Assembly: GCA_948567375.1 (NCBI GenBank)
Contig: OX419759.1
Span: 55,084,593-55,148,592, forward strand
Reading direction: 5' to 3'
Origin: Lunularia cruciata
Taxonomy: Eukaryota; Streptophyta; Marchantiopsida; Lunulariales; Lunulariaceae
DNA: 64,000 bases
The position numbers and the translations under genes are program-made. Shown piece after piece: positions 1 to 64,000 of the stretch. The stretch's first letter is position 1, and each line of letters opens with the position of its first letter. The notes beneath the pieces were generated by a model that saw only the letters and a program-made list of their open reading frames with translations, ran no database searches and was not told where the DNA came from.

Positions 1-174
1 TAAGCACATTGTAAAACCTCTCCCAATAAGAGGTTTGTTCACCAAAGACAAGGAAAATAAGCCCATGATCCAACTTTGGCTTCATCCAATAACATGGCAA
101 GTCTCATCCAAGACTGGAACTTATGTGTGCTCACCACCACTTATGTGCAAGAATCACCCATTAATGGGATTTTT
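1..174 (-). mobile_element. Fragment of a third methyltransferase-family Ty3/gypsy copy
   Basis: This stretch aligns by eye, in reverse, with about 15,960-16,100 of copy A and with 4,778-4,935 of copy B, that is, with the motif VI-VIII part of the methyltransferase region. It stops abruptly where the LTR end of copy B begins near position 175. The simplest reading is that copy B inserted into an older copy of its own family, whose other half lies left of the window or is lost. It carries no open frame of useful length. Confidence 0.7.
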
Positions 175-930
175 GTGAGTATATATATTACTACACAACA
201 TACACCATTGTCAACATCATACGTTATAGGAGTACAACTCACACATAAGTCATACATGAACTCTAGAGTGCCACAATAATCAGTTTACTCTTCTACTTAA
301 ATCATACTCAAATTGGATCTAAACTTGATCCTCCATTCAACAATCCACAAACAATTGTATATTGATTACAATCAAGCTGCGTCCACTCTGGCTAAGAGAC
401 TCAAGTGATGCTCACCGGCCTCTATCCAACATAGCCAAGAACTCAAAGGCTCAACATCAAAGAAGGCTCTCTAGAGCTTACACTTCAAAAGTATACTCCT
501 CTACTTGACCCAAATCTCTAGCTATAATGAAATTGCTGATGGTGCAAACAATGCAAGTGATAGTGGGTCCCACCATGTGATCAGTGGTCCTAACATGAAA
601 TGTGACTAACACCAAGTAGTCAATGAGCAACAACCATAATAACTATGACTACTAACACTATCACACCAATATCTCAACAAACTAGTTTTGGCACTACAAT
701 TGTCATGCATATATACATCACTACATAACATACATTGTTATCAAAATCATACACTATAGAAGCAAAACTCACACATAAGTCATACATGAACTTTGAAGTG
801 CTATAATCACTCCCTAGTTGGCAATTATATACATCACTACATAACATGCATTGTTGTCAAATCATACACTATAGAAGCACAACTCACATATAAGTCATAC
901 ATGAACTTTGAAGTGCTACAATCACTCCCT
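175..930 (-). repeat. 3' LTR region of copy B with repeated terminal segment
   Basis: About 105-bp segments related to 19960-20064 of copy A occur three times, at roughly 180-290, 705-810 and 835-925. The 450-bp LTR core lies between the first two. The outermost end, near 175, matches the outer end of copy A (20621), so both copies terminate at the same place. The two inner segments are each preceded by a purine-rich tract and look like a tandem duplication of that tract plus the LTR start. Confidence 0.65.
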
Positions 931-1098
931 AGTTGCAATTAGGTCCTTCTTACTCCAAATAGTTAGCTACTCCAAATATATGATATGCACTATGGTGGGC
1001 CAAGATCAAGAGGCCAAGTGCTATCAAGCCCCAATTTTAGTTGCCTATCTACAATCTATCATATAAAAGGTGAATTAGCTATAAGTCAAGTACATTTA

Positions 1099-1236
1099 AG
1101 ATATAACCACTGTCCTTGAGGAACCACCATGAGAGAAGGAGTCAAACATACAATATGCCATCCTCTTGAATAGCTATCACACACTAACATAATAGCAATT
1201 TCACCACAAGGGCCACATAATATACACTACAAGTCT
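1099..1236 (-). pseudogene. PHD finger of copy B
   Basis: Read on the minus strand this retains most of a C4HC3 PHD finger: a CILC pair, a VCDSY block (second Cys changed to Tyr), GWH, the following Cys, and GQW near the last pair. It aligns with the intact finger of copy A at 19647-19787. Finding it at the same place in an old, independently decayed copy shows that the PHD finger belongs to the family. Confidence 0.7.
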
Positions 1237-1439
1237 GCCCATACAAGTGCCAAGCTTGGGTCTATAGTGCCATCAATGTTTGGGAGTTGGCATGACACAC
1301 AATTGCACACATGATCCTTGCAAATAACACCATCACATCCTTCCAACACAAGGACTTCAAAAGGCAAAACCTCATGAACTCTCAAGGTAATATAACCTGT
1401 ATTAATATCAAGTGTTGTCAGTGCAATCTATTATAGATA

Positions 1440-2330
1440 AACATCGTCACTTGGATGAAATCAACAGATCAAGGATCTATAACCTCCCCCTCAAATGTTA
1501 GCAAATCATAAAGTATCCCTATTCTAAGCAATTGCTAAGTTCTCAAAAGCCATCAATATCACTTTCCAAAAGATCTTTGCTTGTTGAGAACATGTGCTCA
1601 CGCACATGTGTGGATCATCCAGAGTCCAAAACTACAATAAGATCATAACAAATGGTTACATGTAAATCTGGATCTTGTCCATAGAGTAGAAATTTAGGAG
1701 AGAAGGATGGTAAGAAGACTTGCCAATTGAACCAAGCCCATGGCCAACCAAGGTAATTGGAGATCTCATCTCCCAATTGGCCTCTCTACAAACTATACTT
1801 ATGCAATCTTCTCCTTATTGTTTGAACCACTCTCTTTGCTCAGCCATTTGCCTAAGGGTGATTTCAAGAGGTAATGCAATGATCAATGAAGGCCTTGTCA
1901 CACAAGATCTATCACTCTCCCAAGAACTTTATACCCTGATCCATCAAAACCTCAATTGGTGTACCAAAATGACTAAGTACCCGATCCAATAATGAGTAAG
2001 TTGTCAAGAAGTACCACCAATTCAATCCATTTGGAGAAATGCTAAATCATAACCAAAATATATCAATGATATCTCAAAATCAATGGTAAAGGTCCATAAA
2101 AGTCCAAAATCTAATGGTAACCTAATTCTATGATAGCTAATGGGTGTAACTATGGCATAAGAGCATTAAATGATTCTCTAACTTGGTTACAAACCACACA
2201 TTTGATAACACTTGTTTTACAATATTTTGTATATTGTGCCACCAATAATAATTGTGGAGTAAGCTATATATAGATTTTACTCCAAAATGTCCTAGCTCCT
2301 CATAAGAATGATGTACCAATTGTGGTCTTT
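1440..2330 (-). pseudogene. Integrase of copy B
   Basis: The N-terminal HHCC region is readable near 2140-2320 (EELGHFGVKSIYSLL followed by YYWWHN) and matches EELGHFGVKRTYSLL in copy A. The segment 1980-2050 aligns with the copy A core around the KWIELVALP motif. Stops and frameshifts are present throughout. Integrase inserts the cDNA into the genome; this copy cannot make one. Confidence 0.65.
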
Positions 2331-2679
2331 AAGATGGAAGTGGTATCACTTGCACCCTACCATCCTCTCATACATGAAGAAGGTGTATGCCCTCCAGTCT
2401 AAACCACCTAGCTTGCTGAAGGACACAATCTCTCTCCTTGGCACCAACTATGCCATCCATAACACTAGTGCAAAGATAATCCATCATTATAATGAATTTC
2501 TTGCTGATCTATACTAATATCTCCACCCTTTGGATCTATGATCTCAACAACTCCTCTTGTTTGTGCTGAGAGAGATACCACCAAGACCTCAAAAATATGT
2601 ATAGAAAGGTAGATATATGTCAACTTGGCACCATCTCCTCATCTGTCTTACCATGCCAACATGCTCTAGTCTATTGTTG

Positions 2680-3020
2680 CTAGCTTGAACATAGGTTTCT
2701 ACTTAATCCATCTATGTCATTGTTCACCACTTCAGGTTTGTAAATAATTGTGAAATCATAATCTTGTAAAATCAAAGCTCATTGTGCAAGTGTCCATGAA
2801 AGCTTATCAGACTCCATCAACCACTTCAGAGGTTGATGATCAATGATGAGAATGAAAGTGCTACTAAATAGATAATATCAGAAATATGCTACTATCCACA
2901 TTGTTGCCAAGCACTCTCCCTCATATGAACTATTTTTTACCTCTATTGAATTGTCGGAGCAACTAGCATAGGCCACCACAAACTCCTTCCTCTCACCATC
3001 TTATTGGGTGAGCACTACTC
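2680..3020 (-). pseudogene. RNase H of copy B
   Basis: On the minus strand the frame reads SSYEGECLA, then a DHQPLKWL motif, then DYDFT near the end of the domain. It includes a stretch of about 145 bp that is absent from copy A, so B preserves the full family domain length while A is deleted there. It contains stops. Confidence 0.65.
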
Positions 3021-3299
3021 CAACCCTTAATATACTCCAATCAATATGAACCTGGAATGTTCTTCCTCTAATCAATATCTAAAGAATAGGAGCAAATAAT
3101 AACCTCTCCTTGAGCTCTATAAAATCTCTCTCTTCCTCATCTCCCCAACACAACTCTTGTGGAAGCTTGATCAGCTTAGTCAAGACTTTAGTAATGACAC
3201 TAAATCCTATAACACATCAGCAATAGAAGTTTACCAACCCCTAAGGAATGCTTACACTTTGCTCTCATCCATGGACCAAGAAGTATGTGCAATAGTCTC

Positions 3300-4010
3300 T
3301 ACCTTGGTCTGCTAAACACCAAGTCCTCCAGGGTATATAGAGTGACCAAAATACTCAACCTGCTTGTGGAAGAATTTAAACTTCTCAATATGTAATTTGA
3401 GCCCATGAGATCTCAACCTCTCAAACACCTCCAACAAATGTCTCACATGTTCCTCAGAATAGTGCTATAGACCAAAATTTCATCAATATAGCACCAAGAA
3501 AAATTAAATCCTATAAGGATCTTGTCCATGACCCTTTGGAACTCAAAAAGAGCATTTTTTAACCCAAATAGTAAGAACTTCCACTAATATAATTTATACT
3601 TATTGTGAGGATCAATAGCCCAAAATGTTATCTCTGACTTGTCATCCTCCTTGATTGGTAACTAATGATATCCTGCTCAAAGATCCAAAATACTAAATAC
3701 CTTTGCATGCCTAATTGCATCAAAGATCTCTTTTGTTGTAGGCATGTCACACCAATCAGCCCTAGTCTGTTGGTTGATAAGATAGTAATTGCCACACATT
3801 TGCCTATTTGTGTAATTGCTATGCATATTTTTCTTGGTTGGCATCATTAAAGTTGAAGCATACTCTCTATGTGAAATTTCCACAAACTAACTTCAAAAGG
3901 GTCTCGACTTTGGCTCTAAATCAATGCTCTCTCCATGTCATTAAATTTATATGGATGTCAACAAATTGGTATAAAAGTCCAATCTGAATACCATGTCTTT
4001 TTAGAGCACC
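3300..4010 (-). pseudogene. Reverse transcriptase of copy B
   Basis: A minus-strand frame at 3677-3883 gives EISHREYAS, a diverged RMCGDYRPIN block and HAKVFSILDL, collinear with copy A RT. The catalytic motif near 3480 reads YIDE instead of YIDD, so the second catalytic Asp is lost. Frameshifts and stops are also present. Confidence 0.75.
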
Positions 4011-4419
4011 TAAATCCTTCATATCAAAGACAAAACAACTCACGTAGCTCCTCAAGAACCTCCAAACTCTTCATCTTTCTACTCTTGTAAGCTCGGTAAC
4101 TCTTCAAGTATCCTCTATAACTGATGTAGGAGTGGATAACACATTGACTGGCTACTACATCGGGCCCTTGGGAGCAATAATTTCATGCCCCCAACCTCAA
4201 TGTAAAATACTCCCTCTACTCTAGTTACAAGTCCCATATGTCCTCTAGCCTTTACATTCCATCCCAAGCAGACCACTCTCACTAGTAGCTATTGATTTTG
4301 TCCCAATAATACAATGAAACTTAGTCCATCACTCCTAACATGTGCCTAAGTTATCTTGATAGCATAGAGCTCACAAGTGTATGAGTGGTGATGCCTATCA
4401 AGCATATCCTATGTTACTA

Positions 4420-5330
4420 TGCCAAGCCAAGGCTCACAATCCAAGTCAAACGGTTTAGGTTCATAGTTTGACCTAACATCTTGTGCTTGGATGCCTCTAA
4501 CACCAATGTAACAATGGTAATATCGGTACAAAAACCCATTGCTTGCTCCCTCTTATTGGCATTGGGCCCCACCAACTGCTGTGACTTATAAGTCCAAGAC
4601 CTCCGGATCAAAAAGCATGGGAGCCTAGGAAACTCATAAGTGTGAGTAAAGCGGTTGTGAACTATCCAACAAGGACCACCACTACCATAGGTCATCTATC
4701 AGCCATTACCATCTAAGATTGACACCTAACATCCAAAATATGATAAAAAATAAGGTGATGTAGTTGCTGAATCAGATCATAAGCACAATTTAGAACCTCT
4801 TTAGGTAAGAAGTTTGTCTACCAAAGACAAAGAAAATGAGCCCGTGATCCCATTTTGGCTACATATAACAACTAAGATAGGTTCAATCTAAGAATAGACC
4901 TAATGTGTACATCACCACTACTAGTGTATGAGAATTGCACATCAAAGAGACATTCTTTGGAATGTAGGCTAGAGAAATAGATTGGTGAACTTGGGATGTC
5001 GTAATATAAGTAGCATCTCCCAAAATAGACTAGAACAAGGATCTTGTAGACCCCAAACTCAACCACCATGAATATGTCATTATCATGGTCATCTAGAAAT
5101 CACCAAATGAATGGGACCATGTCTCTCCAAATCTTGCACCCTCATCAATAAAATGTGTGTTGGTAGGTCTTTGGGTAACCTTTGACTACTTGTATTAGTA
5201 ATAACTTAGGATACCAATAGGTCATATGATGTAGAGAACTTGCTTGGTAATCTCATCTCTCTCCACATACATGTACCTATGAACCCATATATCTACTTGT
5301 AATACCATAGCTAGTCCAATGCTAATCCCA
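4420..5330 (-). pseudogene. DNMT3-like cytosine methyltransferase of copy B
   Basis: The minus-strand frame at 4417-4695 matches the motif IX/X end of the copy A enzyme (REQAMGF, then HKMLGQTMNLN). The frame at 4872-5069 covers the motif IV-VI region. At the catalytic loop, near 5085, B has stop codons where copy A encodes GWPCQG, so the Pro-Cys nucleophile pair is destroyed. The methyltransferase sits between protease and RT just as in A, which fixes it as an ancestral part of the family. Inactive. Confidence 0.8.
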
Positions 5331-5639
5331 ACAAACAACTCCAATAGACATACTCTCTTTGTTGGATATTACCAAGCAATGAGTGTGGTATCCAAAGATG
5401 ATAAGGTAATAGACTCCAAAAGCTCATCATCACATTGGTATTTTGGTGGTACAAAGGCTCCACTCCAAGCCTACTACACCAATTGATCCACATGTTGTTG
5501 CAATGCCTCCTTAGAACTCCACAATTGAACATGATGGATAGAAAAATCTCACTTGTGCTCCAAATTCAAGTGATCTCCTCTATTATTGGGTTATCCTTTG
5601 CATGGGCATTTTCCTCCAATAAGTCACCAAGCTAAGTAA

Positions 5640-6110
5640 CAAAACCACTTAAAGCTAAAACTAATACCATGGCCCTTGACTATAGTGAGCCAAGATTACC
5701 ACCACTAAAGCATACTAGTAGGAAACATATCCATTCCTCACCTCACTACCAACCTGGCCTATTAGAAGTTGTGTCTTCCCAATAGTCAATGGGATATAAC
5801 TCTACTACTATCACAATGGCTTGAGCTCTCACCACAAAGCTATTAGTTGGATGATTGGGTTGAATTTTGACAATGAGCACCCCACACATGATGTATTGTG
5901 TAGAACCACCCCAAGAGATGTCTACATCTAAAATGGACACCTCTCTAGATCAATCTTCCATAGCTCAACATAAAAAATTATAGCCTTCCTCAATATAAAG
6001 AGTTGCATACCAAAGTCTAATAAGACTCTCTGTAGTGTCAAGACTCTCCTTAAAGGTCCCACCAAATGAAAAATCCCACTCTATTTGTCCAATGGGACAA
6101 CTCCAGATGT
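5640..6110 (-). pseudogene. Protease and protease/methyltransferase junction of copy B
   Basis: The frame at 5746-5940 matches the C-terminal protease region of copy A (GGSTQYI, VRAQAI, IDYWE). At 5661-5690 the minus strand carries the same in-frame TAG followed shortly by an ATGG as at 15207-15221 of copy A. The stop is therefore shared between two copies and is not a private mutation. Confidence 0.65.
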
Positions 6111-6525
6111 GAACCAAGCTCACTCAAAGGCAAGTCTAGTTGGTAACTCCTCCAACCTAGCTGCTATTGCTTGCAATTAACCACTAGTTGTTGAGCAGAT
6201 CCCATGCTCCTCAACTAAGTTAGCTCCACTATCAACCACCTCTTCTTTCGAAGCAAGAACCACATCATCCCTACTCTCACAAAGTATGGTAACCAATTGG
6301 AACAATGGAGTTGGGTAAACTTACAATGTAAAATTATCACTAGTTGAGAACAAAGGGCAACACATAATTAATTGAGCCACCTCCAATGTTTTGCTAAACT
6401 TAATTTGTGGAGTAGTAGATAGTTGATGAACATCTAGTCTATCATGCAATCCATCACCATCTACCATACTTGCACTAGGATGTCTAAGAGCCATGGATGT
6501 CATCTATAGTGCCTTAGAGGGTATG
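6110..6525 (-). pseudogene. gag C-terminal linker of copy B, left half
   Basis: Matches the region of copy A just upstream of the protease (about 14,350-14,750); a frame at 6321-6503 contains a diverged counterpart of AAQLIMRHPLFSASDMFTL. It is cut at 6525 by the insertion of element C and resumes at 35683. Confidence 0.65.
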
Positions 6526-6630
6526 TGTAAAAGACCAAATCCAAGGAGAGAAATAGGAGAATGGAAACTCACATTGGGACACTTGAATGAGAAGAAAACT
6601 CCGAATGCCTAGCATGAGCTTTGGCTTTGG

Positions 6631-6638
6631 TATTTATA
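6631..6638 (-). promoter_or_regulatory. TATA box of the C LTR
   Basis: TATAAATA on the minus strand, about 105 bp before the LTR end in transcription sense. It is conserved in all three C-family LTRs in the window, including 35258-35682 and 62689-63177. Confidence 0.65.
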
Positions 6639-6654
6639 GGTAGCATACAAGGTC

Positions 6655-6870
6655 CTTGAGAAGCTTCTCAAGAAGCTTCCTCAAGCCGCTTTCTTAGAGT
6701 GCAAGGCAAGTTAACTAGGAAGCTTCTAAAGAAGCTTTTTTCTAGAAGCCGTCTACTTGGCATGCAAGCTAAGCTACTTAGAAGCTTCTAGAAGCTTCCT
6801 TCTAGAAGCTAATTACTTGAGGTGCAAGCTAAGCTAACTAGGAAGCTTCCCAAGAAGCTTCCTAGATACT
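6655..6870 (-). promoter_or_regulatory. Heat-shock-element-like array in the C LTR
   Basis: Immediately upstream (in sense) of the TATA box lies a dense run of alternating GAA/TTC pentamers. The best is GAAGCTTCTAGAAGCTTC at 6781-6798, which fits four alternating units of the nGAAnnTTCn heat-shock-factor consensus. Others are TTCTAGAA and GAAGCTTC. The same array, with more substitutions, is present in the other two C-family LTRs. A heat- or stress-responsive role is inference; direct binding is untested. Confidence 0.5.
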
Positions 6871-6952
6871 TCCGGAATATTCAAGGCTAATTTGTCTTAT
6901 ATGGTACTTTGTAAGCCCGACTAACTTTGTCGCTAAACTCCATATTGTTACA

Positions 6953-6966
6953 TATTCCCCGGCCGC
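6953..6966 (-). other. Polypurine tract of element C
   Basis: The minus strand reads GGCCGGGGAATA directly next to the LTR, the expected place for the plus-strand primer. The same position in element E reads AATGGGGGAATA. Confidence 0.6.
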
Positions 6967-6997
6967 TAGTTGATGACGTCTTCGTTGCCAATGAAGC

Positions 6998-7162
6998 TTC
7001 AAATTCCTGGATGGCCGTCTGTGCATTCTGGAGGTGAGAAAGAGGTTCCCAGGTGGCATCATGAAGGGGATACCCTTTCCAAAGGACCTTGTACTCCATA
7101 TGTTGGTGACGGCCTTGTTGAATATGGCAACGCGCAAGGATACAATCAACTTCGTACTCCTC
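6998..7162 (-). pseudogene. Chromodomain at the C terminus of element C integrase
   Basis: The minus-strand frame reads EEYEVDCILA, then EYKVLWKGYP, then ATWEPLSHL, the chromodomain signature with its conserved aromatic residues and the WEP turn. In chromoviruses this domain follows integrase and steers integration to marked chromatin. It places C among chromodomain Ty3/gypsy elements. Local frame is intact here but the polyprotein upstream is broken. Confidence 0.88.
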
Positions 7163-8512
7163 ATGATCATTGATAGGGACAGGAAGAGGAGGAGGTTGGA
7201 CTCGAGAGGAAAAGGAAAAGGGGTTAGGAGCAAAAGGGTTTCAACTTGGAAACATGAAAGACAAGATGGATACGCATGTGACAAGGCAAGGCAAGTCAAG
7301 AAGCAACAAGAGAGACAATCTGGGTGATATCAAAGGGTCCTATCCAATTAGGGGCAAGTTTAAAAACTTGGGTATCAAGTGGGAGAGAGAGGTTATTGGA
7401 TGATAGCATGACTTTATCACCGACTTCAAAGGTGAGATCATGACGATGGTGGTCCGCATATTGTTTTTGGCGATTCTAAGCAACAAGGAGGTGAGACTTG
7501 GCTTGTTGGAGAGATTGGGATATAGTGGTCAAGAATGTGGAAGTATGAGGAACTTGAGATGGAGGAGGAGCAAGAAGAGAATCTGGAACAAGAAGAGAAT
7601 CTGGAACAAGCAGATCTTGGAAAAATTGAGAAAGGAAGGAGAGAATCCGGTGCTTGCATGTTTAGAATTGTTGTAGGCAAATTTTGCAGTGGCAAGACAT
7701 TCATCCCAATTGGATTGGTGGACATTGACAAAGGCACACAACATATCTTCCAATGTACGATTTGCACGTTCAATTTGTCCATCATTTTGAGGATGATAGG
7801 CCGTGGATAAAGCAAGCTTGGTGCCGAGTATTTGAAAGAATGGTTGCCAAAACTTCTCTGTAAATTGAGGATCACGGTCAGAGATGAGTATGCATGGCAT
7901 CCCATGATGCTTGAAGACATTGTCAAAGTAGATTTGTGCTAAGGTTAGAGCATCCACAATATCACAAGTTGGTGCCAAGTGGATTTGCTTACTAAGCTTA
8001 TCCACAAACACCACGATGGCGGTGTGTCCTTGTTTTGTCTTTACCAAGGATGTGATAAGATCCAAGCTCACATGCTCCCAATGAGCTGATGGAACGGCGA
8101 GCGGTTGAAGGAGTCGACTCAACTTTTGGTTGCTAGCCTTCTTATGTTGGCAGCTCTCACACAATCAAACAAATTCTTGAACATCTTGTGTCATGTTGGG
8201 CCACCACCATTGACGTTGGAGGGTATCCAAGGTCTTGTCCATACCCATGTGACCAGCGATGGGTAAATCATGGTCTTCTTGAAGGCACACAAGTTGAAGA
8301 TCACCTTTGGCTGGAACATAGATCCGGTCCGCATGGAATAGAAGACTTTTCTTGAAGGAGAAGGTGTTGTACTCCTTGTCACATGTTGTTAGATGACCAT
8401 GTACCATTTGGAAGAAGGGATCTTGTTGTAGAGCTAACCTTAAATTGTTATGGATCTTGGGATCAGTTGACACCGTCGTAATTGCTACCACAATGAGAGG
8501 AAGAGACTTCAA
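7163..8512 (-). pseudogene. Integrase of element C
   Basis: The zinc-binding region lies at 8165-8330 (HMGMDKTLDTLQRQWWWPNM, then CESCQHKK across a stop). The catalytic core at 7529-8164 shows SLDLITSL (first Asp), ISDRDPQF (second Asp) and GQIERANRTLEDML (Glu). One stop separates the zinc region from the core. C-terminal to the core an 18-bp tandem duplication at 7571-7606 and a frameshift disturb the frame. Inactive as it stands, since gag is also split. Confidence 0.85.
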
Positions 8513-9060
8513 ATCAGGTTGTTGTGATAGAGCATCAAGGATGACATGATCAACCCACCTGGTTTGTACTCAAGTTTGATGTCGAACAATTGGAGTTGCT
8601 CTTCCCATTGATGATGTCGACTCTTCATATGCTCTAGGTGTAAGGTCTGCGACAATGGCTTATGATCAGTTTGCATGATCACTTGTTTCCCCAAGAGATA
8701 ATACCTCCATACCTTGGTGGCACATACCATTGTAAGTTGTTCTTGATCTTGAGCAAAGTAATTTCTTTCAGCTATATTTAGTCGGCAAGACACAAAGGCA
8801 ATGAGATGTAGTCCATTTGGGAATTCTTATTGCAATATAGCTCTAATTGCAAAGTTAGAAGCATCAAAATCAACCACACAAGGTAGTTGAGGATCATATG
8901 GTTGAAGAATGGGTCTTGAAGACACCACATGCTTCAACTTTTGGAATGCTTCTTCATGCTTGGTGTTCCACTAGAAGCTTGAGTTCTTTCCCAATAGGTC
9001 AATCAATGGTGCAACCACATGAGCATAATAGTGGATGAATCGCCGGTAAAAACTAGCCAA
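8509..9060 (-). pseudogene. RNase H of element C
   Basis: The frame at 8509-8793 shows ERNYFAQDQEQL, a KVWRYYLLG block and TDHKPLSQ, the classic retroelement RNase H order, followed by a diverged EYKPG motif. Sequence up to about 9,060 on the minus strand carries the start of the domain with stops. The domain degrades the RNA strand of the replication hybrid. Confidence 0.8.
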
Positions 9061-9804
9061 TCCATTGAATGCCCGTACTTTTGTAGCATCTTTCGGGGTA
9101 GGCCAATCAGTAATGGCCTTGATCTTCACTTCTTACATCTTGATCTCCTTTGAGGAGATCTTATGACCCAAGAAGGTAACCTCCTTCTACCAAAAGGCAC
9201 ACTTCGACTTCTTGTAGTAAAATTTCCATTGTCATTGTCGTCTTAGGACTTCTCTCATATGATTCATGTGTTTTGCCTCTATCTTGCTATAGATTAACAT
9301 ATCATCCAAGAACACCACCACTGACCAATCCAATAGTCCATCCAACACACGATGCATCTGACCGATGAAGACTACTGGAGCATTAGTGAGTCCAAAAAGT
9401 AAAACTCTCCACTCAGAATGCCCATAACTTGTGCAAAAGGCAGTCTTTTGCACATCCTCTCTATCAATCAGAATTTGCCAATAGCCGTTGTGAAGATCCA
9501 ACTTGGAAAAGTAACATGCTCCACTTAGTTGATCAAGCAAGTCATCAGTCCGAGGCAAGGGGTTTGCATTCTTCATGGTTTGCTTATTGAGCTCACGGTA
9601 ATCAATACAGAAACAAAGTCCTCCATCCTTCTTTGGAACAAATAGAAGTAGTGCTCCCCAAGGAGAGGTACTATGTTGTATGAAGTCCTTCTCCAACAAC
9701 TCGGTAAGTGTTGTTTGAAAATCCTCCAACTCCTTTGGTGAGAGCCAATAGATTGGTCTACTCACTGGAGTACTCCTTGGTAATAACTTGATCTTGAAGG
9801 GCAT
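9060..9804 (-). pseudogene. Reverse transcriptase of element C
   Basis: A 190-residue minus-strand frame at 9232-9804 covers fingers and palm: SRPIYWLSPKEL, SPWGALLLFVPKKDGG, IDYRELNKQT, FSKLDLHNGYWQI and the catalytic FLDDMLIYS. The thumb and connection region continues to about 9,060 with stops. The catalytic Asp residues are retained. Confidence 0.88.
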
Positions 9805-9807
9805 ACC

Positions 9808-10200
9808 TCAATTAAAGGGTAATCCCTTTGGCAGATCCTCCATAAACACATCTGCAAACTCCTGAACTATCCGATCAACCATTGCTTGATGAGGCTCTTG
9901 GCCTTCCTCAAATTGTTCTTGTGCCGTCGGCTTGATCCACACCACAAATACAAACTTATCTTCCTCCAAAGCTTGCTCTATAGCTGCTTTACTAACAAAC
10001 TTCCCTTCCAGGGAGTCATCTCTTTTCCAAGTCTCCATGGTTGCCTTCTTGGCAAACTTCCCATCTTGGGACTCATCTTCCTTTGAGGTTTGCTCTATTG
10101 CTACATTCTTGACAAACTTCCCATCTTAGGACTGACTATTCTTAGGTGTCTTACTCAAAGGTGCCAGACAACCTAATAAAAAATTCCTACCTTGGTATTG
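9808..10200 (-). pseudogene. Protease-RT linker of element C
   Basis: The frame at 9808-10038 encodes an acidic linker ending VDRIVQEFADVFMEDLPKGLP, the conserved segment just before RT in Ty3/gypsy polyproteins. 9,960-10,130 contains three imperfect copies of a roughly 60-bp unit, encoding repeats of a WDSSSFEVCSIATFLTNFPS type when read on the plus strand; the coding sense is minus. Confidence 0.6.
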
Positions 10201-10212
10201 TACTTGAAATTG

Positions 10213-10530
10213 TCATCGGGTCCAATTGAATTGAACCTTATGACGTTCAAGCCAAGGTAGACCCAGGATGATATTATAGTGTAGAGGTGCCACTACAAAC
10301 CTCATACATTCCAAATAATCCTTCCCAATCTTGAAGGTAATAGGATGCAAGGTGCAGATTGCAGAACCCTTTCTACCATCCGCCATCATCAAACTACTTC
10401 CAATCACTGGCTTGATAGGAATACCCAATTCCTTTGCTACTTGCATAGACATGCAATTCTTTGAACTTCCATAATCAACCAAAATCCTACAACCCCGATT
10501 AGATATTGTACAAGTGAAGCAAACTGGCAT
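10213..10530 (-). pseudogene. Aspartic protease of element C
   Basis: The active-site motif reads ILVDYGSSKNCMS, with Tyr where the family has Ser or Thr after the catalytic Asp. ILGLPWLERH at the C-terminal side is the standard retropepsin flap/end block. It cleaves the polyprotein in active elements; the D-Y-G change makes activity doubtful. Confidence 0.8.
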
Positions 10531-10556
10531 AGGTCAAGCCTTCAATCCTATTAGAA

Positions 10557-10849
10557 CTAATCAAGCTCCCGGTAAGCGGCTTGAAATCTCCTAATGGGAT
10601 TCCTCATTTCCCTGATCATTCCGCTCCACAACCTCCACCTAGGCAACTTGTTGACGTCATCCATTCTTGAGTGGACATTCAGCAATGCGATGCCCCACTT
10701 GGCGACAATAAAACAACCACCATTTTGTCGTAGTTTCTCTCTATCTGCCATGCCAAGTGGTCTTTGTTGAATGGCATCAATCTCCATGGGTGCTGGCTCC
10801 TCCACTTGTGTGTGGTGTATTGGTAGGCTCTATGGAGGTTGAGGTCGAG
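10557..10849 (-). pseudogene. gag C-terminal part of element C
   Basis: Reads EEPAPMEIDAIQQRPLG, the segment before the zinc knuckle in chromovirus gag, followed by a degenerate cysteine region. Element A interrupts the frame at 10850; the N-terminal side continues at 20622-20758 and then 34474. Confidence 0.7.
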
Positions 10850-11291
10850 TGTCACACCATTTGTAGTTCCGCATCTAGTTGCTCAGACACTGGAGTTCCA
10901 GTGATAGTAGTTAGAGTTATTTCAGTAGTATCTCAAAGACTACTTTCTGACGGTCAGATTTGGTGTTCGGGGTACTGACTTCACGGTGGGGCCCACCGTC
11001 ACTTTGCACCGTCGAGTGTGCCATCAGCGGGACCGTTAGGGTTTCAGGGTTAGCTCAAGTCCAAGGGTATAGTTTCAAAGGTGAGCTCCAGAGAGCTCAC
11101 TTCTCTGATGTTGAGCCTTCGAGTTCCTGGCTATGGTGGACAGAGGCCGGCGAGCGTCACCTGGATTCTCTATGCTTGAGTGGGTGTGGCTTGACTGTAA
11201 TCAGTGCCCAGTTGTTGGCAATTTATAGAGTGACAGATCAAGTACTGATCTGAGTTGAGTTGAGTTGAGAATGTTAAGCAATCTGATTACA
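10850..11291 (+). repeat. 5' LTR core of copy A
   Basis: Starts TGTCACAC and ends at or near GATTACA; collinear with 20067-20515. A TATA-like TTTATAGAG lies at 11222-11230, followed by a GAGTT repeat (TGAGTTGAGTTGAGTTGAGA). It lacks the 105-bp segment that brackets the 3' copy on both sides. Confidence 0.75.
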
Positions 11292-12551
11292 TCAGAGAAG
11301 TGAAGTCAAGGGGAAATCGGGTGCAGGAACGTTGAGTGTTGGTGGTATCTCCAAGCTCGGTGGATCGTGGTAGCTCGATTCAGGTTCTGTGTTTCCCTAG
11401 TGTGCAGAAGCTCCTGTAGTTGATGCAAATTTGGCAGTTAGGTGGACGATGTGCGGAAGCGCTGGCCAAATTTCGAGCAAAGAAGGAGCAATTTTCGAGT
11501 AGTATTGTGATTTTGAGCTCAGGAGGTGAAGGCATGACCAATTTGCTGCAAGTTGGGCTCAAAAAGTGAAATTGAAGGTGGAGTTGGAAAGCTCTTCTCA
11601 TGAAATTGTGATTTGGAAAAACCCGTTTTGTCAATTTGGCTCGAGTGGAAAGTTAGCGGGGGATTTGGCAGACATCCATCTTTAGGGTTTACGTCAGATT
11701 TTATGTCAGATTTATGTCAGATTTTGGGCCAGAATTGGAGGAGTTTTGCTATTTGGCCAGATTTGGAGAAGTTTCGGTAGTTTGGAAGAGTTTTGCAGAT
11801 TTGGAGAAGTTTCGCCAATTTTGGAGGAGGTTCGAAGTGGCAACAAGAAAGGCCTTATTTGGGCGTTTCGAGGCTTCGAGGCATAGGGCTGTGGGCTATG
11901 AGAGGCTACGAAGGCCTAGAAGGGCCAGAAGGGCCAGCAAGCCAGCTTGCTGGCGTGAGGCTAGCTAGTTTAGTGTAGATCTTGGTCATTGGTTGGCAAA
12001 ATCTGCCTTTCTTGCTAGATTGTGCACAACAGGGTTTGACCCCTAGATCTCTTGTTCCTAGACTGGTGCCCTAGCCAACTGGTCCACCCTCACTTGTTGT
12101 CATAGTGATTGTGCCACTGTTATCTATACACATGTAGCTTTGGCTAGGAGAGGCAATTTGATCCCATTCTTGGTGATCTTGGTAGCTTAGGACTTAGATA
12201 CGAACTACTCTTATGTCAAATGCCAAATGGTGGCAGAGTCAGTACCGTGTTGTGTTATGAGATGGAGGGTTTTCGTTTAGATTTCTTGTGATTAGATCCC
12301 CTCCATTCTCTGCTTCCTATTTGTGCACCATGTTTGTGTGAGGTGCCTTGACTTTTGAGCGTTGGTGCTCTGGTGTGCTCTCGGTGGTGAGGCTGGAGTG
12401 ATGACCAGTCAGACTACCTTTGTTTCTCTCCGGTGAGGCAGGAAGTGATGACTTGCAGACCGTGAGAGTGCGTGTTATGATGGCAGGTTACAGGTTGCCC
12501 TTCCCCTAGTGTAGTTATCTCGGTAGAGTTACATTAGTGGGTGGTGTTTAG
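11292..12551 (+). other. 5' leader of copy A
   Basis: A long untranslated leader between LTR and gag. It contains a run of ATGTCAGATTT repeats near 11,690-11,725, several short glycine/arginine-rich frames with no recognisable product, and an antisense tRNA-like stretch near 12,021-12,087. No standard initiator-tRNA primer site is obvious next to the LTR. Confidence 0.5.
12021..12087 (-). other. tRNA-like sequence, antisense in the copy A leader
   Basis: On the minus strand TGGACCAGTTGGCTAGGGC resembles an A box and D arm, and GGGTCAAACCC about 35 bases later resembles a B box and T arm. The anticodon stem is poor and the acceptor stem unclear. It could be a degenerate tRNA pseudogene, a tRNA-derived SINE scrap, or chance. 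Confidence 0.3.
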
Positions 12552-13751
12552 TTGGTGTTGGCACGTGATGGTGTTGGCACTTGGTGGGGTACTTGCGGTT
12601 GCGACTTGCAGTTGCAGTTGGTGGTTCGGGTTTGTTGTTGCAGTTACGTGGTCACGACGGAGTTCTTTGGAGATTCCAGAGGAGTTAGCCCTGCAATACG
12701 CAGTGGGTTTACTCGGAGTGGTGCTCGGTATCAACCTGTATCTCAGGTCCCAGTGAGGGAGGAGATTGACTCTGAGTTGGAGTTCGACACAAGAGCTGAT
12801 TCAGTTGAGAGTGCACTTGGTGTGCCCGCACCATTGTTGTGGGACATGGATGAGATTTATGGGGCCTCCAAAGGCCCTAGGCGTTTCTCTGGTACAGTGG
12901 GTACCATTGAGTTGGATGACTTCATCCAGGAGTTTGATAGTTGGTGTGATCTGCAGCAGATGCGGAACCCGACTTTGTTCACACCCTTCATGGCATGGAA
13001 GGGGTTGTTTCAGCACTTGGAGGGTCCGCCAATGGATGACTACCATGAGTTCAGGAGAGCTCATTTGGAGGAGATTGAGTTATGGAGATAGTATTGGTCT
13101 CCACACTATGTCTCCATCACTTTAGGCTCAGTGGCCAGGAGTAGATCGGCTGTACCTACGAGTTCTAGCTCGAGTAGTGTGGGTGGAGCTAGTGGAGGTG
13201 CACTAGTTGGAGATAGTGCTACTACGAGTGGAGGTACCGCTGCAGGAGGTGGTGTGGTACCGGGGTTTAACCCCATGGTGGAGTTCTTCCTGTGTTTGAG
13301 GCAGAACTACCAGGGAGTGCGGACTGACAAGCTGAGGAGCTTGCAGGAGTTCCAGCGGAAGGCTGGAGAGAGCCTACGCAAGGCATACACCCGCATGAGG
13401 CGGCTGATCAGTTTCACTCAGGGAGTTACTAAGGCCCAGGCAGTCCAGTTTTGGTATGGGATATTGGACAGGGAGTTGCAACGTAGAGTTCGTGATGCTA
13501 CGTTGTTGCAGGCTACTTCGCCCACTTTGGCAGTAGTCTTCGGTTTGGCTGAGCGTATTGAGCTCAACATGGTGGAGGAGAGAGTGGTGACATCTGGATT
13601 TGGTAGAGAGACCTCATCCACGGTTGTGACTTCTTCTAGAGTGCTGCAAAGTGCACCACGCCCAGTTGGTTTTCAAGGACAGGGTGGACAGCCCAGATCC
13701 TATGGAGCGAGTGTAGTTAGACCCTTACCCTCATTTTCGGGTCAGCAGTAG
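12552..13751 (+). pseudogene. gag of copy A
   Basis: One frame interrupted by TAG at 13089. It contains WDMDEIYGASKGPRRFSG, WCDLQQMRN and FMAWKGLFQHLEGP early, and a helical capsid-like block with LQEFQRKAGESLRKAYTRM and VQFWYGILDRELQRRVRDA, as in Ty3/gypsy gag. Serine/glycine-rich spacers separate the blocks. It ends at a TAG at 13749, after which the zinc knuckles follow in the same frame. The start is uncertain because no clear start context stands out upstream of 12552. Gag would form the particle that packages the RNA. Confidence 0.75.
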
Positions 13752-13950
13752 CCAGTGAGTGGTGGTGTTGCTTGTTGGACTTGTGGTGGACCTCACCATA
13801 GGAGAGAGTGTACTCAGGGCAGCGGACCTGATACCTCTGGTGCATCATAGCCAGCACAGAGGCAGTGTGAGCATTGCCACAGATTTGGTCACACTAGTGA
13901 CCGGTGTTTTGACCTACACCCGGAGTTACGGAGTGGTAGGGCTGCTATGG
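13752..13950 (+). pseudogene. Two gag zinc knuckles of copy A
   Basis: In the gag frame, CWTCGGPHHRREC (a CX2CX3HX4C variant) is followed after a TAG at 13848 by CEHCHRFGHTSDRC (canonical CX2CX4HX4C) and FDLHPELR. These bind the element RNA. The second knuckle with its HPE tail recalls Ty1/copia gag more than typical Ty3/gypsy gag. Confidence 0.8.
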
Positions 13951-14749
13951 CAGATAGTAGAGGAGCTCCAGTTCATGGAGGACGAGGTGGTAGAGGTGGT
14001 AGTAGAGGATCTACACTTAGTAGGGGTGTGGTACCTGCCCTTACTTCTAACATAGCTATGGCTACTCGGATTGAGCAGTTGGAGCAGAGATTGGCTAGTA
14101 TGGCTATTGCTCAGAGGAGATCAGATTTGGGTGCTGAGGCTTCCACCTCATATGTTGGTGATAGAGATGCTTTGGACTTCATGTGCGGAGCAGCACAGGT
14201 AGATGCATCTGCAGCAGTGACTAGGAGTGCAGTACGTGCTCCAGAGCCTAGAGGAGCATCAGTGGAGTTGGACCCACAGAGAGGAGAGGTTGGGAGACAG
14301 GTCAGACTTCCCCAATCTTTCACGCTTTCTGAGGCATTACAGACGACATCCATGGTTCCTAGACGTCCCAGTGCAGGTGTGGTAGGTGGTGATGGAGTAC
14401 CTGATGGAGTACCTGCTAGTCAGCCACTTGCTACTACACAGACTGAGTCTAGCATGATGTTGGGGGCGGCTCAGCTGATTATGCGGCATCCTTTGTTTTC
14501 AGCCAGTGACATGTTTACATTGGGAGTTGACCCAGCCCTAGTGTTCCGGTTGGCTGCCACGTTGTGTGAGAGTAGGGATGGTGCAGTTCCTACTACTAGA
14601 GCAGAGGTGGTTGGTAGTGGAGCTAACTTGGTTGAGGAGCATGGGATCCGTTCAGCGACCAGTGGTTTATGGCAGGCAACAGCGGCTAGACTGGAGGAGT
14701 TGCTAGCTAGACCGGCCTTTGAGAGAGCGCGGTTTACACCTGGTGTTGT
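13951..14749 (+). pseudogene. Gag-protease linker of copy A
   Basis: Open throughout. A Gly/Arg-rich stretch (GGRGGRGGSRG) is followed by a short predicted helix (IEQLEQRLASMAIAQRR) and a variable region with AQLIMRHPLFSASDMFTLG, which is conserved in copy B. No known domain recognised. Confidence 0.6.
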
Positions 14750-15209
14750 CCTATTGGATAACCAGAGGGGGATTTTTCGTTTGGTGGGACCTTCAGGGAA
14801 GGTCTATACACCACAGAGAGTCTTGTTAGACTCTGGTGCGCAGCCCCTTATGTTGGGGAAGGCTGCAGTTGTTGGTCTGGAGTTACGGAAGACCGATGTG
14901 GAGAGGTGTCCATTTCAGATCCAGACATCTCTTGGTGGTGGTTTGACACAGTACATCACACGTGGAGAGCTTGTTGTCCAGGTTCAGCCTGGTCATCCGA
15001 CTGATAGCTCGGTGGTGAGAGCTCAAGCTATTGCGACGATAGCTGAGTCATATGATGTGCTAGTTGGGGGAGCAGTGTTATACCCTATGGGTTTCAGCAT
15101 TGACTATTGGGAGGAGACAGACTCTTATAGACCTGGTTGGCAGTCTGGTGAGGGACAGGTATGTCGTCTACCAGTACGCTTCAGTAGTGGCAGTCTTGGC
15201 TCACTATAG
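14750..15209 (+). pseudogene. Aspartic protease of copy A
   Basis: RVLLDSGAQPLMLGK is the retropepsin active site (D-S-G). The C-terminal half contains VVQVQPGHPTDS, VVRAQAIATI, DVLVGGAVLYPMG and IDYWEE, replacing the usual ILG-type block. It shares one open frame with the gag linker from 13947. The frame ends at TAG 15207-15209, a stop also present in copy B. Confidence 0.8.
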
Positions 15210-15221
15210 TCCGGGACCATG
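15207..15221 (+). promoter_or_regulatory. Conserved TAG followed by Kozak-like ATG, in frame
   Basis: TAG at 15207 and ACCATGG at 15216-15222 are in the same frame as both protease and methyltransferase. The equivalent TAG and ATGG occur in copy B near 5661-5690. Either readthrough of a UAG or a second start would give a separate DNMT-pol product. It is also possible that a common ancestor already carried a null mutation. Confidence 0.4.
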
Positions 15222-16476
15222 GCAGCATCAGTTTTAGCTTTTAGCGGTGCAGTTACTTGGCCTGGTGACTTGTTGGAGGGGAACGCCCATGCAGAGGATA
15301 CTCCAGTACCAGAGGAGATCACTCGGCTATGGAGTACAAGTGGGATTGTTCCATCCACCTTGGATGTTCCATTGTGGATTTCAGAGGAGGCATTGTAGCA
15401 GCATGCAGATCAGTTGGTGCAGCAGGCTTGGAGTGGAGCCTTCGTACCATCAGGGGATGAGTGTGAGGATGAACCTCCAGAGGTGATTGCTTTGACACCT
15501 CTGGATACCACACTCATTGCTTGGCAGTATCCAGTAGAGGGGATATGTCTATTGGAGTTGTTTGGTGGGATCAGCACCGGACTAGCTACGGTGTTACAGG
15601 CGGGTATCTGAGTACAAAGGTACTTGTATGTAGAGAGAGATGAGACTGCTAGGCGAGTCTCTCTACATCATGTGGCACACTTGGCCTATCGGTATCCGGA
15701 GTTATTACCGATGTCAACAGTTAGAGGTTACCAGAAGGCCTTACCAGGAGACATTTCCTTACTGGGGGCGCATGACCTAGAGAGACATGGGCATGTTCAC
15801 TTGGTGATTTCTGGATGGCCATGTCAGGGACATACATGTGCGGGCCGCGGTTTGGGTCTTCAGGATCCTCGTTTTGGTGTGTTTTGGGAGATGTTACGGA
15901 TATTATGACATCTCCAGGTTCATCAGTCTGTTTCTCCAGCTTATCTTGGAGAACATTCCATTGATGGGTGATTCTCGCACAAGAGTGGTGGTGAGTACAC
16001 ATCAGGTCCATTCATGGATGGGACCTGCTGTATTGTTAGATGCAGCCAGAGTGGGATCACGGGCTCATCATCTTCGCCTTTGGTGGACAAACCTTTTATC
16101 CAGAGAGGTTCTACAGCGTAGTTATGATGGGATTCACCGACTAGACCACATTCTTGTTGATGATATCTTGGATGTTGGATGTCAGTCTCAGACAGTGGTA
16201 GTGGCTGATAGGTCACCTATGGTAATGGTGAACCTAGTTGGACAGCCTAGAGCTGCATTTCCCACACTCATGAGTTTCCCAGGCTCTCATGCTTTTCGAG
16301 AGGGAGGACCTGGACTTGTTTGGGACTCACAGTTACAGCAGTTGGTGGAGCCCAATGCTGATGAGAGAGAGCGGGCGATGGGTTTTCGCACCGGTATTAC
16401 CGCTGTTCCAGCAGTGTCAGAGGCATCCAGGCATCAGGTGTTAGGTCAGGCGATGGACCTGAACTGTTTGACCTAG
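15219..16476 (+). pseudogene. DNMT3-like C5 cytosine methyltransferase inside copy A
   Basis: Motif I is LLELFGGISTGL (15549), followed by YLYVERDETARR; motif IV is LVISGWPCQG with the catalytic Cys (15819); motif VI is LENIPLMG (15949); motif VIII is DAARVGSRAHHLRLWWTNL (from 16039); motifs IX/X are ERERAMGF and RHQVLGQAMDLN (to 16476). The order is not permuted, so it is not DRM-like, and the short target-recognition region and the LFxGIxTG form of motif I resemble DNMT3. It would add methyl groups to cytosine C5. Broken by stops at 15396, 15609 and 15906 and a frameshift near 15945, but every catalytic motif is still legible. It lies between protease and RT, an abnormal place for a host-type enzyme. 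Confidence 0.88.
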
Positions 16477-17017
16477 ATTGTGAGCCTTGGTTTGGCAGAG
16501 CAGCATAGGATGCGCTTGATAGGCATCACCACTCGGACACTTGTGAGCCCTGTGCCTATCAAGACAATTCAGGCACATGCTGGGGGCGATGGACCGAGTG
16601 GACATGGTATTCTTGGGACACATCCAGTAGCTACTAGGGAGAGTGGTCTACTTGGAGTCCATCCAGGTGAGCGTGGGCTACTTGGATTACACCCTTGGTC
16701 CACATGGGATGCAGCCAGAGGATGTGTGGAGCTTGCAGCCATAGTGGAGGGAGTTTTTCGCACAGAGGTTGGGACCTCTAGTGGTCGGGAGCATGACACT
16801 ATTGCTCCCAAGGGCCCAGTATAGCAGCCTGTCAGTACGTCTTCCACTCCTACTACAGTTACAGAGGATACTTGGGAGCCAGATCTTGGACCCAAGCTTA
16901 CTGGAGAGGAAAGACGGAGGGTTTGGAGGTTCTTGAGGAGTCACACGAGTTTTTTTGCCTTCAGTATGAAGGATTTGGGTGCTCTGAAGGGACCTGGTAT
17001 ACGGATTGAGCTGACTA
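16477..17017 (+). pseudogene. Methyltransferase-RT linker of copy A
   Basis: The frame continues past TAG 16474 as a Gly/His-rich linker with repeated LLGVHPGERGLLGLHP units (16,640-16,700), then after TAG 16822 a segment with GEERRRVWRFLRSH and the approach to RT. No separate domain recognised. A one-base frameshift lies near 17,025. Confidence 0.6.
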
Positions 17018-17686
17018 GTGACACCAGTTTTCCGACGTCCTTATCGATATAGTGAGATGGAGAGGACATTGATTCAGAGCCGGAGTATTGACCTTTTTGA
17101 GGCTGGTTTGGTGGAGATTTCACATGGAGAGTATGCATCAGCGACAGTGATGCCAGCCAAGAAGGATATGCATGGCAACTATACAGATAGGCGGATGTGT
17201 GGAGATTACCGTCCTATCAACCGACAGACCAGGGCTGATCGGTATACCATGCCTACACCGGAGGAGATTTTTTATGCAATTGGGCATGCAAAGGTCTTCA
17301 GTACTTTGGATCTTCAAGCAGGATATCATCAGTTGCGGATCAGGGAGGAAGATAAGTCCAAGACAACATTTTGGGCTATTGATCCTCACGGCAAGGATGT
17401 GTTATATCAGTGGAGGTTCTTACCATTTGGGTTGAAGAACGCTCGTGCTGAGTTCCAAAGGGTCATGGATAGGATCCTAGCTGGACTGGATTTTTCTCGG
17501 TGCTATATTGATGACATTTTGGTGTATAGCACTATTGTGGAAGAGCATGAGCGACAGTTGTTGGAGGTGTTTGAGAGGTTGAGATCTCATGGACTCAAAC
17601 TACATCCTGGGAAGTGTAGGTTCTTCCACAAGCAGGTTGAGTATTTGGGTCACACTATCTACCCCGGAGGACTTGGTGTTCAGTAG
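17018..17686 (+). pseudogene. Reverse transcriptase of copy A
   Basis: A 222-codon open frame with RRPYRYSEMER, MPAKKDMHGNY, RMCGDYRPIN, FSTLDLQAGYHQLRI, FLPFGLKNARAEFQ (Arg where Pro is usual) and catalytic YIDDILVYS, then KLHPGKCRFF and VEYLGHTI. This is the full Ty3/gypsy fingers-palm-thumb order with all catalytic Asp residues present. A TAG at 17684 separates it from the next segment in the same frame. Confidence 0.92.
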
Positions 17687-18170
17687 ACCAAGGTGGAGGC
17701 TATTGCACGTATTCCTCGGCCTATGGATGTGAGCAGAGTGCGAGCATTCCTTGGGTTGGCAAACTTCTATCGCCGCTATGTTAGAGGATTTAGTGCCATT
17801 GCCAAGGCCTTGACAAAGCTGACCAAGCTTACACAGGAGTGGTGTTGGGGAGATGAGCAGGAGAGAGCTTTTGTAGAGCTCAAGGAGAGGTTGACATCTG
17901 CTCCTATTTTGAGGAGACTGATCACGGGATGACCATTTCAGGTTCATACTAATTGGAGTATGTTGGGGCTTGGAGCGGTGCTCACCCAGCATGATGATGA
18001 GGAGAAGGAGTTTGTGGTGGCCTATGCTAGTCGCTCCAACAATTCAGCGGAGGCGAAGTATAGTTCATATGAGGGAGAGTGCTTGGCATGATTTCACGGT
18101 TGTTCACAGACCTGGAGTGGTGAACCGTGATGCAGATGGGTTGAGTAGAAACCCATGTCCCAGCCAGCAG
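17687..18170 (+). pseudogene. RNase H of copy A, internally deleted
   Basis: After the connection (RAFLGLANFYRRYVRGF, DEQERAFVELK) and a TGA at 17930, the domain begins [16 protein letters not shown] and reaches SSYEGECLA near 18,090. It then jumps to [18 protein letters not shown] in another frame. Copy B has about 145 additional bases at this point, including the DHQPLKWL motif. The loss removes the C-terminal half of the catalytic domain and shifts the frame. Confidence 0.8.
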
Positions 18171-19640
18171 GATCAGACCGGAGCACGTTGGCATGGTGAG
18201 ACAGATGAGGAGATGGTGCCAAGTTGGCATGCATTGGCCTTTTTGTGTATATTTGCAGAGGCTTTGGTGGTATCTCTCTCAGTGCATACAGGAGGAGTTA
18301 TTGAGGTCACAGATCTAGAGAGTGAAGATATTGGTACGGTTCAGCGAGACATTCACAATGATGTCTTAGTGATGGACTATCTTCGGACTAGTGTTGTGGG
18401 TGGCACAGTTGGGGCCAAGGAGAGAGACTATTTTCTTCAGCGAGCCAGACGGTTTAGATTGGAGGGTAGACACCTTTTGCGTGTATGGGACGATGGTAGA
18501 GTGCGAGTAGTACCACTTCCATCACAGAGACCACAGTTGGTCCGTCATGCTCATGAGGAGCTAGGACATTTTGGAGTAAAGCGTACGTATAGCTTACTTC
18601 AGAGTCATTATTGGTGGCGTGGTATGTAGACCGAGGTACAGCAGTTTGTTGCCAGATGTGTGGTTTGTGATCGAGTTAGAGCATCATTCAATGCTCCTAC
18701 GCCACAGTTACACCCATTACCTATCATGGGATTGGGTTACCATTGGAGTTTGGACTTCGCCGGACCTTTACCGCTGACTGTGAGACATCATCGGTATGTT
18801 TTGGTGATGGTGGAGCACTTCTCCAAGTGGATTGAGTTGGTGGCACTTCCTGACAAGTCTAGTGAAGGGACGGCTTACTCATTCCGGGATCGAGTTCTTA
18901 GTCATTTTGGTGCACCAGCTAAGGTTTTGACTGATCAGGGTACAAAGTTCTTGGGGGAGTTTCAGGTCTTGTGTGACAAGGCTTTGATTGATCATCGTAC
19001 TACATCCCGAGATCACCCTGAGGCAGATGGCTTAGCAAAGAGAGTGGTTCAGACGGTGAAGAGAGGATTGCGAAAGTATGGTTTGCAGAGAGGCCACTTG
19101 GGAGATTGGGATCTTCAGTTACCTTGGTTGGCCATGGGCTATCGGTTCAGCCGGCAAGCCTCCCTAGTATCCTTCTTTCCATACTTTCTACTCTATGGAC
19201 GAGATCCAGATTTACCTGCATCCATTCGTCGAGATGCTACTATAGTTTTGGACTTGGATGACCCCGATGTATGGATGAGCGCATGTTCTCAGCGGATAGA
19301 GATCTTTTGGAGAGTGATGCCGATGGCCTTTGAGAACTTGGTGATTGCTCAGCATAGAGATACTTTACGCTATGCTACCATTCGAGGAGGAGGTTATAGA
19401 CCCTCGATCCGTCGATTTCATCCAGGCGACTATGTATATCTACAGCAGACAGCACCGACGACACTTGATATTTCTACAGGCCGCACTATCTTAAGAGTGC
19501 GCGAGGTTTTGCCATCTGGAGTCCTTGTGTTAGAAGGACGTGATGGTGTTGTTTGGAAGGATCATGTGCGCAATTGTGCGCCATGCCACCTTCCAAACAT
19601 TGATGGTACTATGGACCCAAGCTTGGCACTTGTACGTGTA
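18171..19640 (+). pseudogene. Integrase of copy A
   Basis: Zinc region: HAHEELGHFGVKRTYSLL, then WWRG, TAG 18627, and CVVCDR. Core: SLDFAGPLPL (first Asp), VLTDQGTKF (second Asp), then GLAKRVVQTVK, where the expected catalytic Glu is Lys (AAG at 19038-19040), a single G to A change from GAG. The C-terminal part has FHPGDYVYLQQ, the usual SH3-like fold start. The frame 18660-19790 is open and runs into the PHD finger. Confidence 0.85.
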
Positions 19641-19646
19641 GGCTTG

Positions 19647-19790
19647 AGGTGTATGTTATGTGGCTCTTTTGGTGGAGCTGCTACTATGTTAGTGTGTGAT
19701 AGCTGTTCGAGAGGATGGCATATGGCATGTATGACTCCTCCCCTCACGGTGGTTCCTCGGGGACAATGGTTATGTCCTAGATGTACTTGA
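19647..19790 (+). pseudogene. PHD finger at the C terminus of copy A
   Basis: A complete C4HC3 zinc ligand set: CMLC, then VCDSC, then GWHMAC, then WLCPRC, with the conserved Trp two residues before the last Cys pair. It is fused in frame to integrase and ends at the natural stop 19788-19790. PHD fingers typically bind histone H3 tails, reading lysine 4 state. In this position, where chromoviruses have a chromodomain, a role in choosing the integration site is a reasonable inference. Confidence 0.88.
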
Positions 19791-19948
19791 CCTATAGCTA
19801 GTTCATTCTTTATATGGTATAGATTGCAGACAGGCGACTAACGATGGGGCTCCATAGCACCCGGCCTCATGATCTTTGCTCATTAAAGGGTATACCATAT
19901 ACTTAGAGTAGATGGCTATCTGGAGTTAGAGGGACCTAACCGCCAACT
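19791..19948 (+). other. Copy A 3' untranslated stretch
   Basis: A short noncoding stretch between the PHD stop and the polypurine tract. No features seen. Confidence 0.5.
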
Positions 19949-19959
19949 AGGGGGGCGAT
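19949..19959 (+). other. Polypurine tract of copy A
   Basis: AGGGGGGCGA directly before TGTGGCAC; the expected plus-strand primer at the 3' LTR. Confidence 0.65.
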
Positions 19960-20621
19960 TGTGGCACTTTAGAGTCTATGTATGACTTATGTGTGAGTTG
20001 TGCTTCTATAGTGTATGATGTTGACAGCGATGTATGTTGTGTAGCGATGTGTATACGCACGACAGCTGTCACACTATTTGTAGTTCCGCATCTAGTTGCT
20101 CGGACACTGCAGTTCCAGTGATGGTAGTTAGAGTTATTTCAGTAGTATCTCAAAGACTACTTTCGAACGGTCAGATTTGGTGTTTGGGGTACTGACTTCA
20201 CGGTGGGGCCCACCGTCACTTTGCACCATTTGCACCGTCGAGTGTGCCATCAGTGGGACCGTTAGGGTTTCAGGGCTAGCTCGAGTCCAGGGGTATAGTT
20301 TTGAAGGTGAGCTCCAGAGAGCTCACTTCTCTAATGTTGAGCCTTCGAGTTCCTGGCTATGGTGGACAGAGGCCGGCGAGCGTCACCTGGATTCTCTATG
20401 CTTGAGTGGGTGTGGCTTGACTGTAATCAGTGCCCAGTTGTTGGCAATTTATAGAGTGACAGATCAAGTACTGATCTGAGTTGAGTTGAGTTGAGAATGT
20501 TAAGCAATCTGATTATTGTAGCACTTTAGAGTCTATGTATGACTTATGTGTGAGTTGTGCTTCTATAGTGTATGATGTTGACAGTGATGTATGTTGTGTA
20601 GCGATGTATATACGCACGACA
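19960..20621 (+). repeat. 3' LTR region of copy A with a duplicated 105-bp end segment
   Basis: Three parts: a 105-bp segment (19960-20064, TGTGGCAC to CGACA), the LTR core (20067-20515) matching 10850-11289, and a second copy of the 105-bp segment (20517-20621, TGTAGCAC to CGACA). The polypurine tract says the LTR starts at 19960; the shared outer end with copy B says it ends at 20621; the 5' LTR has the core only. These three facts do not fit one simple LTR. Confidence 0.7.
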
Positions 20622-20758
20622 CAAGACCAAGTTGTTGCCACCAAGGAATCAAAACATTCGGCCAATCGTATGGCTTCCTCCAAGTTTTGTGGCTCTTGCA
20701 TGGTTACTTCTAATTTGGTTCTCGCCTTGAAGCCCCTCACAAATCAATCTAGACCTTC
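20622..20758 (-). pseudogene. gag segment of element C between A and D
   Basis: On the minus strand this reads GFKARTKLEVTMQEPQNLEE, then AIRLAECFDSLVATTW, the end of the retrotransposon gag core just before the linker found at 10557-10849. It proves that A and D inserted separately into the same element, about 130 bp apart. Confidence 0.85.
20754..20758 (+). repeat. Target site duplication of element D, left
   Basis: CCTTC, identical to 34469-34473 directly after the 3' LTR. Confidence 0.85.
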
Positions 20759-20945
20759 GGTGGTGCCCACATTTTTTGTTTTTTTCCAAAATAAAGGAGA
20801 AGAAGTGTATAGAGAAGTCAGAATGCGCCTGTATGGCCGAAGAAGGCGAAGAAAAGAGTCTTCGGGATGAAACCCGAGGTAAAGTGACTTTGGGTCATAA
20901 GACAAAGTACTCGAAAATGCCTTGTCAGCATACAACCCAAAGTAA

Positions 20946-20989
20946 ATTGTCTTCGTATCGGGGGGAGCTCAACCCGATGCGAAGACAAT
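20946..20989 (+). other. Hairpin in U3 of D 5' LTR
   Basis: ATTGTCTTCGTATCGGG pairs with CCCGATGCGAAGACAAT across a short loop with one mismatch. The 3' LTR copy is less perfect. Possibly a regulatory protein site or part of the repeated CTTCGGG motif family in this U3. Confidence 0.5.
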
Positions 20990-21144
20990 CTAATAACCTT
21001 TCGTTGGGGCGAGAAATTCAAGAAGGGACCGTTCAAAAACCGGTGGCCCATACATGCAAAGGTTGATTGACAGTGACAGGTGCATGCAGGAGGTGTGATT
21101 TCTCGGTAGAAACTCAAAGTGACAAAAGACGAAGAAGCGCAACT

Positions 21145-21151
21145 CTATAAA
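21145..21151 (+). promoter_or_regulatory. TATA box of D 5' LTR
   Basis: CTATAAAA-type box, conserved at about 31,072 in the 3' LTR. It would place the transcript start about 270 bp before the LTR ORF. Confidence 0.6.
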
Positions 21152-21454
21152 ACTTGAACTTGCAACAACAAAATGTCGAGTAATTTTCCTTCGCCGTAGA
21201 GAAGTTGTCTTGTAGGTGATCGTGGGAAGGGAAATAGAGTTGGAATCGTGTTAGTGCGCAAGGGAGAAGTCGTGAGAGTAAAATTGAGAGAGAGTGAGAA
21301 GGTAGAAGAGATGGGAGGAGGAAAGAAGAACTCCAAATTCGCAGTGAGAAATCATGCAATTTAGAGGTTGGATGTAGTTGCAAGGATCAAAGTCTTGAGC
21401 TGACTTTGGATCACGTTTCTGGCATGGAATTGGAATGTAAGCTTTCCAGGTTTC

Positions 21455-23748
21455 ATGACCGAAATCATCGAGAGCAAGTGTCTTGATGGACCCGAGGAAG
21501 AAGGGAAGAGAGGAAATCCGGCTCGCTGGACAGAGTCAGATTGGAGACTTGTACTCGGGAAGGAAGCAGGCTCAGAGCAGGGAGCCATGTTCTTGGGGAA
21601 GGGAGAGATAGCTCAAGAGACACAGGAGGTGAGAGATGCCTTCTCGTCAAAGAGGACGAAGAACGGGTATAAGGTTGAGAGCTACAAAGACCCTATGAAG
21701 AGAGGGATCGTGAGTGCACTAATGGCTATCCTGAAGCCGGAGCGAACCACTTATGTGATGAAACACCAAGCGGTGTTCTTCCACAAGCTTTTCGCAGGAG
21801 AACCAATCAATTAGGCGCGCTGTTTTCACGGGAGACAAGGCAAATGGTGTGGAATTTGCGGGATATGTCGCCTCCACACTACATCATGCCATTTGCAGCA
21901 CACTTCTACCTTGGGCTCAACTTGCTGAACTCGGCGGAGCGGACTTGGATGGTGTCGCACTTCCATCCTGATGTGCGAGAGGAAGTCGACGTCGAGGAGC
22001 AGCAATACATCCTACAGATCAGGAGCACTGATGACTACTATGCAAAGATGGAGAAGAACATGGAGGTCGTAGTGAGTACCCCAACTACAAAGAAGAGGGG
22101 TCGGCAAGGTGACGCCGAGGACATAAAGAAACCTCGGAAGACGCGGAGAGGCAACCCGAGTTGAGGTATGGTGGTAATTGAGTCGGAGGACAAAGACTCA
22201 GAAGGAGATGCCGAGCTCAAAACTGAAGACTCGGAACACGAGGAGGAGCCTGAGCTAACGCTGCAGAGTGGAGATACGAGTAGCGATAGTGATGAAGGTG
22301 GAGAAATGACATCGGCGCCAGTGGCTGAAGAATACAAAGAAGAAGTGCGAGCCCATATGGAAGCCGAAGACAACACACAGTTGGAAGACGAAGTAACTGT
22401 GCCCAAAGAGAAGAAGATCGCAGTACAACAAGGAGTTTGCTCGAGACATAAGGCAAAGTGTGAAGCGGGGCCAAGTAAGGCCAAAGAAGAGGTAAGTGAA
22501 AGCTCGAGAAGTGAGGCGTCGATTCCGATACAAAGACTATAGAGAAGAAGGCGAGTATCGGATGAACAAGAAGTACAAAGAGAAGTGGCTACACAAGAAG
22601 AAGTAACCCCGAGCAATGGAATGGAGTACCTGCGGGATGTGGTATGTCCTCTACTGATACATATGGAGCACAAGAAGAAGGAAATGCAGTCAACATGTCC
22701 GGAGGTAAAGACTGTATTGCAGGTGTTGGTGAGATTAGAAGAAGAAAACTCGGAGTTGAAGAAGAGTATAACCCGAGGTGAGGAGGAAAGGGAATTGCTG
22801 CGAGCGGAGGCAGTGGTGAGAAGTCAGGTAATTGAAGACCTCAAGAGGGAAGTAAGTTATCGAGAGGATCTTGTGAAGAAGAGTGACATAGCAAGGGAGA
22901 GACAAGTAGCGGAGTATGAAATCTTGAAGTAGCAGTTTGTTGATTCAAGAATAGAAGTAATCCATGCTATGGCAAGAGTAGCAGCGAAGGATCAAGAGCT
23001 CGATAGGGTGATGGAGAGTGTCGAGAAGAAGAAGCAAATCTGGCAATGAGAGTTGGCGGCATGATACTGAGAAGAAGACCGATTATGAGAGTTACTTCGT
23101 AATCAGGAGGAGAAGGTTGTACAGAAGGAGAAAGAGAAGGAGACGGTGAAAGCCGAGTTTGAGGCGGAGTTTTTGATGTACAAGGAGGACTGGGTTGCAG
23201 ATCAAGAGCAAGAGAGGAAGATGAGATTGGAGCCATTGAAGGAGATTGTCCTCAGGATGAACGCAATGTTGAGTACAGAGGCCGGTATTTGGATTGAGGA
23301 AACGAGGTTGCACGAGTTGAAATTGTTGGTGCAGGAGACGATGCGAAGACAGGCAAAAGATACAGATTTGAACGTGTTGTTGATAAGTCTCCGGACTCGT
23401 ATAGATAGGAAGATCCTAGAAGTAGAAGACAATATTGCAATTAGATTAGACTTAGTGAAAATATAGATAGAAAAGCTTTGGAAGCATGTTAGAGCAAAAC
23501 CCGAAGTAGATAACATAGGAGTACAAATGTCTTTGGAGTTACCATTGGAGACATTAGAGAAGAGTGGGTCAAGAGATGATGAGTTAGATAGATTACCCAC
23601 TAGTGGAATTTCAGATCAGGAAAGAGAATTGTTGGAATTAGTAGAAGAAGAAGAAAATATAAAACCCGGGGACAGAGTAGTTGGAAGTAAAGTTACTACG
23701 GGTTTGGGTTTGAAAGCCAAGGACAAAGTAGACATTGGATCGGAGTAG
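21455..23748 (+). pseudogene. Coiled-coil ORF inside D 5' LTR
   Basis: A homologue of 31379-33673, about 765 codons with a frameshift between 21,800 and 21,844 and several stops. The N-terminal 150 residues contain ILKPERTTYVMKHQAVFFHKL and NLLNSAERTWMVSHFHPDV. A Ser/Glu/Asp-rich acidic region with a basic KKRGRQ patch follows. The last 350 residues are Glu/Lys-rich with strong heptad character (EENSELKKSITRGEEER). No known enzyme. Position in the transcribed part of the LTR makes it the first ORF of the element RNA. Confidence 0.65.
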
Positions 23749-24529
23749 TAACAGTTTTGAGATATGAAGAGGTGCATTGTCATTTTGGATCTATAGGTTA
23801 GAAAAGTTATTGTAGAACGGTATAGTTGTTAGAATTGTTGATTGATTCACTACTTAAGAGTGGCATTCACAGTCAGCTATTGTTCAGTGCTCATTATTTC
23901 TGAGATTAGATAAAGCAAAGTGTTGTGAAGCAGTGCTCGTCGCTTGAGCTTGATTCCGAGTATCAACTTCGTGTCTATGTTTGTGAGTGTTTGGAGAAAT
24001 TTGAAGTGCAAGTTAGTGTGCTTGTTGGATGTTGGATTCTACAACCGTGATCTTCATTCTGTGTGTTTGATCCTAAGTGAAGTGCAATCAAAGCAATGCC
24101 TTGACAGATCTGAGAGGAGTTGTAGTGTTGGTAGTATTCTGCATTTGTGAGTGCAGTGCGAGGTTGATGTGAAGCAATTTCAATTGAGGAAGTTGTGCCT
24201 TCAGTGGACGGGTGGAACACAATTCTGAGGCAAAGTCATTTTGCAGTGAAGTGCCATTTTCGGGAGAGCCTAAATCATCACAATCAAGATTGTTTGGAAA
24301 GATTTGATGGAGTTGTGATTATGGAGTGTTAATTTGTGACAAGATTGTGAGTCAATGCTTGTTACTCTCTTCTGGGTGCGGTTTCTACCTAAGAGACTAA
24401 AGAAGAACTCAAGAAGAACTACATTGTTACTGTTTGACTTTGTATTTGACCAATTCTGACTTGTATCTCTGCGGGAACAAACTTTACTTACCCGATTACC
24501 GCAAAAGTGATATTTGCCGGGTTGTCACA
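23749..24529 (+). other. LTR region after the D LTR ORF
   Basis: About 780 bp of noncoding LTR (U5 side), repeated at 33674-34468. No convincing frame. Confidence 0.6.
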
Positions 24530-24536
24530 TGATTTT

Positions 24537-24554
24537 TGGCACCGCTGCCGGGGA
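24537..24554 (+). other. Primer binding site of D, tRNA-Asp type
   Basis: TGGCACCGCTGCCGGGGA lies 7 bases after the LTR. It resembles the TGGCGCCGTTGCCGGGGA site used by many plant Ty3/gypsy elements and complementary to the 3' end of tRNA-Asp, with two differences. Confidence 0.75.
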
Positions 24555-24617
24555 TAAAAATCTCGGAAGTGGAAGAATACAAAGCCAAATTCAAAATTGG
24601 GTATCAATGCAATATGA

Positions 24618-26560
24618 ATGTCTGCATTGAGAGAACAACGGGAAGAGAGAGCTCGAAGACAAGCACTTCAGCATGGAGAAGACGAACGTCTGAACATCCC
24701 ATCCACTGTTGACTAAACTGAACAAGAGGCGTTGGATTTTCAACTCCTTCACAAAGTGCAAGAAGCCTTGCGAGATTTTGACCACAAGAAACACGAAGGT
24801 GGTTGGCAAGGCTACTTCGCATCTCCCTCTTCGTCCAAGAAGAAGAAAGAATCGAGTGGGCAAACATATGCATTGCGGCCCATTACACCGACTTCCCCTA
24901 GAGCTGTAAAGGAAGTTGTGTCCTTGAAGAACTTTGTTTGAGAAAAGACAGCACGCACACTTACTAAAGACGAGTGTCAACATCTTCTACGAACGATTCC
25001 TCGGTTGTCCCGAAGGAATTTTGAAGAACCAATCAAAGGTGTTGATCCTAAATCTTCCACTCGGGTTGAAGTCGACACCCCCATAGCAAAAATTGTCACA
25101 GAAGACCCCACCTTGAATTTGACAAATTGGAATCCCTTGGTTGACAACACGACGTCAATACCAACCAATCCTTTAGTTCCATCAAGTTCAACACTACCTC
25201 AGCCGATCCCAATGCATCAAACGATGACTTTGCTGCCTATCACCCGACACGCTTATCAGAAGTACAAGGGGACAGAACAAGACAAAGACCCCGATGAATT
25301 CATTGAAGAATTCAAAGTCATCTCCTTTGCTAACAAGGAGCATGACTCGGCGGATTGACTAAGAGTATGTGACCAAAAGAAAGACTCCAAAAGAAAGCTC
25401 GGATCTGGTACACCCATGTGACCCAGAAGGGGTTTGTACCAGCGGACTGGGCAGACTTGAGAAACAACTTCCTGGAATGATTCCGGGAGGTTGATTACGA
25501 CACGAGTGTCTTCACGGCACTCAATGATTTAGACCGAGGTAAGAAGGAGAAGTTGGGAGACTACTGTGAGCGGTTCATGGCCCTATTGAACCGAGTTCCT
25601 AAGCAATCGGGGGTGGTGGGTTACTCCGATGCCCAAGCCATTACCTGGTTCCTCGGGGGACTGTCACCAGAGATACGAATCTTTGCAAGGGAGAGGAATG
25701 TAACTTCCCTAGACAAAGTACTCAAACATGTCGCTTGTTACGAGGCGGCCCACTCTCACTTTGCCAGTAACCGGAGAAATCAAGAGAAGAAAGGCAAGAA
25801 GCCCAGAAGGAGAGCTTCATGCAGTACATCCCCTTCTTTGGACAAATCCTCCACGTCTTCGAGCTCTTCTTTGGAATCCAGAGAAGAATCAAAGCCAAGA
25901 TGAGTCAGAAGATGTGGAGGCAAGAAACCAGTGACTCCTCCAGCAAAGAGTGTAAATAAGGCGGATACCAAGCTGGATACCCTCATCAAGGAGTTTTCAG
26001 ATTTCAAGATCCAGATGATTGGGACCAAAGACCAAAGGAAGGCCCCAACATCTGGGAGATTGAATGTATGGTGCACCACATGTGGCAAATTAGGCCACGC
26101 CAACACAGAATGCAATACTCGTAATGCATTCTCGGTGTAGCAAATTGATTGGGTTCCGAGATGTAACCAAGAGGAGGACGAAGAGGCTGTGTACCAAACG
26201 CAAGAAGTACAGCCTCAAGTGAGCACATCGTATCAAGGTCCGAGGTTTGGACCCAGGGAGTATAACCCCAATGCTCCTCCACAAAGACCACCAATGAGCA
26301 ACCAAAATCGGCCTCAGAATGTTGCACCCGGAGCTTGTTATAATTGTGGCTCGATGGGACATTGGTCTCCAAACTATCTCAAGCCAAGAAGGCAAATTGG
26401 GTACGTTCCCCTATGCGGAAATTGTAAAGGATGAGGCATACGGGCAACCAATGTCCTCACCCACCGAACCTGAAGCCACCTGTAAAGTATGTACAGACCC
26501 CCACTAAGGGTGCAACACTTCAGCCAAAGGGGGATACTAATGTAAATTGCATCACTCTTG
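24618..26560 (+). pseudogene. gag of element D
   Basis: The likely start is ATG 24618 (MSALREQREERARRQAL). The frame carries stops at 24711 and 24939 and shifts near 25,370. The capsid-like block is at 25,553-25,790 (LGDYCERFMALLNRVP, ITWFLGGLSPEIRIFARE). Three zinc knuckles follow: CTTCGKLGHANTEC (about 26,070), CYNCGSMGHWSPNY with the last Cys lost (about 26,340), and CGNCKG followed by GHTGNQC (about 26,420-26,450). Three knuckles are more than the usual one or two. Confidence 0.8.
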
Positions 26561-27546
26561 AGGAAGAAAGACCTCAAGAAGGGAGTCCGGCCTCGGAAGG
26601 AGAATGGCCGGACCTTGAAATTTTGAAAGTTGAGACACGCTCCAGCAAGAAGAAGCGTGATCCCGAAGAACCGAGTACGACCTCATCATCTTCCAGAAAG
26701 GCAAAGAGACTGCGCCCAAAGGCAATTCTTTCTGCCAAGGAGGAAAAGATCCTCGCAAAAGCCAAAGCTAAAGCCCTGCAAAAAGAACTAAAGGAGGCAT
26801 TACTTAGGACTCGGGAACTGAGTTTGGAAGAGGAGACAAAGACGAAGTCCCCAGTTTTTCTGGCGGACATCCGATCCGAAGTAAAGGGTCTGATCCAAGC
26901 CGAGGTGGGTCAACCTGAGGAACCTCGGGTTAAGGCCATTAGCAAGCCCGTCACCATTTTGAAGTGTCCCAAAGTCCAAAGGGAACATGGAGAGACTTCG
27001 GACCCAAAGCCAAAGGTAAAGACGATCAAATTGGGAGGAGTTCCCCAATATGATATTGTAGCAGATCTGGCAGCCACAAATGCCAACGTTACATTCAAGC
27101 AATTGTGGGAAGATAACAAGCTGTACAAGAGGCAGCTGAATTTGGCCCTCAAGAAGGTGAGGTTGATGTCAAAGAAGGACCTGCCTGCTATCTATCGTAT
27201 TGAGCAAGAAGATTTGGGATCTCCCAAGGTAGACGTGGAGATTGCAAGGTGCATGATCACATCGATACCCATTGACTCTGGGTCCGGTGTGAATGTCATG
27301 ACCGAAGATACTGCGAATCGACTCAAGTATCACATGTTTGAACCAACACCCCGAGTGTTGAAGTTTGCAGACCAAACCAGGAGACGGCCATTGGGCATGC
27401 TGTCAAACATCACCACGATCATTGGAGGGGTACCCTTCAAGTTGAATTACATCATGTTGCGACCAGTGACAAAGACTGGTTACTCTCTGTTGATCGGCAA
27501 ACCCTGGTTTTACAGTGCCCAAGTTGTGGTGGATTGGCACCAGTAG
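26561..27546 (+). pseudogene. Lys/Glu-rich linker and aspartic protease of element D
   Basis: One 371-codon frame (26431-27546). A charged, probably helical linker (AKAKAKALQKELKEALLRTRE) is followed by the retropepsin site IPIDSGSGVNVMTEDTANRL at about 27,265 and the C-terminal YSLLIGKPWFYSAQ block. Catalytic Asp retained. Confidence 0.85.
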
Positions 27547-27588
27547 AAGTTAAGATTCAAGGACATTTGGTCCAAAGATCAGAAGCTG

Positions 27589-27963
27589 GTGACTATGAGT
27601 TGGACAAAAGTTCCCCACCTCGGGGAAACAAGTTTGTCGGAAGAGGAGGATGAATCCAAAGACTCATCATCTTCGTCCTTAGACAAATCCAAAGACGAAG
27701 TCCAAGTTAATTACTTGGAATGCTACGAGGTGGATGTTGAAGACGAAGACCCATATGACCTCGCCTCGGGTGAATCTGACTTGGAGGAAGGGGGTTTGAT
27801 GGCAGCTCGCCTCGGGTTAAGCCGAGTAAGCCACATTAAAGGAGTCATCAACCCCGATGACTGTCAAGATGTTTTATTAACTGAAGGAAAAATTTTGAAA
27901 ATCTCAAAGACAGTCACTTCGGAGGAGTTGGTAGGATACACTGCCCTGTTTATAGAATTCTAG
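27589..27963 (+). pseudogene. Protease-RT acidic linker of element D
   Basis: A 125-codon frame rich in Asp, Glu and Ser (SLSEEEDESKDSSSSSLDKS), ending ELVGYTALFIEF before a TAG, then DIFAWS-type sequence typical of the approach to RT. Confidence 0.6.
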
Positions 27964-28730
27964 GATATATTTGCCTGGTCGATTGATCAAATGCCGGGTA
28001 TTCCACAAGAATTTGGAGAACATCGGATTGATCTGGTTGAAGGTGCAGTTCCGGTTCGGCAATGGCAATACCGCTTGAACCCAAAGTACTCGTTGTTGGT
28101 GAAAGATGAAATTGATAAGTACTTAGGAGCCGGAATCATCTTCCCTGTCTTAAGTAGTGAATGGGTTTCCCCCATTGTCATTGTCCCGAAGAAGAAAATG
28201 GGGAAGATCCGAGTGTGCCAAGACTTTTGGAAAGGAAAGATCATCATCCCTTGCCTTTTACCGATACAATTTTAGATCAGGTAGCTGTGCATCCTTGTTA
28301 TAGTTTTCTTGATGGATTTTCAGGGTACAATCAAGTATCCATTTGAGAAGAAGACAAGGATAAAACTACATTCACGACCGATTGGAGCACTTTTGCTTAC
28401 AATCAAATGCCCTTTGGGTTGTGTAATGCTCCCGCTACTTTTCAACAGATGATGAATTCAATCTTCAAAGATTTCCTGTGCAAATTTGTGGAAGTTTTCA
28501 TTGATGACTTTTGTGTGTTTGGGCAAAGAGATGTACATTTAGATTACCTCCGCCAAATGTTTGAAAGGTGTCGTTTTTCCGGCTTGTCATTACACCCAGA
28601 GAAGTGCTTCTTCGCAATGAAGGAGGGCATTCTTCTGGGGCATCGGGTGTCAAGCCGAGGTATTGAAGTTGATGTTGAGAAGGTCAAGATAATCATAGCT
28701 TTGGAATCCCCAAAGAACATCCGGAGCTGA
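27964..28730 (+). pseudogene. Reverse transcriptase of element D
   Basis: MPGIPQEFGEHRIDL, SSEWVSPIVIVPKKK, then a frameshift near 28,230, LDGFSGYNQVSI, MPFGLCNAPATFQQMMN and catalytic FIDDFCVFG, LHPEKCFFAM. Catalytic Asp residues are present. Confidence 0.9.
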
Positions 28731-29290
28731 GAGCCTTCTTGGGATATGTCGGATATTATAGACGCTTCGTGTCAAACTATGCAGTGCTTGCTGCACCACT
28801 TACAAAGCTTTTGAAGAAATCCGAAGACTATCTATGGGAAGCAAATCAAGAAGAAGCTTTCTAGGTGTTGAAGAAGAAGCTGGTTGAAGCACCAGTTATG
28901 AGGGCCCCGAATTGGGACGTCCCTTTTCATGTATATGTGGACACTTCGTCCATGGCCATCGGAGTTGTCTTAAGTCAGAAGGACAAAAAGAAGAAGGACT
29001 ACCCAATATATTATGCCAGCCGACAACTTTCAGTTTCTGAAAAGAACTATTCGACGACTAAAAGAGAAGCACTCAGAATAGTGTATGCCTGCAAGAAATT
29101 TTGTCATTATTTGTTGGGGTATGAGTTTGTCTTCTATGTTGACCATTACGCATTGCAACATTTGGTCAAGAAGGCAGATTTATCCAGGTGAATTGCAAGA
29201 TGGATCTTGTTGTTACAAGAATTCACGTATATTGTACAAGTAAGGAAGGGAGCTTCGCATTCGAATGCGGACTTCCTGTCCAGGTTAGAA
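28731..29290 (+). pseudogene. RNase H of element D
   Basis: Connection GYYRRF (about 28,755), then FHVYVDTSSMAIGVVLSQKD, YYASRQLSVSEKNYSTTKRE, CKKFCHYLLGYEFVFYVDH, then after a TGA IARWILLLQEFTYIVQVRKG and ADFLSR. The complete RNase H order is present with one stop. Confidence 0.88.
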
Positions 29291-30597
29291 ACTCAAGACC
29301 AGGAGTGGGAAATTGACGATCGGTTCCCTAACGAAGAGTTGTATCACCTATCAGCAATGCAAAGTACGAGGTATGCAGCTGAATATCATTATCTGAATAC
29401 TCTCCATTGTCCTGAGGAGATGGACCCGGAACAGCAGGCAGTCTTTCTCAGGAAAATGGGGCCGTACCAGCTTAAACACAACATTTTATTTTAAGATGGG
29501 CAAAGACAAAGTACTTTGGCGATGCTTGGAGTCATACGAAGTAGGAGGAGTGATTGAATCTTTACACTCCAAAGCATTGGGAGGACACTATGCTCTGAAG
29601 AATATTGTAAAGAAAATTCTTTCGGTAGGGTATTGGTGGCCTACAATGTACAAAGACGTGCATGCTCATATCCAAAGTTGTGATGCTTGTCAGAGAACGG
29701 GGAAGCCAACGGCTACTTCTCAATGGCCTTTGAGACCAATTTTGCCTTTGGCCCTATTTGAGAAATGGGGGATTGATTTTGTGGGTCCCATTCAACCAGT
29801 GATCCGAGTCACAAGAAAGCGATACATTTTGGTTTGCATTGACTATGCTACCAAGATGGTCAAGCTGAAGCAACTCGCAGAGATGATGCTAAAATTGTGG
29901 TGGAATTCTTCTTTCGAAACATCATCTCCCGATATAGGTGTCCTTTGGAATTGGTCAGTGACCGAGGAACATATTTTTTGAACTCTGTAATGGAGGCATT
30001 AACCAAGTACTTTCAGATTAAACATCGGAAGACGACTCCTTATAACCCAAAAGCAAATGGCTTAACAGAAAAAGCGAATGGGTTACTTTGCAAAATTTTG
30101 AATAAGGTGACTGTCAATTATGCCTATGACTGGGATACAAAATTACCAGCCACGTTGTGGGCATATTGAACAACAGAAAAGATTACAACCAAACAAACTC
30201 CATACTTCTTGACATATGGCTTGCATCCCATACTGCCAATTGAATTTGAAGTTCCGACATATCGGGTTCTTTGCGAAGAAAGAATGTCGGAAGAGGAAAG
30301 TCAGGATCTTCGGATTCATCAACTGATGTGGTTAGAAGAGAAAAGAGACGATGCAATGCAAAGCACGAAAGAAGTACAAGCACAGAGGAAAGTCAAGCAC
30401 GATAAGAGAATCAAGCCTGTGGCTGTACGTGAAGGGGATTTGGTTTTGTTATATGACAATCGCCAAATATTTTTTCTAGGCAAGTTGCATTTAAGATGGA
30501 TGGGTCCCTATCGAGTTCTTCATCTTTACAAAAATGGGTCCATGCAGCTTGTAGACTTGGAAGGTAATCCTTTTGCCACTCGAGTAAACGGGTGAAG
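29291..30597 (+). pseudogene. Integrase of element D
   Basis: Zinc region HSKALGGHYALKNIV and CDACQRTGK. Core with WGIDFVGPI (first Asp), ELVSDRGTYF (second Asp) and NGLTEKANGLL, where the Glu is retained. Frameshift near 29,890 and a TGA near 30,168. C-terminal part ends LHLRWMGPYRVLHLYKNGS. No chromodomain or PHD finger follows; the frame ends before the polypurine tract. Confidence 0.85.
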
Positions 30598-30671
30598 AGT
30601 TTGGAGATATTGGACCATAGACTCGGAAGTTTCTAAGACACCCGAGGTCTATGTTCGCAGGGACACTCACA

Positions 30672-30687
30672 TTTGAGGGAGGGGGTA
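30672..30687 (+). other. Polypurine tract of element D
   Basis: GAGGGAGGGGGTA directly before the 3' LTR start TGTGGTGC. Confidence 0.75.
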
Positions 30688-33600
30688 TGTGGTGCCCACA
30701 TTTTTTGTTTTTTTCCAAAATAAAGGAGAAGAAGTGTATAGAGAAGTCGGATTGCACCTGTATGGCCAAAGAAGGTGAAGAAAAGAGTCTTCGGGATGAA
30801 ACCCAAGGTAAAGTGACTTCGGGTCATAAGGCAAAGTACTCGGGAATGCCCTGTCAACATACAACCCGAAGTAAATTGTCTTCGTATCGGGGAAAGCTCA
30901 ACCCAACACGAAGACAGTCTAACAACCTTTTGTCAAGGTGAGAAACTCAAGAAGGGACCGTTCAAAAACCGGCGGCCCAATCAACCTTTGCGTTGATTGG
31001 GTTGATTGACAGTGACAGGTGCATGCAGGAGGTGTGATTTCTCGGTAGAAAGACGAAGAAGCACAACTCTATAAAAATCGAACTTGCAACGATGAAATGT
31101 TGAGTAATTTTCCTTCGCCATTGAGAAGTTATCTTGTAGGTGATTGTGGGAAGGGAAATAGAGTTGGAATTGTGTTAGTGCGCAAGGGAGAAGTCGCGAG
31201 AGTAAAATTGAGAGAGAGTGAGAAGGTAGAAGAGATGGGAGGAAGAAAGAAGAACTCCAAATTTGTAGTGAGAAATCATGCGATTCGGAGGTTGGATGTA
31301 GTTGCAAGGATCAAAGTCTTGAGCTGACTTTGGATCACATTTCTGGCATGGAACTAGAATGTAAGCTTTCCAGGTTTCATGACTGAAATCATCAAGAGCA
31401 AGTGTCTCGATGGACCCGAGGAAGAAGGGAAGAGAGGAAATCCGGCTCGCAGGACAAAGTCGGATTCAAGACTTGTACTCGGGAAGGAAGTAGGCTCGGA
31501 GCAGGGAGCCACGTTCTTGGGGAAGGGAGAGATAGCTCAAGAGACCCAGGAGGTGAGAGATGCCTTCTTGTCAAAGAGGACAAAGAACGGGTATAAGGTT
31601 GAGAGCTAGAAAGACCCTATGAAGAGAGGGATCGTGAGTGCACTAATGGCTATCCTGAAGCCGGAGCGAACCACTTATGTGATGAAACACCAAGCGGTGT
31701 TCTTTCACAAGCTTTTCGCAGGAGAACCAATCAATTAGGCGCGGTGTTTTCATGGGAGAACGAGGCAGATGGTGTGGAATTTGCGGGATAAGTCGCCTCC
31801 ACACTACATCGTGCTGTTTGTAGCACACTTCTACCTTGGGCTCAACTTGCTGAACTTGACGGAGCGGACTTGGATGGTGTCGCACTTCCATCTTGATGTG
31901 CGAGAGGAAGTCGACGTCGAGGAGCAGCAATACATCCTACAGATCAGGAGCACTAATGACTACTATGCAAAAACGGAAAAGAACGTGGAGGTCGCTGTGA
32001 GTACCCCGACTACAAAGAAGAGGGGTCGGCAAGGTGACGCCGAGGACATAAAGAAACCTCGGAAGACACGGAGAGGCAACCTGAGGCAAGGTATGGTGGT
32101 AATTGAGTCGGAGGACGAAAACTCAGAAGGAGATGCTGAGCTCAAAACTGAAGACTCGGAACACGAGGAGGAGCGTGAGCTAATGCTGCAGAGTGGAGAT
32201 ATGAGTACTGATAGTGATGAAGGTGGAGAAATGACATCGGCACCAGTGGCTGAAGAATATGAAGAAGAAGTGCGAGCCGAGATGGAAGCCAAAGACAACA
32301 CACAGTTGGAAGACAAAGTAACTGTGCCCGAAGAGAAGAAGATCACAGTACAACAAGGAGTTCGCTCCAGACGTAAGGTGAAATGTGAAGCGGGGCCGAG
32401 TAAGGCCAAAGAAGAGGTAAGTGAAAGCTTGGGAAGTGAGGTGTCGATTCCGATACAAAGACTACAGAGAAGAAGGCAAGTATCGGATGAACAAGAAGTA
32501 CGAAGAGAAGTGGCCATACAAGAAGAAGTAACCCCGAGTGATGGAGTGGAGTACCTGCGGGATGTGGTATGTCCTCTACTGATATAGATGGAGCACAAGA
32601 AGAAGGAAATGCAGTCGCCATGTCCGGAGGTAAAGACTGTATTGCAGGTGTTGGCAAGATTAGAAGAAGAAAACTCGGAGTTGAAGAAGAGTATAACCCG
32701 AGGTGAGGAGGAAAGGGAAGTGCTGCAAGCGAAGGCAGTGGTGAGAAGTCAGGTAATTGAAGACCTCAAGAGGGAAGTAAGTTATCGAGAGGATCTTGTG
32801 AAGAAGAGTGACATAGCAAGGGAGAAACAAGTAGCGGAGTATGAAATCTTGAAGCAGCAGTTTGCTGATTCAAGAATAGAAGTAATCCATGCTATGGCAA
32901 GAGTAGCAGCGAAGGATCAAGAGCTCGATAGGATGATGGAGAGTGTCGAGGAGAAGAAGCAACTTTGGCAACGAGAGTTGGCGGCACGATACCGAGAACA
33001 AGACCAATTATGAGAGTTACTTCATAATCAGGAGGAGAAGGTTGTACAGAAGGAGAAAGAGAAGGAGATAGTGAAAGCCGAGTTGGAAGCGGAGTTGGCG
33101 ATGTACAGGGAGGACTGGCTTGCATATCAAGAGCAAGAGAGGAAGATGAGATTGGAGCCATTGAAGGAGATTGTCCTCAAGATGAACGCAATGTTGAGTA
33201 CAGAGGCCGACGTTCGGATTGACGAAACAAGGTTGCACAAGTTGAAATTGTTGGTGTAGGAGACAATGCAAAGACAGGTGAAAGATACAGATTTGAACGT
33301 GTTGTTGATAAGTCTCCGGACTCGTGTAGATAGGAAGATCCTAGAAGTAGAAGACAATATTGCGATTAGATTAGACTTAGTGAAAATATAGATAGAAAAG
33401 CTTCGGAAGGATGTTAGAGCAAAATCCGAAGTAGATAACATAGGAGTACAAATGTCTTTGGAGTTACCATTGGAGACATTAGAGAAGAGTGGGTCGGGAG
33501 ATGAGGAGTTAGATAGATTACCCACTAGTGGAATTTCAGATCAGGAAAGAGAATTGTTGGAATTAGTAGAAGAAGAAGAAAACATAAAACCCGGGGACAG

Positions 33601-34468
33601 AGTAGTTGGAAGTAAAGTTACTTCGGGTTCGGGTTTGAAAGCCAAGGACAAAGTAGACATCGGATCGGAGTAGTAACAATTTTGAGATATGAAGAGGCAG
33701 ATATGAAGAGGTGCATTGTCATTTTGGATCTACAGGTTAGAAAAGTTGTTGTAGAACGGTATAGTTGTTAGAATTGTTGATTGATTCACTACTTAAGAGT
33801 GGCATTCACAGTCAGATGTTGTTCAGTGCTCATTATTTTTGAGAAGAGATAAAGCAAAGTGTTGTGAAGCAGTGCTCATTGCTTGAGCTTGATTCCGAGT
33901 ATCAACTTCGTGTCTATGTTTGTGAGTGTTTGGAGAAATTCGAAGTGCAAGTCAGTGTGCTTGTTGGATGTTGGATTCCACAGCCGTGATCTTCATTCTG
34001 TGTGTTTGATCCTGAGTGAAGTGCAATCGAAGCAATGCCTTGATAGATTCGAGAGGAATTGTAGTGTTGGTAGTATTCTGCATTTGTGAGTGCAATGCGA
34101 GGTTGATGTGAAGCAATTTCAATCAAGGAAGTTGTGCTTTCAGTGGAGGGGTAGAACACAATTCTGAGGCAAAGTCATTTTGTAGTGAAGTGCCGTTTTT
34201 GGGAGAGCCTAAATCATCACAATCAAGATTGTTTGGAAAGATTTGATGGAGTTGTGATTATGGAGTGTTAATTTGTGACAAGACTGTGAGTCAGTGCTTG
34301 TTACTCTCTTCTGGGTGTGGTTTCTACCTGAGAGACTAAAGAAGAACTCAAGAAGAACTACATTGTTACTGTTTGATTTTGTATTTGACCAATTCTGACT
34401 TGTATCTCTACGGGAACAAAATTTACTTACCCGATTACTGCAAAAGTGATATTTGCCGGGTTGTCACA
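30688..34468 (+). repeat. 3' LTR of element D
   Basis: 3,781 bp with TG...CA ends; a copy of 20759-24529. One of the small differences is an extra AGGCAGATATGA near 33,695. Upstream it abuts the polypurine tract; downstream it is followed by the CCTTC target duplication. Confidence 0.92.
31379..33673 (+). pseudogene. Coiled-coil ORF inside D 3' LTR
   Basis: A single reading frame from ATG 31379 to the TAG at 33671, interrupted by only six stops (31607, 31735, 32585, 33011, 33257 and near 33,389) and no frameshift over about 765 codons. The TAG at 31735 is shared with the 5' LTR copy (21812), so it predates this insertion. Domains as in the 5' copy: conserved N-terminal block, acidic Ser/Glu-rich middle, long coiled coil, and a short acidic C-terminal tail ending DIGSE. 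Function unknown. Confidence 0.7.
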
Positions 34469-34473
34469 CCTTC
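34469..34473 (+). repeat. Target site duplication of element D, right
   Basis: CCTTC, identical to 20754-20758. Confidence 0.85.
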
Positions 34474-34990
34474 ACCTTCCAATATATTTGGAATTTTTAT
34501 GATGGTGTTTTGGAACTACGTGATGTAACTTCTTATAGAGCCAATTTGTTTCAACTCTGCCAACTTATCCCGTGCAGCTCATGTGGCATTTATAGCCTAG
34601 AATTGATTAATTATTGCACTCTTGAATTCTGCCCATGCCAAGATTGGTGCAACAATTTTTTGTTCAGCTTGCTCCACTTGGAATCTCCACCATAGCTTTG
34701 CTACTCCATCCAATTGGCTAGAAGCCAAGAGAATCTGCTTTTGCTTGTCTTGTAGATTGCTAGCTTCAAAATAACATTCACAGTTAAACAAAAAATTCTC
34801 TATTGCACTCGAGAGATTCTTGCCTTCAAATACCTTAGATTTAGGGAACCTGATCCGATCTTCCCCTTCTCAAATTGGTACTCTCTCTACATGCTCTTGT
34901 TGTTGAAGTTCTTGTTCATCCAACAATCAAGTAAGGTGCTCGATTTGTTGCTGCATCACAAGGATAACATCGTGTTTTGCCGCCATGGTT
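34474..34990 (-). pseudogene. gag N-terminal part of element C
   Basis: Minus-strand reading holds the frame 34597-34791 with CYFEASNLQDKQKQILLASSQ and LDGVAKLWWRFQ, the retrotransposon gag core of chromoviruses. The likely start is the ATG in the CCATGG context at 34983-34988. The distal part is at 20622-20758 and 10557-10849. Confidence 0.8.
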
Positions 34991-35244
34991 GCTACTCTAC
35001 CACTCCACCCCTAATCTTTCTAATTTATTAACACATAGAAACAGCATGTCCACCATTCTTCATAAGTTACAACCAGAAGTATCAAGGGTTCCTCAGATAT
35101 GGTGATTATATGCAAAGAATCTTGTCCAAAGTGTGAGGTGATGAATTGCGTGAAACGATGCTTGGGTAGCACTTGGACAGAGAAATCCCAATGGTTTGGT
35201 GGAAGTGGATTTGGTGGTCCATAAATTCCATCCATCCCATTCTT
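34991..35244 (-). other. 5' leader of element C
   Basis: About 250 bp between primer site and gag; short frames only, none convincing. Confidence 0.5.
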
Positions 35245-35256
35245 GCTCTGATACCA
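35245..35256 (-). other. Primer binding site of element C, tRNA-iMet type
   Basis: Minus strand TGGTATCAGAGC, the standard initiator methionine tRNA site, one base from the LTR end. It fixes the orientation and the 5' LTR of C. Confidence 0.9.
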
Positions 35257-35257
35257 A

Positions 35258-35682
35258 TGTAAAAGACCAAATCCGAGGAGAGAAATAGGAGAATGGAAAC
35301 TCACCATGGGACACTTGAATGAGAGGAAAACTCCAAATGCCTAGCATGAGCTTTGGCTTTGGTATTTATAGGTAACATACAAGGTCCTTGAGAAGCTTCT
35401 CAAGAAGCTTCCTCAAGCCGCTTTCTTAGAGTGCAAGCCAAGTTAACTAGGAAGCTTCTCAAGAAGCTTTTTTCTAGAAGCCGTCTACTTGGCATGCATG
35501 CTAAGCTACTTGGAAGCTTCTATAAGCTTCCTTCTAGAAGCTACTTACTTGGTGCAAGCTAAGTTAGCCGGAAAGCTTCCCAAGAAGCTTCCTAGATACT
35601 TCCAAAATATTCTAGGCTAATTTGTCTTGTGTGCTACTTCATAATCCCGACTAACTTTGTCACTAAACTCCATATTGTTACA
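35258..35682 (-). repeat. 5' LTR of element C
   Basis: 425 bp, TG...CA ends, matching 6526-6952 with scattered substitutions. It contains the same TATA box and GAAGCTTC array, somewhat more decayed (GAAGCTTCTATAAGCTTCC at 35513). Confidence 0.9.
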
Positions 35683-36488
35683 GAGTGAAAGATTGGGGAA
35701 ATTTGATCTATCTACCAACCCTCTTCTTTGTGGGTCCAACTCCATTGATGCTCCTTTAGGCTCTCAAGCATGTATTGCATTCCTAGTCACTAGAATAGGT
35801 GCATCTACTTGTGTTTCTCTACATATAAAGTCCATGATATCTCTATCACCAACATAAGAGGTGGAAGCCTCAACACCTAAATTTGACCTCCTTTGAGCTA
35901 TGGTCATGCTAGCCAATCTCTACTCCAATTTCTCAATCCAAGTAGCTATGGCTGTATTAGAAGCAAGAGCAAGTATTGGGCCCCTACTAGGTGTAGGTCC
36001 TATGCCACCACCTCTACCACCTTGTCCTCCATGACTTGGAGCTCCTCTGCCACCCTACCATAATAGCCCTACCACTCTGTAACTTCAAGCAAAGGTCAAA
36101 GCATCAATCACTAGTGTGACCAAGTTTGTGGCAATAGTCACACTATATCTATGCTAGCTATGATGCACCAAAGATATTATGTCCACTACCTTGAGTGCAC
36201 TCTCTTTTATGGTGAGATTCACCACAAGTTCAACAAGCAACACCACCACTCACTAGCTAATGTTGACTAAAAATGAAGGTAAACTTCTAGCTACACTACG
36301 CCTTCCACTTGCTCCATAAGATCTGGGCTATCTACTCTAGCCTCAAAAGCCAACACAATGTGGTGCACTCTACTGCACTCTAGAAGAAGTAACAAATTGT
36401 GGATGAGATCTTCCTACCGAATCCAAATGTTACCACTCTCTCCTCCAGCTTGTTGAGCTCAATTCACTTAGCCAAACTAAAGACCATT
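35683..36488 (-). pseudogene. Copy B gag, right half
   Basis: Continues copy B after the C insertion: aligns in reverse with 13,535-14,320 of copy A. It includes decayed zinc-knuckle and Gly-rich regions and the helix with IEQLEQRLASM-like sequence near 35,900-35,950. Homology stops near 36,488, inside gag; the N-terminal gag, leader and 5' LTR of B are not seen. Shifting the left edge (6525) to this point restores collinearity with A exactly, supporting the nested insertion. Confidence 0.8.
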
Positions 36489-38264
36489 CAATGTGAAAGT
36501 AGTCCCTATTATTTTTATAATTCTTCACTATCTATCTTCATAATCAATCTTTCCTAGATCTTTTGGTTGTAAGGCAAATACATAATGCAAACATGTTAAG
36601 CTATATATACTCAAATCAACTATTCACCATAGCCATTGGAGGCTATAACATCATATTGCAAGAGATTACTACAATGGCAATATATTTAGGCATATTAGCA
36701 TTAGTTGCTCCTCTATTGGCAAATAAGTTTCTTATACAAGGAGCATCCTTTCTCATTGGTACATATTACAATGTTCAATTCTAACACCCACATATTCCAT
36801 GCATATTTTTGATTGGCTTGTGATCATCTACTAGACAATGCATGCACAACATTCTTCTAGTTTGTTGTCTTTGTATCCTAAGATTCTAGAGAGCTTCAAA
36901 TAGATCTTAGTGAGTAGATGCACTTTCACACCCTTACTAACATCTCACTAATGTGCTTGTACTTGATAAATTTATGAATCTCTCCTATGGTGGAAAGAGA
37001 TCTAGAGTCTAGCTTTATGCTTCTCTTGTGATTGAGGACTTGTGGTTTAGTTGAGAGGAGTTAACAATAATCTTCTACCTACATTGGGATTACTATATTT
37101 TTCACTTTTAGGTAAATAGGACCAACGTGCATGTAGTTCTTCATATGAGACACATGATATTCACATTTTACACTATGCAATAGGTGGAGATCTCTCTAGA
37201 GTACACAATGCCATCCGAGATACAATGGTATAGATCTTAGATCAGTCCACATATTCCTAGGTTTAGATTGCGTGATGATTGGACTTACCAAGACCACCTC
37301 CTTGAAGGGTGAGGGTGTAGATAGTCTCATTCATGAATGGCTGATGCATGTTGTTTGATGTGGTATTCACAAACCCACTACGACTACAATCCTTAGCTCA
37401 AGCAAGCATGCAGGCAAGAGTGGACGCAAGCATTGCCACCAAGAGGAAGGAGGACCATTATGCACCATGGCAACCTTTGAAACCAATGATGGTCTCCTTC
37501 ACAATGCAACAAGATGTTCTATACAAAGGAGAGGAGCAGTAGCTGTATACTAACTATGCTCACCTCCTTCTTTTGCTAGTGGATGTGTATCACCCCACAA
37601 TGATCATAGGCATTGGGTCTTCATTGATAGACATTAATAGAAAAGTTTCTTGACATATCTAGACCCCTTCCAAATATGATTTTTGAGGAGATGTATCACA
37701 TAGTTCAAGAGGAGGCTACTTTTTAGGTTATATTGTATCTTTTTGTCCCTCTTGAGATTAGGCTAGTGTTTTTCCTTGAGTTTTCCCCCTTTTTGCTTGA
37801 GCTAGTGCTTGTGTTCAACATATGCATTTCTTAGTGCTTTTGTGTTCCCTTTTCTTCTTCCTTTCAAGTTATTTGGCCTTCTAGCCACTTTCTACCATGG
37901 GTTGGCCACTAAATTGTCTAATGTGCACAAAATTAACTACAACCTATATTAATCCAATACTAGCCTATGGAATGTGTCTTCAGCCTGGATACACTTGAGC
38001 TGGGCTCCATGAACCACCCTTTGAGGAATCAAGAAATCAAATTCAATCTATGGCGGACTGTGGCTCTCTAGACACAATTTAGGAGAATGTCTTATCAAAT
38101 CCATTTAAAGATCCACACAATCACATGATTCATATGATCCTCACTAAAAGAAATCTTGCCCTATCTAACACCCAACATGGTAATCCTTTGCAAAACAATA
38201 CACTTGTTAAATACTCTTTACCAAATTTGTTGTGTATTGGATGCCTGGGTTCTTGGCTACCTTG
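36489..38264. other. Unassigned A+T-rich intergenic DNA
   Basis: Only short frames (such as 36563-36784 and 37348-37542) with no recognised domain. It may hold older retroelement debris, but no motif supports a call. Confidence 0.5.
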
Positions 38265-38476
38265 CCACCTTCCTTGAGATATCATCAAGAGTTATTGATA
38301 AACATGTGATGTGTTTAGAGGGTGGAGCTGAAAAGCTCCTCCCTATGTAGTTTTTGAGTCAATGGAGACACCACCTTCCTTGAGCTATCATCAAGAGTTA
38401 TTGATAAGCATGTGATGTGTTTACAGGGCGGAGCTGAAAAGCTCCTCCCTATGTAGTTTTTGAGTCAATGGAGACA
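38265..38476. repeat. Two-unit tandem repeat, 106 bp
   Basis: 38265-38370 and 38371-38476 are near-identical, starting CCACCTTCCTTGAG and ending CAATGGAGACA. Each unit contains an inverted GGAGCTGAAAAGCTCC hairpin. Confidence 0.85.
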
Positions 38477-40150
38477 AAAGGACAAAGACCTACCACACCT
38501 TGTTGAAGCATGATCGTCATGAATTCTACTTTTATATCATCAATGCCGACATAACCAAACACTATGCTACTAGTGATGGAATTTGGAGTAAAGAGAAAGA
38601 AATGTCATTGTCTTAATAGACTACTATGTTAAAAACTATCATAGATACTGATGCAAATCTGCATCATTTACAACATACAAGGAGCACAAAAAGTATATAA
38701 AGCACTTTTTCCAATTGCCTTGTATTGCAAATGTAGTCTCATGAAGTGAAGAATGGAATACGTATGTAGGTTCTAAGCTAATGAAAAACTTGGTTGTGTT
38801 GCTTGGCCTTGCTTATCTAGACTACTACTCATACATTCTATTGCTCAAGCTTCTTGACTCTGCCGCAAGCATCTTAATGGAATGAACAACATGCTCTCAT
38901 AGACTTAAAACTTAAATACTCTACCCTAAGTAATGCTGCTATTGAGTACTAGGTGCTATTTCCAACCCCTAAAACCTATAGTATAGGTACATACTATGTC
39001 AATGCCACATTTTCTACCATCTGAAATGTACTTTCAACATAATGGACCTTGTCACTAAGTGACAATATATATAGCACCTCATCAACATGCCTATCATTCT
39101 GTAATACCAAGGGTTAGCCATATGATCTAGATGTGAAATTCAGTTTGGTAACTTCTAGAATGATGTTATACATGATGGTAAAATTAGATCAGATAGAAGT
39201 ATCACCAAAAGAGTATTTCTACTAATAGGGCAAAAACCGAAATAGACTTGAGAACCTTAGAACCAATAGCTAGACATATGATTTAAAGGTGAGAATTGGT
39301 TTGGTAACCTCTGGAAGGATGTTACACATGATGGACTTAACAGATCAGAAAGAAATATCACCAAAAGGGGACTTCTACTAATAGAGTAGGGACCGAAATA
39401 TGCCTGAAATCTTTGAAGGCAATTTCGGAGGCCTAAACGGATGAATTAGGCCTCAAAAATGTGCAGATTGCCCCCCCCCCAACAGAGGAAAGGCTGGCCT
39501 TCCCTCCCCCTTGCTTTGTCTCGTCGAGAGCTTTCCAACGGTACCTTACTCACGTGATTCTGAGATTCCTACAGGAAGATTCCCTAAAAGATTCCCTCCG
39601 GTCAAAGCTTGTTTGACCAACCAGATAGGACCTAGACCAGACAGGTCACCCATCCAAGTAAGTAATCCAAGGGTGGAGCTTGCTGACATGTCACCTATCT
39701 GTGTCCCTAATCCTATGGTGGAGCTTCCTTGGAGGAGATCCTCTTTGTCTATATAATAAAGAGAAGGTGCTCCCTTGGGGCATCAAATGTTTGAGTGTGC
39801 AATCTGTGTTTTCTCTCTTCTCTTGTCCTCGGAGTATTACACATTCCTTGTGTAACTACACATAGATGCCATAAAGGATGGATGAAATTACACATGGTAA
39901 TGTGGTTGAAGCCATTTAACTTTTTCCACTCTATATGTCACTATTGAGAGCATGCATTTCTTGAGCAATTTAATTTTAAATTCATGTCTTCTCTTTCAAT
40001 TATTGTAGTTTCATTCCAAGTATTTCAATGGAGAAAAAAAGTCATTGAGACCTGGACTCTATTGCAACTAAAAGCAAAGAAGATCTCTAATTAATTTTCC
40101 ACCTATATGGTGGTGAGTTAATTTTAAGAACATTGGTGTTGCATCAATTA
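38477..40150. other. Unassigned intergenic DNA with a poly-C tract and LTR-like block
   Basis: Contains a C10 run near 39,471, and at 39,740-39,870 a TCTATATAATAAAG box followed by a short sequence ending in TGTAACTACACATAG that resembles an LTR promoter. No partner copy or coding domain is seen in the window. Confidence 0.35.
39111..39410. repeat. Diverged tandem duplication, about 150 bp
   Basis: 39,111-39,260 and 39,262-39,410 align with many substitutions: both hold CATATGAT, then TTTGGTAAC, then ATGATG, then ATCACCAAAAG, then TTCTACTAATAG, then ACCGAAATA in that order. Confidence 0.7.
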
Positions 40151-40390
40151 TGTGAGAAAATAGAGAGAGAGAGTGCTCACCTTGTCAGTCTTACAATCAC
40201 AAAATAGAATCTACAAAGCTTGTGTGTCAGGAACTAGAAAGGTTGTAAAGGTAGATCTCTTAGAAGCTAACCATCACCATTAACAAGATGATTGTTCAAT
40301 GTGAAATATACATGACTAACTAGGACTAATCCTAATCAAGATTAAGCAATCATACATAAGATGTAAATAACCAATTACTATATTCTAACA
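40151..40390 (-). repeat. 3' LTR of element F
   Basis: 240 bp; matches 52949-53253 with many substitutions and without a 60-bp A-rich expansion. The adjacent minus-strand GAGTTGGAA is the polypurine tract. Confidence 0.8.
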
Positions 40391-41114
40391 TTCCAACTCA
40401 ATTGAGAATTTTATATTCCTAATGTAGTGATATGCTTCTAATTAACTCCTTTAGGTAAACTCTTTGTCAATACATCAGCAGACATTCTTTATTAGGTAAT
40501 AATTGATGCTGATTTGTCCATTGAGCAATTGGTCTTTGATAAAATTATATTGGATATCAATATGCTTGGTCATGACATGATTCTTGTTTGTAGAAGTAAT
40601 AGCTATTGTGCTCTTGTTGTCACATAAGATCCATGTTGTCTTCTAAGTATAACCAATGTCTGAAAGTAGATGTCTTTTCCAAATTGCTTATGTGCTGGCT
40701 TTATTAAAAGCCATGTACTCAGCTTCTGTACTAGATAATGTAATTCACTTATGCTCCTTATACCCAACTTACTGTTCCTCTTCAAAGGAAGAATCAAAAT
40801 TCCACCTGTAGACTTGTGGGAATCTACATTGTCAACATAAGCAGAATTTGAAATGGTAGACCTATACAAGAATATTTGAGAGAAAAATTTAAAGTCCCTT
40901 GCAGATAGCAAAAGGTCTGTTTAATTGCAACCTAAAATGCAAGTCCATGATTGGACATGTATTGAGCAACAATACTAACTTAATCTGCAATGTTAGGTTG
41001 GGAATAGATCATTGCACACATTAAACTGCCAACAACACTCTGATAGGAAATTGTCTTCATTTTGGTAGAGTGTGATTGATCAATACTTAGAGACAAATGA
41101 TGAGCAGTAGGAAT
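40391..41114 (-). pseudogene. RNase H of element F
   Basis: Minus-strand translation in pieces gives VGSLMCAMIYSQPNIA, then a DSHKSTGGILI block in 40603-40911, matching the copia RNase H order. Many stops. It is cut at 41114 by element G. Confidence 0.75.
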
Positions 41115-41782
41115 TGTGAGCCAGCTTGTCTCTCACTTAGGATGAACCTCTGATGGCTATTATGATAACACACCATGGACTAAGAAAACAAGGAACCCCA
41201 ACTCCATCATACTCCTTCAAGGCTAACACTCCAAGACTTAAGACATTGCTCACTAGAGAATTCAATGAAAGAAAGATAGTTGCAAATGAAAGGATGATGA
41301 GTTCTTCCTCACCCTTTTTTTATATATTTGTGAAATAATTATACACCAAAGTTACTAATTACTAGAGTAACTCAAGTTACTAGGCTAAAAGTCAAGTAAA
41401 GTCAAAAAGTATAAAGGAATATCCATCCATATGGGCATATTGCACTAAGCATGTGATCTTATCTTGACTAAACTAGTAAGTCAAGGATTCTTTCATATGG
41501 GCTATCCTTGGACTATAGAAGAATCCAAAACAGAAAAGCTTGCGGGTCCAAGAGTTCTCAACTCTTTCCTCAAAGCCAAACACTTAAGAATAATACCAAG
41601 TGGTGTTCATCTTTTCCACCTCCTCTAAAGTAAGGTCCTCTCTATCTTAGTTATGACTAACTTTAGCTAATCATAACTAATGTAGAACCATCATTTATCT
41701 CTAAATAAATAATATTTCTCAAGTAATTGTAATACCAAGCTAAATATCATAATATCACACACATACACAAATGAGTGTTACA
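41115..41782 (-). repeat. 3' LTR of element G
   Basis: 668 bp; matches 47903-48589. TATATAAA on the minus strand near 41,322-41,330 could be the promoter. Adjacent minus-strand CTGAGGGTAAA is the polypurine tract. Confidence 0.85.
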
Positions 41783-43155
41783 TTTACCCTCAGACTAAGT
41801 TTTCACTTTGTCCTCAAAGTGAAGGTCTCTCTACCTTCTATGATACACCTTCAACTTATCATGGTTAATCCTATCAAAGTGTCGTCCTCCCAACTCCTTG
41901 AGATCATAGGTGTAATTGCCCCACACCTTCTCCACTATGAAAGGTCCAAAGTACTTAAGAAAACCTTCTTTTGCACTCTCTTGAATCAAATAGAATCAAA
42001 CAACAATACCCAATCACCTTCTTTGAAAGGCTCTACCTTCTTCTTGCCTTGCTTCTTGTCATAGCTTTCCTTTTGTTTCCTTTGGGCTTGCTCCACTTGA
42101 ACCATAGCAATTGCTCTTGCCTCTTCCAACTCCATGAGTTGTTCCTTCCTTGACTTCTCTACATCACTTCCTTGTGCTTTCTTCAATCTCCTATGAATGC
42201 TTTGGAAGGTAGGAAGATCAAAGTGAATAGGTAAGGTAAACTCAATACCATATACCAACCGAAAATGGAGAATACCCGGTGGAAGTCTTCATGGTTGTCC
42301 TATACTCCCACAAAACTACATGAATCCTCTTGCCCAATGATGTTTAGCCCCATCCATTTTTGCATCTTTTCCCAACATCAAGTTCTGATTGGTTCTCTAT
42401 GCAAAGCTATTGGAATTTGGCTTATAGGATGTAGTTACTCTATGTGTGATAGAGAAATGTTGTATCATGGTTGTAGTAAGACTTCCTATAAACTCTCCTC
42501 CTCTATTAGAAACCAACTCCAAAGGGCATCCAAACCTAATAATAATGCATTCATAAAGAAATCTACCAACTTTATCTTCATTCTTGTCCCTCAATGGTCT
42601 AGCCTCAACCCACTTAGTAAGGTAATTGGTAACTACCCCAATGTTCCAATTGTTCCTCGAGGTTCTATTGAAAGGACCTACAAAATCAATTCCCCACTTC
42701 TCAAAAGGTCATAGCAATGGAATTGATCTAAGTGGGGGAGTGTATGTAGACTTTCTAGCAAAAGCTTGACAAACATGACAAGTTTTGTAATAATCAAGAC
42801 AATCCTTGAAAATTATTCTCTAATGGTAACCTGCATCTAGAATCTTGAAAGCAGTCACCTTTCCTGCAAAGTGTCCTCCACATACTAAACCTTCATGAAA
42901 CTCCTTTATGAGTAGGATAGACTCTTCCTTACCCATTGTTCTTCAAAGTAGACCATCTGCTCCTTGGTGAAAAAGAATATACTCCACCATTATGTAAGGT
43001 CTAGATCTTGTTGCAAGGGCCTTCTTCTCCCTAGCATGCATCCCTTCTGGATAATTACCTCTTGTCACAAAATCCACAATCTCCTTGTACTCCATTAGAA
43101 CCTCTTGAGTGACTAGGATTTTCATGAGCTCCTCATCCGAGAAGGAATCGTCCAT
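41783..43155 (-). pseudogene. Integrase of element G
   Basis: Pieces on the minus strand: zinc region upstream of 43,155, core fragment 42397-42594 (RFGCPLELVSNRGGEF, second Asp changed to Asn, and THRVTTSYKPNSNS), and C-terminal 41986-42258 (YGIEFTLPIHFDLPTF, KEGDWVLLF). Stops and frameshifts lie between. The D to N change removes a catalytic residue. Confidence 0.78.
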
Positions 43156-43164
43156 TGGCTCATC

Positions 43165-43665
43165 TCAATCATGATCATAGGCTCTAGATAACAAATCAAC
43201 ATTTGCATGTTTCTTTCCTGGCCTATCCTCAATGATGTTGTCATACTTAGACAAAGGTATCATCCACCTTGCTAGTCTCCCTTTAATATTAGGCTTGTTG
43301 AAGATGTACTTCAAAGCCTTGTGATCCATGACAATGGTGGCTTTCTCGTTAATCAAGTGGTGTCTAAACTTCTTGAGACCAAAAATCATTGCCAACACTT
43401 CTCTCTCTATGACAGAGTAGTTCTTCTCTGTTGAAACCAACTGCATACTAGCATAAGCTATTGGATGATCATGCCCATCTTGGTCTAATTGACTAAGAGT
43501 GCATCGTGTAGCTATATTAGAAGCATCATTGTGGAGGATGAAAGGCTTACTCCAATCAGGTTTAGCAAGAATTGGAGCTACAACAAGGGATTGCTTGAGC
43601 TCCTCAAAAGCTTTGAGAGCTTGCTTGTCTTCTAAAATCACCATGTAATCTAGACCCTTCTTCAT
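43165..43665 (-). pseudogene. RNase H of element G
   Basis: A 166-codon frame: ALKAFEELKQSLVVAPIL, FILHNDASNIATRCTLSQ, YASMQLVSTEKNYSVIERE, KKFRHHL, VMDHKALKYIF, RLARWMIPLSKYDNII and ADLLSR-type ending (VDLLSRAYD). Complete domain order. Confidence 0.88.
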
Positions 43666-43680
43666 GTAGATGGTTAATGC

Positions 43681-44871
43681 TTAAGCCTTATTGGAAAACA
43701 AGAAGATGAGTCTCCTATAGTACCCAACCATCCCCAACAATTGGTGTAACTTTGTCAAACTTGAATGGAATGGAAGGTCTGAGATTTTCCTCACCTTCTC
43801 AAGATCAATTGCTATTCCATCCTTGGAGATGATATGCCTCAAAAGTAGACCTTCTTCACATCCAAAAATGCATTTCTTTGGGTTGAGTGATACATTTGCC
43901 TCATCCAAGCGTCACAAGACCTTGATTAGGTGCTCAAGATGCTCCCTCTTGCTCCAATAGACACAAACATCATCAATGAAGTCTCTCACAAATTTCCCAA
44001 TGAAAGGTTCAAATACCTTGTTCATGAACCATTGGAATGTGGCTGGAGCATTGTAAAGCCCAAAAGGCATGACTTTGAAAGCGTATGTTCCCCAAGGTGT
44101 GGTAAATGTGGTGAGTTGTTGATGCTTTGGTGCAATCTTGATTTGGTTATATCCATTATAACCATCTAAAAAATTATACCTCTCATGACTTGCAACCTCC
44201 TCCAAGATCTCATCAATGAATGGCAATGGGTAGTCGTCCTTCTTGGTAACAACATTGAGCTTCTTGTAATCCACATATACCCAATGCTTGCCATTCTTTT
44301 TCTTCACAATGACAATTGGAGACATCCAGTTTGAATTCTCCACCTCAAAGATAAATCCGGCATCCTTGAGCTTATCAGTCTCCTCCTTCACAACCAAAGA
44401 TATTGGTGGGCTAATGCAATGTTGTTTTTGGTGGATTGGTCTTGCATGTGACTCCACCTCTATCTTGTGCTCCTCCAAGGTGACTTCCTTCAAATCTTTG
44501 TAATTAAAAGCAAACACATGAATGAACTTGCGGAAAATCTCCTCAAAGCTCACCTTCTCCTCCTTGGTAACATTTGGGCTATACTTGAGGGTAGCTAACC
44601 TTCTCTCTACCTCCTCAAGTGTCAATGGTGATTTATCTAGGTCCTTCAAAACCTCTAGCTTAGGTGCAAAATCCATAGCACACAAGGGATACACGTTTGA
44701 ATCCGATTTAGATTCATCCTCCTCCATGGAAGTCTCTTCCTCCATGCTTGTGTCCACACCTAAAGCTCCTTCTTCAGAATCTGATTCCCAATAATCAAAA
44801 GATGGTGTATCTGAATGTGAAGTGTTGGTGGTGTTAGTCACAAGAATTGTGACTATGGTTTGATGGCCCAA
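43681..44871 (-). pseudogene. Reverse transcriptase of element G
   Basis: A 319-codon frame (43912-44871) plus 43681-43908, separated by one stop. NSNWMSPIVIVKKKNGKHW, VDYKKLNVVTKKDDYPLPF, NFLDGYNGYNQIKI, VMPFGLYNAPATFQ and FIDDVCVYW. Catalytic Asp residues present. The N-terminal 100 residues are acidic linker. Confidence 0.9.
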
Positions 44872-45388
44872 TCCTCAAGTACCCTTTGTACCATCGATCA
44901 GTTGTATGTGCTGCTCTCAACCATGGCCTCCCAAGAAGTAAGTCATAGCTTGAATCCTTCAAGACTTGGAAAGTCATGAGATTTTGAACTGCCATAACTA
45001 AAACTACCACCTTATCCATCACCCCTACTGGTCTAACTTGTTGCTTGTTTGCCATGCTCACCAAAAATGTTGAAGGTCTAGAGAGTACCATACCCAACTT
45101 CTTCATCTACCTTTCTGAAATGGCATTCATTATTGATCCTCCATCAACCAATGCATCCTTGATGTTATGACCATTCACTCTCACATCAATCTTGGAGGTA
45201 TATTCACAAGCCTCCCATGGTGCTAGCTTGGCATCCACCATCCCCATTGATACTGGAGCTTTTGCCTTCTTCTTCCTCTTGCTCCATGTAAAACTCAAGC
45301 CACCTCTAAGCTCCTTTCTCAAAGTAGGATTTAAAGCAATCAATTGGCACACTGGGATGTTAGTCTTCTGACTACCAACATCCTCCAA
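44872..45388 (-). pseudogene. Aspartic protease of element G
   Basis: Frames 45107-45388 and 44834-45106 joined by a stop: DALVDGGSIMNAISER at the active site (D-G-G, Gly where Ser or Thr is usual), then SYDLLLGRPWLRAAH. The DGG form is seen in other plant Ty3/gypsy proteases. Confidence 0.82.
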
Positions 45389-45428
45389 GAAATTGTAGTT
45401 TTATTGTAGTTTTATTGCTATTTTGAGA

Positions 45429-46662
45429 TTAAGAAGTCCTCCATCCCCAACTTCTCCTTGGAGTCTTTGTTGTTGATGGTGTTGAAGTGCTTCTGTGAGT
45501 GTTCCTAGTAGGTATAGGAGTATCTTGGCTAGGAGTAAATCCTTGAGAAGAGTGCACACCCTCTACAAAATGAGCTCTCTTCTTCTTTTGTGCAAAAAGC
45601 TCCAAATTAAGACTCTTGGAGTTTGAGCACTCGCTCTTCTCATACTTGCTCTCAACCACATCTATAGATGTTATCTCCTTACCTTTGTTTGGATTAGGAG
45701 CCACTTGGGTTTCACTACCTCTTTCTTTCCCTCTATTGGCTCTTTCATAACTCTTTCCTCCATGGTAAGTAGAATTTAGGCGATTCTTTTGGATGTGACC
45801 TCTTCCTCCACAACCAAAACAATTTCTCTCATTAAAATTGTTAATTAGTTGTCCTCCTCTATATGGATAACTTCCATAACTCCTAGGCCCTCTCTCCACA
45901 TTCTGATCCACCTCTCTTTTCTCCCATAGTTGCACCACATTGATCTTGAGATCTGCATGTTGTTTTGTGATGGTTTGAAGTGGATCCTTTGGTGGAGGTG
46001 CAAGAACTAGAGCAACTACTACTTGTGGTGCAACCCTTGCCACCAAAGTATCAGAAGTTATACCATACTTGTAACCTTGAGGAGGAGGCACAACCTCCTT
46101 CACCACCAAATCACTCTCATCCCCTTCCAAACTCTCCTCCGTACAAATTGCAATCTTGATAGCTTCAGCCTTGGAAGAAGGTTTCTCATATCTCACTTTG
46201 CTTCTAATTTGTGGTCTCAATCCTCCCACAAAATTCTTGGTGAGCATGGCCCCTATGCCAATCATAGTAGTCTCCACATCATCCTCACCCTTCCTCAACA
46301 CTATGTAAAATCTGAACTCTAACTTTTCCACTCTTTCCACATATACTCTCACTTTCTCTCCATCTCCTTGTTTGAGAAAGGTAACCTCACTCATCAATCT
46401 CTCATAACTCTCATCTGGAAGAAATTTCTCAATGAGTGTTGAAGTCAAACTCTCCCAAGACTCTTCTTCCCCATCTCTCCTCTCTCTTTTGGTATTCTGA
46501 CTCATACCATGTAAGTGTTGCATCCTCAAAGAAATTTGGTAATAATGAGGCCCGCTCATTCTTCCTCTTCTCATTTTTCCCTATGAAAGCTCTCTTGAAA
46601 TCTCTCACAAAGGCCTCCACATCTTTTCCATCCTTGCCAAAGAAAACTGGAAGTTTCCCCAT
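45429..46662 (-). pseudogene. gag of element G
   Basis: Starts MGKLPVFFGKDGKDVEAFVR (46662). The core continues in 45429-46574 with SLTSTLIEKFLPDESYERLM, FLKQGDGEKVRVYVER and NFVGGLRPQIRSKVRYEKP. A zinc knuckle CFGCGGRGHIQKNR has Arg for the last Cys. Serine/threonine-rich tail. Confidence 0.82.
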
Positions 46663-47160
46663 CTTAACCCCTCACTATCTTTCTTTTCTCTCAAATTCTT
46701 GAGAACTAGTTGATGAAAGTGATAGTATTTTTGTAGCTGTACTAAGACTCTTTCCAAGATCCATCACCAAAGTCTCCGAAAGTGCTTTTACTCCACTACA
46801 CTCATGTCTTTTTGGAAGTCCTTCCACTCTACAAACCTCACACAACTCTTTAGTCTTAGATCTTCTCCCTTCCAATCTTGGTGAAGAAGGTCCAACATGC
46901 AAACCCAAGTCAAGTAAGCCTCTCTTTTCTCTCAATCTCTTGCTCTCAAAATTCAATGGACATGAACTTGCCTTATGTCACTTCTCTTCACATAAAAAGC
47001 ACTTAGACTTACTCTTTCCTCCAAGTGGTGTAGGTTTTTGGATCCTCTCAACACTCTCTTCAAATTCTATTCTAAACTCTCTTCTCCTCAAATCCACCCC
47101 TATAATCACATCAAACCCTTGGAGAACCTTTTATAACCTTAATTTCCACTCTTGGTGATC
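46663..47160 (-). pseudogene. Upstream ORF of element G with a zinc knuckle
   Basis: The minus-strand reading upstream of gag holds CFLCEEK, a stop in place of the expected Gly, then HKASSCPLNFESKRLREKRG, that is, a CX2CX4HX4C knuckle, followed by a Ser/Lys-rich tail with CEVCRVEGLPKRHEC. It could be an extra ORF before gag or an N-terminal gag extension. Confidence 0.5.
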
Positions 47161-47902
47161 CTCCATGTTCCCAAGATGAGTCTAAACACTCAAATATGCT
47201 TTTTGTTACTCTCACACTCGTCATGCATGAAATCTAAACTCTACAGAATTGACCTTCCTCACAATGGTAGTTGAATCTTGCAACTTGTATGTCACAATCC
47301 TTTGAAATTTTGTGCACTTAATCACAACTCCAGTGCGTCCCTTTTTGGCAAATTTTAAATATTTTTATCAAACCATTTGGCCTAGGCACCTTTCTATTCA
47401 GCACACATATTTCAGATTTTGTCTAAAAACAACCCCCCTCACTTTAAAAACTTATTACTCTCTGCTCAAGAGCATACAATTGCATGAGTAGTTTACCCTA
47501 TCAATTTTCAAAAATTCTAGCCTAGTGCACATAGTAGCTCTCACAATAATTTTAAATGTGATAACTGAAGGATAACCCAAGCTATTATGTGTAGAAATTT
47601 CAAGTCCAGATCACAAACTTGAGATTTTGTCCAAAATCACTTTAATCCCCAAAATCTGCAATCCACCTAACACAATCTCTCCAAATTCTCTCAAGTGTAC
47701 AATATGTACAAAATCATCTCAAAGACATCATAATGAACTATAGGGTATAAAAATGGATCCAAATTCTCTAACATAAGGTCAGCACTCTCTTCCCCTAAAG
47801 TTCTCTCCAAGTGAGCTCTCATATCCTCCTTCAGTTTAATATAGAATTGTACGCAAAACATTATCTTGCCTTCTAGAAAGGTCTTGGAAATATAACCAAA
47901 AA
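47161..47902 (-). other. 5' leader of element G
   Basis: About 740 bp of A+T-rich leader; no convincing frame. The sequence next to the LTR (TTTTTGGTTATATTTCC) is not a primer site I can assign. Confidence 0.45.
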
Positions 47903-48589
47903 TGTGAGCTGGCTTATCTCTCACTCAAGATGAACCTCTGATAGCTATTATGGTAGCGCACCATGGACTAAGAAAGCAAGGAACCCCAAATCCATCATAC
48001 TCCTCCAAGACTAACACTAAAAGACTCAAGACATTGCTCACTAGAGAACTTAATGACAGAAAGATAGTTGTAATGAAAGGATGATGAGTACTTCCTCACT
48101 CCTTGTTTATATATTTGTGAAATGATTACACACCAAAGTTACTAATTACTAGAAACTCAAGTCACTAGGCTAAAAGTCAAGTAAAGTTAAAAAGTATAAA
48201 GGAATATCCATCCACATGGGCATATTCCACTAAGCATGTGATCTTATCTTGAACCAACCAGTAAGTCAAGGATTCTTTCACATGGGCTATCCTTGGACTA
48301 TAGAAGAATCCAAAACAAAAGCTTGTGGACCCAAGAGTTCTCAACTCTTTCCTCAAAGCCAAACACCTAAGAATAATACCAAGTCAACACAATAGAATCC
48401 AAAATAGTGGTGCATATTTTTTCCACCTCCTCTAAAGTAAGATCCTCTTTATCTTAGCTATGACTAAATTTAGCTAATCATAACTAATGTAGAACCACCA
48501 TTTATCTCTATATAAATAATATCTCTCAAGTACTCATAATACCAAGCCAAATATCATAATATTACGCACATGCACCAATAGGTGTTACA
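47903..48589 (-). repeat. 5' LTR of element G
   Basis: 687 bp; matches 41115-41782 with substitutions and small indels. Confidence 0.85.
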
Positions 48590-49460
48590 AAACAGCTTTA
48601 CCATTCAACAAATTGAATTGCTCAAGCTTGTTTTGAATGTAGCTAGTCTGATTGATCTTCAACCATCCTTTTTCTCTTTCTCATTGGAGATGCATACCAA
48701 GGACATCATAGACTTCACCTTAGTCTGTCATTTTAAACTTGACTGAGTAAACCTTTAACAATTGGAGTAATGCAAGACTTGAGTTAGCTAGTATGAGATC
48801 ATCAACATATAATGCAAAAACAAGCATGGCAGATTCTTTATGGATAACATAGATATTTTTATTATCTGTGGAGCTGATGAAACCAATGTCCAATAAAGCA
48901 TAATGCAGTCATTTATTCCACATTTGTGCTGATTACTTTAGACCATAAATTGATTGGTTAAGTAGGCAAGCCAAAGTAAGATCAAATCCTCTCAAACCTT
49001 GAGGAAGAGCCATGTAAATCTGCTCATGGAGTTTTCCATATAGAAAAGTAGCAACAACATCTAGTTTATGAGCTCCAAGTCAAACTAAGGCAAATAGAAT
49101 CCACAATGATTAAAATTTAAAAGTCAGAGTGAAGGTTTCAGTATAGTCAATGCCAAGGGTTTGTGTGAATCCCTTTGCCAGCAAATGAGCTTTGTATTTT
49201 TGGATTTGTCCATAGAGAGTAAGTTTTATGTTGAATACCAACTGGCATCCAATAGTTGTCTGGCCAATAGGTAAAGAGACCAATGTCCATGCTTGTACTG
49301 TAGCCATGTTTTGTAACTCAAAATTAATAGCATATTTCCAATGCTTTTCATTTGGTCATGAAATATCTGCTTGGTAGCTAGAAGGTTTGTTAAAAGAATG
49401 AAAGGTAGATAGACATGCCATTTTTTATCCTTATTCTTGTCAGCTTCCACCATGTTGTCG
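48590..49460 (-). pseudogene. Reverse transcriptase of element F
   Basis: A frame at 49110-49307 gives TWTLVSLPIGQTTIGCQLVF, YGQIQKYKAHLLAKGFTQTL and GIDYTETFTL, the conserved N-terminal copia RT block. The remainder down to 48,590 is broken. Confidence 0.85.
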
Positions 49461-50600
49461 TATTTTCTCGGCTACTTTGGAAATGCAAGAACTGCATCTG
49501 AGCGCATGTTGGGAAATGAGGAGGAGAAGGAAAAGGAACAAAGGGACATCTTGGTTGTCTTTGATAATCAAGAAGAGTACGTCCTTTCATAGGAGAGGAG
49601 GGTGAAATAGGATGTGTCAATACTATAGGCACTAGTGTATGATAAGAGGGTTGAGAAGTCGGTGGAGAATTTATAGAAGTGGGAGGATCTCTCACCAAGT
49701 GGGAAATATTCAAGGGAACTCCTATTGAAGTTGGTAAATTTAGGGGAGAGGAGAAAAGAACACGAGGGTGAGGAGATGCTCTGAAGAAATGAGGATCAGA
49801 TCAGAGAGTGGGTATTCATCTTAAGGGGAATGATCAGATGACTGTAAGTTATCAGTTCCAATTTGTTCTTAATGCATGTTGTGAAAAGATTATTTGGTGA
49901 TCACTTCCCTATTCCAAGCAATAGCCTTTGCTTTCTTCATTGTATCCCAATAAAATACATGATGCTATTTGAGAATCAAGTTTAGAATGCAGAGTGTCAT
50001 GAACATGGGCAGCAACAAGGCTGCCAAACACTCTCAATTGTTTTAGAGTAGGATTGTAGAAGATAATGCTTTACTATAGCATTGGTTTTGTAAATAATTG
50101 GGGGTAATAATAGCTTCTCCCCAATAAGTCTTGGGTAGCTTTGATTCATATAGCATGAAAAGAACAGCATTCATAAGTGTGTGGTTCTTGCATTTTGACA
50201 CTCCATTTGACCAAGGAGAGTAAGGTAGCAAAACATGTTGTTTAATTTAATAAAAAAAAAACAATAGTGATTGAAGGCAGTATTCTCAACATTGTCACAT
50301 CAAAGCATTTGATCTTTGTAAGGAAATGTTGTGCCTCAATGTTAGTAGAATATTGCGTAAAAAGAATTAAAACTTCAAACTGGTTCTACATGAGATAAAA
50401 AAAGAAGATAAATAGTGATAAATAGAATAAAACGAAAATAAATAAAATTAAAAATAATAAAATAAAATAATGATAACCCAAAGATAGGAGAAGATATAGG
50501 ACTATAGATGCCAGAGTGGATTAAACCAAGCAACTCCCTTGCTCGAGTAGCAAGTTTGGTAGTAAATGGTTGTCGGGATTGTTTCCCATACAAACAAGCA
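49461..50600 (-). pseudogene. Integrase of element F and linker
   Basis: 50043-50231 reads LPYSPWSNGVSKCKNHTLMN and LPKTYWGEAI, the copia integrase block around the catalytic Glu, where SKCK stands for the usual ERKN-type sequence. 49390-49713 is the Pro/Ser-rich linker to RT. 50375-50593 begins with the pre-integrase region KLATRARELLGLIHSGIY. A T/A-rich tract sits at 50,390-50,470. Confidence 0.75.
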
Positions 50601-51270
50601 CTACATCAGGAAGGATTATGTTGATGTATGTATGTAACTGGGAACACTTGCACCCATATCCTTTGAGAAGAGTCAATGTAGCCGGTCAGTGCTGATATGG
50701 CCTAATTGACTAGCTGTAAATTGGAAGGATTCACATGGACAATTGGGCAAGCATTGATTCAAGAAGGAAAAATTATTACTCCAAGATGATGTAAATTTTC
50801 TATCAGTGGGCAATTTGCAATTAAATTAAATTGCTTTTTGGATGATGCAATATACGATGTTTGTTGCTCCTCAAGGCAGATCCACCTGCAAGGTCCTGCT
50901 GCTTGACGGAGAAAAGATTTCTCTCTAAACCTAATATATGGAAAACGTTTTGAATCATTTGTGAATCACCTTCGGGAAGTCAAACCGTCACTTGGCCTGA
51001 TCCGAATATATCTTGAGTGGGATACCCCCAAGATCTACCTTTTGTGCTATGACATAAGGTTCATAAACAGAAAGATTGTTTATCAAGTAACCTATTTTGT
51101 GTGTTGCTCCGGAATCAAGATACCAAGAATTATCTTGGTTTGAGCAAGATGTAATATTATAAACAAGTGCACTATATAAATAAAAGGCTGAATTTGCTTG
51201 AGCTCTTGATCTGTTTGGATTTGCTGCAGATTCATCAACAATTTGTTTTTTGCAATCCTTCAAATAATGT
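50601..51270 (-). pseudogene. Protease region of element F
   Basis: The frame 50988-51263 contains DNSWYLDSGATHKIGYLINN, the copia protease active site (D-S-G-A-T), preceded by a basic region from the gag end. Confidence 0.85.
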
Positions 51271-52060
51271 CTAGTAAAATGGAAATAGAAACATTTAATC
51301 TTCTTATTGGGAATATTCTGAATTTCTATAGAAGGTCCTGATGAAGATAAATAATCTGGTTGAAACCAGATCGAGGAGCAAAAACATTAAAAGATCCAAT
51401 TTTTGCTATAATGAAAATTTTAACTCTTCCAGTTCCATTTTCCTTTTGAAGGGGAATTAGCCTGAAAACTATACAATGCAGTCTGGCTTAGACATATGAG
51501 TCTTCAACATTTTCTCTTCTTGGAGGAGATATGTTATAGCTTCTGCAAGGTCAGATTTTGTTGATCTCATTGTGAAATCAAAAGATTTTGGAAACTACAA
51601 GGCATGCTGCTCATCATAGTCAACATTTGATTTTCATCACAAGTGTGACTTCCTGCATATGATAATTGATCAACCAGAGTTCTGGACCCCATGAGCATGT
51701 TTTGTAACAATGTCACCTTCCCTCATTTTCAGCATTTGAAGCTCATCTTGGGAGTACATCTTCACTACTGCATCTTGAACTTCTTACAATTGCTCTAATA
51801 TAGTCCAAGCCTGAAAGGTAAGGCCTGCATAATTTATATGATGAATCTGACGGTTATCGAATTGATTCATAATAAAAGATAAAGCAAAAGTATTACTTGT
51901 ATCCCCATCAGCAATGCTACCAAGGCCTGGCAATGGCAGAGCTACAACAGCTATTTGACCAGTAGCCCGCAGATGGCGTCGAGTGGGTTGAGTACCATCA
52001 ACTACACCCCTGAGTCCTCTACCAAACATGTGAAACATGTTCATACATAATTTCCATAGG
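51271..52060 (-). pseudogene. gag of element F
   Basis: 51784-52044 reads NTFALSFIMNQFDNRQIHHI and LTFQAWTILEQL, related to the copia gag start. Downstream there are stops; no intact zinc knuckle is seen. Confidence 0.6.
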
Positions 52061-52118
52061 AAATAGTAGGTACCATCAAACTTGGAAATATCTTAGAAAC
52101 TTTAACACAACATGTTGC

Positions 52119-52200
52119 CTTGATGTTGTGTTAAAGGCCGATGTTAAAAGAAACGAAGTCTTGATGTTGTGTTAAAGGCAGATGTTAAATAAAACGAAGT
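52119..52200. repeat. Two-unit tandem repeat, 41 bp
   Basis: CTTGATGTTGTGTTAAAGGC begins both 52119 and 52160; each unit ends ACGAAGT. Confidence 0.85.
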
Positions 52201-52462
52201 CTTGATCAGAAGCGTCAATCAATGATTCTCGATCTTAGTCTTAAGGGCTTGAATATTAACATGGAGTATGAATAGTCGAACCCTCCGGGAATATGAAAGA
52301 TGTAGCTTCGATTCGAGTCGGGTCGGGTCAAGAGTACAGACAGTCTGGAATTTAGAAAATTCCAGGTCGGGTGAAAGGTTCCGATACTGCATGAATTCAA
52401 AAATTAACTTTTTCTTCTCTCCAAGGTTACCTGGCGCTTGGCCTCGTTCAGTCGAGTCAAGT

Positions 52463-52660
52463 ATTCAGTTGGGTCGATACTTCTTCAATTCAAAAAGTCT
52501 TTTCGATTCAAGATTATGGCTCAGATCAGATCAGTCGCTGCGCACTGATCGGGTATCAAAAATTCAGTGGGGTAACATTTTCTTGAATTCAAAAGATCCT
52601 TTTACTGATTCAAGATATTGGGTCGATACGCGCTGATCGAGCAAGTCAGGAATTCAGGTA
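52463..52660. repeat. Diverged tandem duplication, about 99 bp
   Basis: Units at 52463 and 52562 both begin ATTCAGTKGGG, contain TTGATTCAAGAT-type sequence and end in a GATCG-rich part; substitutions and small indels are frequent. Confidence 0.55.
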
Positions 52661-52935
52661 AATTTTGTAAGGACGACTGAGGAGGTCTGTAGTTTGAAAT
52701 CAGAGTCTAAATTTTAATAATGAAAGTAGGTCGGGAGAATTTCTACTGTATTTTTACAGAAAAACACAATGTATTCTCAACACAAATTGCAATAACCAGA
52801 TTTTCAAAGAATAGAAAACAGTTCGTTACTATCCTCCTCTGAGAACCAGAGAAATCTAAAATTAACTTTAAAGTTTAAACTGCTCATATAAATCTGAGAA
52901 CCAGAGGAATCTAAAACTAATTGTAAAGTTTAAAC

Positions 52936-52948
52936 TGCTCTGATACAA
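52936..52948 (-). other. Primer binding site of element F
   Basis: Minus strand TTGTATCAGAGCAGTT next to the LTR, close to the initiator tRNA site TGGTATCAGAGC. Confidence 0.7.
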
Positions 52949-53253
52949 TGTGAGAAAATAAACGGAGAGAGAGAGTTCTCTATGCAATCTTACGATCGCA
53001 TAATAAAATTCACAAAGCTTGTGTGTTGGGAACTAGAAAGATCGTAAAAGTAGAGCTTTCATAAGCAAACTGTTACCATTTACAAGCCTACGGTCACCAT
53101 TTACAGGATAATGGTTCAATATGAACAGACATGCCTGACTTGGACTAATCCGAATCAAGATCAAATGATCATGCTTAAGATATAAAATAATGAACATGTA
53201 AAAATGAAAAAATAAATAAAAGATATAAAATAACCAGTTGTTATATTCTAACG
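52949..53253 (-). repeat. 5' LTR of element F
   Basis: 305 bp; longer than its partner because of an A-rich insertion at 53,190-53,240. Ends TTCTAACG where the other LTR ends TTCTAACA. Confidence 0.8.
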
Positions 53254-55071
53254 CTTTCAATTTATACCCTTATTTGAAAATTAATAAAAATAATAGACAT
53301 AGAATCATTTCATATTTGCCTTAAACATTAATTTGAAATTAAGTTATCTTTTTAGCTAATATGTTTGCAGCTTGCCTCGTTTTGGTCATATTAAGACTAT
53401 CTCGCTACATAAGGTAGCGACTATCGCGCTACCTCATGTTCCCTCAGATATTTCTTCCAAGAGCAAACTAAAATTATAAAATCGGAGTGCTTGAGGTTCG
53501 GGAGAGTACCTTATTCCAAAAAGCTTCGAGCCTTTTTGCATATAGAAAACTAATTGAAAGCTTTGTCCGTGGAAACTAGTCTTTTAACCTCATTCGCACC
53601 AAGTTTCGCACGGTTACGCAAGAAGAAAAGGATATTTATAGTGATCATGGTCTTAGTGTTTACATAGCGTTTTAGAAACTTTGTTCTCTAAAACCAGGGG
53701 GGGAGCTGCTGTCTGAGGCTGTCAATACCTACACCAACAGCACTCAAATCCCGTTGCGTAATAAAAGCATACATAAGTACTCTTTGTATATTCCGGATGC
53801 TTGTGTGTTTACTTCTATGGGACATACTCTGTTCTACGACCCCTCTCCCTAACATCATCACCCTACGCATACATTGACTTTCCTTCTCCTCTAATGCTAT
53901 TTCTCGCTCCTTCCAGTTTTTCGATGATCTGTTCCCCGCTTAGTACTTTTCATGAGCTTCTATTTTTGCACGCATCATTGGATAATTCTGTTCTGCTTGC
54001 TTCTCTATAAATCGATGTTTTCTCGTAGATATTACGAAGGTACGTCTCCTTCTCCTTGCTCGTGCTTATTCTGAAGTTCTACTTATTCTTATTCCTGTAC
54101 TGTCGGTGACCCTTTCCCTCCAATTTCCACCAAATTATGATCCACTGTACAGAAACTACTACATGACCTTCCAGGTTTTTCATAAATTCCACCGTTTCCT
54201 TACTTCGCACTCTTACCATTTTTGAGCAACACTGTCGGAAGCAATCGAGTTTGCCTTAGCATTCATGAGCTTTTGAATAGAAACTCGATACTAGAGGTGA
54301 ACTAGAGGTGATGGCACTCGCCCACGTATTTTCGGGACTAAGATGGTCGTTTCTATGGATTGATTCAGAACCGTGGTAACCATACGTACATATTTGGGTA
54401 TATCTGTATAATATAGACTCAGTACATATTAAGCTCATCAATAGCTTATCTTGCAATATCAACAACCTTAGAATAATAAATACGACAATGTAAACGGTAA
54501 ATAAAATCTGTTTATCGGTATCTTAGCCAGTTCTATCTACAGCTGAAATATTAGACTTGTTTATTTATTCTATTGCCTGCTTTGATTTGAGATGATCTCA
54601 AATCACAGGATCTTTATGAAAATTATAGACAGATATCCTCAGCATATTTATCTCCTCGTAACTACAAAATTGGCGCACTTTCCGCCTAGTACTTAGTCTA
54701 GTTAAGCGGCTGATTGTTGCACTTTGGCCCTCGGTTGTTGCACTTTCGCCCAATGAACATATGACTATTATACTGTTCCGGGTTATTCTGTGCCATTTAT
54801 TTCCACCTAGTTACACAGGTGGAGAGATCGATGACCTGATAGAATAAGCAACACCGAATAGAGTAAGTACATCATAGATAAGGTTGAAGAGGTTGGCCCG
54901 GATCTTACTGAGATTGATTCTTGCTAATATTGACTAGATATATCCTTCCTCTAAAACTGTGAAGAACCTCCGAATTTCCATGTCTGCAAAGTGTTGATGA
55001 TAATAATAAGACGTATCTTGACAATGTTAGTACCTGATGATGCGCCGGTGCAGCAAGAACACAAGCTTCGC
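53254..55071. other. Intergenic DNA without a supported gene
   Basis: Only short frames with no recognised domain. Near 53,395-53,435 GCTAC/GTAGC motifs form small inverted repeats. Confidence 0.5.
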
Positions 55072-55518
55072 TCATTTCGGAATAATCCAATCATTTCTTT
55101 GCTGCCACTCCCTCTTGTACTGAACATACAACCAGAATCCAGATTTCTGTACCTTCCAGGCGGCTGAATCCCGGTACCAGAATAACACTAAGTAACTCCA
55201 GACATCGAGCTTAGCTGTCCACACCTTTCCTGTTTGTGGATCTTTCCAAGAGAAACTGCAATAGAATTTTGTGCTCAAGCCCGCATTTGGCGTAAAGCTC
55301 CAGTGAAGCATTTTACCGATCGCAAGCACATGCTCTCCAATGTCGTCTTCTTTTGACCTGCAGTGTAATGTGAGGTCACCATTTCCCATGTCATTCAAGA
55401 TCGTGACTCCTACCGGCTTGTCTTTTGCCTCGCTCCCTGGGAGATTAATCAACCAAAGAACCATGACGCCGGAAGCGATAAAGAGGACTGCTTGAAGATG
55501 GCGTCCGTTTAGATTCAT
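55072..55518 (-). CDS. S1-type self-incompatibility protein homologue (SPH), secreted
   Basis: 148 residues from ATG 55518 to the stop at 55072, intronless. The first ~31 residues are a signal peptide (MNLNGRHLQAVLFIASGVMV, small residues GSEA at the likely cleavage). The mature part shows VTILNDMGNGDLTLHCRSKE, then LHWSFTPNAG and FYCSFSW, the plant S1 family core with its conserved Cys pair. An upstream in-frame ATG at 55617 would add 33 residues without a signal peptide, so the inner start is preferred. Family members are small secreted proteins; the poppy member acts in pollen rejection, but most have no known function. No stops or frameshifts, unlike the surrounding elements. Confidence 0.85.
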   Translation of the reverse strand: MNLNGRHLQAVLFIASGVMVLWLINLPGSEAKDKPVGVTILNDMGNGDLTLHCRSKEDDIGEHVLAIGKMLHWSFTPNAGLSTKFYCSFSWKDPQTGKVWTAKLDVWSYLVLFWYRDSAAWKVQKSGFWLYVQYKREWQQRNDWIIPK

Positions 55519-57561
55519 TTTGACAACTCTGAACAGCAAATCACCGTGTTCAAATATCAATATCTGGTCGCAAGAGAAAACGTCGTTGCAGCTAACCAAA
55601 TGAATGCGTACGAACAAACATGATTACTGAGAATCTGAGGAATCTGGGCAAAATGTCTAGAATCGATATCTGCGTTTAATTGTGAATCCACTTCCAGAAA
55701 CTATCAGACCTGTACTGTACTCACATTAGCAGATGGGGCTCTGGAATATAGATAAATTATTAAATCCCAGTGAGATTCTCGGTGGCAGGCGCCAGACACC
55801 AAACTTGCTTCGCCGCCGACCCGGCAGAAAGGCTATCCAAGAATGCGCTGTCTATGAGTGCCTTGCAGCAAATTCGAATTTCAAAGTGGCGCATAGCTAG
55901 ATAAAATATATCTTAAGTCACTGATTGAATTTCGATCTTCGTCATACTCCCTGTATGTTCAGACTGAACATACCAATAGTCACAAAATTCATATGGGCTC
56001 TTCAATGGGCCACCGTAGTGGTGACCCGTTGCAGTTGTGGATCTCGATTGCCTCGTACCTTGTCCCATAGGGTTGTGAAACCAGTGGGATTGATATACAT
56101 GCATTTGGGTTTCATAGTTACAGTACTGCTGACTCAAGAAATCAGCTGAACATGCACCGTCTACATAATGATCATACCATTTTAGCGAGGTTTGCTATCG
56201 TCGATGCCTCTTCACTAATCTCAACTGTGCAATGATAATAGCCTTGTGCAGAGCGTTCCAGAAAACCAGTTGCGAAAGTTGTCTCTGGTGCGCCAATAGT
56301 TCCCGTATCATTGTTCTAAACTTGCAAATAGCTTGCTAACATAATATAACATAGGTATTAGCCACATCGACATCTCACCTTAGTTCCGCCGATTCGAGAA
56401 GATCTGTAGCAGAGATGCTTCCAAGCTCCGGCTCACAAACAAGTGTATACTCGGCTTTAGAATCGTCTATAAATCAGTATGTAAGATCTTCTCAAACTCA
56501 AGAAGCTGAAACCTTCATTCAGTTCAGAACCTTGATTACCACTTCTTCTCCTTACGTCAACAACCACTTGTTGAAGATAGTCTTGCGTGTTTCAATCAGG
56601 ATACTTAGTGAAGACAATGAAATCATGATACATCTCCCTCGCACAATATATTATAACTTGATAATGTAGACAAGCAGTATAAAAAGTAGTCACAAAAAGA
56701 GTAAATACTTTAATAATGGCCCTTGGAAGGTTCAGGAAAGAGGTCAGTGCAGAGTAGTCCTCTGTAGCCGGAAGAATAGACTACTGAAATATCAAGACTC
56801 TTGATGCAGAGTTATAGATTGTTGCTGATTTATAAATCAGGTCATATAGTAACTCTACTAAAAGTTTCTTTCTGTGGGATGCAACCACCTGGACAGTATG
56901 AAATCAATACTTCGAGGTGCAATTAATCTAGAAGGATTACTACAACATCTACAAGTAGAAGGATGAGGAGGACCAATATATGGACAGCTGCTGTTGATGG
57001 TGGTGATACCACAGCTGTTGATGGTGATTAGCTAATGTCAACATAGCGATAAGGTTGTACACCGTCATAAACTACTAAATAAACTTGAAGTTGGACACTA
57101 TCATCTTTTCTTTCCTCTTATCAATCCATAATTTGCAAACTCGAATCAGCCGCATAACCTTAACATAGCTTCATACTGAAAAGAGTCGAACCGGAATGTT
57201 CATTTCTTAGCTTTTCTTACTTCAATATTGACAAATTTGTCATCTTTACGTGGCAAGAACTTGGGAAGCCTATATATGACCGTAAATAAGTGGCAGTTGG
57301 TGATTTGCAGCACATGGTCATCATGATTGCTTTCTATAGCAGTATACTCATCAGGAAGTTTTGCCATTCTTTGGTCATGCGTGGGCAGTAATCGATATTC
57401 TAAAATATCTTCTCTAGTTGTGGTTTTTTTGCGAAAGTACTTCCTGTTCTATGCGGGAAAAGTACACCGTGATGACATTTTGTCCGACAGTTTTGGGTGC
57501 GATGTGGGCAAATTTGGATCGAATTGACGACAGTACCTCAGCACACATTAGAATCCATAGG
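55519..57561. other. Intergenic DNA without a supported gene
   Basis: Short frames (for example 55925-56149 and 56415-56669) without recognised domains. 55,519-55,900 is the likely promoter side of the SPH gene. Confidence 0.5.
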
Positions 57562-57588
57562 GGGTTTAGGGTTTAGGGTTTAGGGTTT
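57562..57588. repeat. Plant telomere-type TTTAGGG repeats
   Basis: Three perfect TTTAGGG units with partial flanks. Followed by CTAAGATGGCTG, so it also looks like a telo-box in front of a short ATG frame (57594, 12 codons before TGA or a possible GT splice donor at 57611). It could be an interstitial telomere trace or a promoter element. Confidence 0.6.
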
Positions 57589-58261
57589 CTAAGATGGCTG
57601 TCCCTGGGTCGGTAATGGCTGTGCTCCACTGAAGGAGTTGGAGTCCAAGGTTTCAGTGAGTGGCAGTGAACGAAACCAGAGGAGCAATCCATAGGACGTT
57701 TGTGTCCTTCTCACTAATTACACAAAGGGTTGGACACTGTCAATAGATGAAAGCTGCCAACGAGATGAAACGTTCTTGTGATTGCGTGCAAGAATTTGTT
57801 GAAATTTTCCATATAAATTATGTCTGTTACTACTCTCGTTGTCATTAGTTCACGAGGTCATGTAATCGAAAGTCATCGTAATCTCTCCATCTCGTATACT
57901 GTAAGTTGGATAACGAGGACACTGCGGAATGGTGCCAATAACCACATACCACTGCGCGAGTGGTTATTCTTTACATTTCGTACTAGCCACCAATTTCCAT
58001 TTTCGGCAAATTACGATAAGAGGAAGTTGACGTCTGAGTATAGGTCCCCTGTGGAGTTGGAATTCAAGTAGATACAACCGTCAAGTCCTACCATTAGCCT
58101 TTGGAGCAGTAGAAGTGAAATGGGAATAAAAGAAACACAAGGCAAGGTGACCGTGCATTGGTTTGACTACAATGTACTCAATTTGCGAGCACAGTTTATC
58201 ATTCGCAAAACCTCTCGCTTGTGCCTATCGTGAACGGATAGATCTAACTCTGTGAGTTGCC
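57589..58261. other. Intergenic DNA without a supported gene
   Basis: No recognised coding domain; one 83-codon frame at 57820-58071 has no similarity I recognise. Confidence 0.45.
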
Positions 58262-58504
58262 TTGAACTCTAGTTATCATGGATCTCCGGCAACCGACATG
58301 GACGCTACTAAGAAGGCCAAGATAGAGCAACGCGACGGATACAAGAGATCGCGAGAACGTACATCTGACGAGGAGAAGAAGTGGCGAAACCAATGTTATA
58401 TAGAGGATTGCAAATTTAGATTGCACAATCAAATCTCCGTTTGTAACAAAGGAGGAAAATGGTTTACATATAACGATTTTCGTGACGGTCTACCATTTTC
58501 GTGA
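58262..58504 (+). CDS. Hypothetical short ORF, Lys/Arg/Glu-rich
   Basis: 80 codons; an internal start gives MDATKKAKIEQRDGYKRSRE followed by CYIEDCKFRLHNQISVC. The spaced Cys residues and high charge might reflect a small nuclear protein or an exon of a split gene, but I recognise no family. A 19-bp tandem duplication (58477 and 58496) lies across its end and may have created the stop. Confidence 0.25.
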   Translation: MNSSYHGSPATDMDATKKAKIEQRDGYKRSRERTSDEEKKWRNQCYIEDCKFRLHNQISVCNKGGKWFTYNDFRDGLPFS

Positions 58505-58514
58505 CGGTCTACCA
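58477..58514. repeat. 19-bp tandem duplication
   Basis: TTTTCGTGACGGTCTACCA occurs twice without a gap. Confidence 0.9.
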
Positions 58515-59719
58515 TGAGTACGAGGCATGTCAGATAGCCTTTCTGAAAGAATTGTAGTGCATTACCAAACCAGGTGGACATTTGTGGAAGTCCCATCGTT
58601 AACTCTCATCGAAAACCATTCCATTGTCCAACAGCTTGGTTGATGAAGTCGCCTAGAAGGATTAGTGTGCCCATCGACCATTGTCTAATCAAACTCATTC
58701 AAGTTTACAATGCTGTTTCCAGAATCGGCAAAGAGTTTTGCTGGAAACCGTGGTAGCGAGTAGAGACCGAAAGAATCGGGGACGTAAAGATGTTTGCCCT
58801 GTAGACGTAGGGTGAGGAGACTCTAAGGCATTCTTCACATGCTTCTGGAGAGAATGTGGTTATGAGGCTTTGATAAGAACATATAGTGAACAGATATATG
58901 GCGCGAAAGCCTCGAGAGACAACCACAGAGAACCCCCGCTTCGAATAAGTATAGTATTCAACCCAATCAAGCAAGGAATATCAGATTCTGCTAAACCGTG
59001 AACACGCTACATTCAGATCTCACAATCTCTTTTCACTATATGTAGTTAATCTTTCTTTCCCTAGAGTAACTTTTCCTTACCCTTACAGACGTGTACCTAA
59101 TCTACCCAGTAGATCTCATGCAAGAATATGTGCTCACTGAGTTCCGCAAGCCGTACATTCAACTGTCACATAAAATTTGTCCAGAATTTATCACCTCGTT
59201 AACCCTTTCGCTATTATAGGTGACGAACTCTGAACTCGGTAATTTGGTACAAAATCTGGATTATCGTGATAACATTGAGACTGGAGGTAGACACCAATCG
59301 AGCGAAGACTTAAGTAAATCGCCCTCCTGGCAAGACTCGACAGAGCGGGAAGTGTAATCATCTAGTCATGTGTCCGGGGGCCAGCCGTGGACTCATTTCA
59401 CAAACTGCATTATTTGATACCGAAAATACCGTGCAGTCATGTTGGGACTCTGACTCCCACCTGGCAGGAGAGGGGGTTCAGCTCTGACTTTATAGAACGG
59501 GTATATTTGTAAAATTTATGACTAAAATACTGGAACCCTGAAAGTGTCACGATTTTACTGGTCACCTTATGGACATTTCGCAAGGCTTTATGAAGAGATT
59601 TATTAAAGCACATTTTTGTCTACGTGTGTTTTTCTCTTCCCTTGACACTCGGTGTTTTCACTTCGGGAGATTCTGTAAGGCTTAGTGAAGGGCATTGATT
59701 TAAAGTACTTTCATGTCTC
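58515..59719. other. Intergenic DNA without a supported gene
   Basis: No convincing frame, RNA gene or repeat seen. Confidence 0.45.
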
Positions 59720-59841
59720 CAGGACAAAAAACAGGCTCTTCTTGGTTTGCAAGAAGAGTCCGGACACCACTACTTTCCGACAATTAAAAAGTGGTGGTGT
59801 CTTCAGACTTGGTTTGGAAGAAGAGCCTGTTTTTTATCCTG
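59720..59841. repeat. Long imperfect inverted repeat (foldback)
   Basis: CAGGACAAAAAACAGGCTCT at the left end is nearly the reverse complement of the right end (AGAGCCTGTTTTTTATCCTG), and complementarity continues inward through CTTCTT and the CACCAC/GTGGTG blocks to a small centre near 59,780. Arms are about 55-60 bases with roughly a quarter mismatched. It could be a small MITE-like foldback or an RNA hairpin of the miRNA-precursor kind. Confidence 0.6.
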
Positions 59842-59948
59842 TAGACAAGAAATTAGGTGAAAGCGAAGATCTGGAACTCGGCCACGTGGGCAGGGCAGGT
59901 GGGAAAAGTAATGGTAATGCTAGTAATGAAGTGAAGGTACAATTAGCA

Positions 59949-59982
59949 AGTGCTGGTGTCCGACTTGTCGGACGCCGACACT
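59949..59982. repeat. Short perfect-loop inverted repeat
   Basis: AGTGCTGGTGTCCGAC and GTCGGACGCCGACACT flank TT, with three non-Watson-Crick or mismatched positions. Confidence 0.6.
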
Positions 59983-60056
59983 TTCACCACCATCGGTTCC
60001 TCACTCCCCACCTTAATAATTCGTTCCAAATCAAACCCCTGCACGGCCAAATTTAA

Positions 60057-60467
60057 TTCTAGAGTTCGAAAAGCGCATTGACAAGACTCCAGCCTGCGGT
60101 AGCATTCTACCTACCACAACCGCAGCCCACTGAGCCTACCATACCCCCATCAACTATCTATTGTTTCTTATATTTGTAAATCAGTCCTCCTCTGCCTCAA
60201 TCGGCTCTCAGCCCCGCCCCCACGCAGATGTTGTAGACAAGGTTGCCTGCCTGCTCTTCCTTCCTTTTCCCTTCATTCCCTCCAACTAAACTTCGCCCTA
60301 CGATGCCAACTCATTCCTCCTTTGCGCAAAAAGTTGATGTTAGGTCTGAATTTTTTTAAATGCAGCAAAGGCCATCCATGGGCATCCTTATCGCTTGCAT
60401 TGGTATTTAGCTCATTCAAAGGTGCTACATTATGGAGGGTATTAGAGGAAGATGAAGTTGGATCGCA
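60057..60467. other. Intergenic DNA
   Basis: A pyrimidine-rich stretch with no recognised feature. Confidence 0.4.
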
Positions 60468-61925
60468 TCACCCCCAGGACAAGTTAGTGCATTGTGACCC
60501 ATTTCCTTGCAGATACAACAATGGCTTCTTATCTGCAGTGGTTGCTCCTTTTGTGATTGTTGTTGTGACTGCTGCTGTGATTGCCCTACATACACAAAAG
60601 CAAATGGAGTGCATCGAGTTGCACTTAGCTACTATTGTTAGATTTTGTACCTCAGTGGTTTCATCAGCAATTTCCCTAAGGGTGTGCACTAAGAGAGGAT
60701 GCTGATGCGGCAACAGCAGTTGATATCATTGATGGATCCACTCTATTGAGTTAGCCAAAGGTGTGAGTGCTGCAGGTGGGGTGGGCATCACTGATGCTGG
60801 CTGTTTTAACCACCAATGCCTATCAAAGTCATCAATGGTAAAGGCTACTGTGATGGGATTTTGTGCCAGTATCCTGTTGATGCAATGGCTACAAGGTATA
60901 CCCATTGTTGAGGTAAAAATATTGCTGCGGTTCATCTTGAGGTGCCAGAGATTTGTAGTACTATTTCAAGGCTTGCTTCATGGCATGGCAGGAGATGCTT
61001 TTTTTGACATTTTTACACAAAGGATGGCTGAGTTCAATGAGATTTTTCATCTATTGGATGTGATTAGTCTTACTGAGGTTGCATTCTTGCTCCTCACAGG
61101 CTCTCTCAAGCAGCAAACAGACACCAAGCATATCACTGGTGGACACCTGCAACCATTTCTTCAGAGTTGCATGACCACTTCAACTCTTGATGTGGTAATA
61201 TGGCCAAAGTGCTTGATGTGGCACATCCAAGCCAAAATGAATGTTTCCTTGTAGCAAAGCCATGTTGTCAAAGGTAGGCAGATACAGCTGCTGGGACATT
61301 TTGGAAGAGCTGATATAAGTGTTCTTCATAGTCAACTTCTGATTGGCAGTTGATAATGGCTTGCCATGCTCCCATGAACTCGTTCCAAGCATCATTTGAA
61401 CTAAATGCCAAGCACTGCTTTGCTAGCACATTTTGTCGATATGCCAAACACACAGTATTATGGTTGCATTTAGAAATACCAAAGATATGGCATTCACCAG
61501 TGCAAGTTCACAATCATTGACAAAAACTACACAATGAGAGTTGATGCTTAGCCGCTCAAAGGATCTTTCCAGTTCATGCAATGGCCGGGTGTGGAACTCT
61601 TGAGTCTCAAAGCACATAAATCAATAGAATAAAGTGAATGTTTCATTCATTGATGTGATGTTTGTTCATGCAATATGAGGCAATTGATATTGGTTGGTCT
61701 TGTTATTGCTGTCAATGGAAAAAACCTTGTTAGCTGAATATTTTTTGGTGATGTTCTCTACTGACTTTGGGAAGATGAAAAGGCAGGTAAGATTGCTAGC
61801 ATGGTTGCATTGGATCTCTTGCTGGATATCACAAAGAATTAGGGCATCCAATAAGGCTTTTATTGCTGTTCTGCCATTCAACATCTTTCTCTTCTTGGCC
61901 TTCTTGATATTGTACATGTCTTGAG
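60468..61925 (-). pseudogene. Mutator-like (MULE) transposase
   Basis: Minus-strand pieces in order: 61666-61917 ending SANKVFSIDSNNKTNQYQLP (first Asp), 61423-61617 with CVVFVNDCELALVNAISLVF and ILCVWHIDKMC (second Asp and the CxWH motif), 61268-61453 with WNEFMGAWQAII, and a C-terminal part at 60468-60935. This is the MULE transposase domain order. The frames are separated by stops and shifts. Terminal inverted repeats were not identified. Confidence 0.75.
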
Positions 61926-62688
61926 CTGTTGAAAGGTTGGTAGCATCATGTTTTCATAGGACACCCAAACATGAGCTTATGCTACGATGCATGTCAGGTT
62001 GTGAACAGTTTTGTAACGTTGTTGCTTATGTGCCTTCCTCAAGTGAATGGTAACATGCATTTGTGGGTGCAAGGATAGGCATATTGGAACCAAGAGGAGA
62101 TTGGAGAGCAAGAGAAGGCTCTTCTTGTGTGTTTGCATGGAGTGAAAGGGAGAGAGTCAGGAGAAAGAGTGTGACCTGGGATTTATGGGTAGCTTCAGGC
62201 CCTCTCTTTTATAGATCTGGAGACTTTTTTCTTCAGCTTGCTATCTCCCAATTCCTTTGCGGTGGTTTTTGATTTGCTACTAGGAGATTTTGGTGACTGC
62301 AGAATCCCAAGAAAATCATGTTACTTATTGGCAGAATAATACTACTGTGAGGTGCAAATACCGGCTCCCTTCATTTAACAATTCACATATTCCTCTCTAT
62401 AATAGAGTACTTCATCTAATCAGATAATTTTAAGAGCTGAATGTTCTAGAGGTTTTCATCACCAGCACATTTTCTTATAGGAATCCTACAGGAAAACCTA
62501 TGTCATCCATAGATTTGTAGCACAGTCTAAGATAATCATGCAGATTAATGTACCTAATTCTCTATTTGTAAAAATAAATAAAAAATTTCATTTAGCATAA
62601 TGTTGGAGAAGAAAAGACCTTGATTCTACTTCAAATCAAATACATGTGCCTCCTAAACCCTAAACCTACCCGTGACCTATTGTAAAAA
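61926..62688. other. Flank of the MULE pseudogene and intergenic DNA
   Basis: 61,926-62,300 could encode the N-terminal end of the transposase on the minus strand but is too broken to call. A CCTAAACCCTAAACC telo-box-like sequence lies at 62,652-62,667. Confidence 0.4.
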
Positions 62689-63177
62689 TGTAAAAGATGA
62701 AGACCAAGGAAAGAAATAGGAGAAAGGAAGATCACATTGGGACACTTGAGTGTGGGAAACTCTGAATGCCTAGCATGAGCTTTGGCCTTGGTATTTATAG
62801 GGAGCATATAAGGCTCTTGAGAAGCTTCTCAAGAAACTTCCTTGAACTGCTTTCTAGGAGTGCAAGTCAAGTTAATAGAGAAACTTCTCAAGAAGTCTCT
62901 TTCTAGAAGCTGTCTATTTTTTGTGCAAGCTAAGCTAGTTGGAAGTTCGTAGAAGTTTCCTTCTAGAAGCTACCTACTTGGGGTGCAAGTTAAGCTAGCC
63001 GGGAAGCTTCCCAAGAAGCTTCCTCCTAGAAATTGCCACTTGGCATGCATGTTACCTAATACTTGGGAGGGCACCAAGTAGCTTCTTAGATACTTCTAGA
63101 ATATTCTAGGGTAAATTTTTCCATTCATTACTTTGTTAGCCTTGACTAACTTTGTCGCTAAATTCCATATTGTTACA
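62689..63177 (-). repeat. 3' LTR of element E
   Basis: 489 bp, starts TGTAAAAGATG and ends TTGTTACA. Longer than the C LTRs because of an extra segment near 63,030-63,090. Contains the TATTTATAG box and the GAAGCTTC-type array with more substitutions. Adjacent minus-strand polypurine AATGGGGGAATA. Confidence 0.88.
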
Positions 63178-63194
63178 TATTCCCCCATTGCTAG

Positions 63195-63410
63195 TTGGTG
63201 ATGTCCTCGTCATCATTGAAGCTTCAAACTCTTAGATGGCCATTTGTGCATTCTGTAGATGAGAAAGAGGCTCCCAAGTGGCATCATGAAGGTGATACCC
63301 TTTCTAGAAGACCTTTTACTCTACATGTTGTTGATGGCCTTGTTGAATGTGGCGACATGCAAGGATCCAATCAACTTCATACTTTTCATGATCATTGATA
63401 GGGAGTGGAG
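63195..63410 (-). pseudogene. Chromodomain of element E
   Basis: Minus strand reads EKYEVDWILACRHIQQGHQQ, then a TAG-broken continuation corresponding to the EYKVLWKGYP strand of element C. Fits the chromodomain of the family with stops. Confidence 0.75.
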
Positions 63411-64000
63411 GAGGAGGAAGTTGGACACAAGAGGAAAAAGAAAATGGATTAGTAACAAAGGGTTTCAACTTGGAAATATGAAAGACAAGGTGGATGTGCA
63501 TATGATAAGGCAAGGCAAGTTGACAATCAACTAGAGAAATGATTTTGGTGACATCAAAGGGTCCTATCCAATTAGGAGCAAGTTTATAAACTTGGTTAGT
63601 GGTAGGTTATTGGACAAGAGCATGACCTTATCACCAACTTGCAAGGTTAGATCACAACAATGATGGTTTGCATATTGTTTCTGATGATTTTGAGCAACAA
63701 GGAGATGAGATTTGGCTTGTTGGAGGGACTTGGATATGGTGGTCAAGAAGGAGGAAGTATGAAGGACATGAGATGGAGGAGGAGCAAGAATAGATTTTGG
63801 AACAAGTGGATCTTGGCCAAAATTGAGGAAGAAATGAGAGAATTTGGTGCTTGCATGTTTGGAATTATAGTATGCAAACTCCATAGTTGCAAGACATTCA
63901 TCCCAATAGGTATGGTGAATGTTGACAAGGGTACAAAGCATATTCTCCAAGGTGCAATTTTCATGTTCAATTTGCCCATCAATTTGAGAATGATAGGCTA
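63411..64000 (-). pseudogene. Integrase C-terminal half of element E
   Basis: The frame 63564-63950 reads NMLCTLVNIHHTYWDECLAT, EFAYYNSKHASTKFS, FGQDPLVP and LQVGDKVMLLSNNLPL, matching the distal integrase core and SH3-like tail. The catalytic Glu region lies at the window end. Confidence 0.82.

Follow-up and report, generated by a model that had tools for sequence, protein, structure and literature searches.

We detected a cytosine methyltransferase (DNMT) domain of the DNMT3 type within a nearly full-length Ty3/gypsy element (copy 1) on the plus strand of the window, i.e., the whole 64,000-nucleotide stretch of Lunularia cruciata DNA that was analyzed, at positions 10850-20621. Copy 1 is almost certainly a dead copy of an element of the kind published as KnitGypsy-Dnmt3. 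Profile, fold, and architecture agree in supporting an unpermuted DNMT3-type domain inside a Ty3/gypsy element, as the initial annotation of this DNA had proposed. Taken as a whole, the data are best explained by an element of this kind that would prime its own reverse transcription, make its DNMT at the level of Gag, pass through a circle, and methylate its own cDNA, a reading to which we assign a probability of about 0.6. The Pfam models RVT_1, H2C2, and rve were all matched in copy 1, and likewise in its relatives, which identifies a Ty3/gypsy element with a DDE integrase. Its parts follow in the order A1, gag, protease, DNMT, reverse transcriptase (RT), RNase H, integrase, PHD finger, polypurine tract, B1, A2, and B2, with the following positions in the window:

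10850-11289, plus strand: A1, left terminal repeat, starting with TGTC and 95% identical to A2
11068-11072, plus strand: putative TATA-like box read from the letters, 29 nt before the fold-back arm
11097-11111, plus strand: 5' arm of a perfect 15-nt fold-back, by complementarity the likely RNA 5' end and self-primer
11289-11303, plus strand: 3' arm of the fold-back, the likely primer-binding site (complementarity; other copies)
12552-15209, plus strand: gag (CCHC knuckle; Retrotrans_gag, E 0.053) and aspartic protease (DSG at about 14830), broken by stops
15540-16476, plus strand: DNMT3-type cytosine methyltransferase domain with stops and a frame change (motifs I, IV, VI, VIII, and X; profile; relatives)
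16822-16824, plus strand: conserved UAG closing the gag-protease-DNMT frame, here TAG CAG CCT
17015-17686, plus strand: reverse transcriptase frame (RVT_1, 3e-29)
17687-18080, plus strand: RNase H region, assigned by position and relatives
18519-19019, plus strand: integrase, with H2C2 zinc-binding domain and rve core (Pfam)
19650-19784, plus strand: C-terminal PHD finger (PF00628, 3e-10), also in relatives
19945-19957, plus strand: polypurine-rich tract directly 5' of B1 (sequence; same layout in the distant relative L001)
19958-20064, plus strand: B1, internal copy of the right repeat, followed by GC and then A2 (repeat comparison)
20067-20515, plus strand: A2, internal copy of the left repeat (repeat comparison)
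20515-20621, plus strand: B2, right terminal repeat, ending with GACA, where inter-copy similarity ends in most copies
175-6518, minus strand: copy 2, a decayed, 5'-truncated relative with the DNMT region and a B-A-B end, sitting inside the DNMT of a third copy
1-173, minus strand: DNMT fragment of the third copy, interrupted by copy 2 (repeat comparison)

The protease of copy 1, for which no Pfam match was obtained, was identified by its DSG motif and by relatives, two of which are matched by Asp_protease_2 (P0025 and, below the cut-off, P0002). In the RNase H region, copy 1 is missing about 146 bp that copy 2 has. The start of A1 was seen against other flanks in four of six small stretches from other copies, and the other two have no A start. 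In copy 2, the B1 unit together with the polypurine tract is tandemly doubled (window 710-941, minus strand).

The DNMT domain shows motifs I (LLELFGGISTGL), IV (GWPCQG), VI (LENIP), VIII (AHHLRLWWTNL), and X (GQAMDLN) in unpermuted order. The initial annotation had placed it at 15219-16476, in frame between the protease and the RT. The domain is indeed present there, but the catalytic part begins only at about 15540, the preceding 15219-15540 being a linker. Its position between the protease and the RT also stands, but the reading frame is not continuous, with internal stops at 15396, 15609, and 15906, a frame change at about 15945-15950, a second frame ending at the stop at 16474, and the UAG at 16822-16824. 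Given this conserved stop, the DNMT is in frame with the RT by readthrough only. The Pfam DNA_methylase model scored 20.6 and 21.3 bits on the copy 1 stretch, just below the cut-off of 22; membership of this family was thus reached through the relatives, which make the assignment certain where the Pfam match alone would not. The read-through DNMT piece matched 134 proteins at E<=1e-3, with the best at 3e-173 and 65% identity, and DNMT3A in PDB at 2e-7. The C5-methyltransferase match is therefore significant and cannot be put down to chance.

Profile and fold comparison both place the domain in the DNMT3 class. A profile built from an alignment of 16 relatives, searched against PDB up to E 1 (57 sequences), gave 74-80 bits for DNMT3A, 77 for DNMT3C, and 66-75 for DNMT3B. 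It gave 35 bits for Arabidopsis-type DRM2 and 38-43 for 4onj/4onq, presumably tobacco DRM, where part of the domain was covered, 25-34 for HaeIII and HhaI, and 16-22 for DNMT2 and tRNA(C38) enzymes; no chain named DNMT1 or CMT was among these 57 sequences. The motif order I-IV-VI-VIII-X, with DRM chains matching part of the profile, rules out a permutation of the DRM type. An AlphaFold2 model of the relative P0004 (368 aa, 30 alignment rows) had a mean pLDDT of 88, and the best 50 of the 226 matches in a fold search with it (E<=0.001) were all DNMT3 entries. Motif IV reads PCQ in the window element versus PCN in DNMT3A, and the PWWP and ADD domains found in front of animal DNMT3 gave no Pfam match in the copy 1 pieces or in the relatives scanned. 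A text search had pointed to Closterium DNMTs without the catalytic motif, an idea that was dropped after the profile alignment placed a Cys there.

Two protein searches detected 134 and 148 relatives, and among the matches listed (the best 120 of each) were Calypogeia fissa, Marchantia polymorpha, Riccia sorocarpa, four Sphagnum species, and many metagenomes. A quick DNMT tree, limited to the 70 of 102 rows that reach 330 aa, joins the window element to 22 rows including Calypogeia, Marchantia, and Sphagnum (SH-aLRT 100). A quick RT tree with 101 rows puts it in a group with Marchantia, Calypogeia, and P0194 (SH-aLRT 98); both supports are SH-aLRT values without bootstrap, from trees with long-branch warnings. 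A search with ORF2 also found Closterium elements with a DNMT and the Klebsormidium nitens protein P0228 (DNMT, RT, and rve), which is 47% identical over 88% to ORF2 of L001 and which we infer to be the published KnitGypsy-Dnmt3 element. Among 299 proteins, 118 bear an RT; 32 of these have a DNMT match within that same protein (some of them weak), 63 a PHD finger, and 16 both. In four metagenomic Ty3 proteins (P0232, weakly matched, P0243, P0247, and P0271) the DNMT lies between the RT and the integrase, a second position that points to a separate capture or a domain shuffle. Besides, the PHD finger precedes the integrase core in P0285, P0287, P0288, P0294, and P0295, rather than standing at the end. 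A search of genome contigs gave five loci, namely L001 and four in Streptomyces (31-35% identity). Viral contigs gave no match to P0001, and 54 weak loci (24-48% identity) when searched with the 16-relative profile. L001 is a contig in a cyanobacterial-labelled bin from an uncultured sample, 46% identical, which we take for a stray eukaryotic contig.

The family is abundant in the Lunularia genome, with at least hundreds of copies, some of them with long open frames. The 565.8-Mb assembly (74 contigs) was searched with P0004, and 111 of 13363 candidates were scored, these being the best by protein score, all at 72-74% identity. The matched DNMT stretch is free of stops in 66 of the 111, eight of which have an open frame of exactly 1428 codons; the segment is thus not confined to a single locus, and less damaged copies exist. 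The top DNA_methylase match of the genome (80 bits, G000:C7:31989837-31990154) lies outside the listed element copies and may be a host enzyme. One to five in-frame stops in the DNMT and its tail were found in 12 of 15 copies selected by 3' end, and none in the other three, indicating that most copies picked regardless of protein are dead. A 26-mer spanning the B1-A2 junction occurs exactly 483 times (reversed control, 0) and a 19-mer from the start of A 2045 times, both counts being lower bounds for the family. With more than two A starts per exact junction, decayed junctions and partial copies must be common. Within the first 100 A starts listed, 26 same-strand neighbours are 8.8-9.7 kb apart, and for 13 of the 22 junctions in that set an exact A start lies 8.8-9.8 kb upstream.

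Purifying selection on the DNMT is supported by the differences between copies. Twenty stretches were chosen by their 3' ends, and the 18 with DNMT sequence (L128 and L143 were dropped) were compared with one real copy as the reference. Differences shared by at least two copies were 48 nonsynonymous and 43 synonymous, versus 98 and 34 for private ones (Fisher p 0.001). When these counts are set against the opportunities (2990 and 1045), the ratio is about 0.39 for shared and 1.0 for private differences, suggesting that the DNMT was constrained during multiplication and decayed freely afterwards, with the caveat that recurrent C-to-T changes may make private differences look shared and that 6 of the 19 stop changes are shared too. 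Pairwise pN/pS, whose values are not independent, was 0.47 in 15 of 20 copies picked by 3' ends (0.37 with transversions only). In copies picked by protein similarity, pN/pS was 0.36 for the DNMT (21 of 29) and 0.80 for ORF2, frame-broken copies included. Both estimates point the same way as the shared-versus-private test, the first being cruder and the second coming from a biased sample to which we give no weight. An estimate of selection from copy 1 versus copy 2 was dropped, as both are decayed and there was no codon-position bias. Relative to copy 1, copy 2 shows C to T at 60% of CG, 43% of CHG, and 16% of CHH sites, and G to A at 42, 40, and 16%, respectively. A silenced plant copy methylated at CG and CHG is expected to decay in this way; host methylation can explain the C-to-T excess, and the element's own enzyme is not needed for it.

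Downstream of the DNMT, the context UAG CAR YYA is present in 28 of 29 genome copies picked by protein similarity (30 loci, with L088 left out for its length), and the remaining copy has CAGCCT after the stop. The UAG occupies the same codon in 28 of the 29 and lies one codon earlier in one; these copies are close by descent and do not count as 28 independent cases, the sole distant DNA being L001. In the window, the bases after the stop are CAGCCT in copy 1 and TAGCCA in copy 2. The site was covered in two of the 20 stretches picked by 3' ends, both of which fit the motif. L001 reads TAG CAA TCA, its gag-protease-DNMT frame ending there and RT, RNase H, integrase, and PHD finger continuing in the same frame. 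Among 60 proteins with motif X, five relatives, including those of Calypogeia and Sphagnum jensenii, end exactly 93 residues past this motif; the remaining ones have different ends, which in some may reflect a contig edge. According to the accessible text of PMC2754532, UAG CAR YYA is the readthrough context of tobacco mosaic virus, tested in plants, and readthrough candidates are also cited there for rice gypsy elements. As the conserved, leaky-type UAG places the DNMT on the Gag side, we infer that the DNMT would be made at the level of Gag. A stop between DNMT and RT is not universal, since in 28 of the 32 proteins with both, including P0228 of K. nitens, the DNMT stands ahead of the RT in one predicted protein, some of these being weak matches or maybe spliced gene models.

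At the left end of the element, 15 nt of A1 can pair without a mismatch with the site immediately 3' of A1, the longest complement in 2000 shuffles averaging 6.3 nt with a maximum of 11. Two other copies have the identical 15 letters at the site after A1, and a third differs at one of them. The layout recurs in L001 with a different sequence, its 19-nt arms being 89% complementary and separated by 157 nt (177 in the window), and a TATA-like box precedes the arm by about 30 nt in both the window copy and L001. A tRNA primer was considered, but the site only partly resembles what we take to be the initiator-Met primer-site motif and lacks its expected start, and the 15-nt fold-back fits better. 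Self-priming is known for Tf1/Sushi and Tcn1 elements, as described in the accessible part of PMC6317226.

In its inserted form, copy 1 reads A-coding-B-A-B, and ordinary LTRs at both ends were rejected because A1 stands without B. Split direct repeats of this form characterize DIRS/PAT-type elements. With the polypurine tract adjoining B1 and the fold-back site adjoining A1, the usual rules would give a cDNA of the form B-A-coding-B-A. Of 8011 candidate 3' ends, 40 were scored, among them that of the window element; every one of the 40 has the B-A-B arrangement, which in one case is split into two pieces. In all 30 loci compared (window included), two bases join B1 to A2, GC in 29 of them, and the junction is exactly GACA-GC-TGTC within the palindrome GACAGCTGTC in 26. 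At the outer 3' end, 27 of the 30 have GACA and three AACA, followed by differing flanks. Six of these flanks start with GC (L099, L100, L109, L110, L112, and L120) where about two are expected, more than a clean cut would give, which disfavours such a cut; that of L099 begins GCTGTC, like the inner junction, which a clean cut does not explain. The junction palindrome is also present in L001, together with a B-GC-A junction, although A-B-A-B cannot be shown in an assembled contig. Five elements could be read at both ends and are flanked by 4-bp target duplications, three of them perfect (AACC, AGAA, and ATAT) and two with one transition each (TCTA/TCTG and, for the window element, CGAG/CAAG). 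The simplest reading of these ends would be a circle cut at the palindrome.

We propose the following life cycle. Starting in A1, the RNA would fold back and serve as its own primer for reverse transcription beside A1, in the manner of Tf1. Ribosomes would mostly halt at the UAG, yielding DNMT at the level of Gag and packed in excess, and a minority would read through to give RT, integrase, and PHD finger; we consider self-priming and readthrough together probable. Reverse transcription between the primer site and the polypurine tract would give B-A-coding-B-A and then a two-repeat circle, which the integrase would cut at GACA-GC-TGTC inside one repeat to insert A-coding-B-A-B with a 4-bp duplication, a step that we put forward tentatively, at slightly under even odds. 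While still in the particle, or right after nuclear entry, the cDNA or circle would be methylated by the DNMT, so that the new copy would arrive marked like resident DNA, and the PHD finger would steer insertion by a histone mark; our confidence in this step likewise stops a little short of an even chance. Judging from sequence, the element's own cDNA is the most likely target of the DNMT. That every part holds at once, with a Gag-level DNMT3, a self-primed and methylated cDNA circle, and a PHD-guided DDE integrase that cuts the palindromic junction inside the repeat and not the ends of reverse transcription in a copy-out, paste-in cycle, seems doubtful; if it does, the methylase would be part of a stealth entry kit. 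We know of no description of integration by cutting inside a repeat for retroelements with a DDE integrase.

Parts of this cycle can be read differently. The UAG might be the plain end of ORF1, with the RT made through splicing, re-initiation, or a second RNA, and the Marchantia models P0126 and P0142, which have DNMT and RT in one protein with less intervening sequence than in L001, as a predicted intron would give, would fit this; however, in L001 the stop is followed directly and in frame by ORF2, and UAG CAR YYA is kept both in L001 and in the window's family, and we regard such a plain end as improbable. A linear route with an unusual strand transfer, or an old tandem duplication, could account for the split repeats with no circle cut at the palindrome. 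The B-GC-A junction of L001, an assembled contig in which A-B-A-B cannot be shown, and the GC at six of the 30 outer flanks would suit such a route. On the other hand, A1 lacks B and has the primer site immediately 3' of it, A2-B2 joins the two expected ends of reverse transcription, and GC is found inside the junction and is absent outside in 24 of the 30 loci, as a cut circle predicts, making the linear route rather unlikely.

As for its function, the DNMT might travel with the PHD-bearing integrase and act at the insertion site or on other copies, where it would silence or protect the locus and so damp the element's own spread. The PHD finger after the integrase would suit this, and both effects are offered as possibilities in the accessible text of PMC5890265, but the UAG on the 3' side of the DNMT puts it on the Gag side, away from integrase and PHD finger, so that the bulk of the DNMT would be separate from the integrase, and the many copies do not suggest strong damping; we give this reading little credence. 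Even less probable, in our view, is that the DNMT fold has been kept for binding, folding, or circularising nucleic acid, catalysis being secondary. The domain does ride with Gag, where handling of nucleic acid is needed, and the nearest DNMT tested showed no activity (PMC5890265, accessible part). Against this, the profile alignment places the catalytic Cys of motif IV in 88 of 102 DNMT stretches, with a gap in 12 and another residue in 2 (i.e., in 2 of the 90 spanning stretches), and this Cys and the Glu and Asn of motif VI are invariant in the 16-sequence alignment. The initial annotation had suggested that the element could methylate its own cDNA or its insertion site, hiding new copies or damping competitors; such roles are among those already proposed in print.

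The initial annotation had named precedents from dinoflagellates and a charophyte alga, and both are confirmed by the accessible part of PMC5890265 (de Mendoza et al. 2018), which describes Gypsy elements of K. nitens that carry Dnmt3 and have DIRS-like repeats (KnitGypsy-Dnmt3). A 2025 paper (PMC12344493), in the part accessible, cites this work yet names LTR Copia for the streptophyte element, where the 2018 paper has Gypsy. According to the accessible sections of PMC5890265, KnitGypsy-Dnmt3 shares with the window element the Ty3/gypsy domains, an unpermuted Dnmt3-type domain, A-coding-B-A-B repeats, and purifying selection on the DNMT. It differs in that its DNMT lies in the Pol ORF with the RT, whereas here a conserved UAG separates the two, and in that the window's family has at least hundreds of copies, in a host that the DNMT tree places within or close to the bryophytes; K. 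nitens is described as having fewer DNMT-bearing copies than Symbiodinium. Its DNMT gave no methylation in yeast, a result its authors deemed inconclusive, and cDNA methylation is offered there as a possible role alongside insertion-site effects and damping. The PHD finger, fold-back primer, and 4-bp duplications are features of the window element that were not met in that description, as far as it is accessible. SymbioDIRS-Dnmt3 of Symbiodinium is likewise described there as carrying Dnmt3 in a retroelement with split repeats, and its DNMTs methylated CG in yeast, but with its tyrosine recombinase, versus the DDE integrase here, it belongs to another element class. DIRS/PAT elements share the split direct repeats (PMC5890265, same sections), whereas the window element has an rve (DDE) integrase and 4-bp duplications at its ends; no tyrosine recombinase was among the Pfam matches of the copy 1 pieces. 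Tf1/Sushi and Tcn1 share self-priming (PMC6317226, accessible part), which is predicted here from the fold-back, and differ in that the DNMT, split repeats, and PHD finger belong to the window element.

The KnitGypsy-Dnmt3 kind itself is thus already published. What is new is its abundance in this genome, its kin in liverworts and Sphagnum, and the constraint on shared relative to private inter-copy differences. Read from the letters of the element, the new features would also include a DNMT that a conserved stop of the leaky type leaves on the side of Gag, putative fold-back self-priming sites, a predicted PHD finger after the integrase, and 4-bp duplications at split-repeat ends with an inner palindromic junction, which suggests a circular intermediate. 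In the literature searched, mostly outside subscription journals, no report was found of DNMT-bearing cases in bryophytes, nor of a PHD finger or split repeats with an integrase, and the accessible part of PMC6338049 makes no mention of PHD. The kin in Marchantia and Sphagnum occur where genetics and methylomes are feasible, and copies with unbroken frames in the same genome allow one to ask why a jumping gene carries a silencing enzyme. The conserved UAG predicts a Gag-level DNMT and the end structure predicts circles, both directly testable. With at least hundreds of copies, some of them with open frames, kin in tractable hosts, and testable predictions, the reason for which a parasite carries its host's silencing enzyme becomes accessible to experiment.

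Elsewhere in the window, a 3.8-kb direct duplication, 93% identical, was observed at 20760-24529 and 30689-34468, with no Pfam match in the single reading frame scanned (31739-32587). Another repeat, at 6526-7801, 35258-35682, and 62687-63998, adjoins the element at one gag position (about 14327), and this gag junction was found both in copy 2 and in a gag fragment at 35682-36484. The same repeat overlaps the chromodomain end of another Ty3 element (6887-7240).
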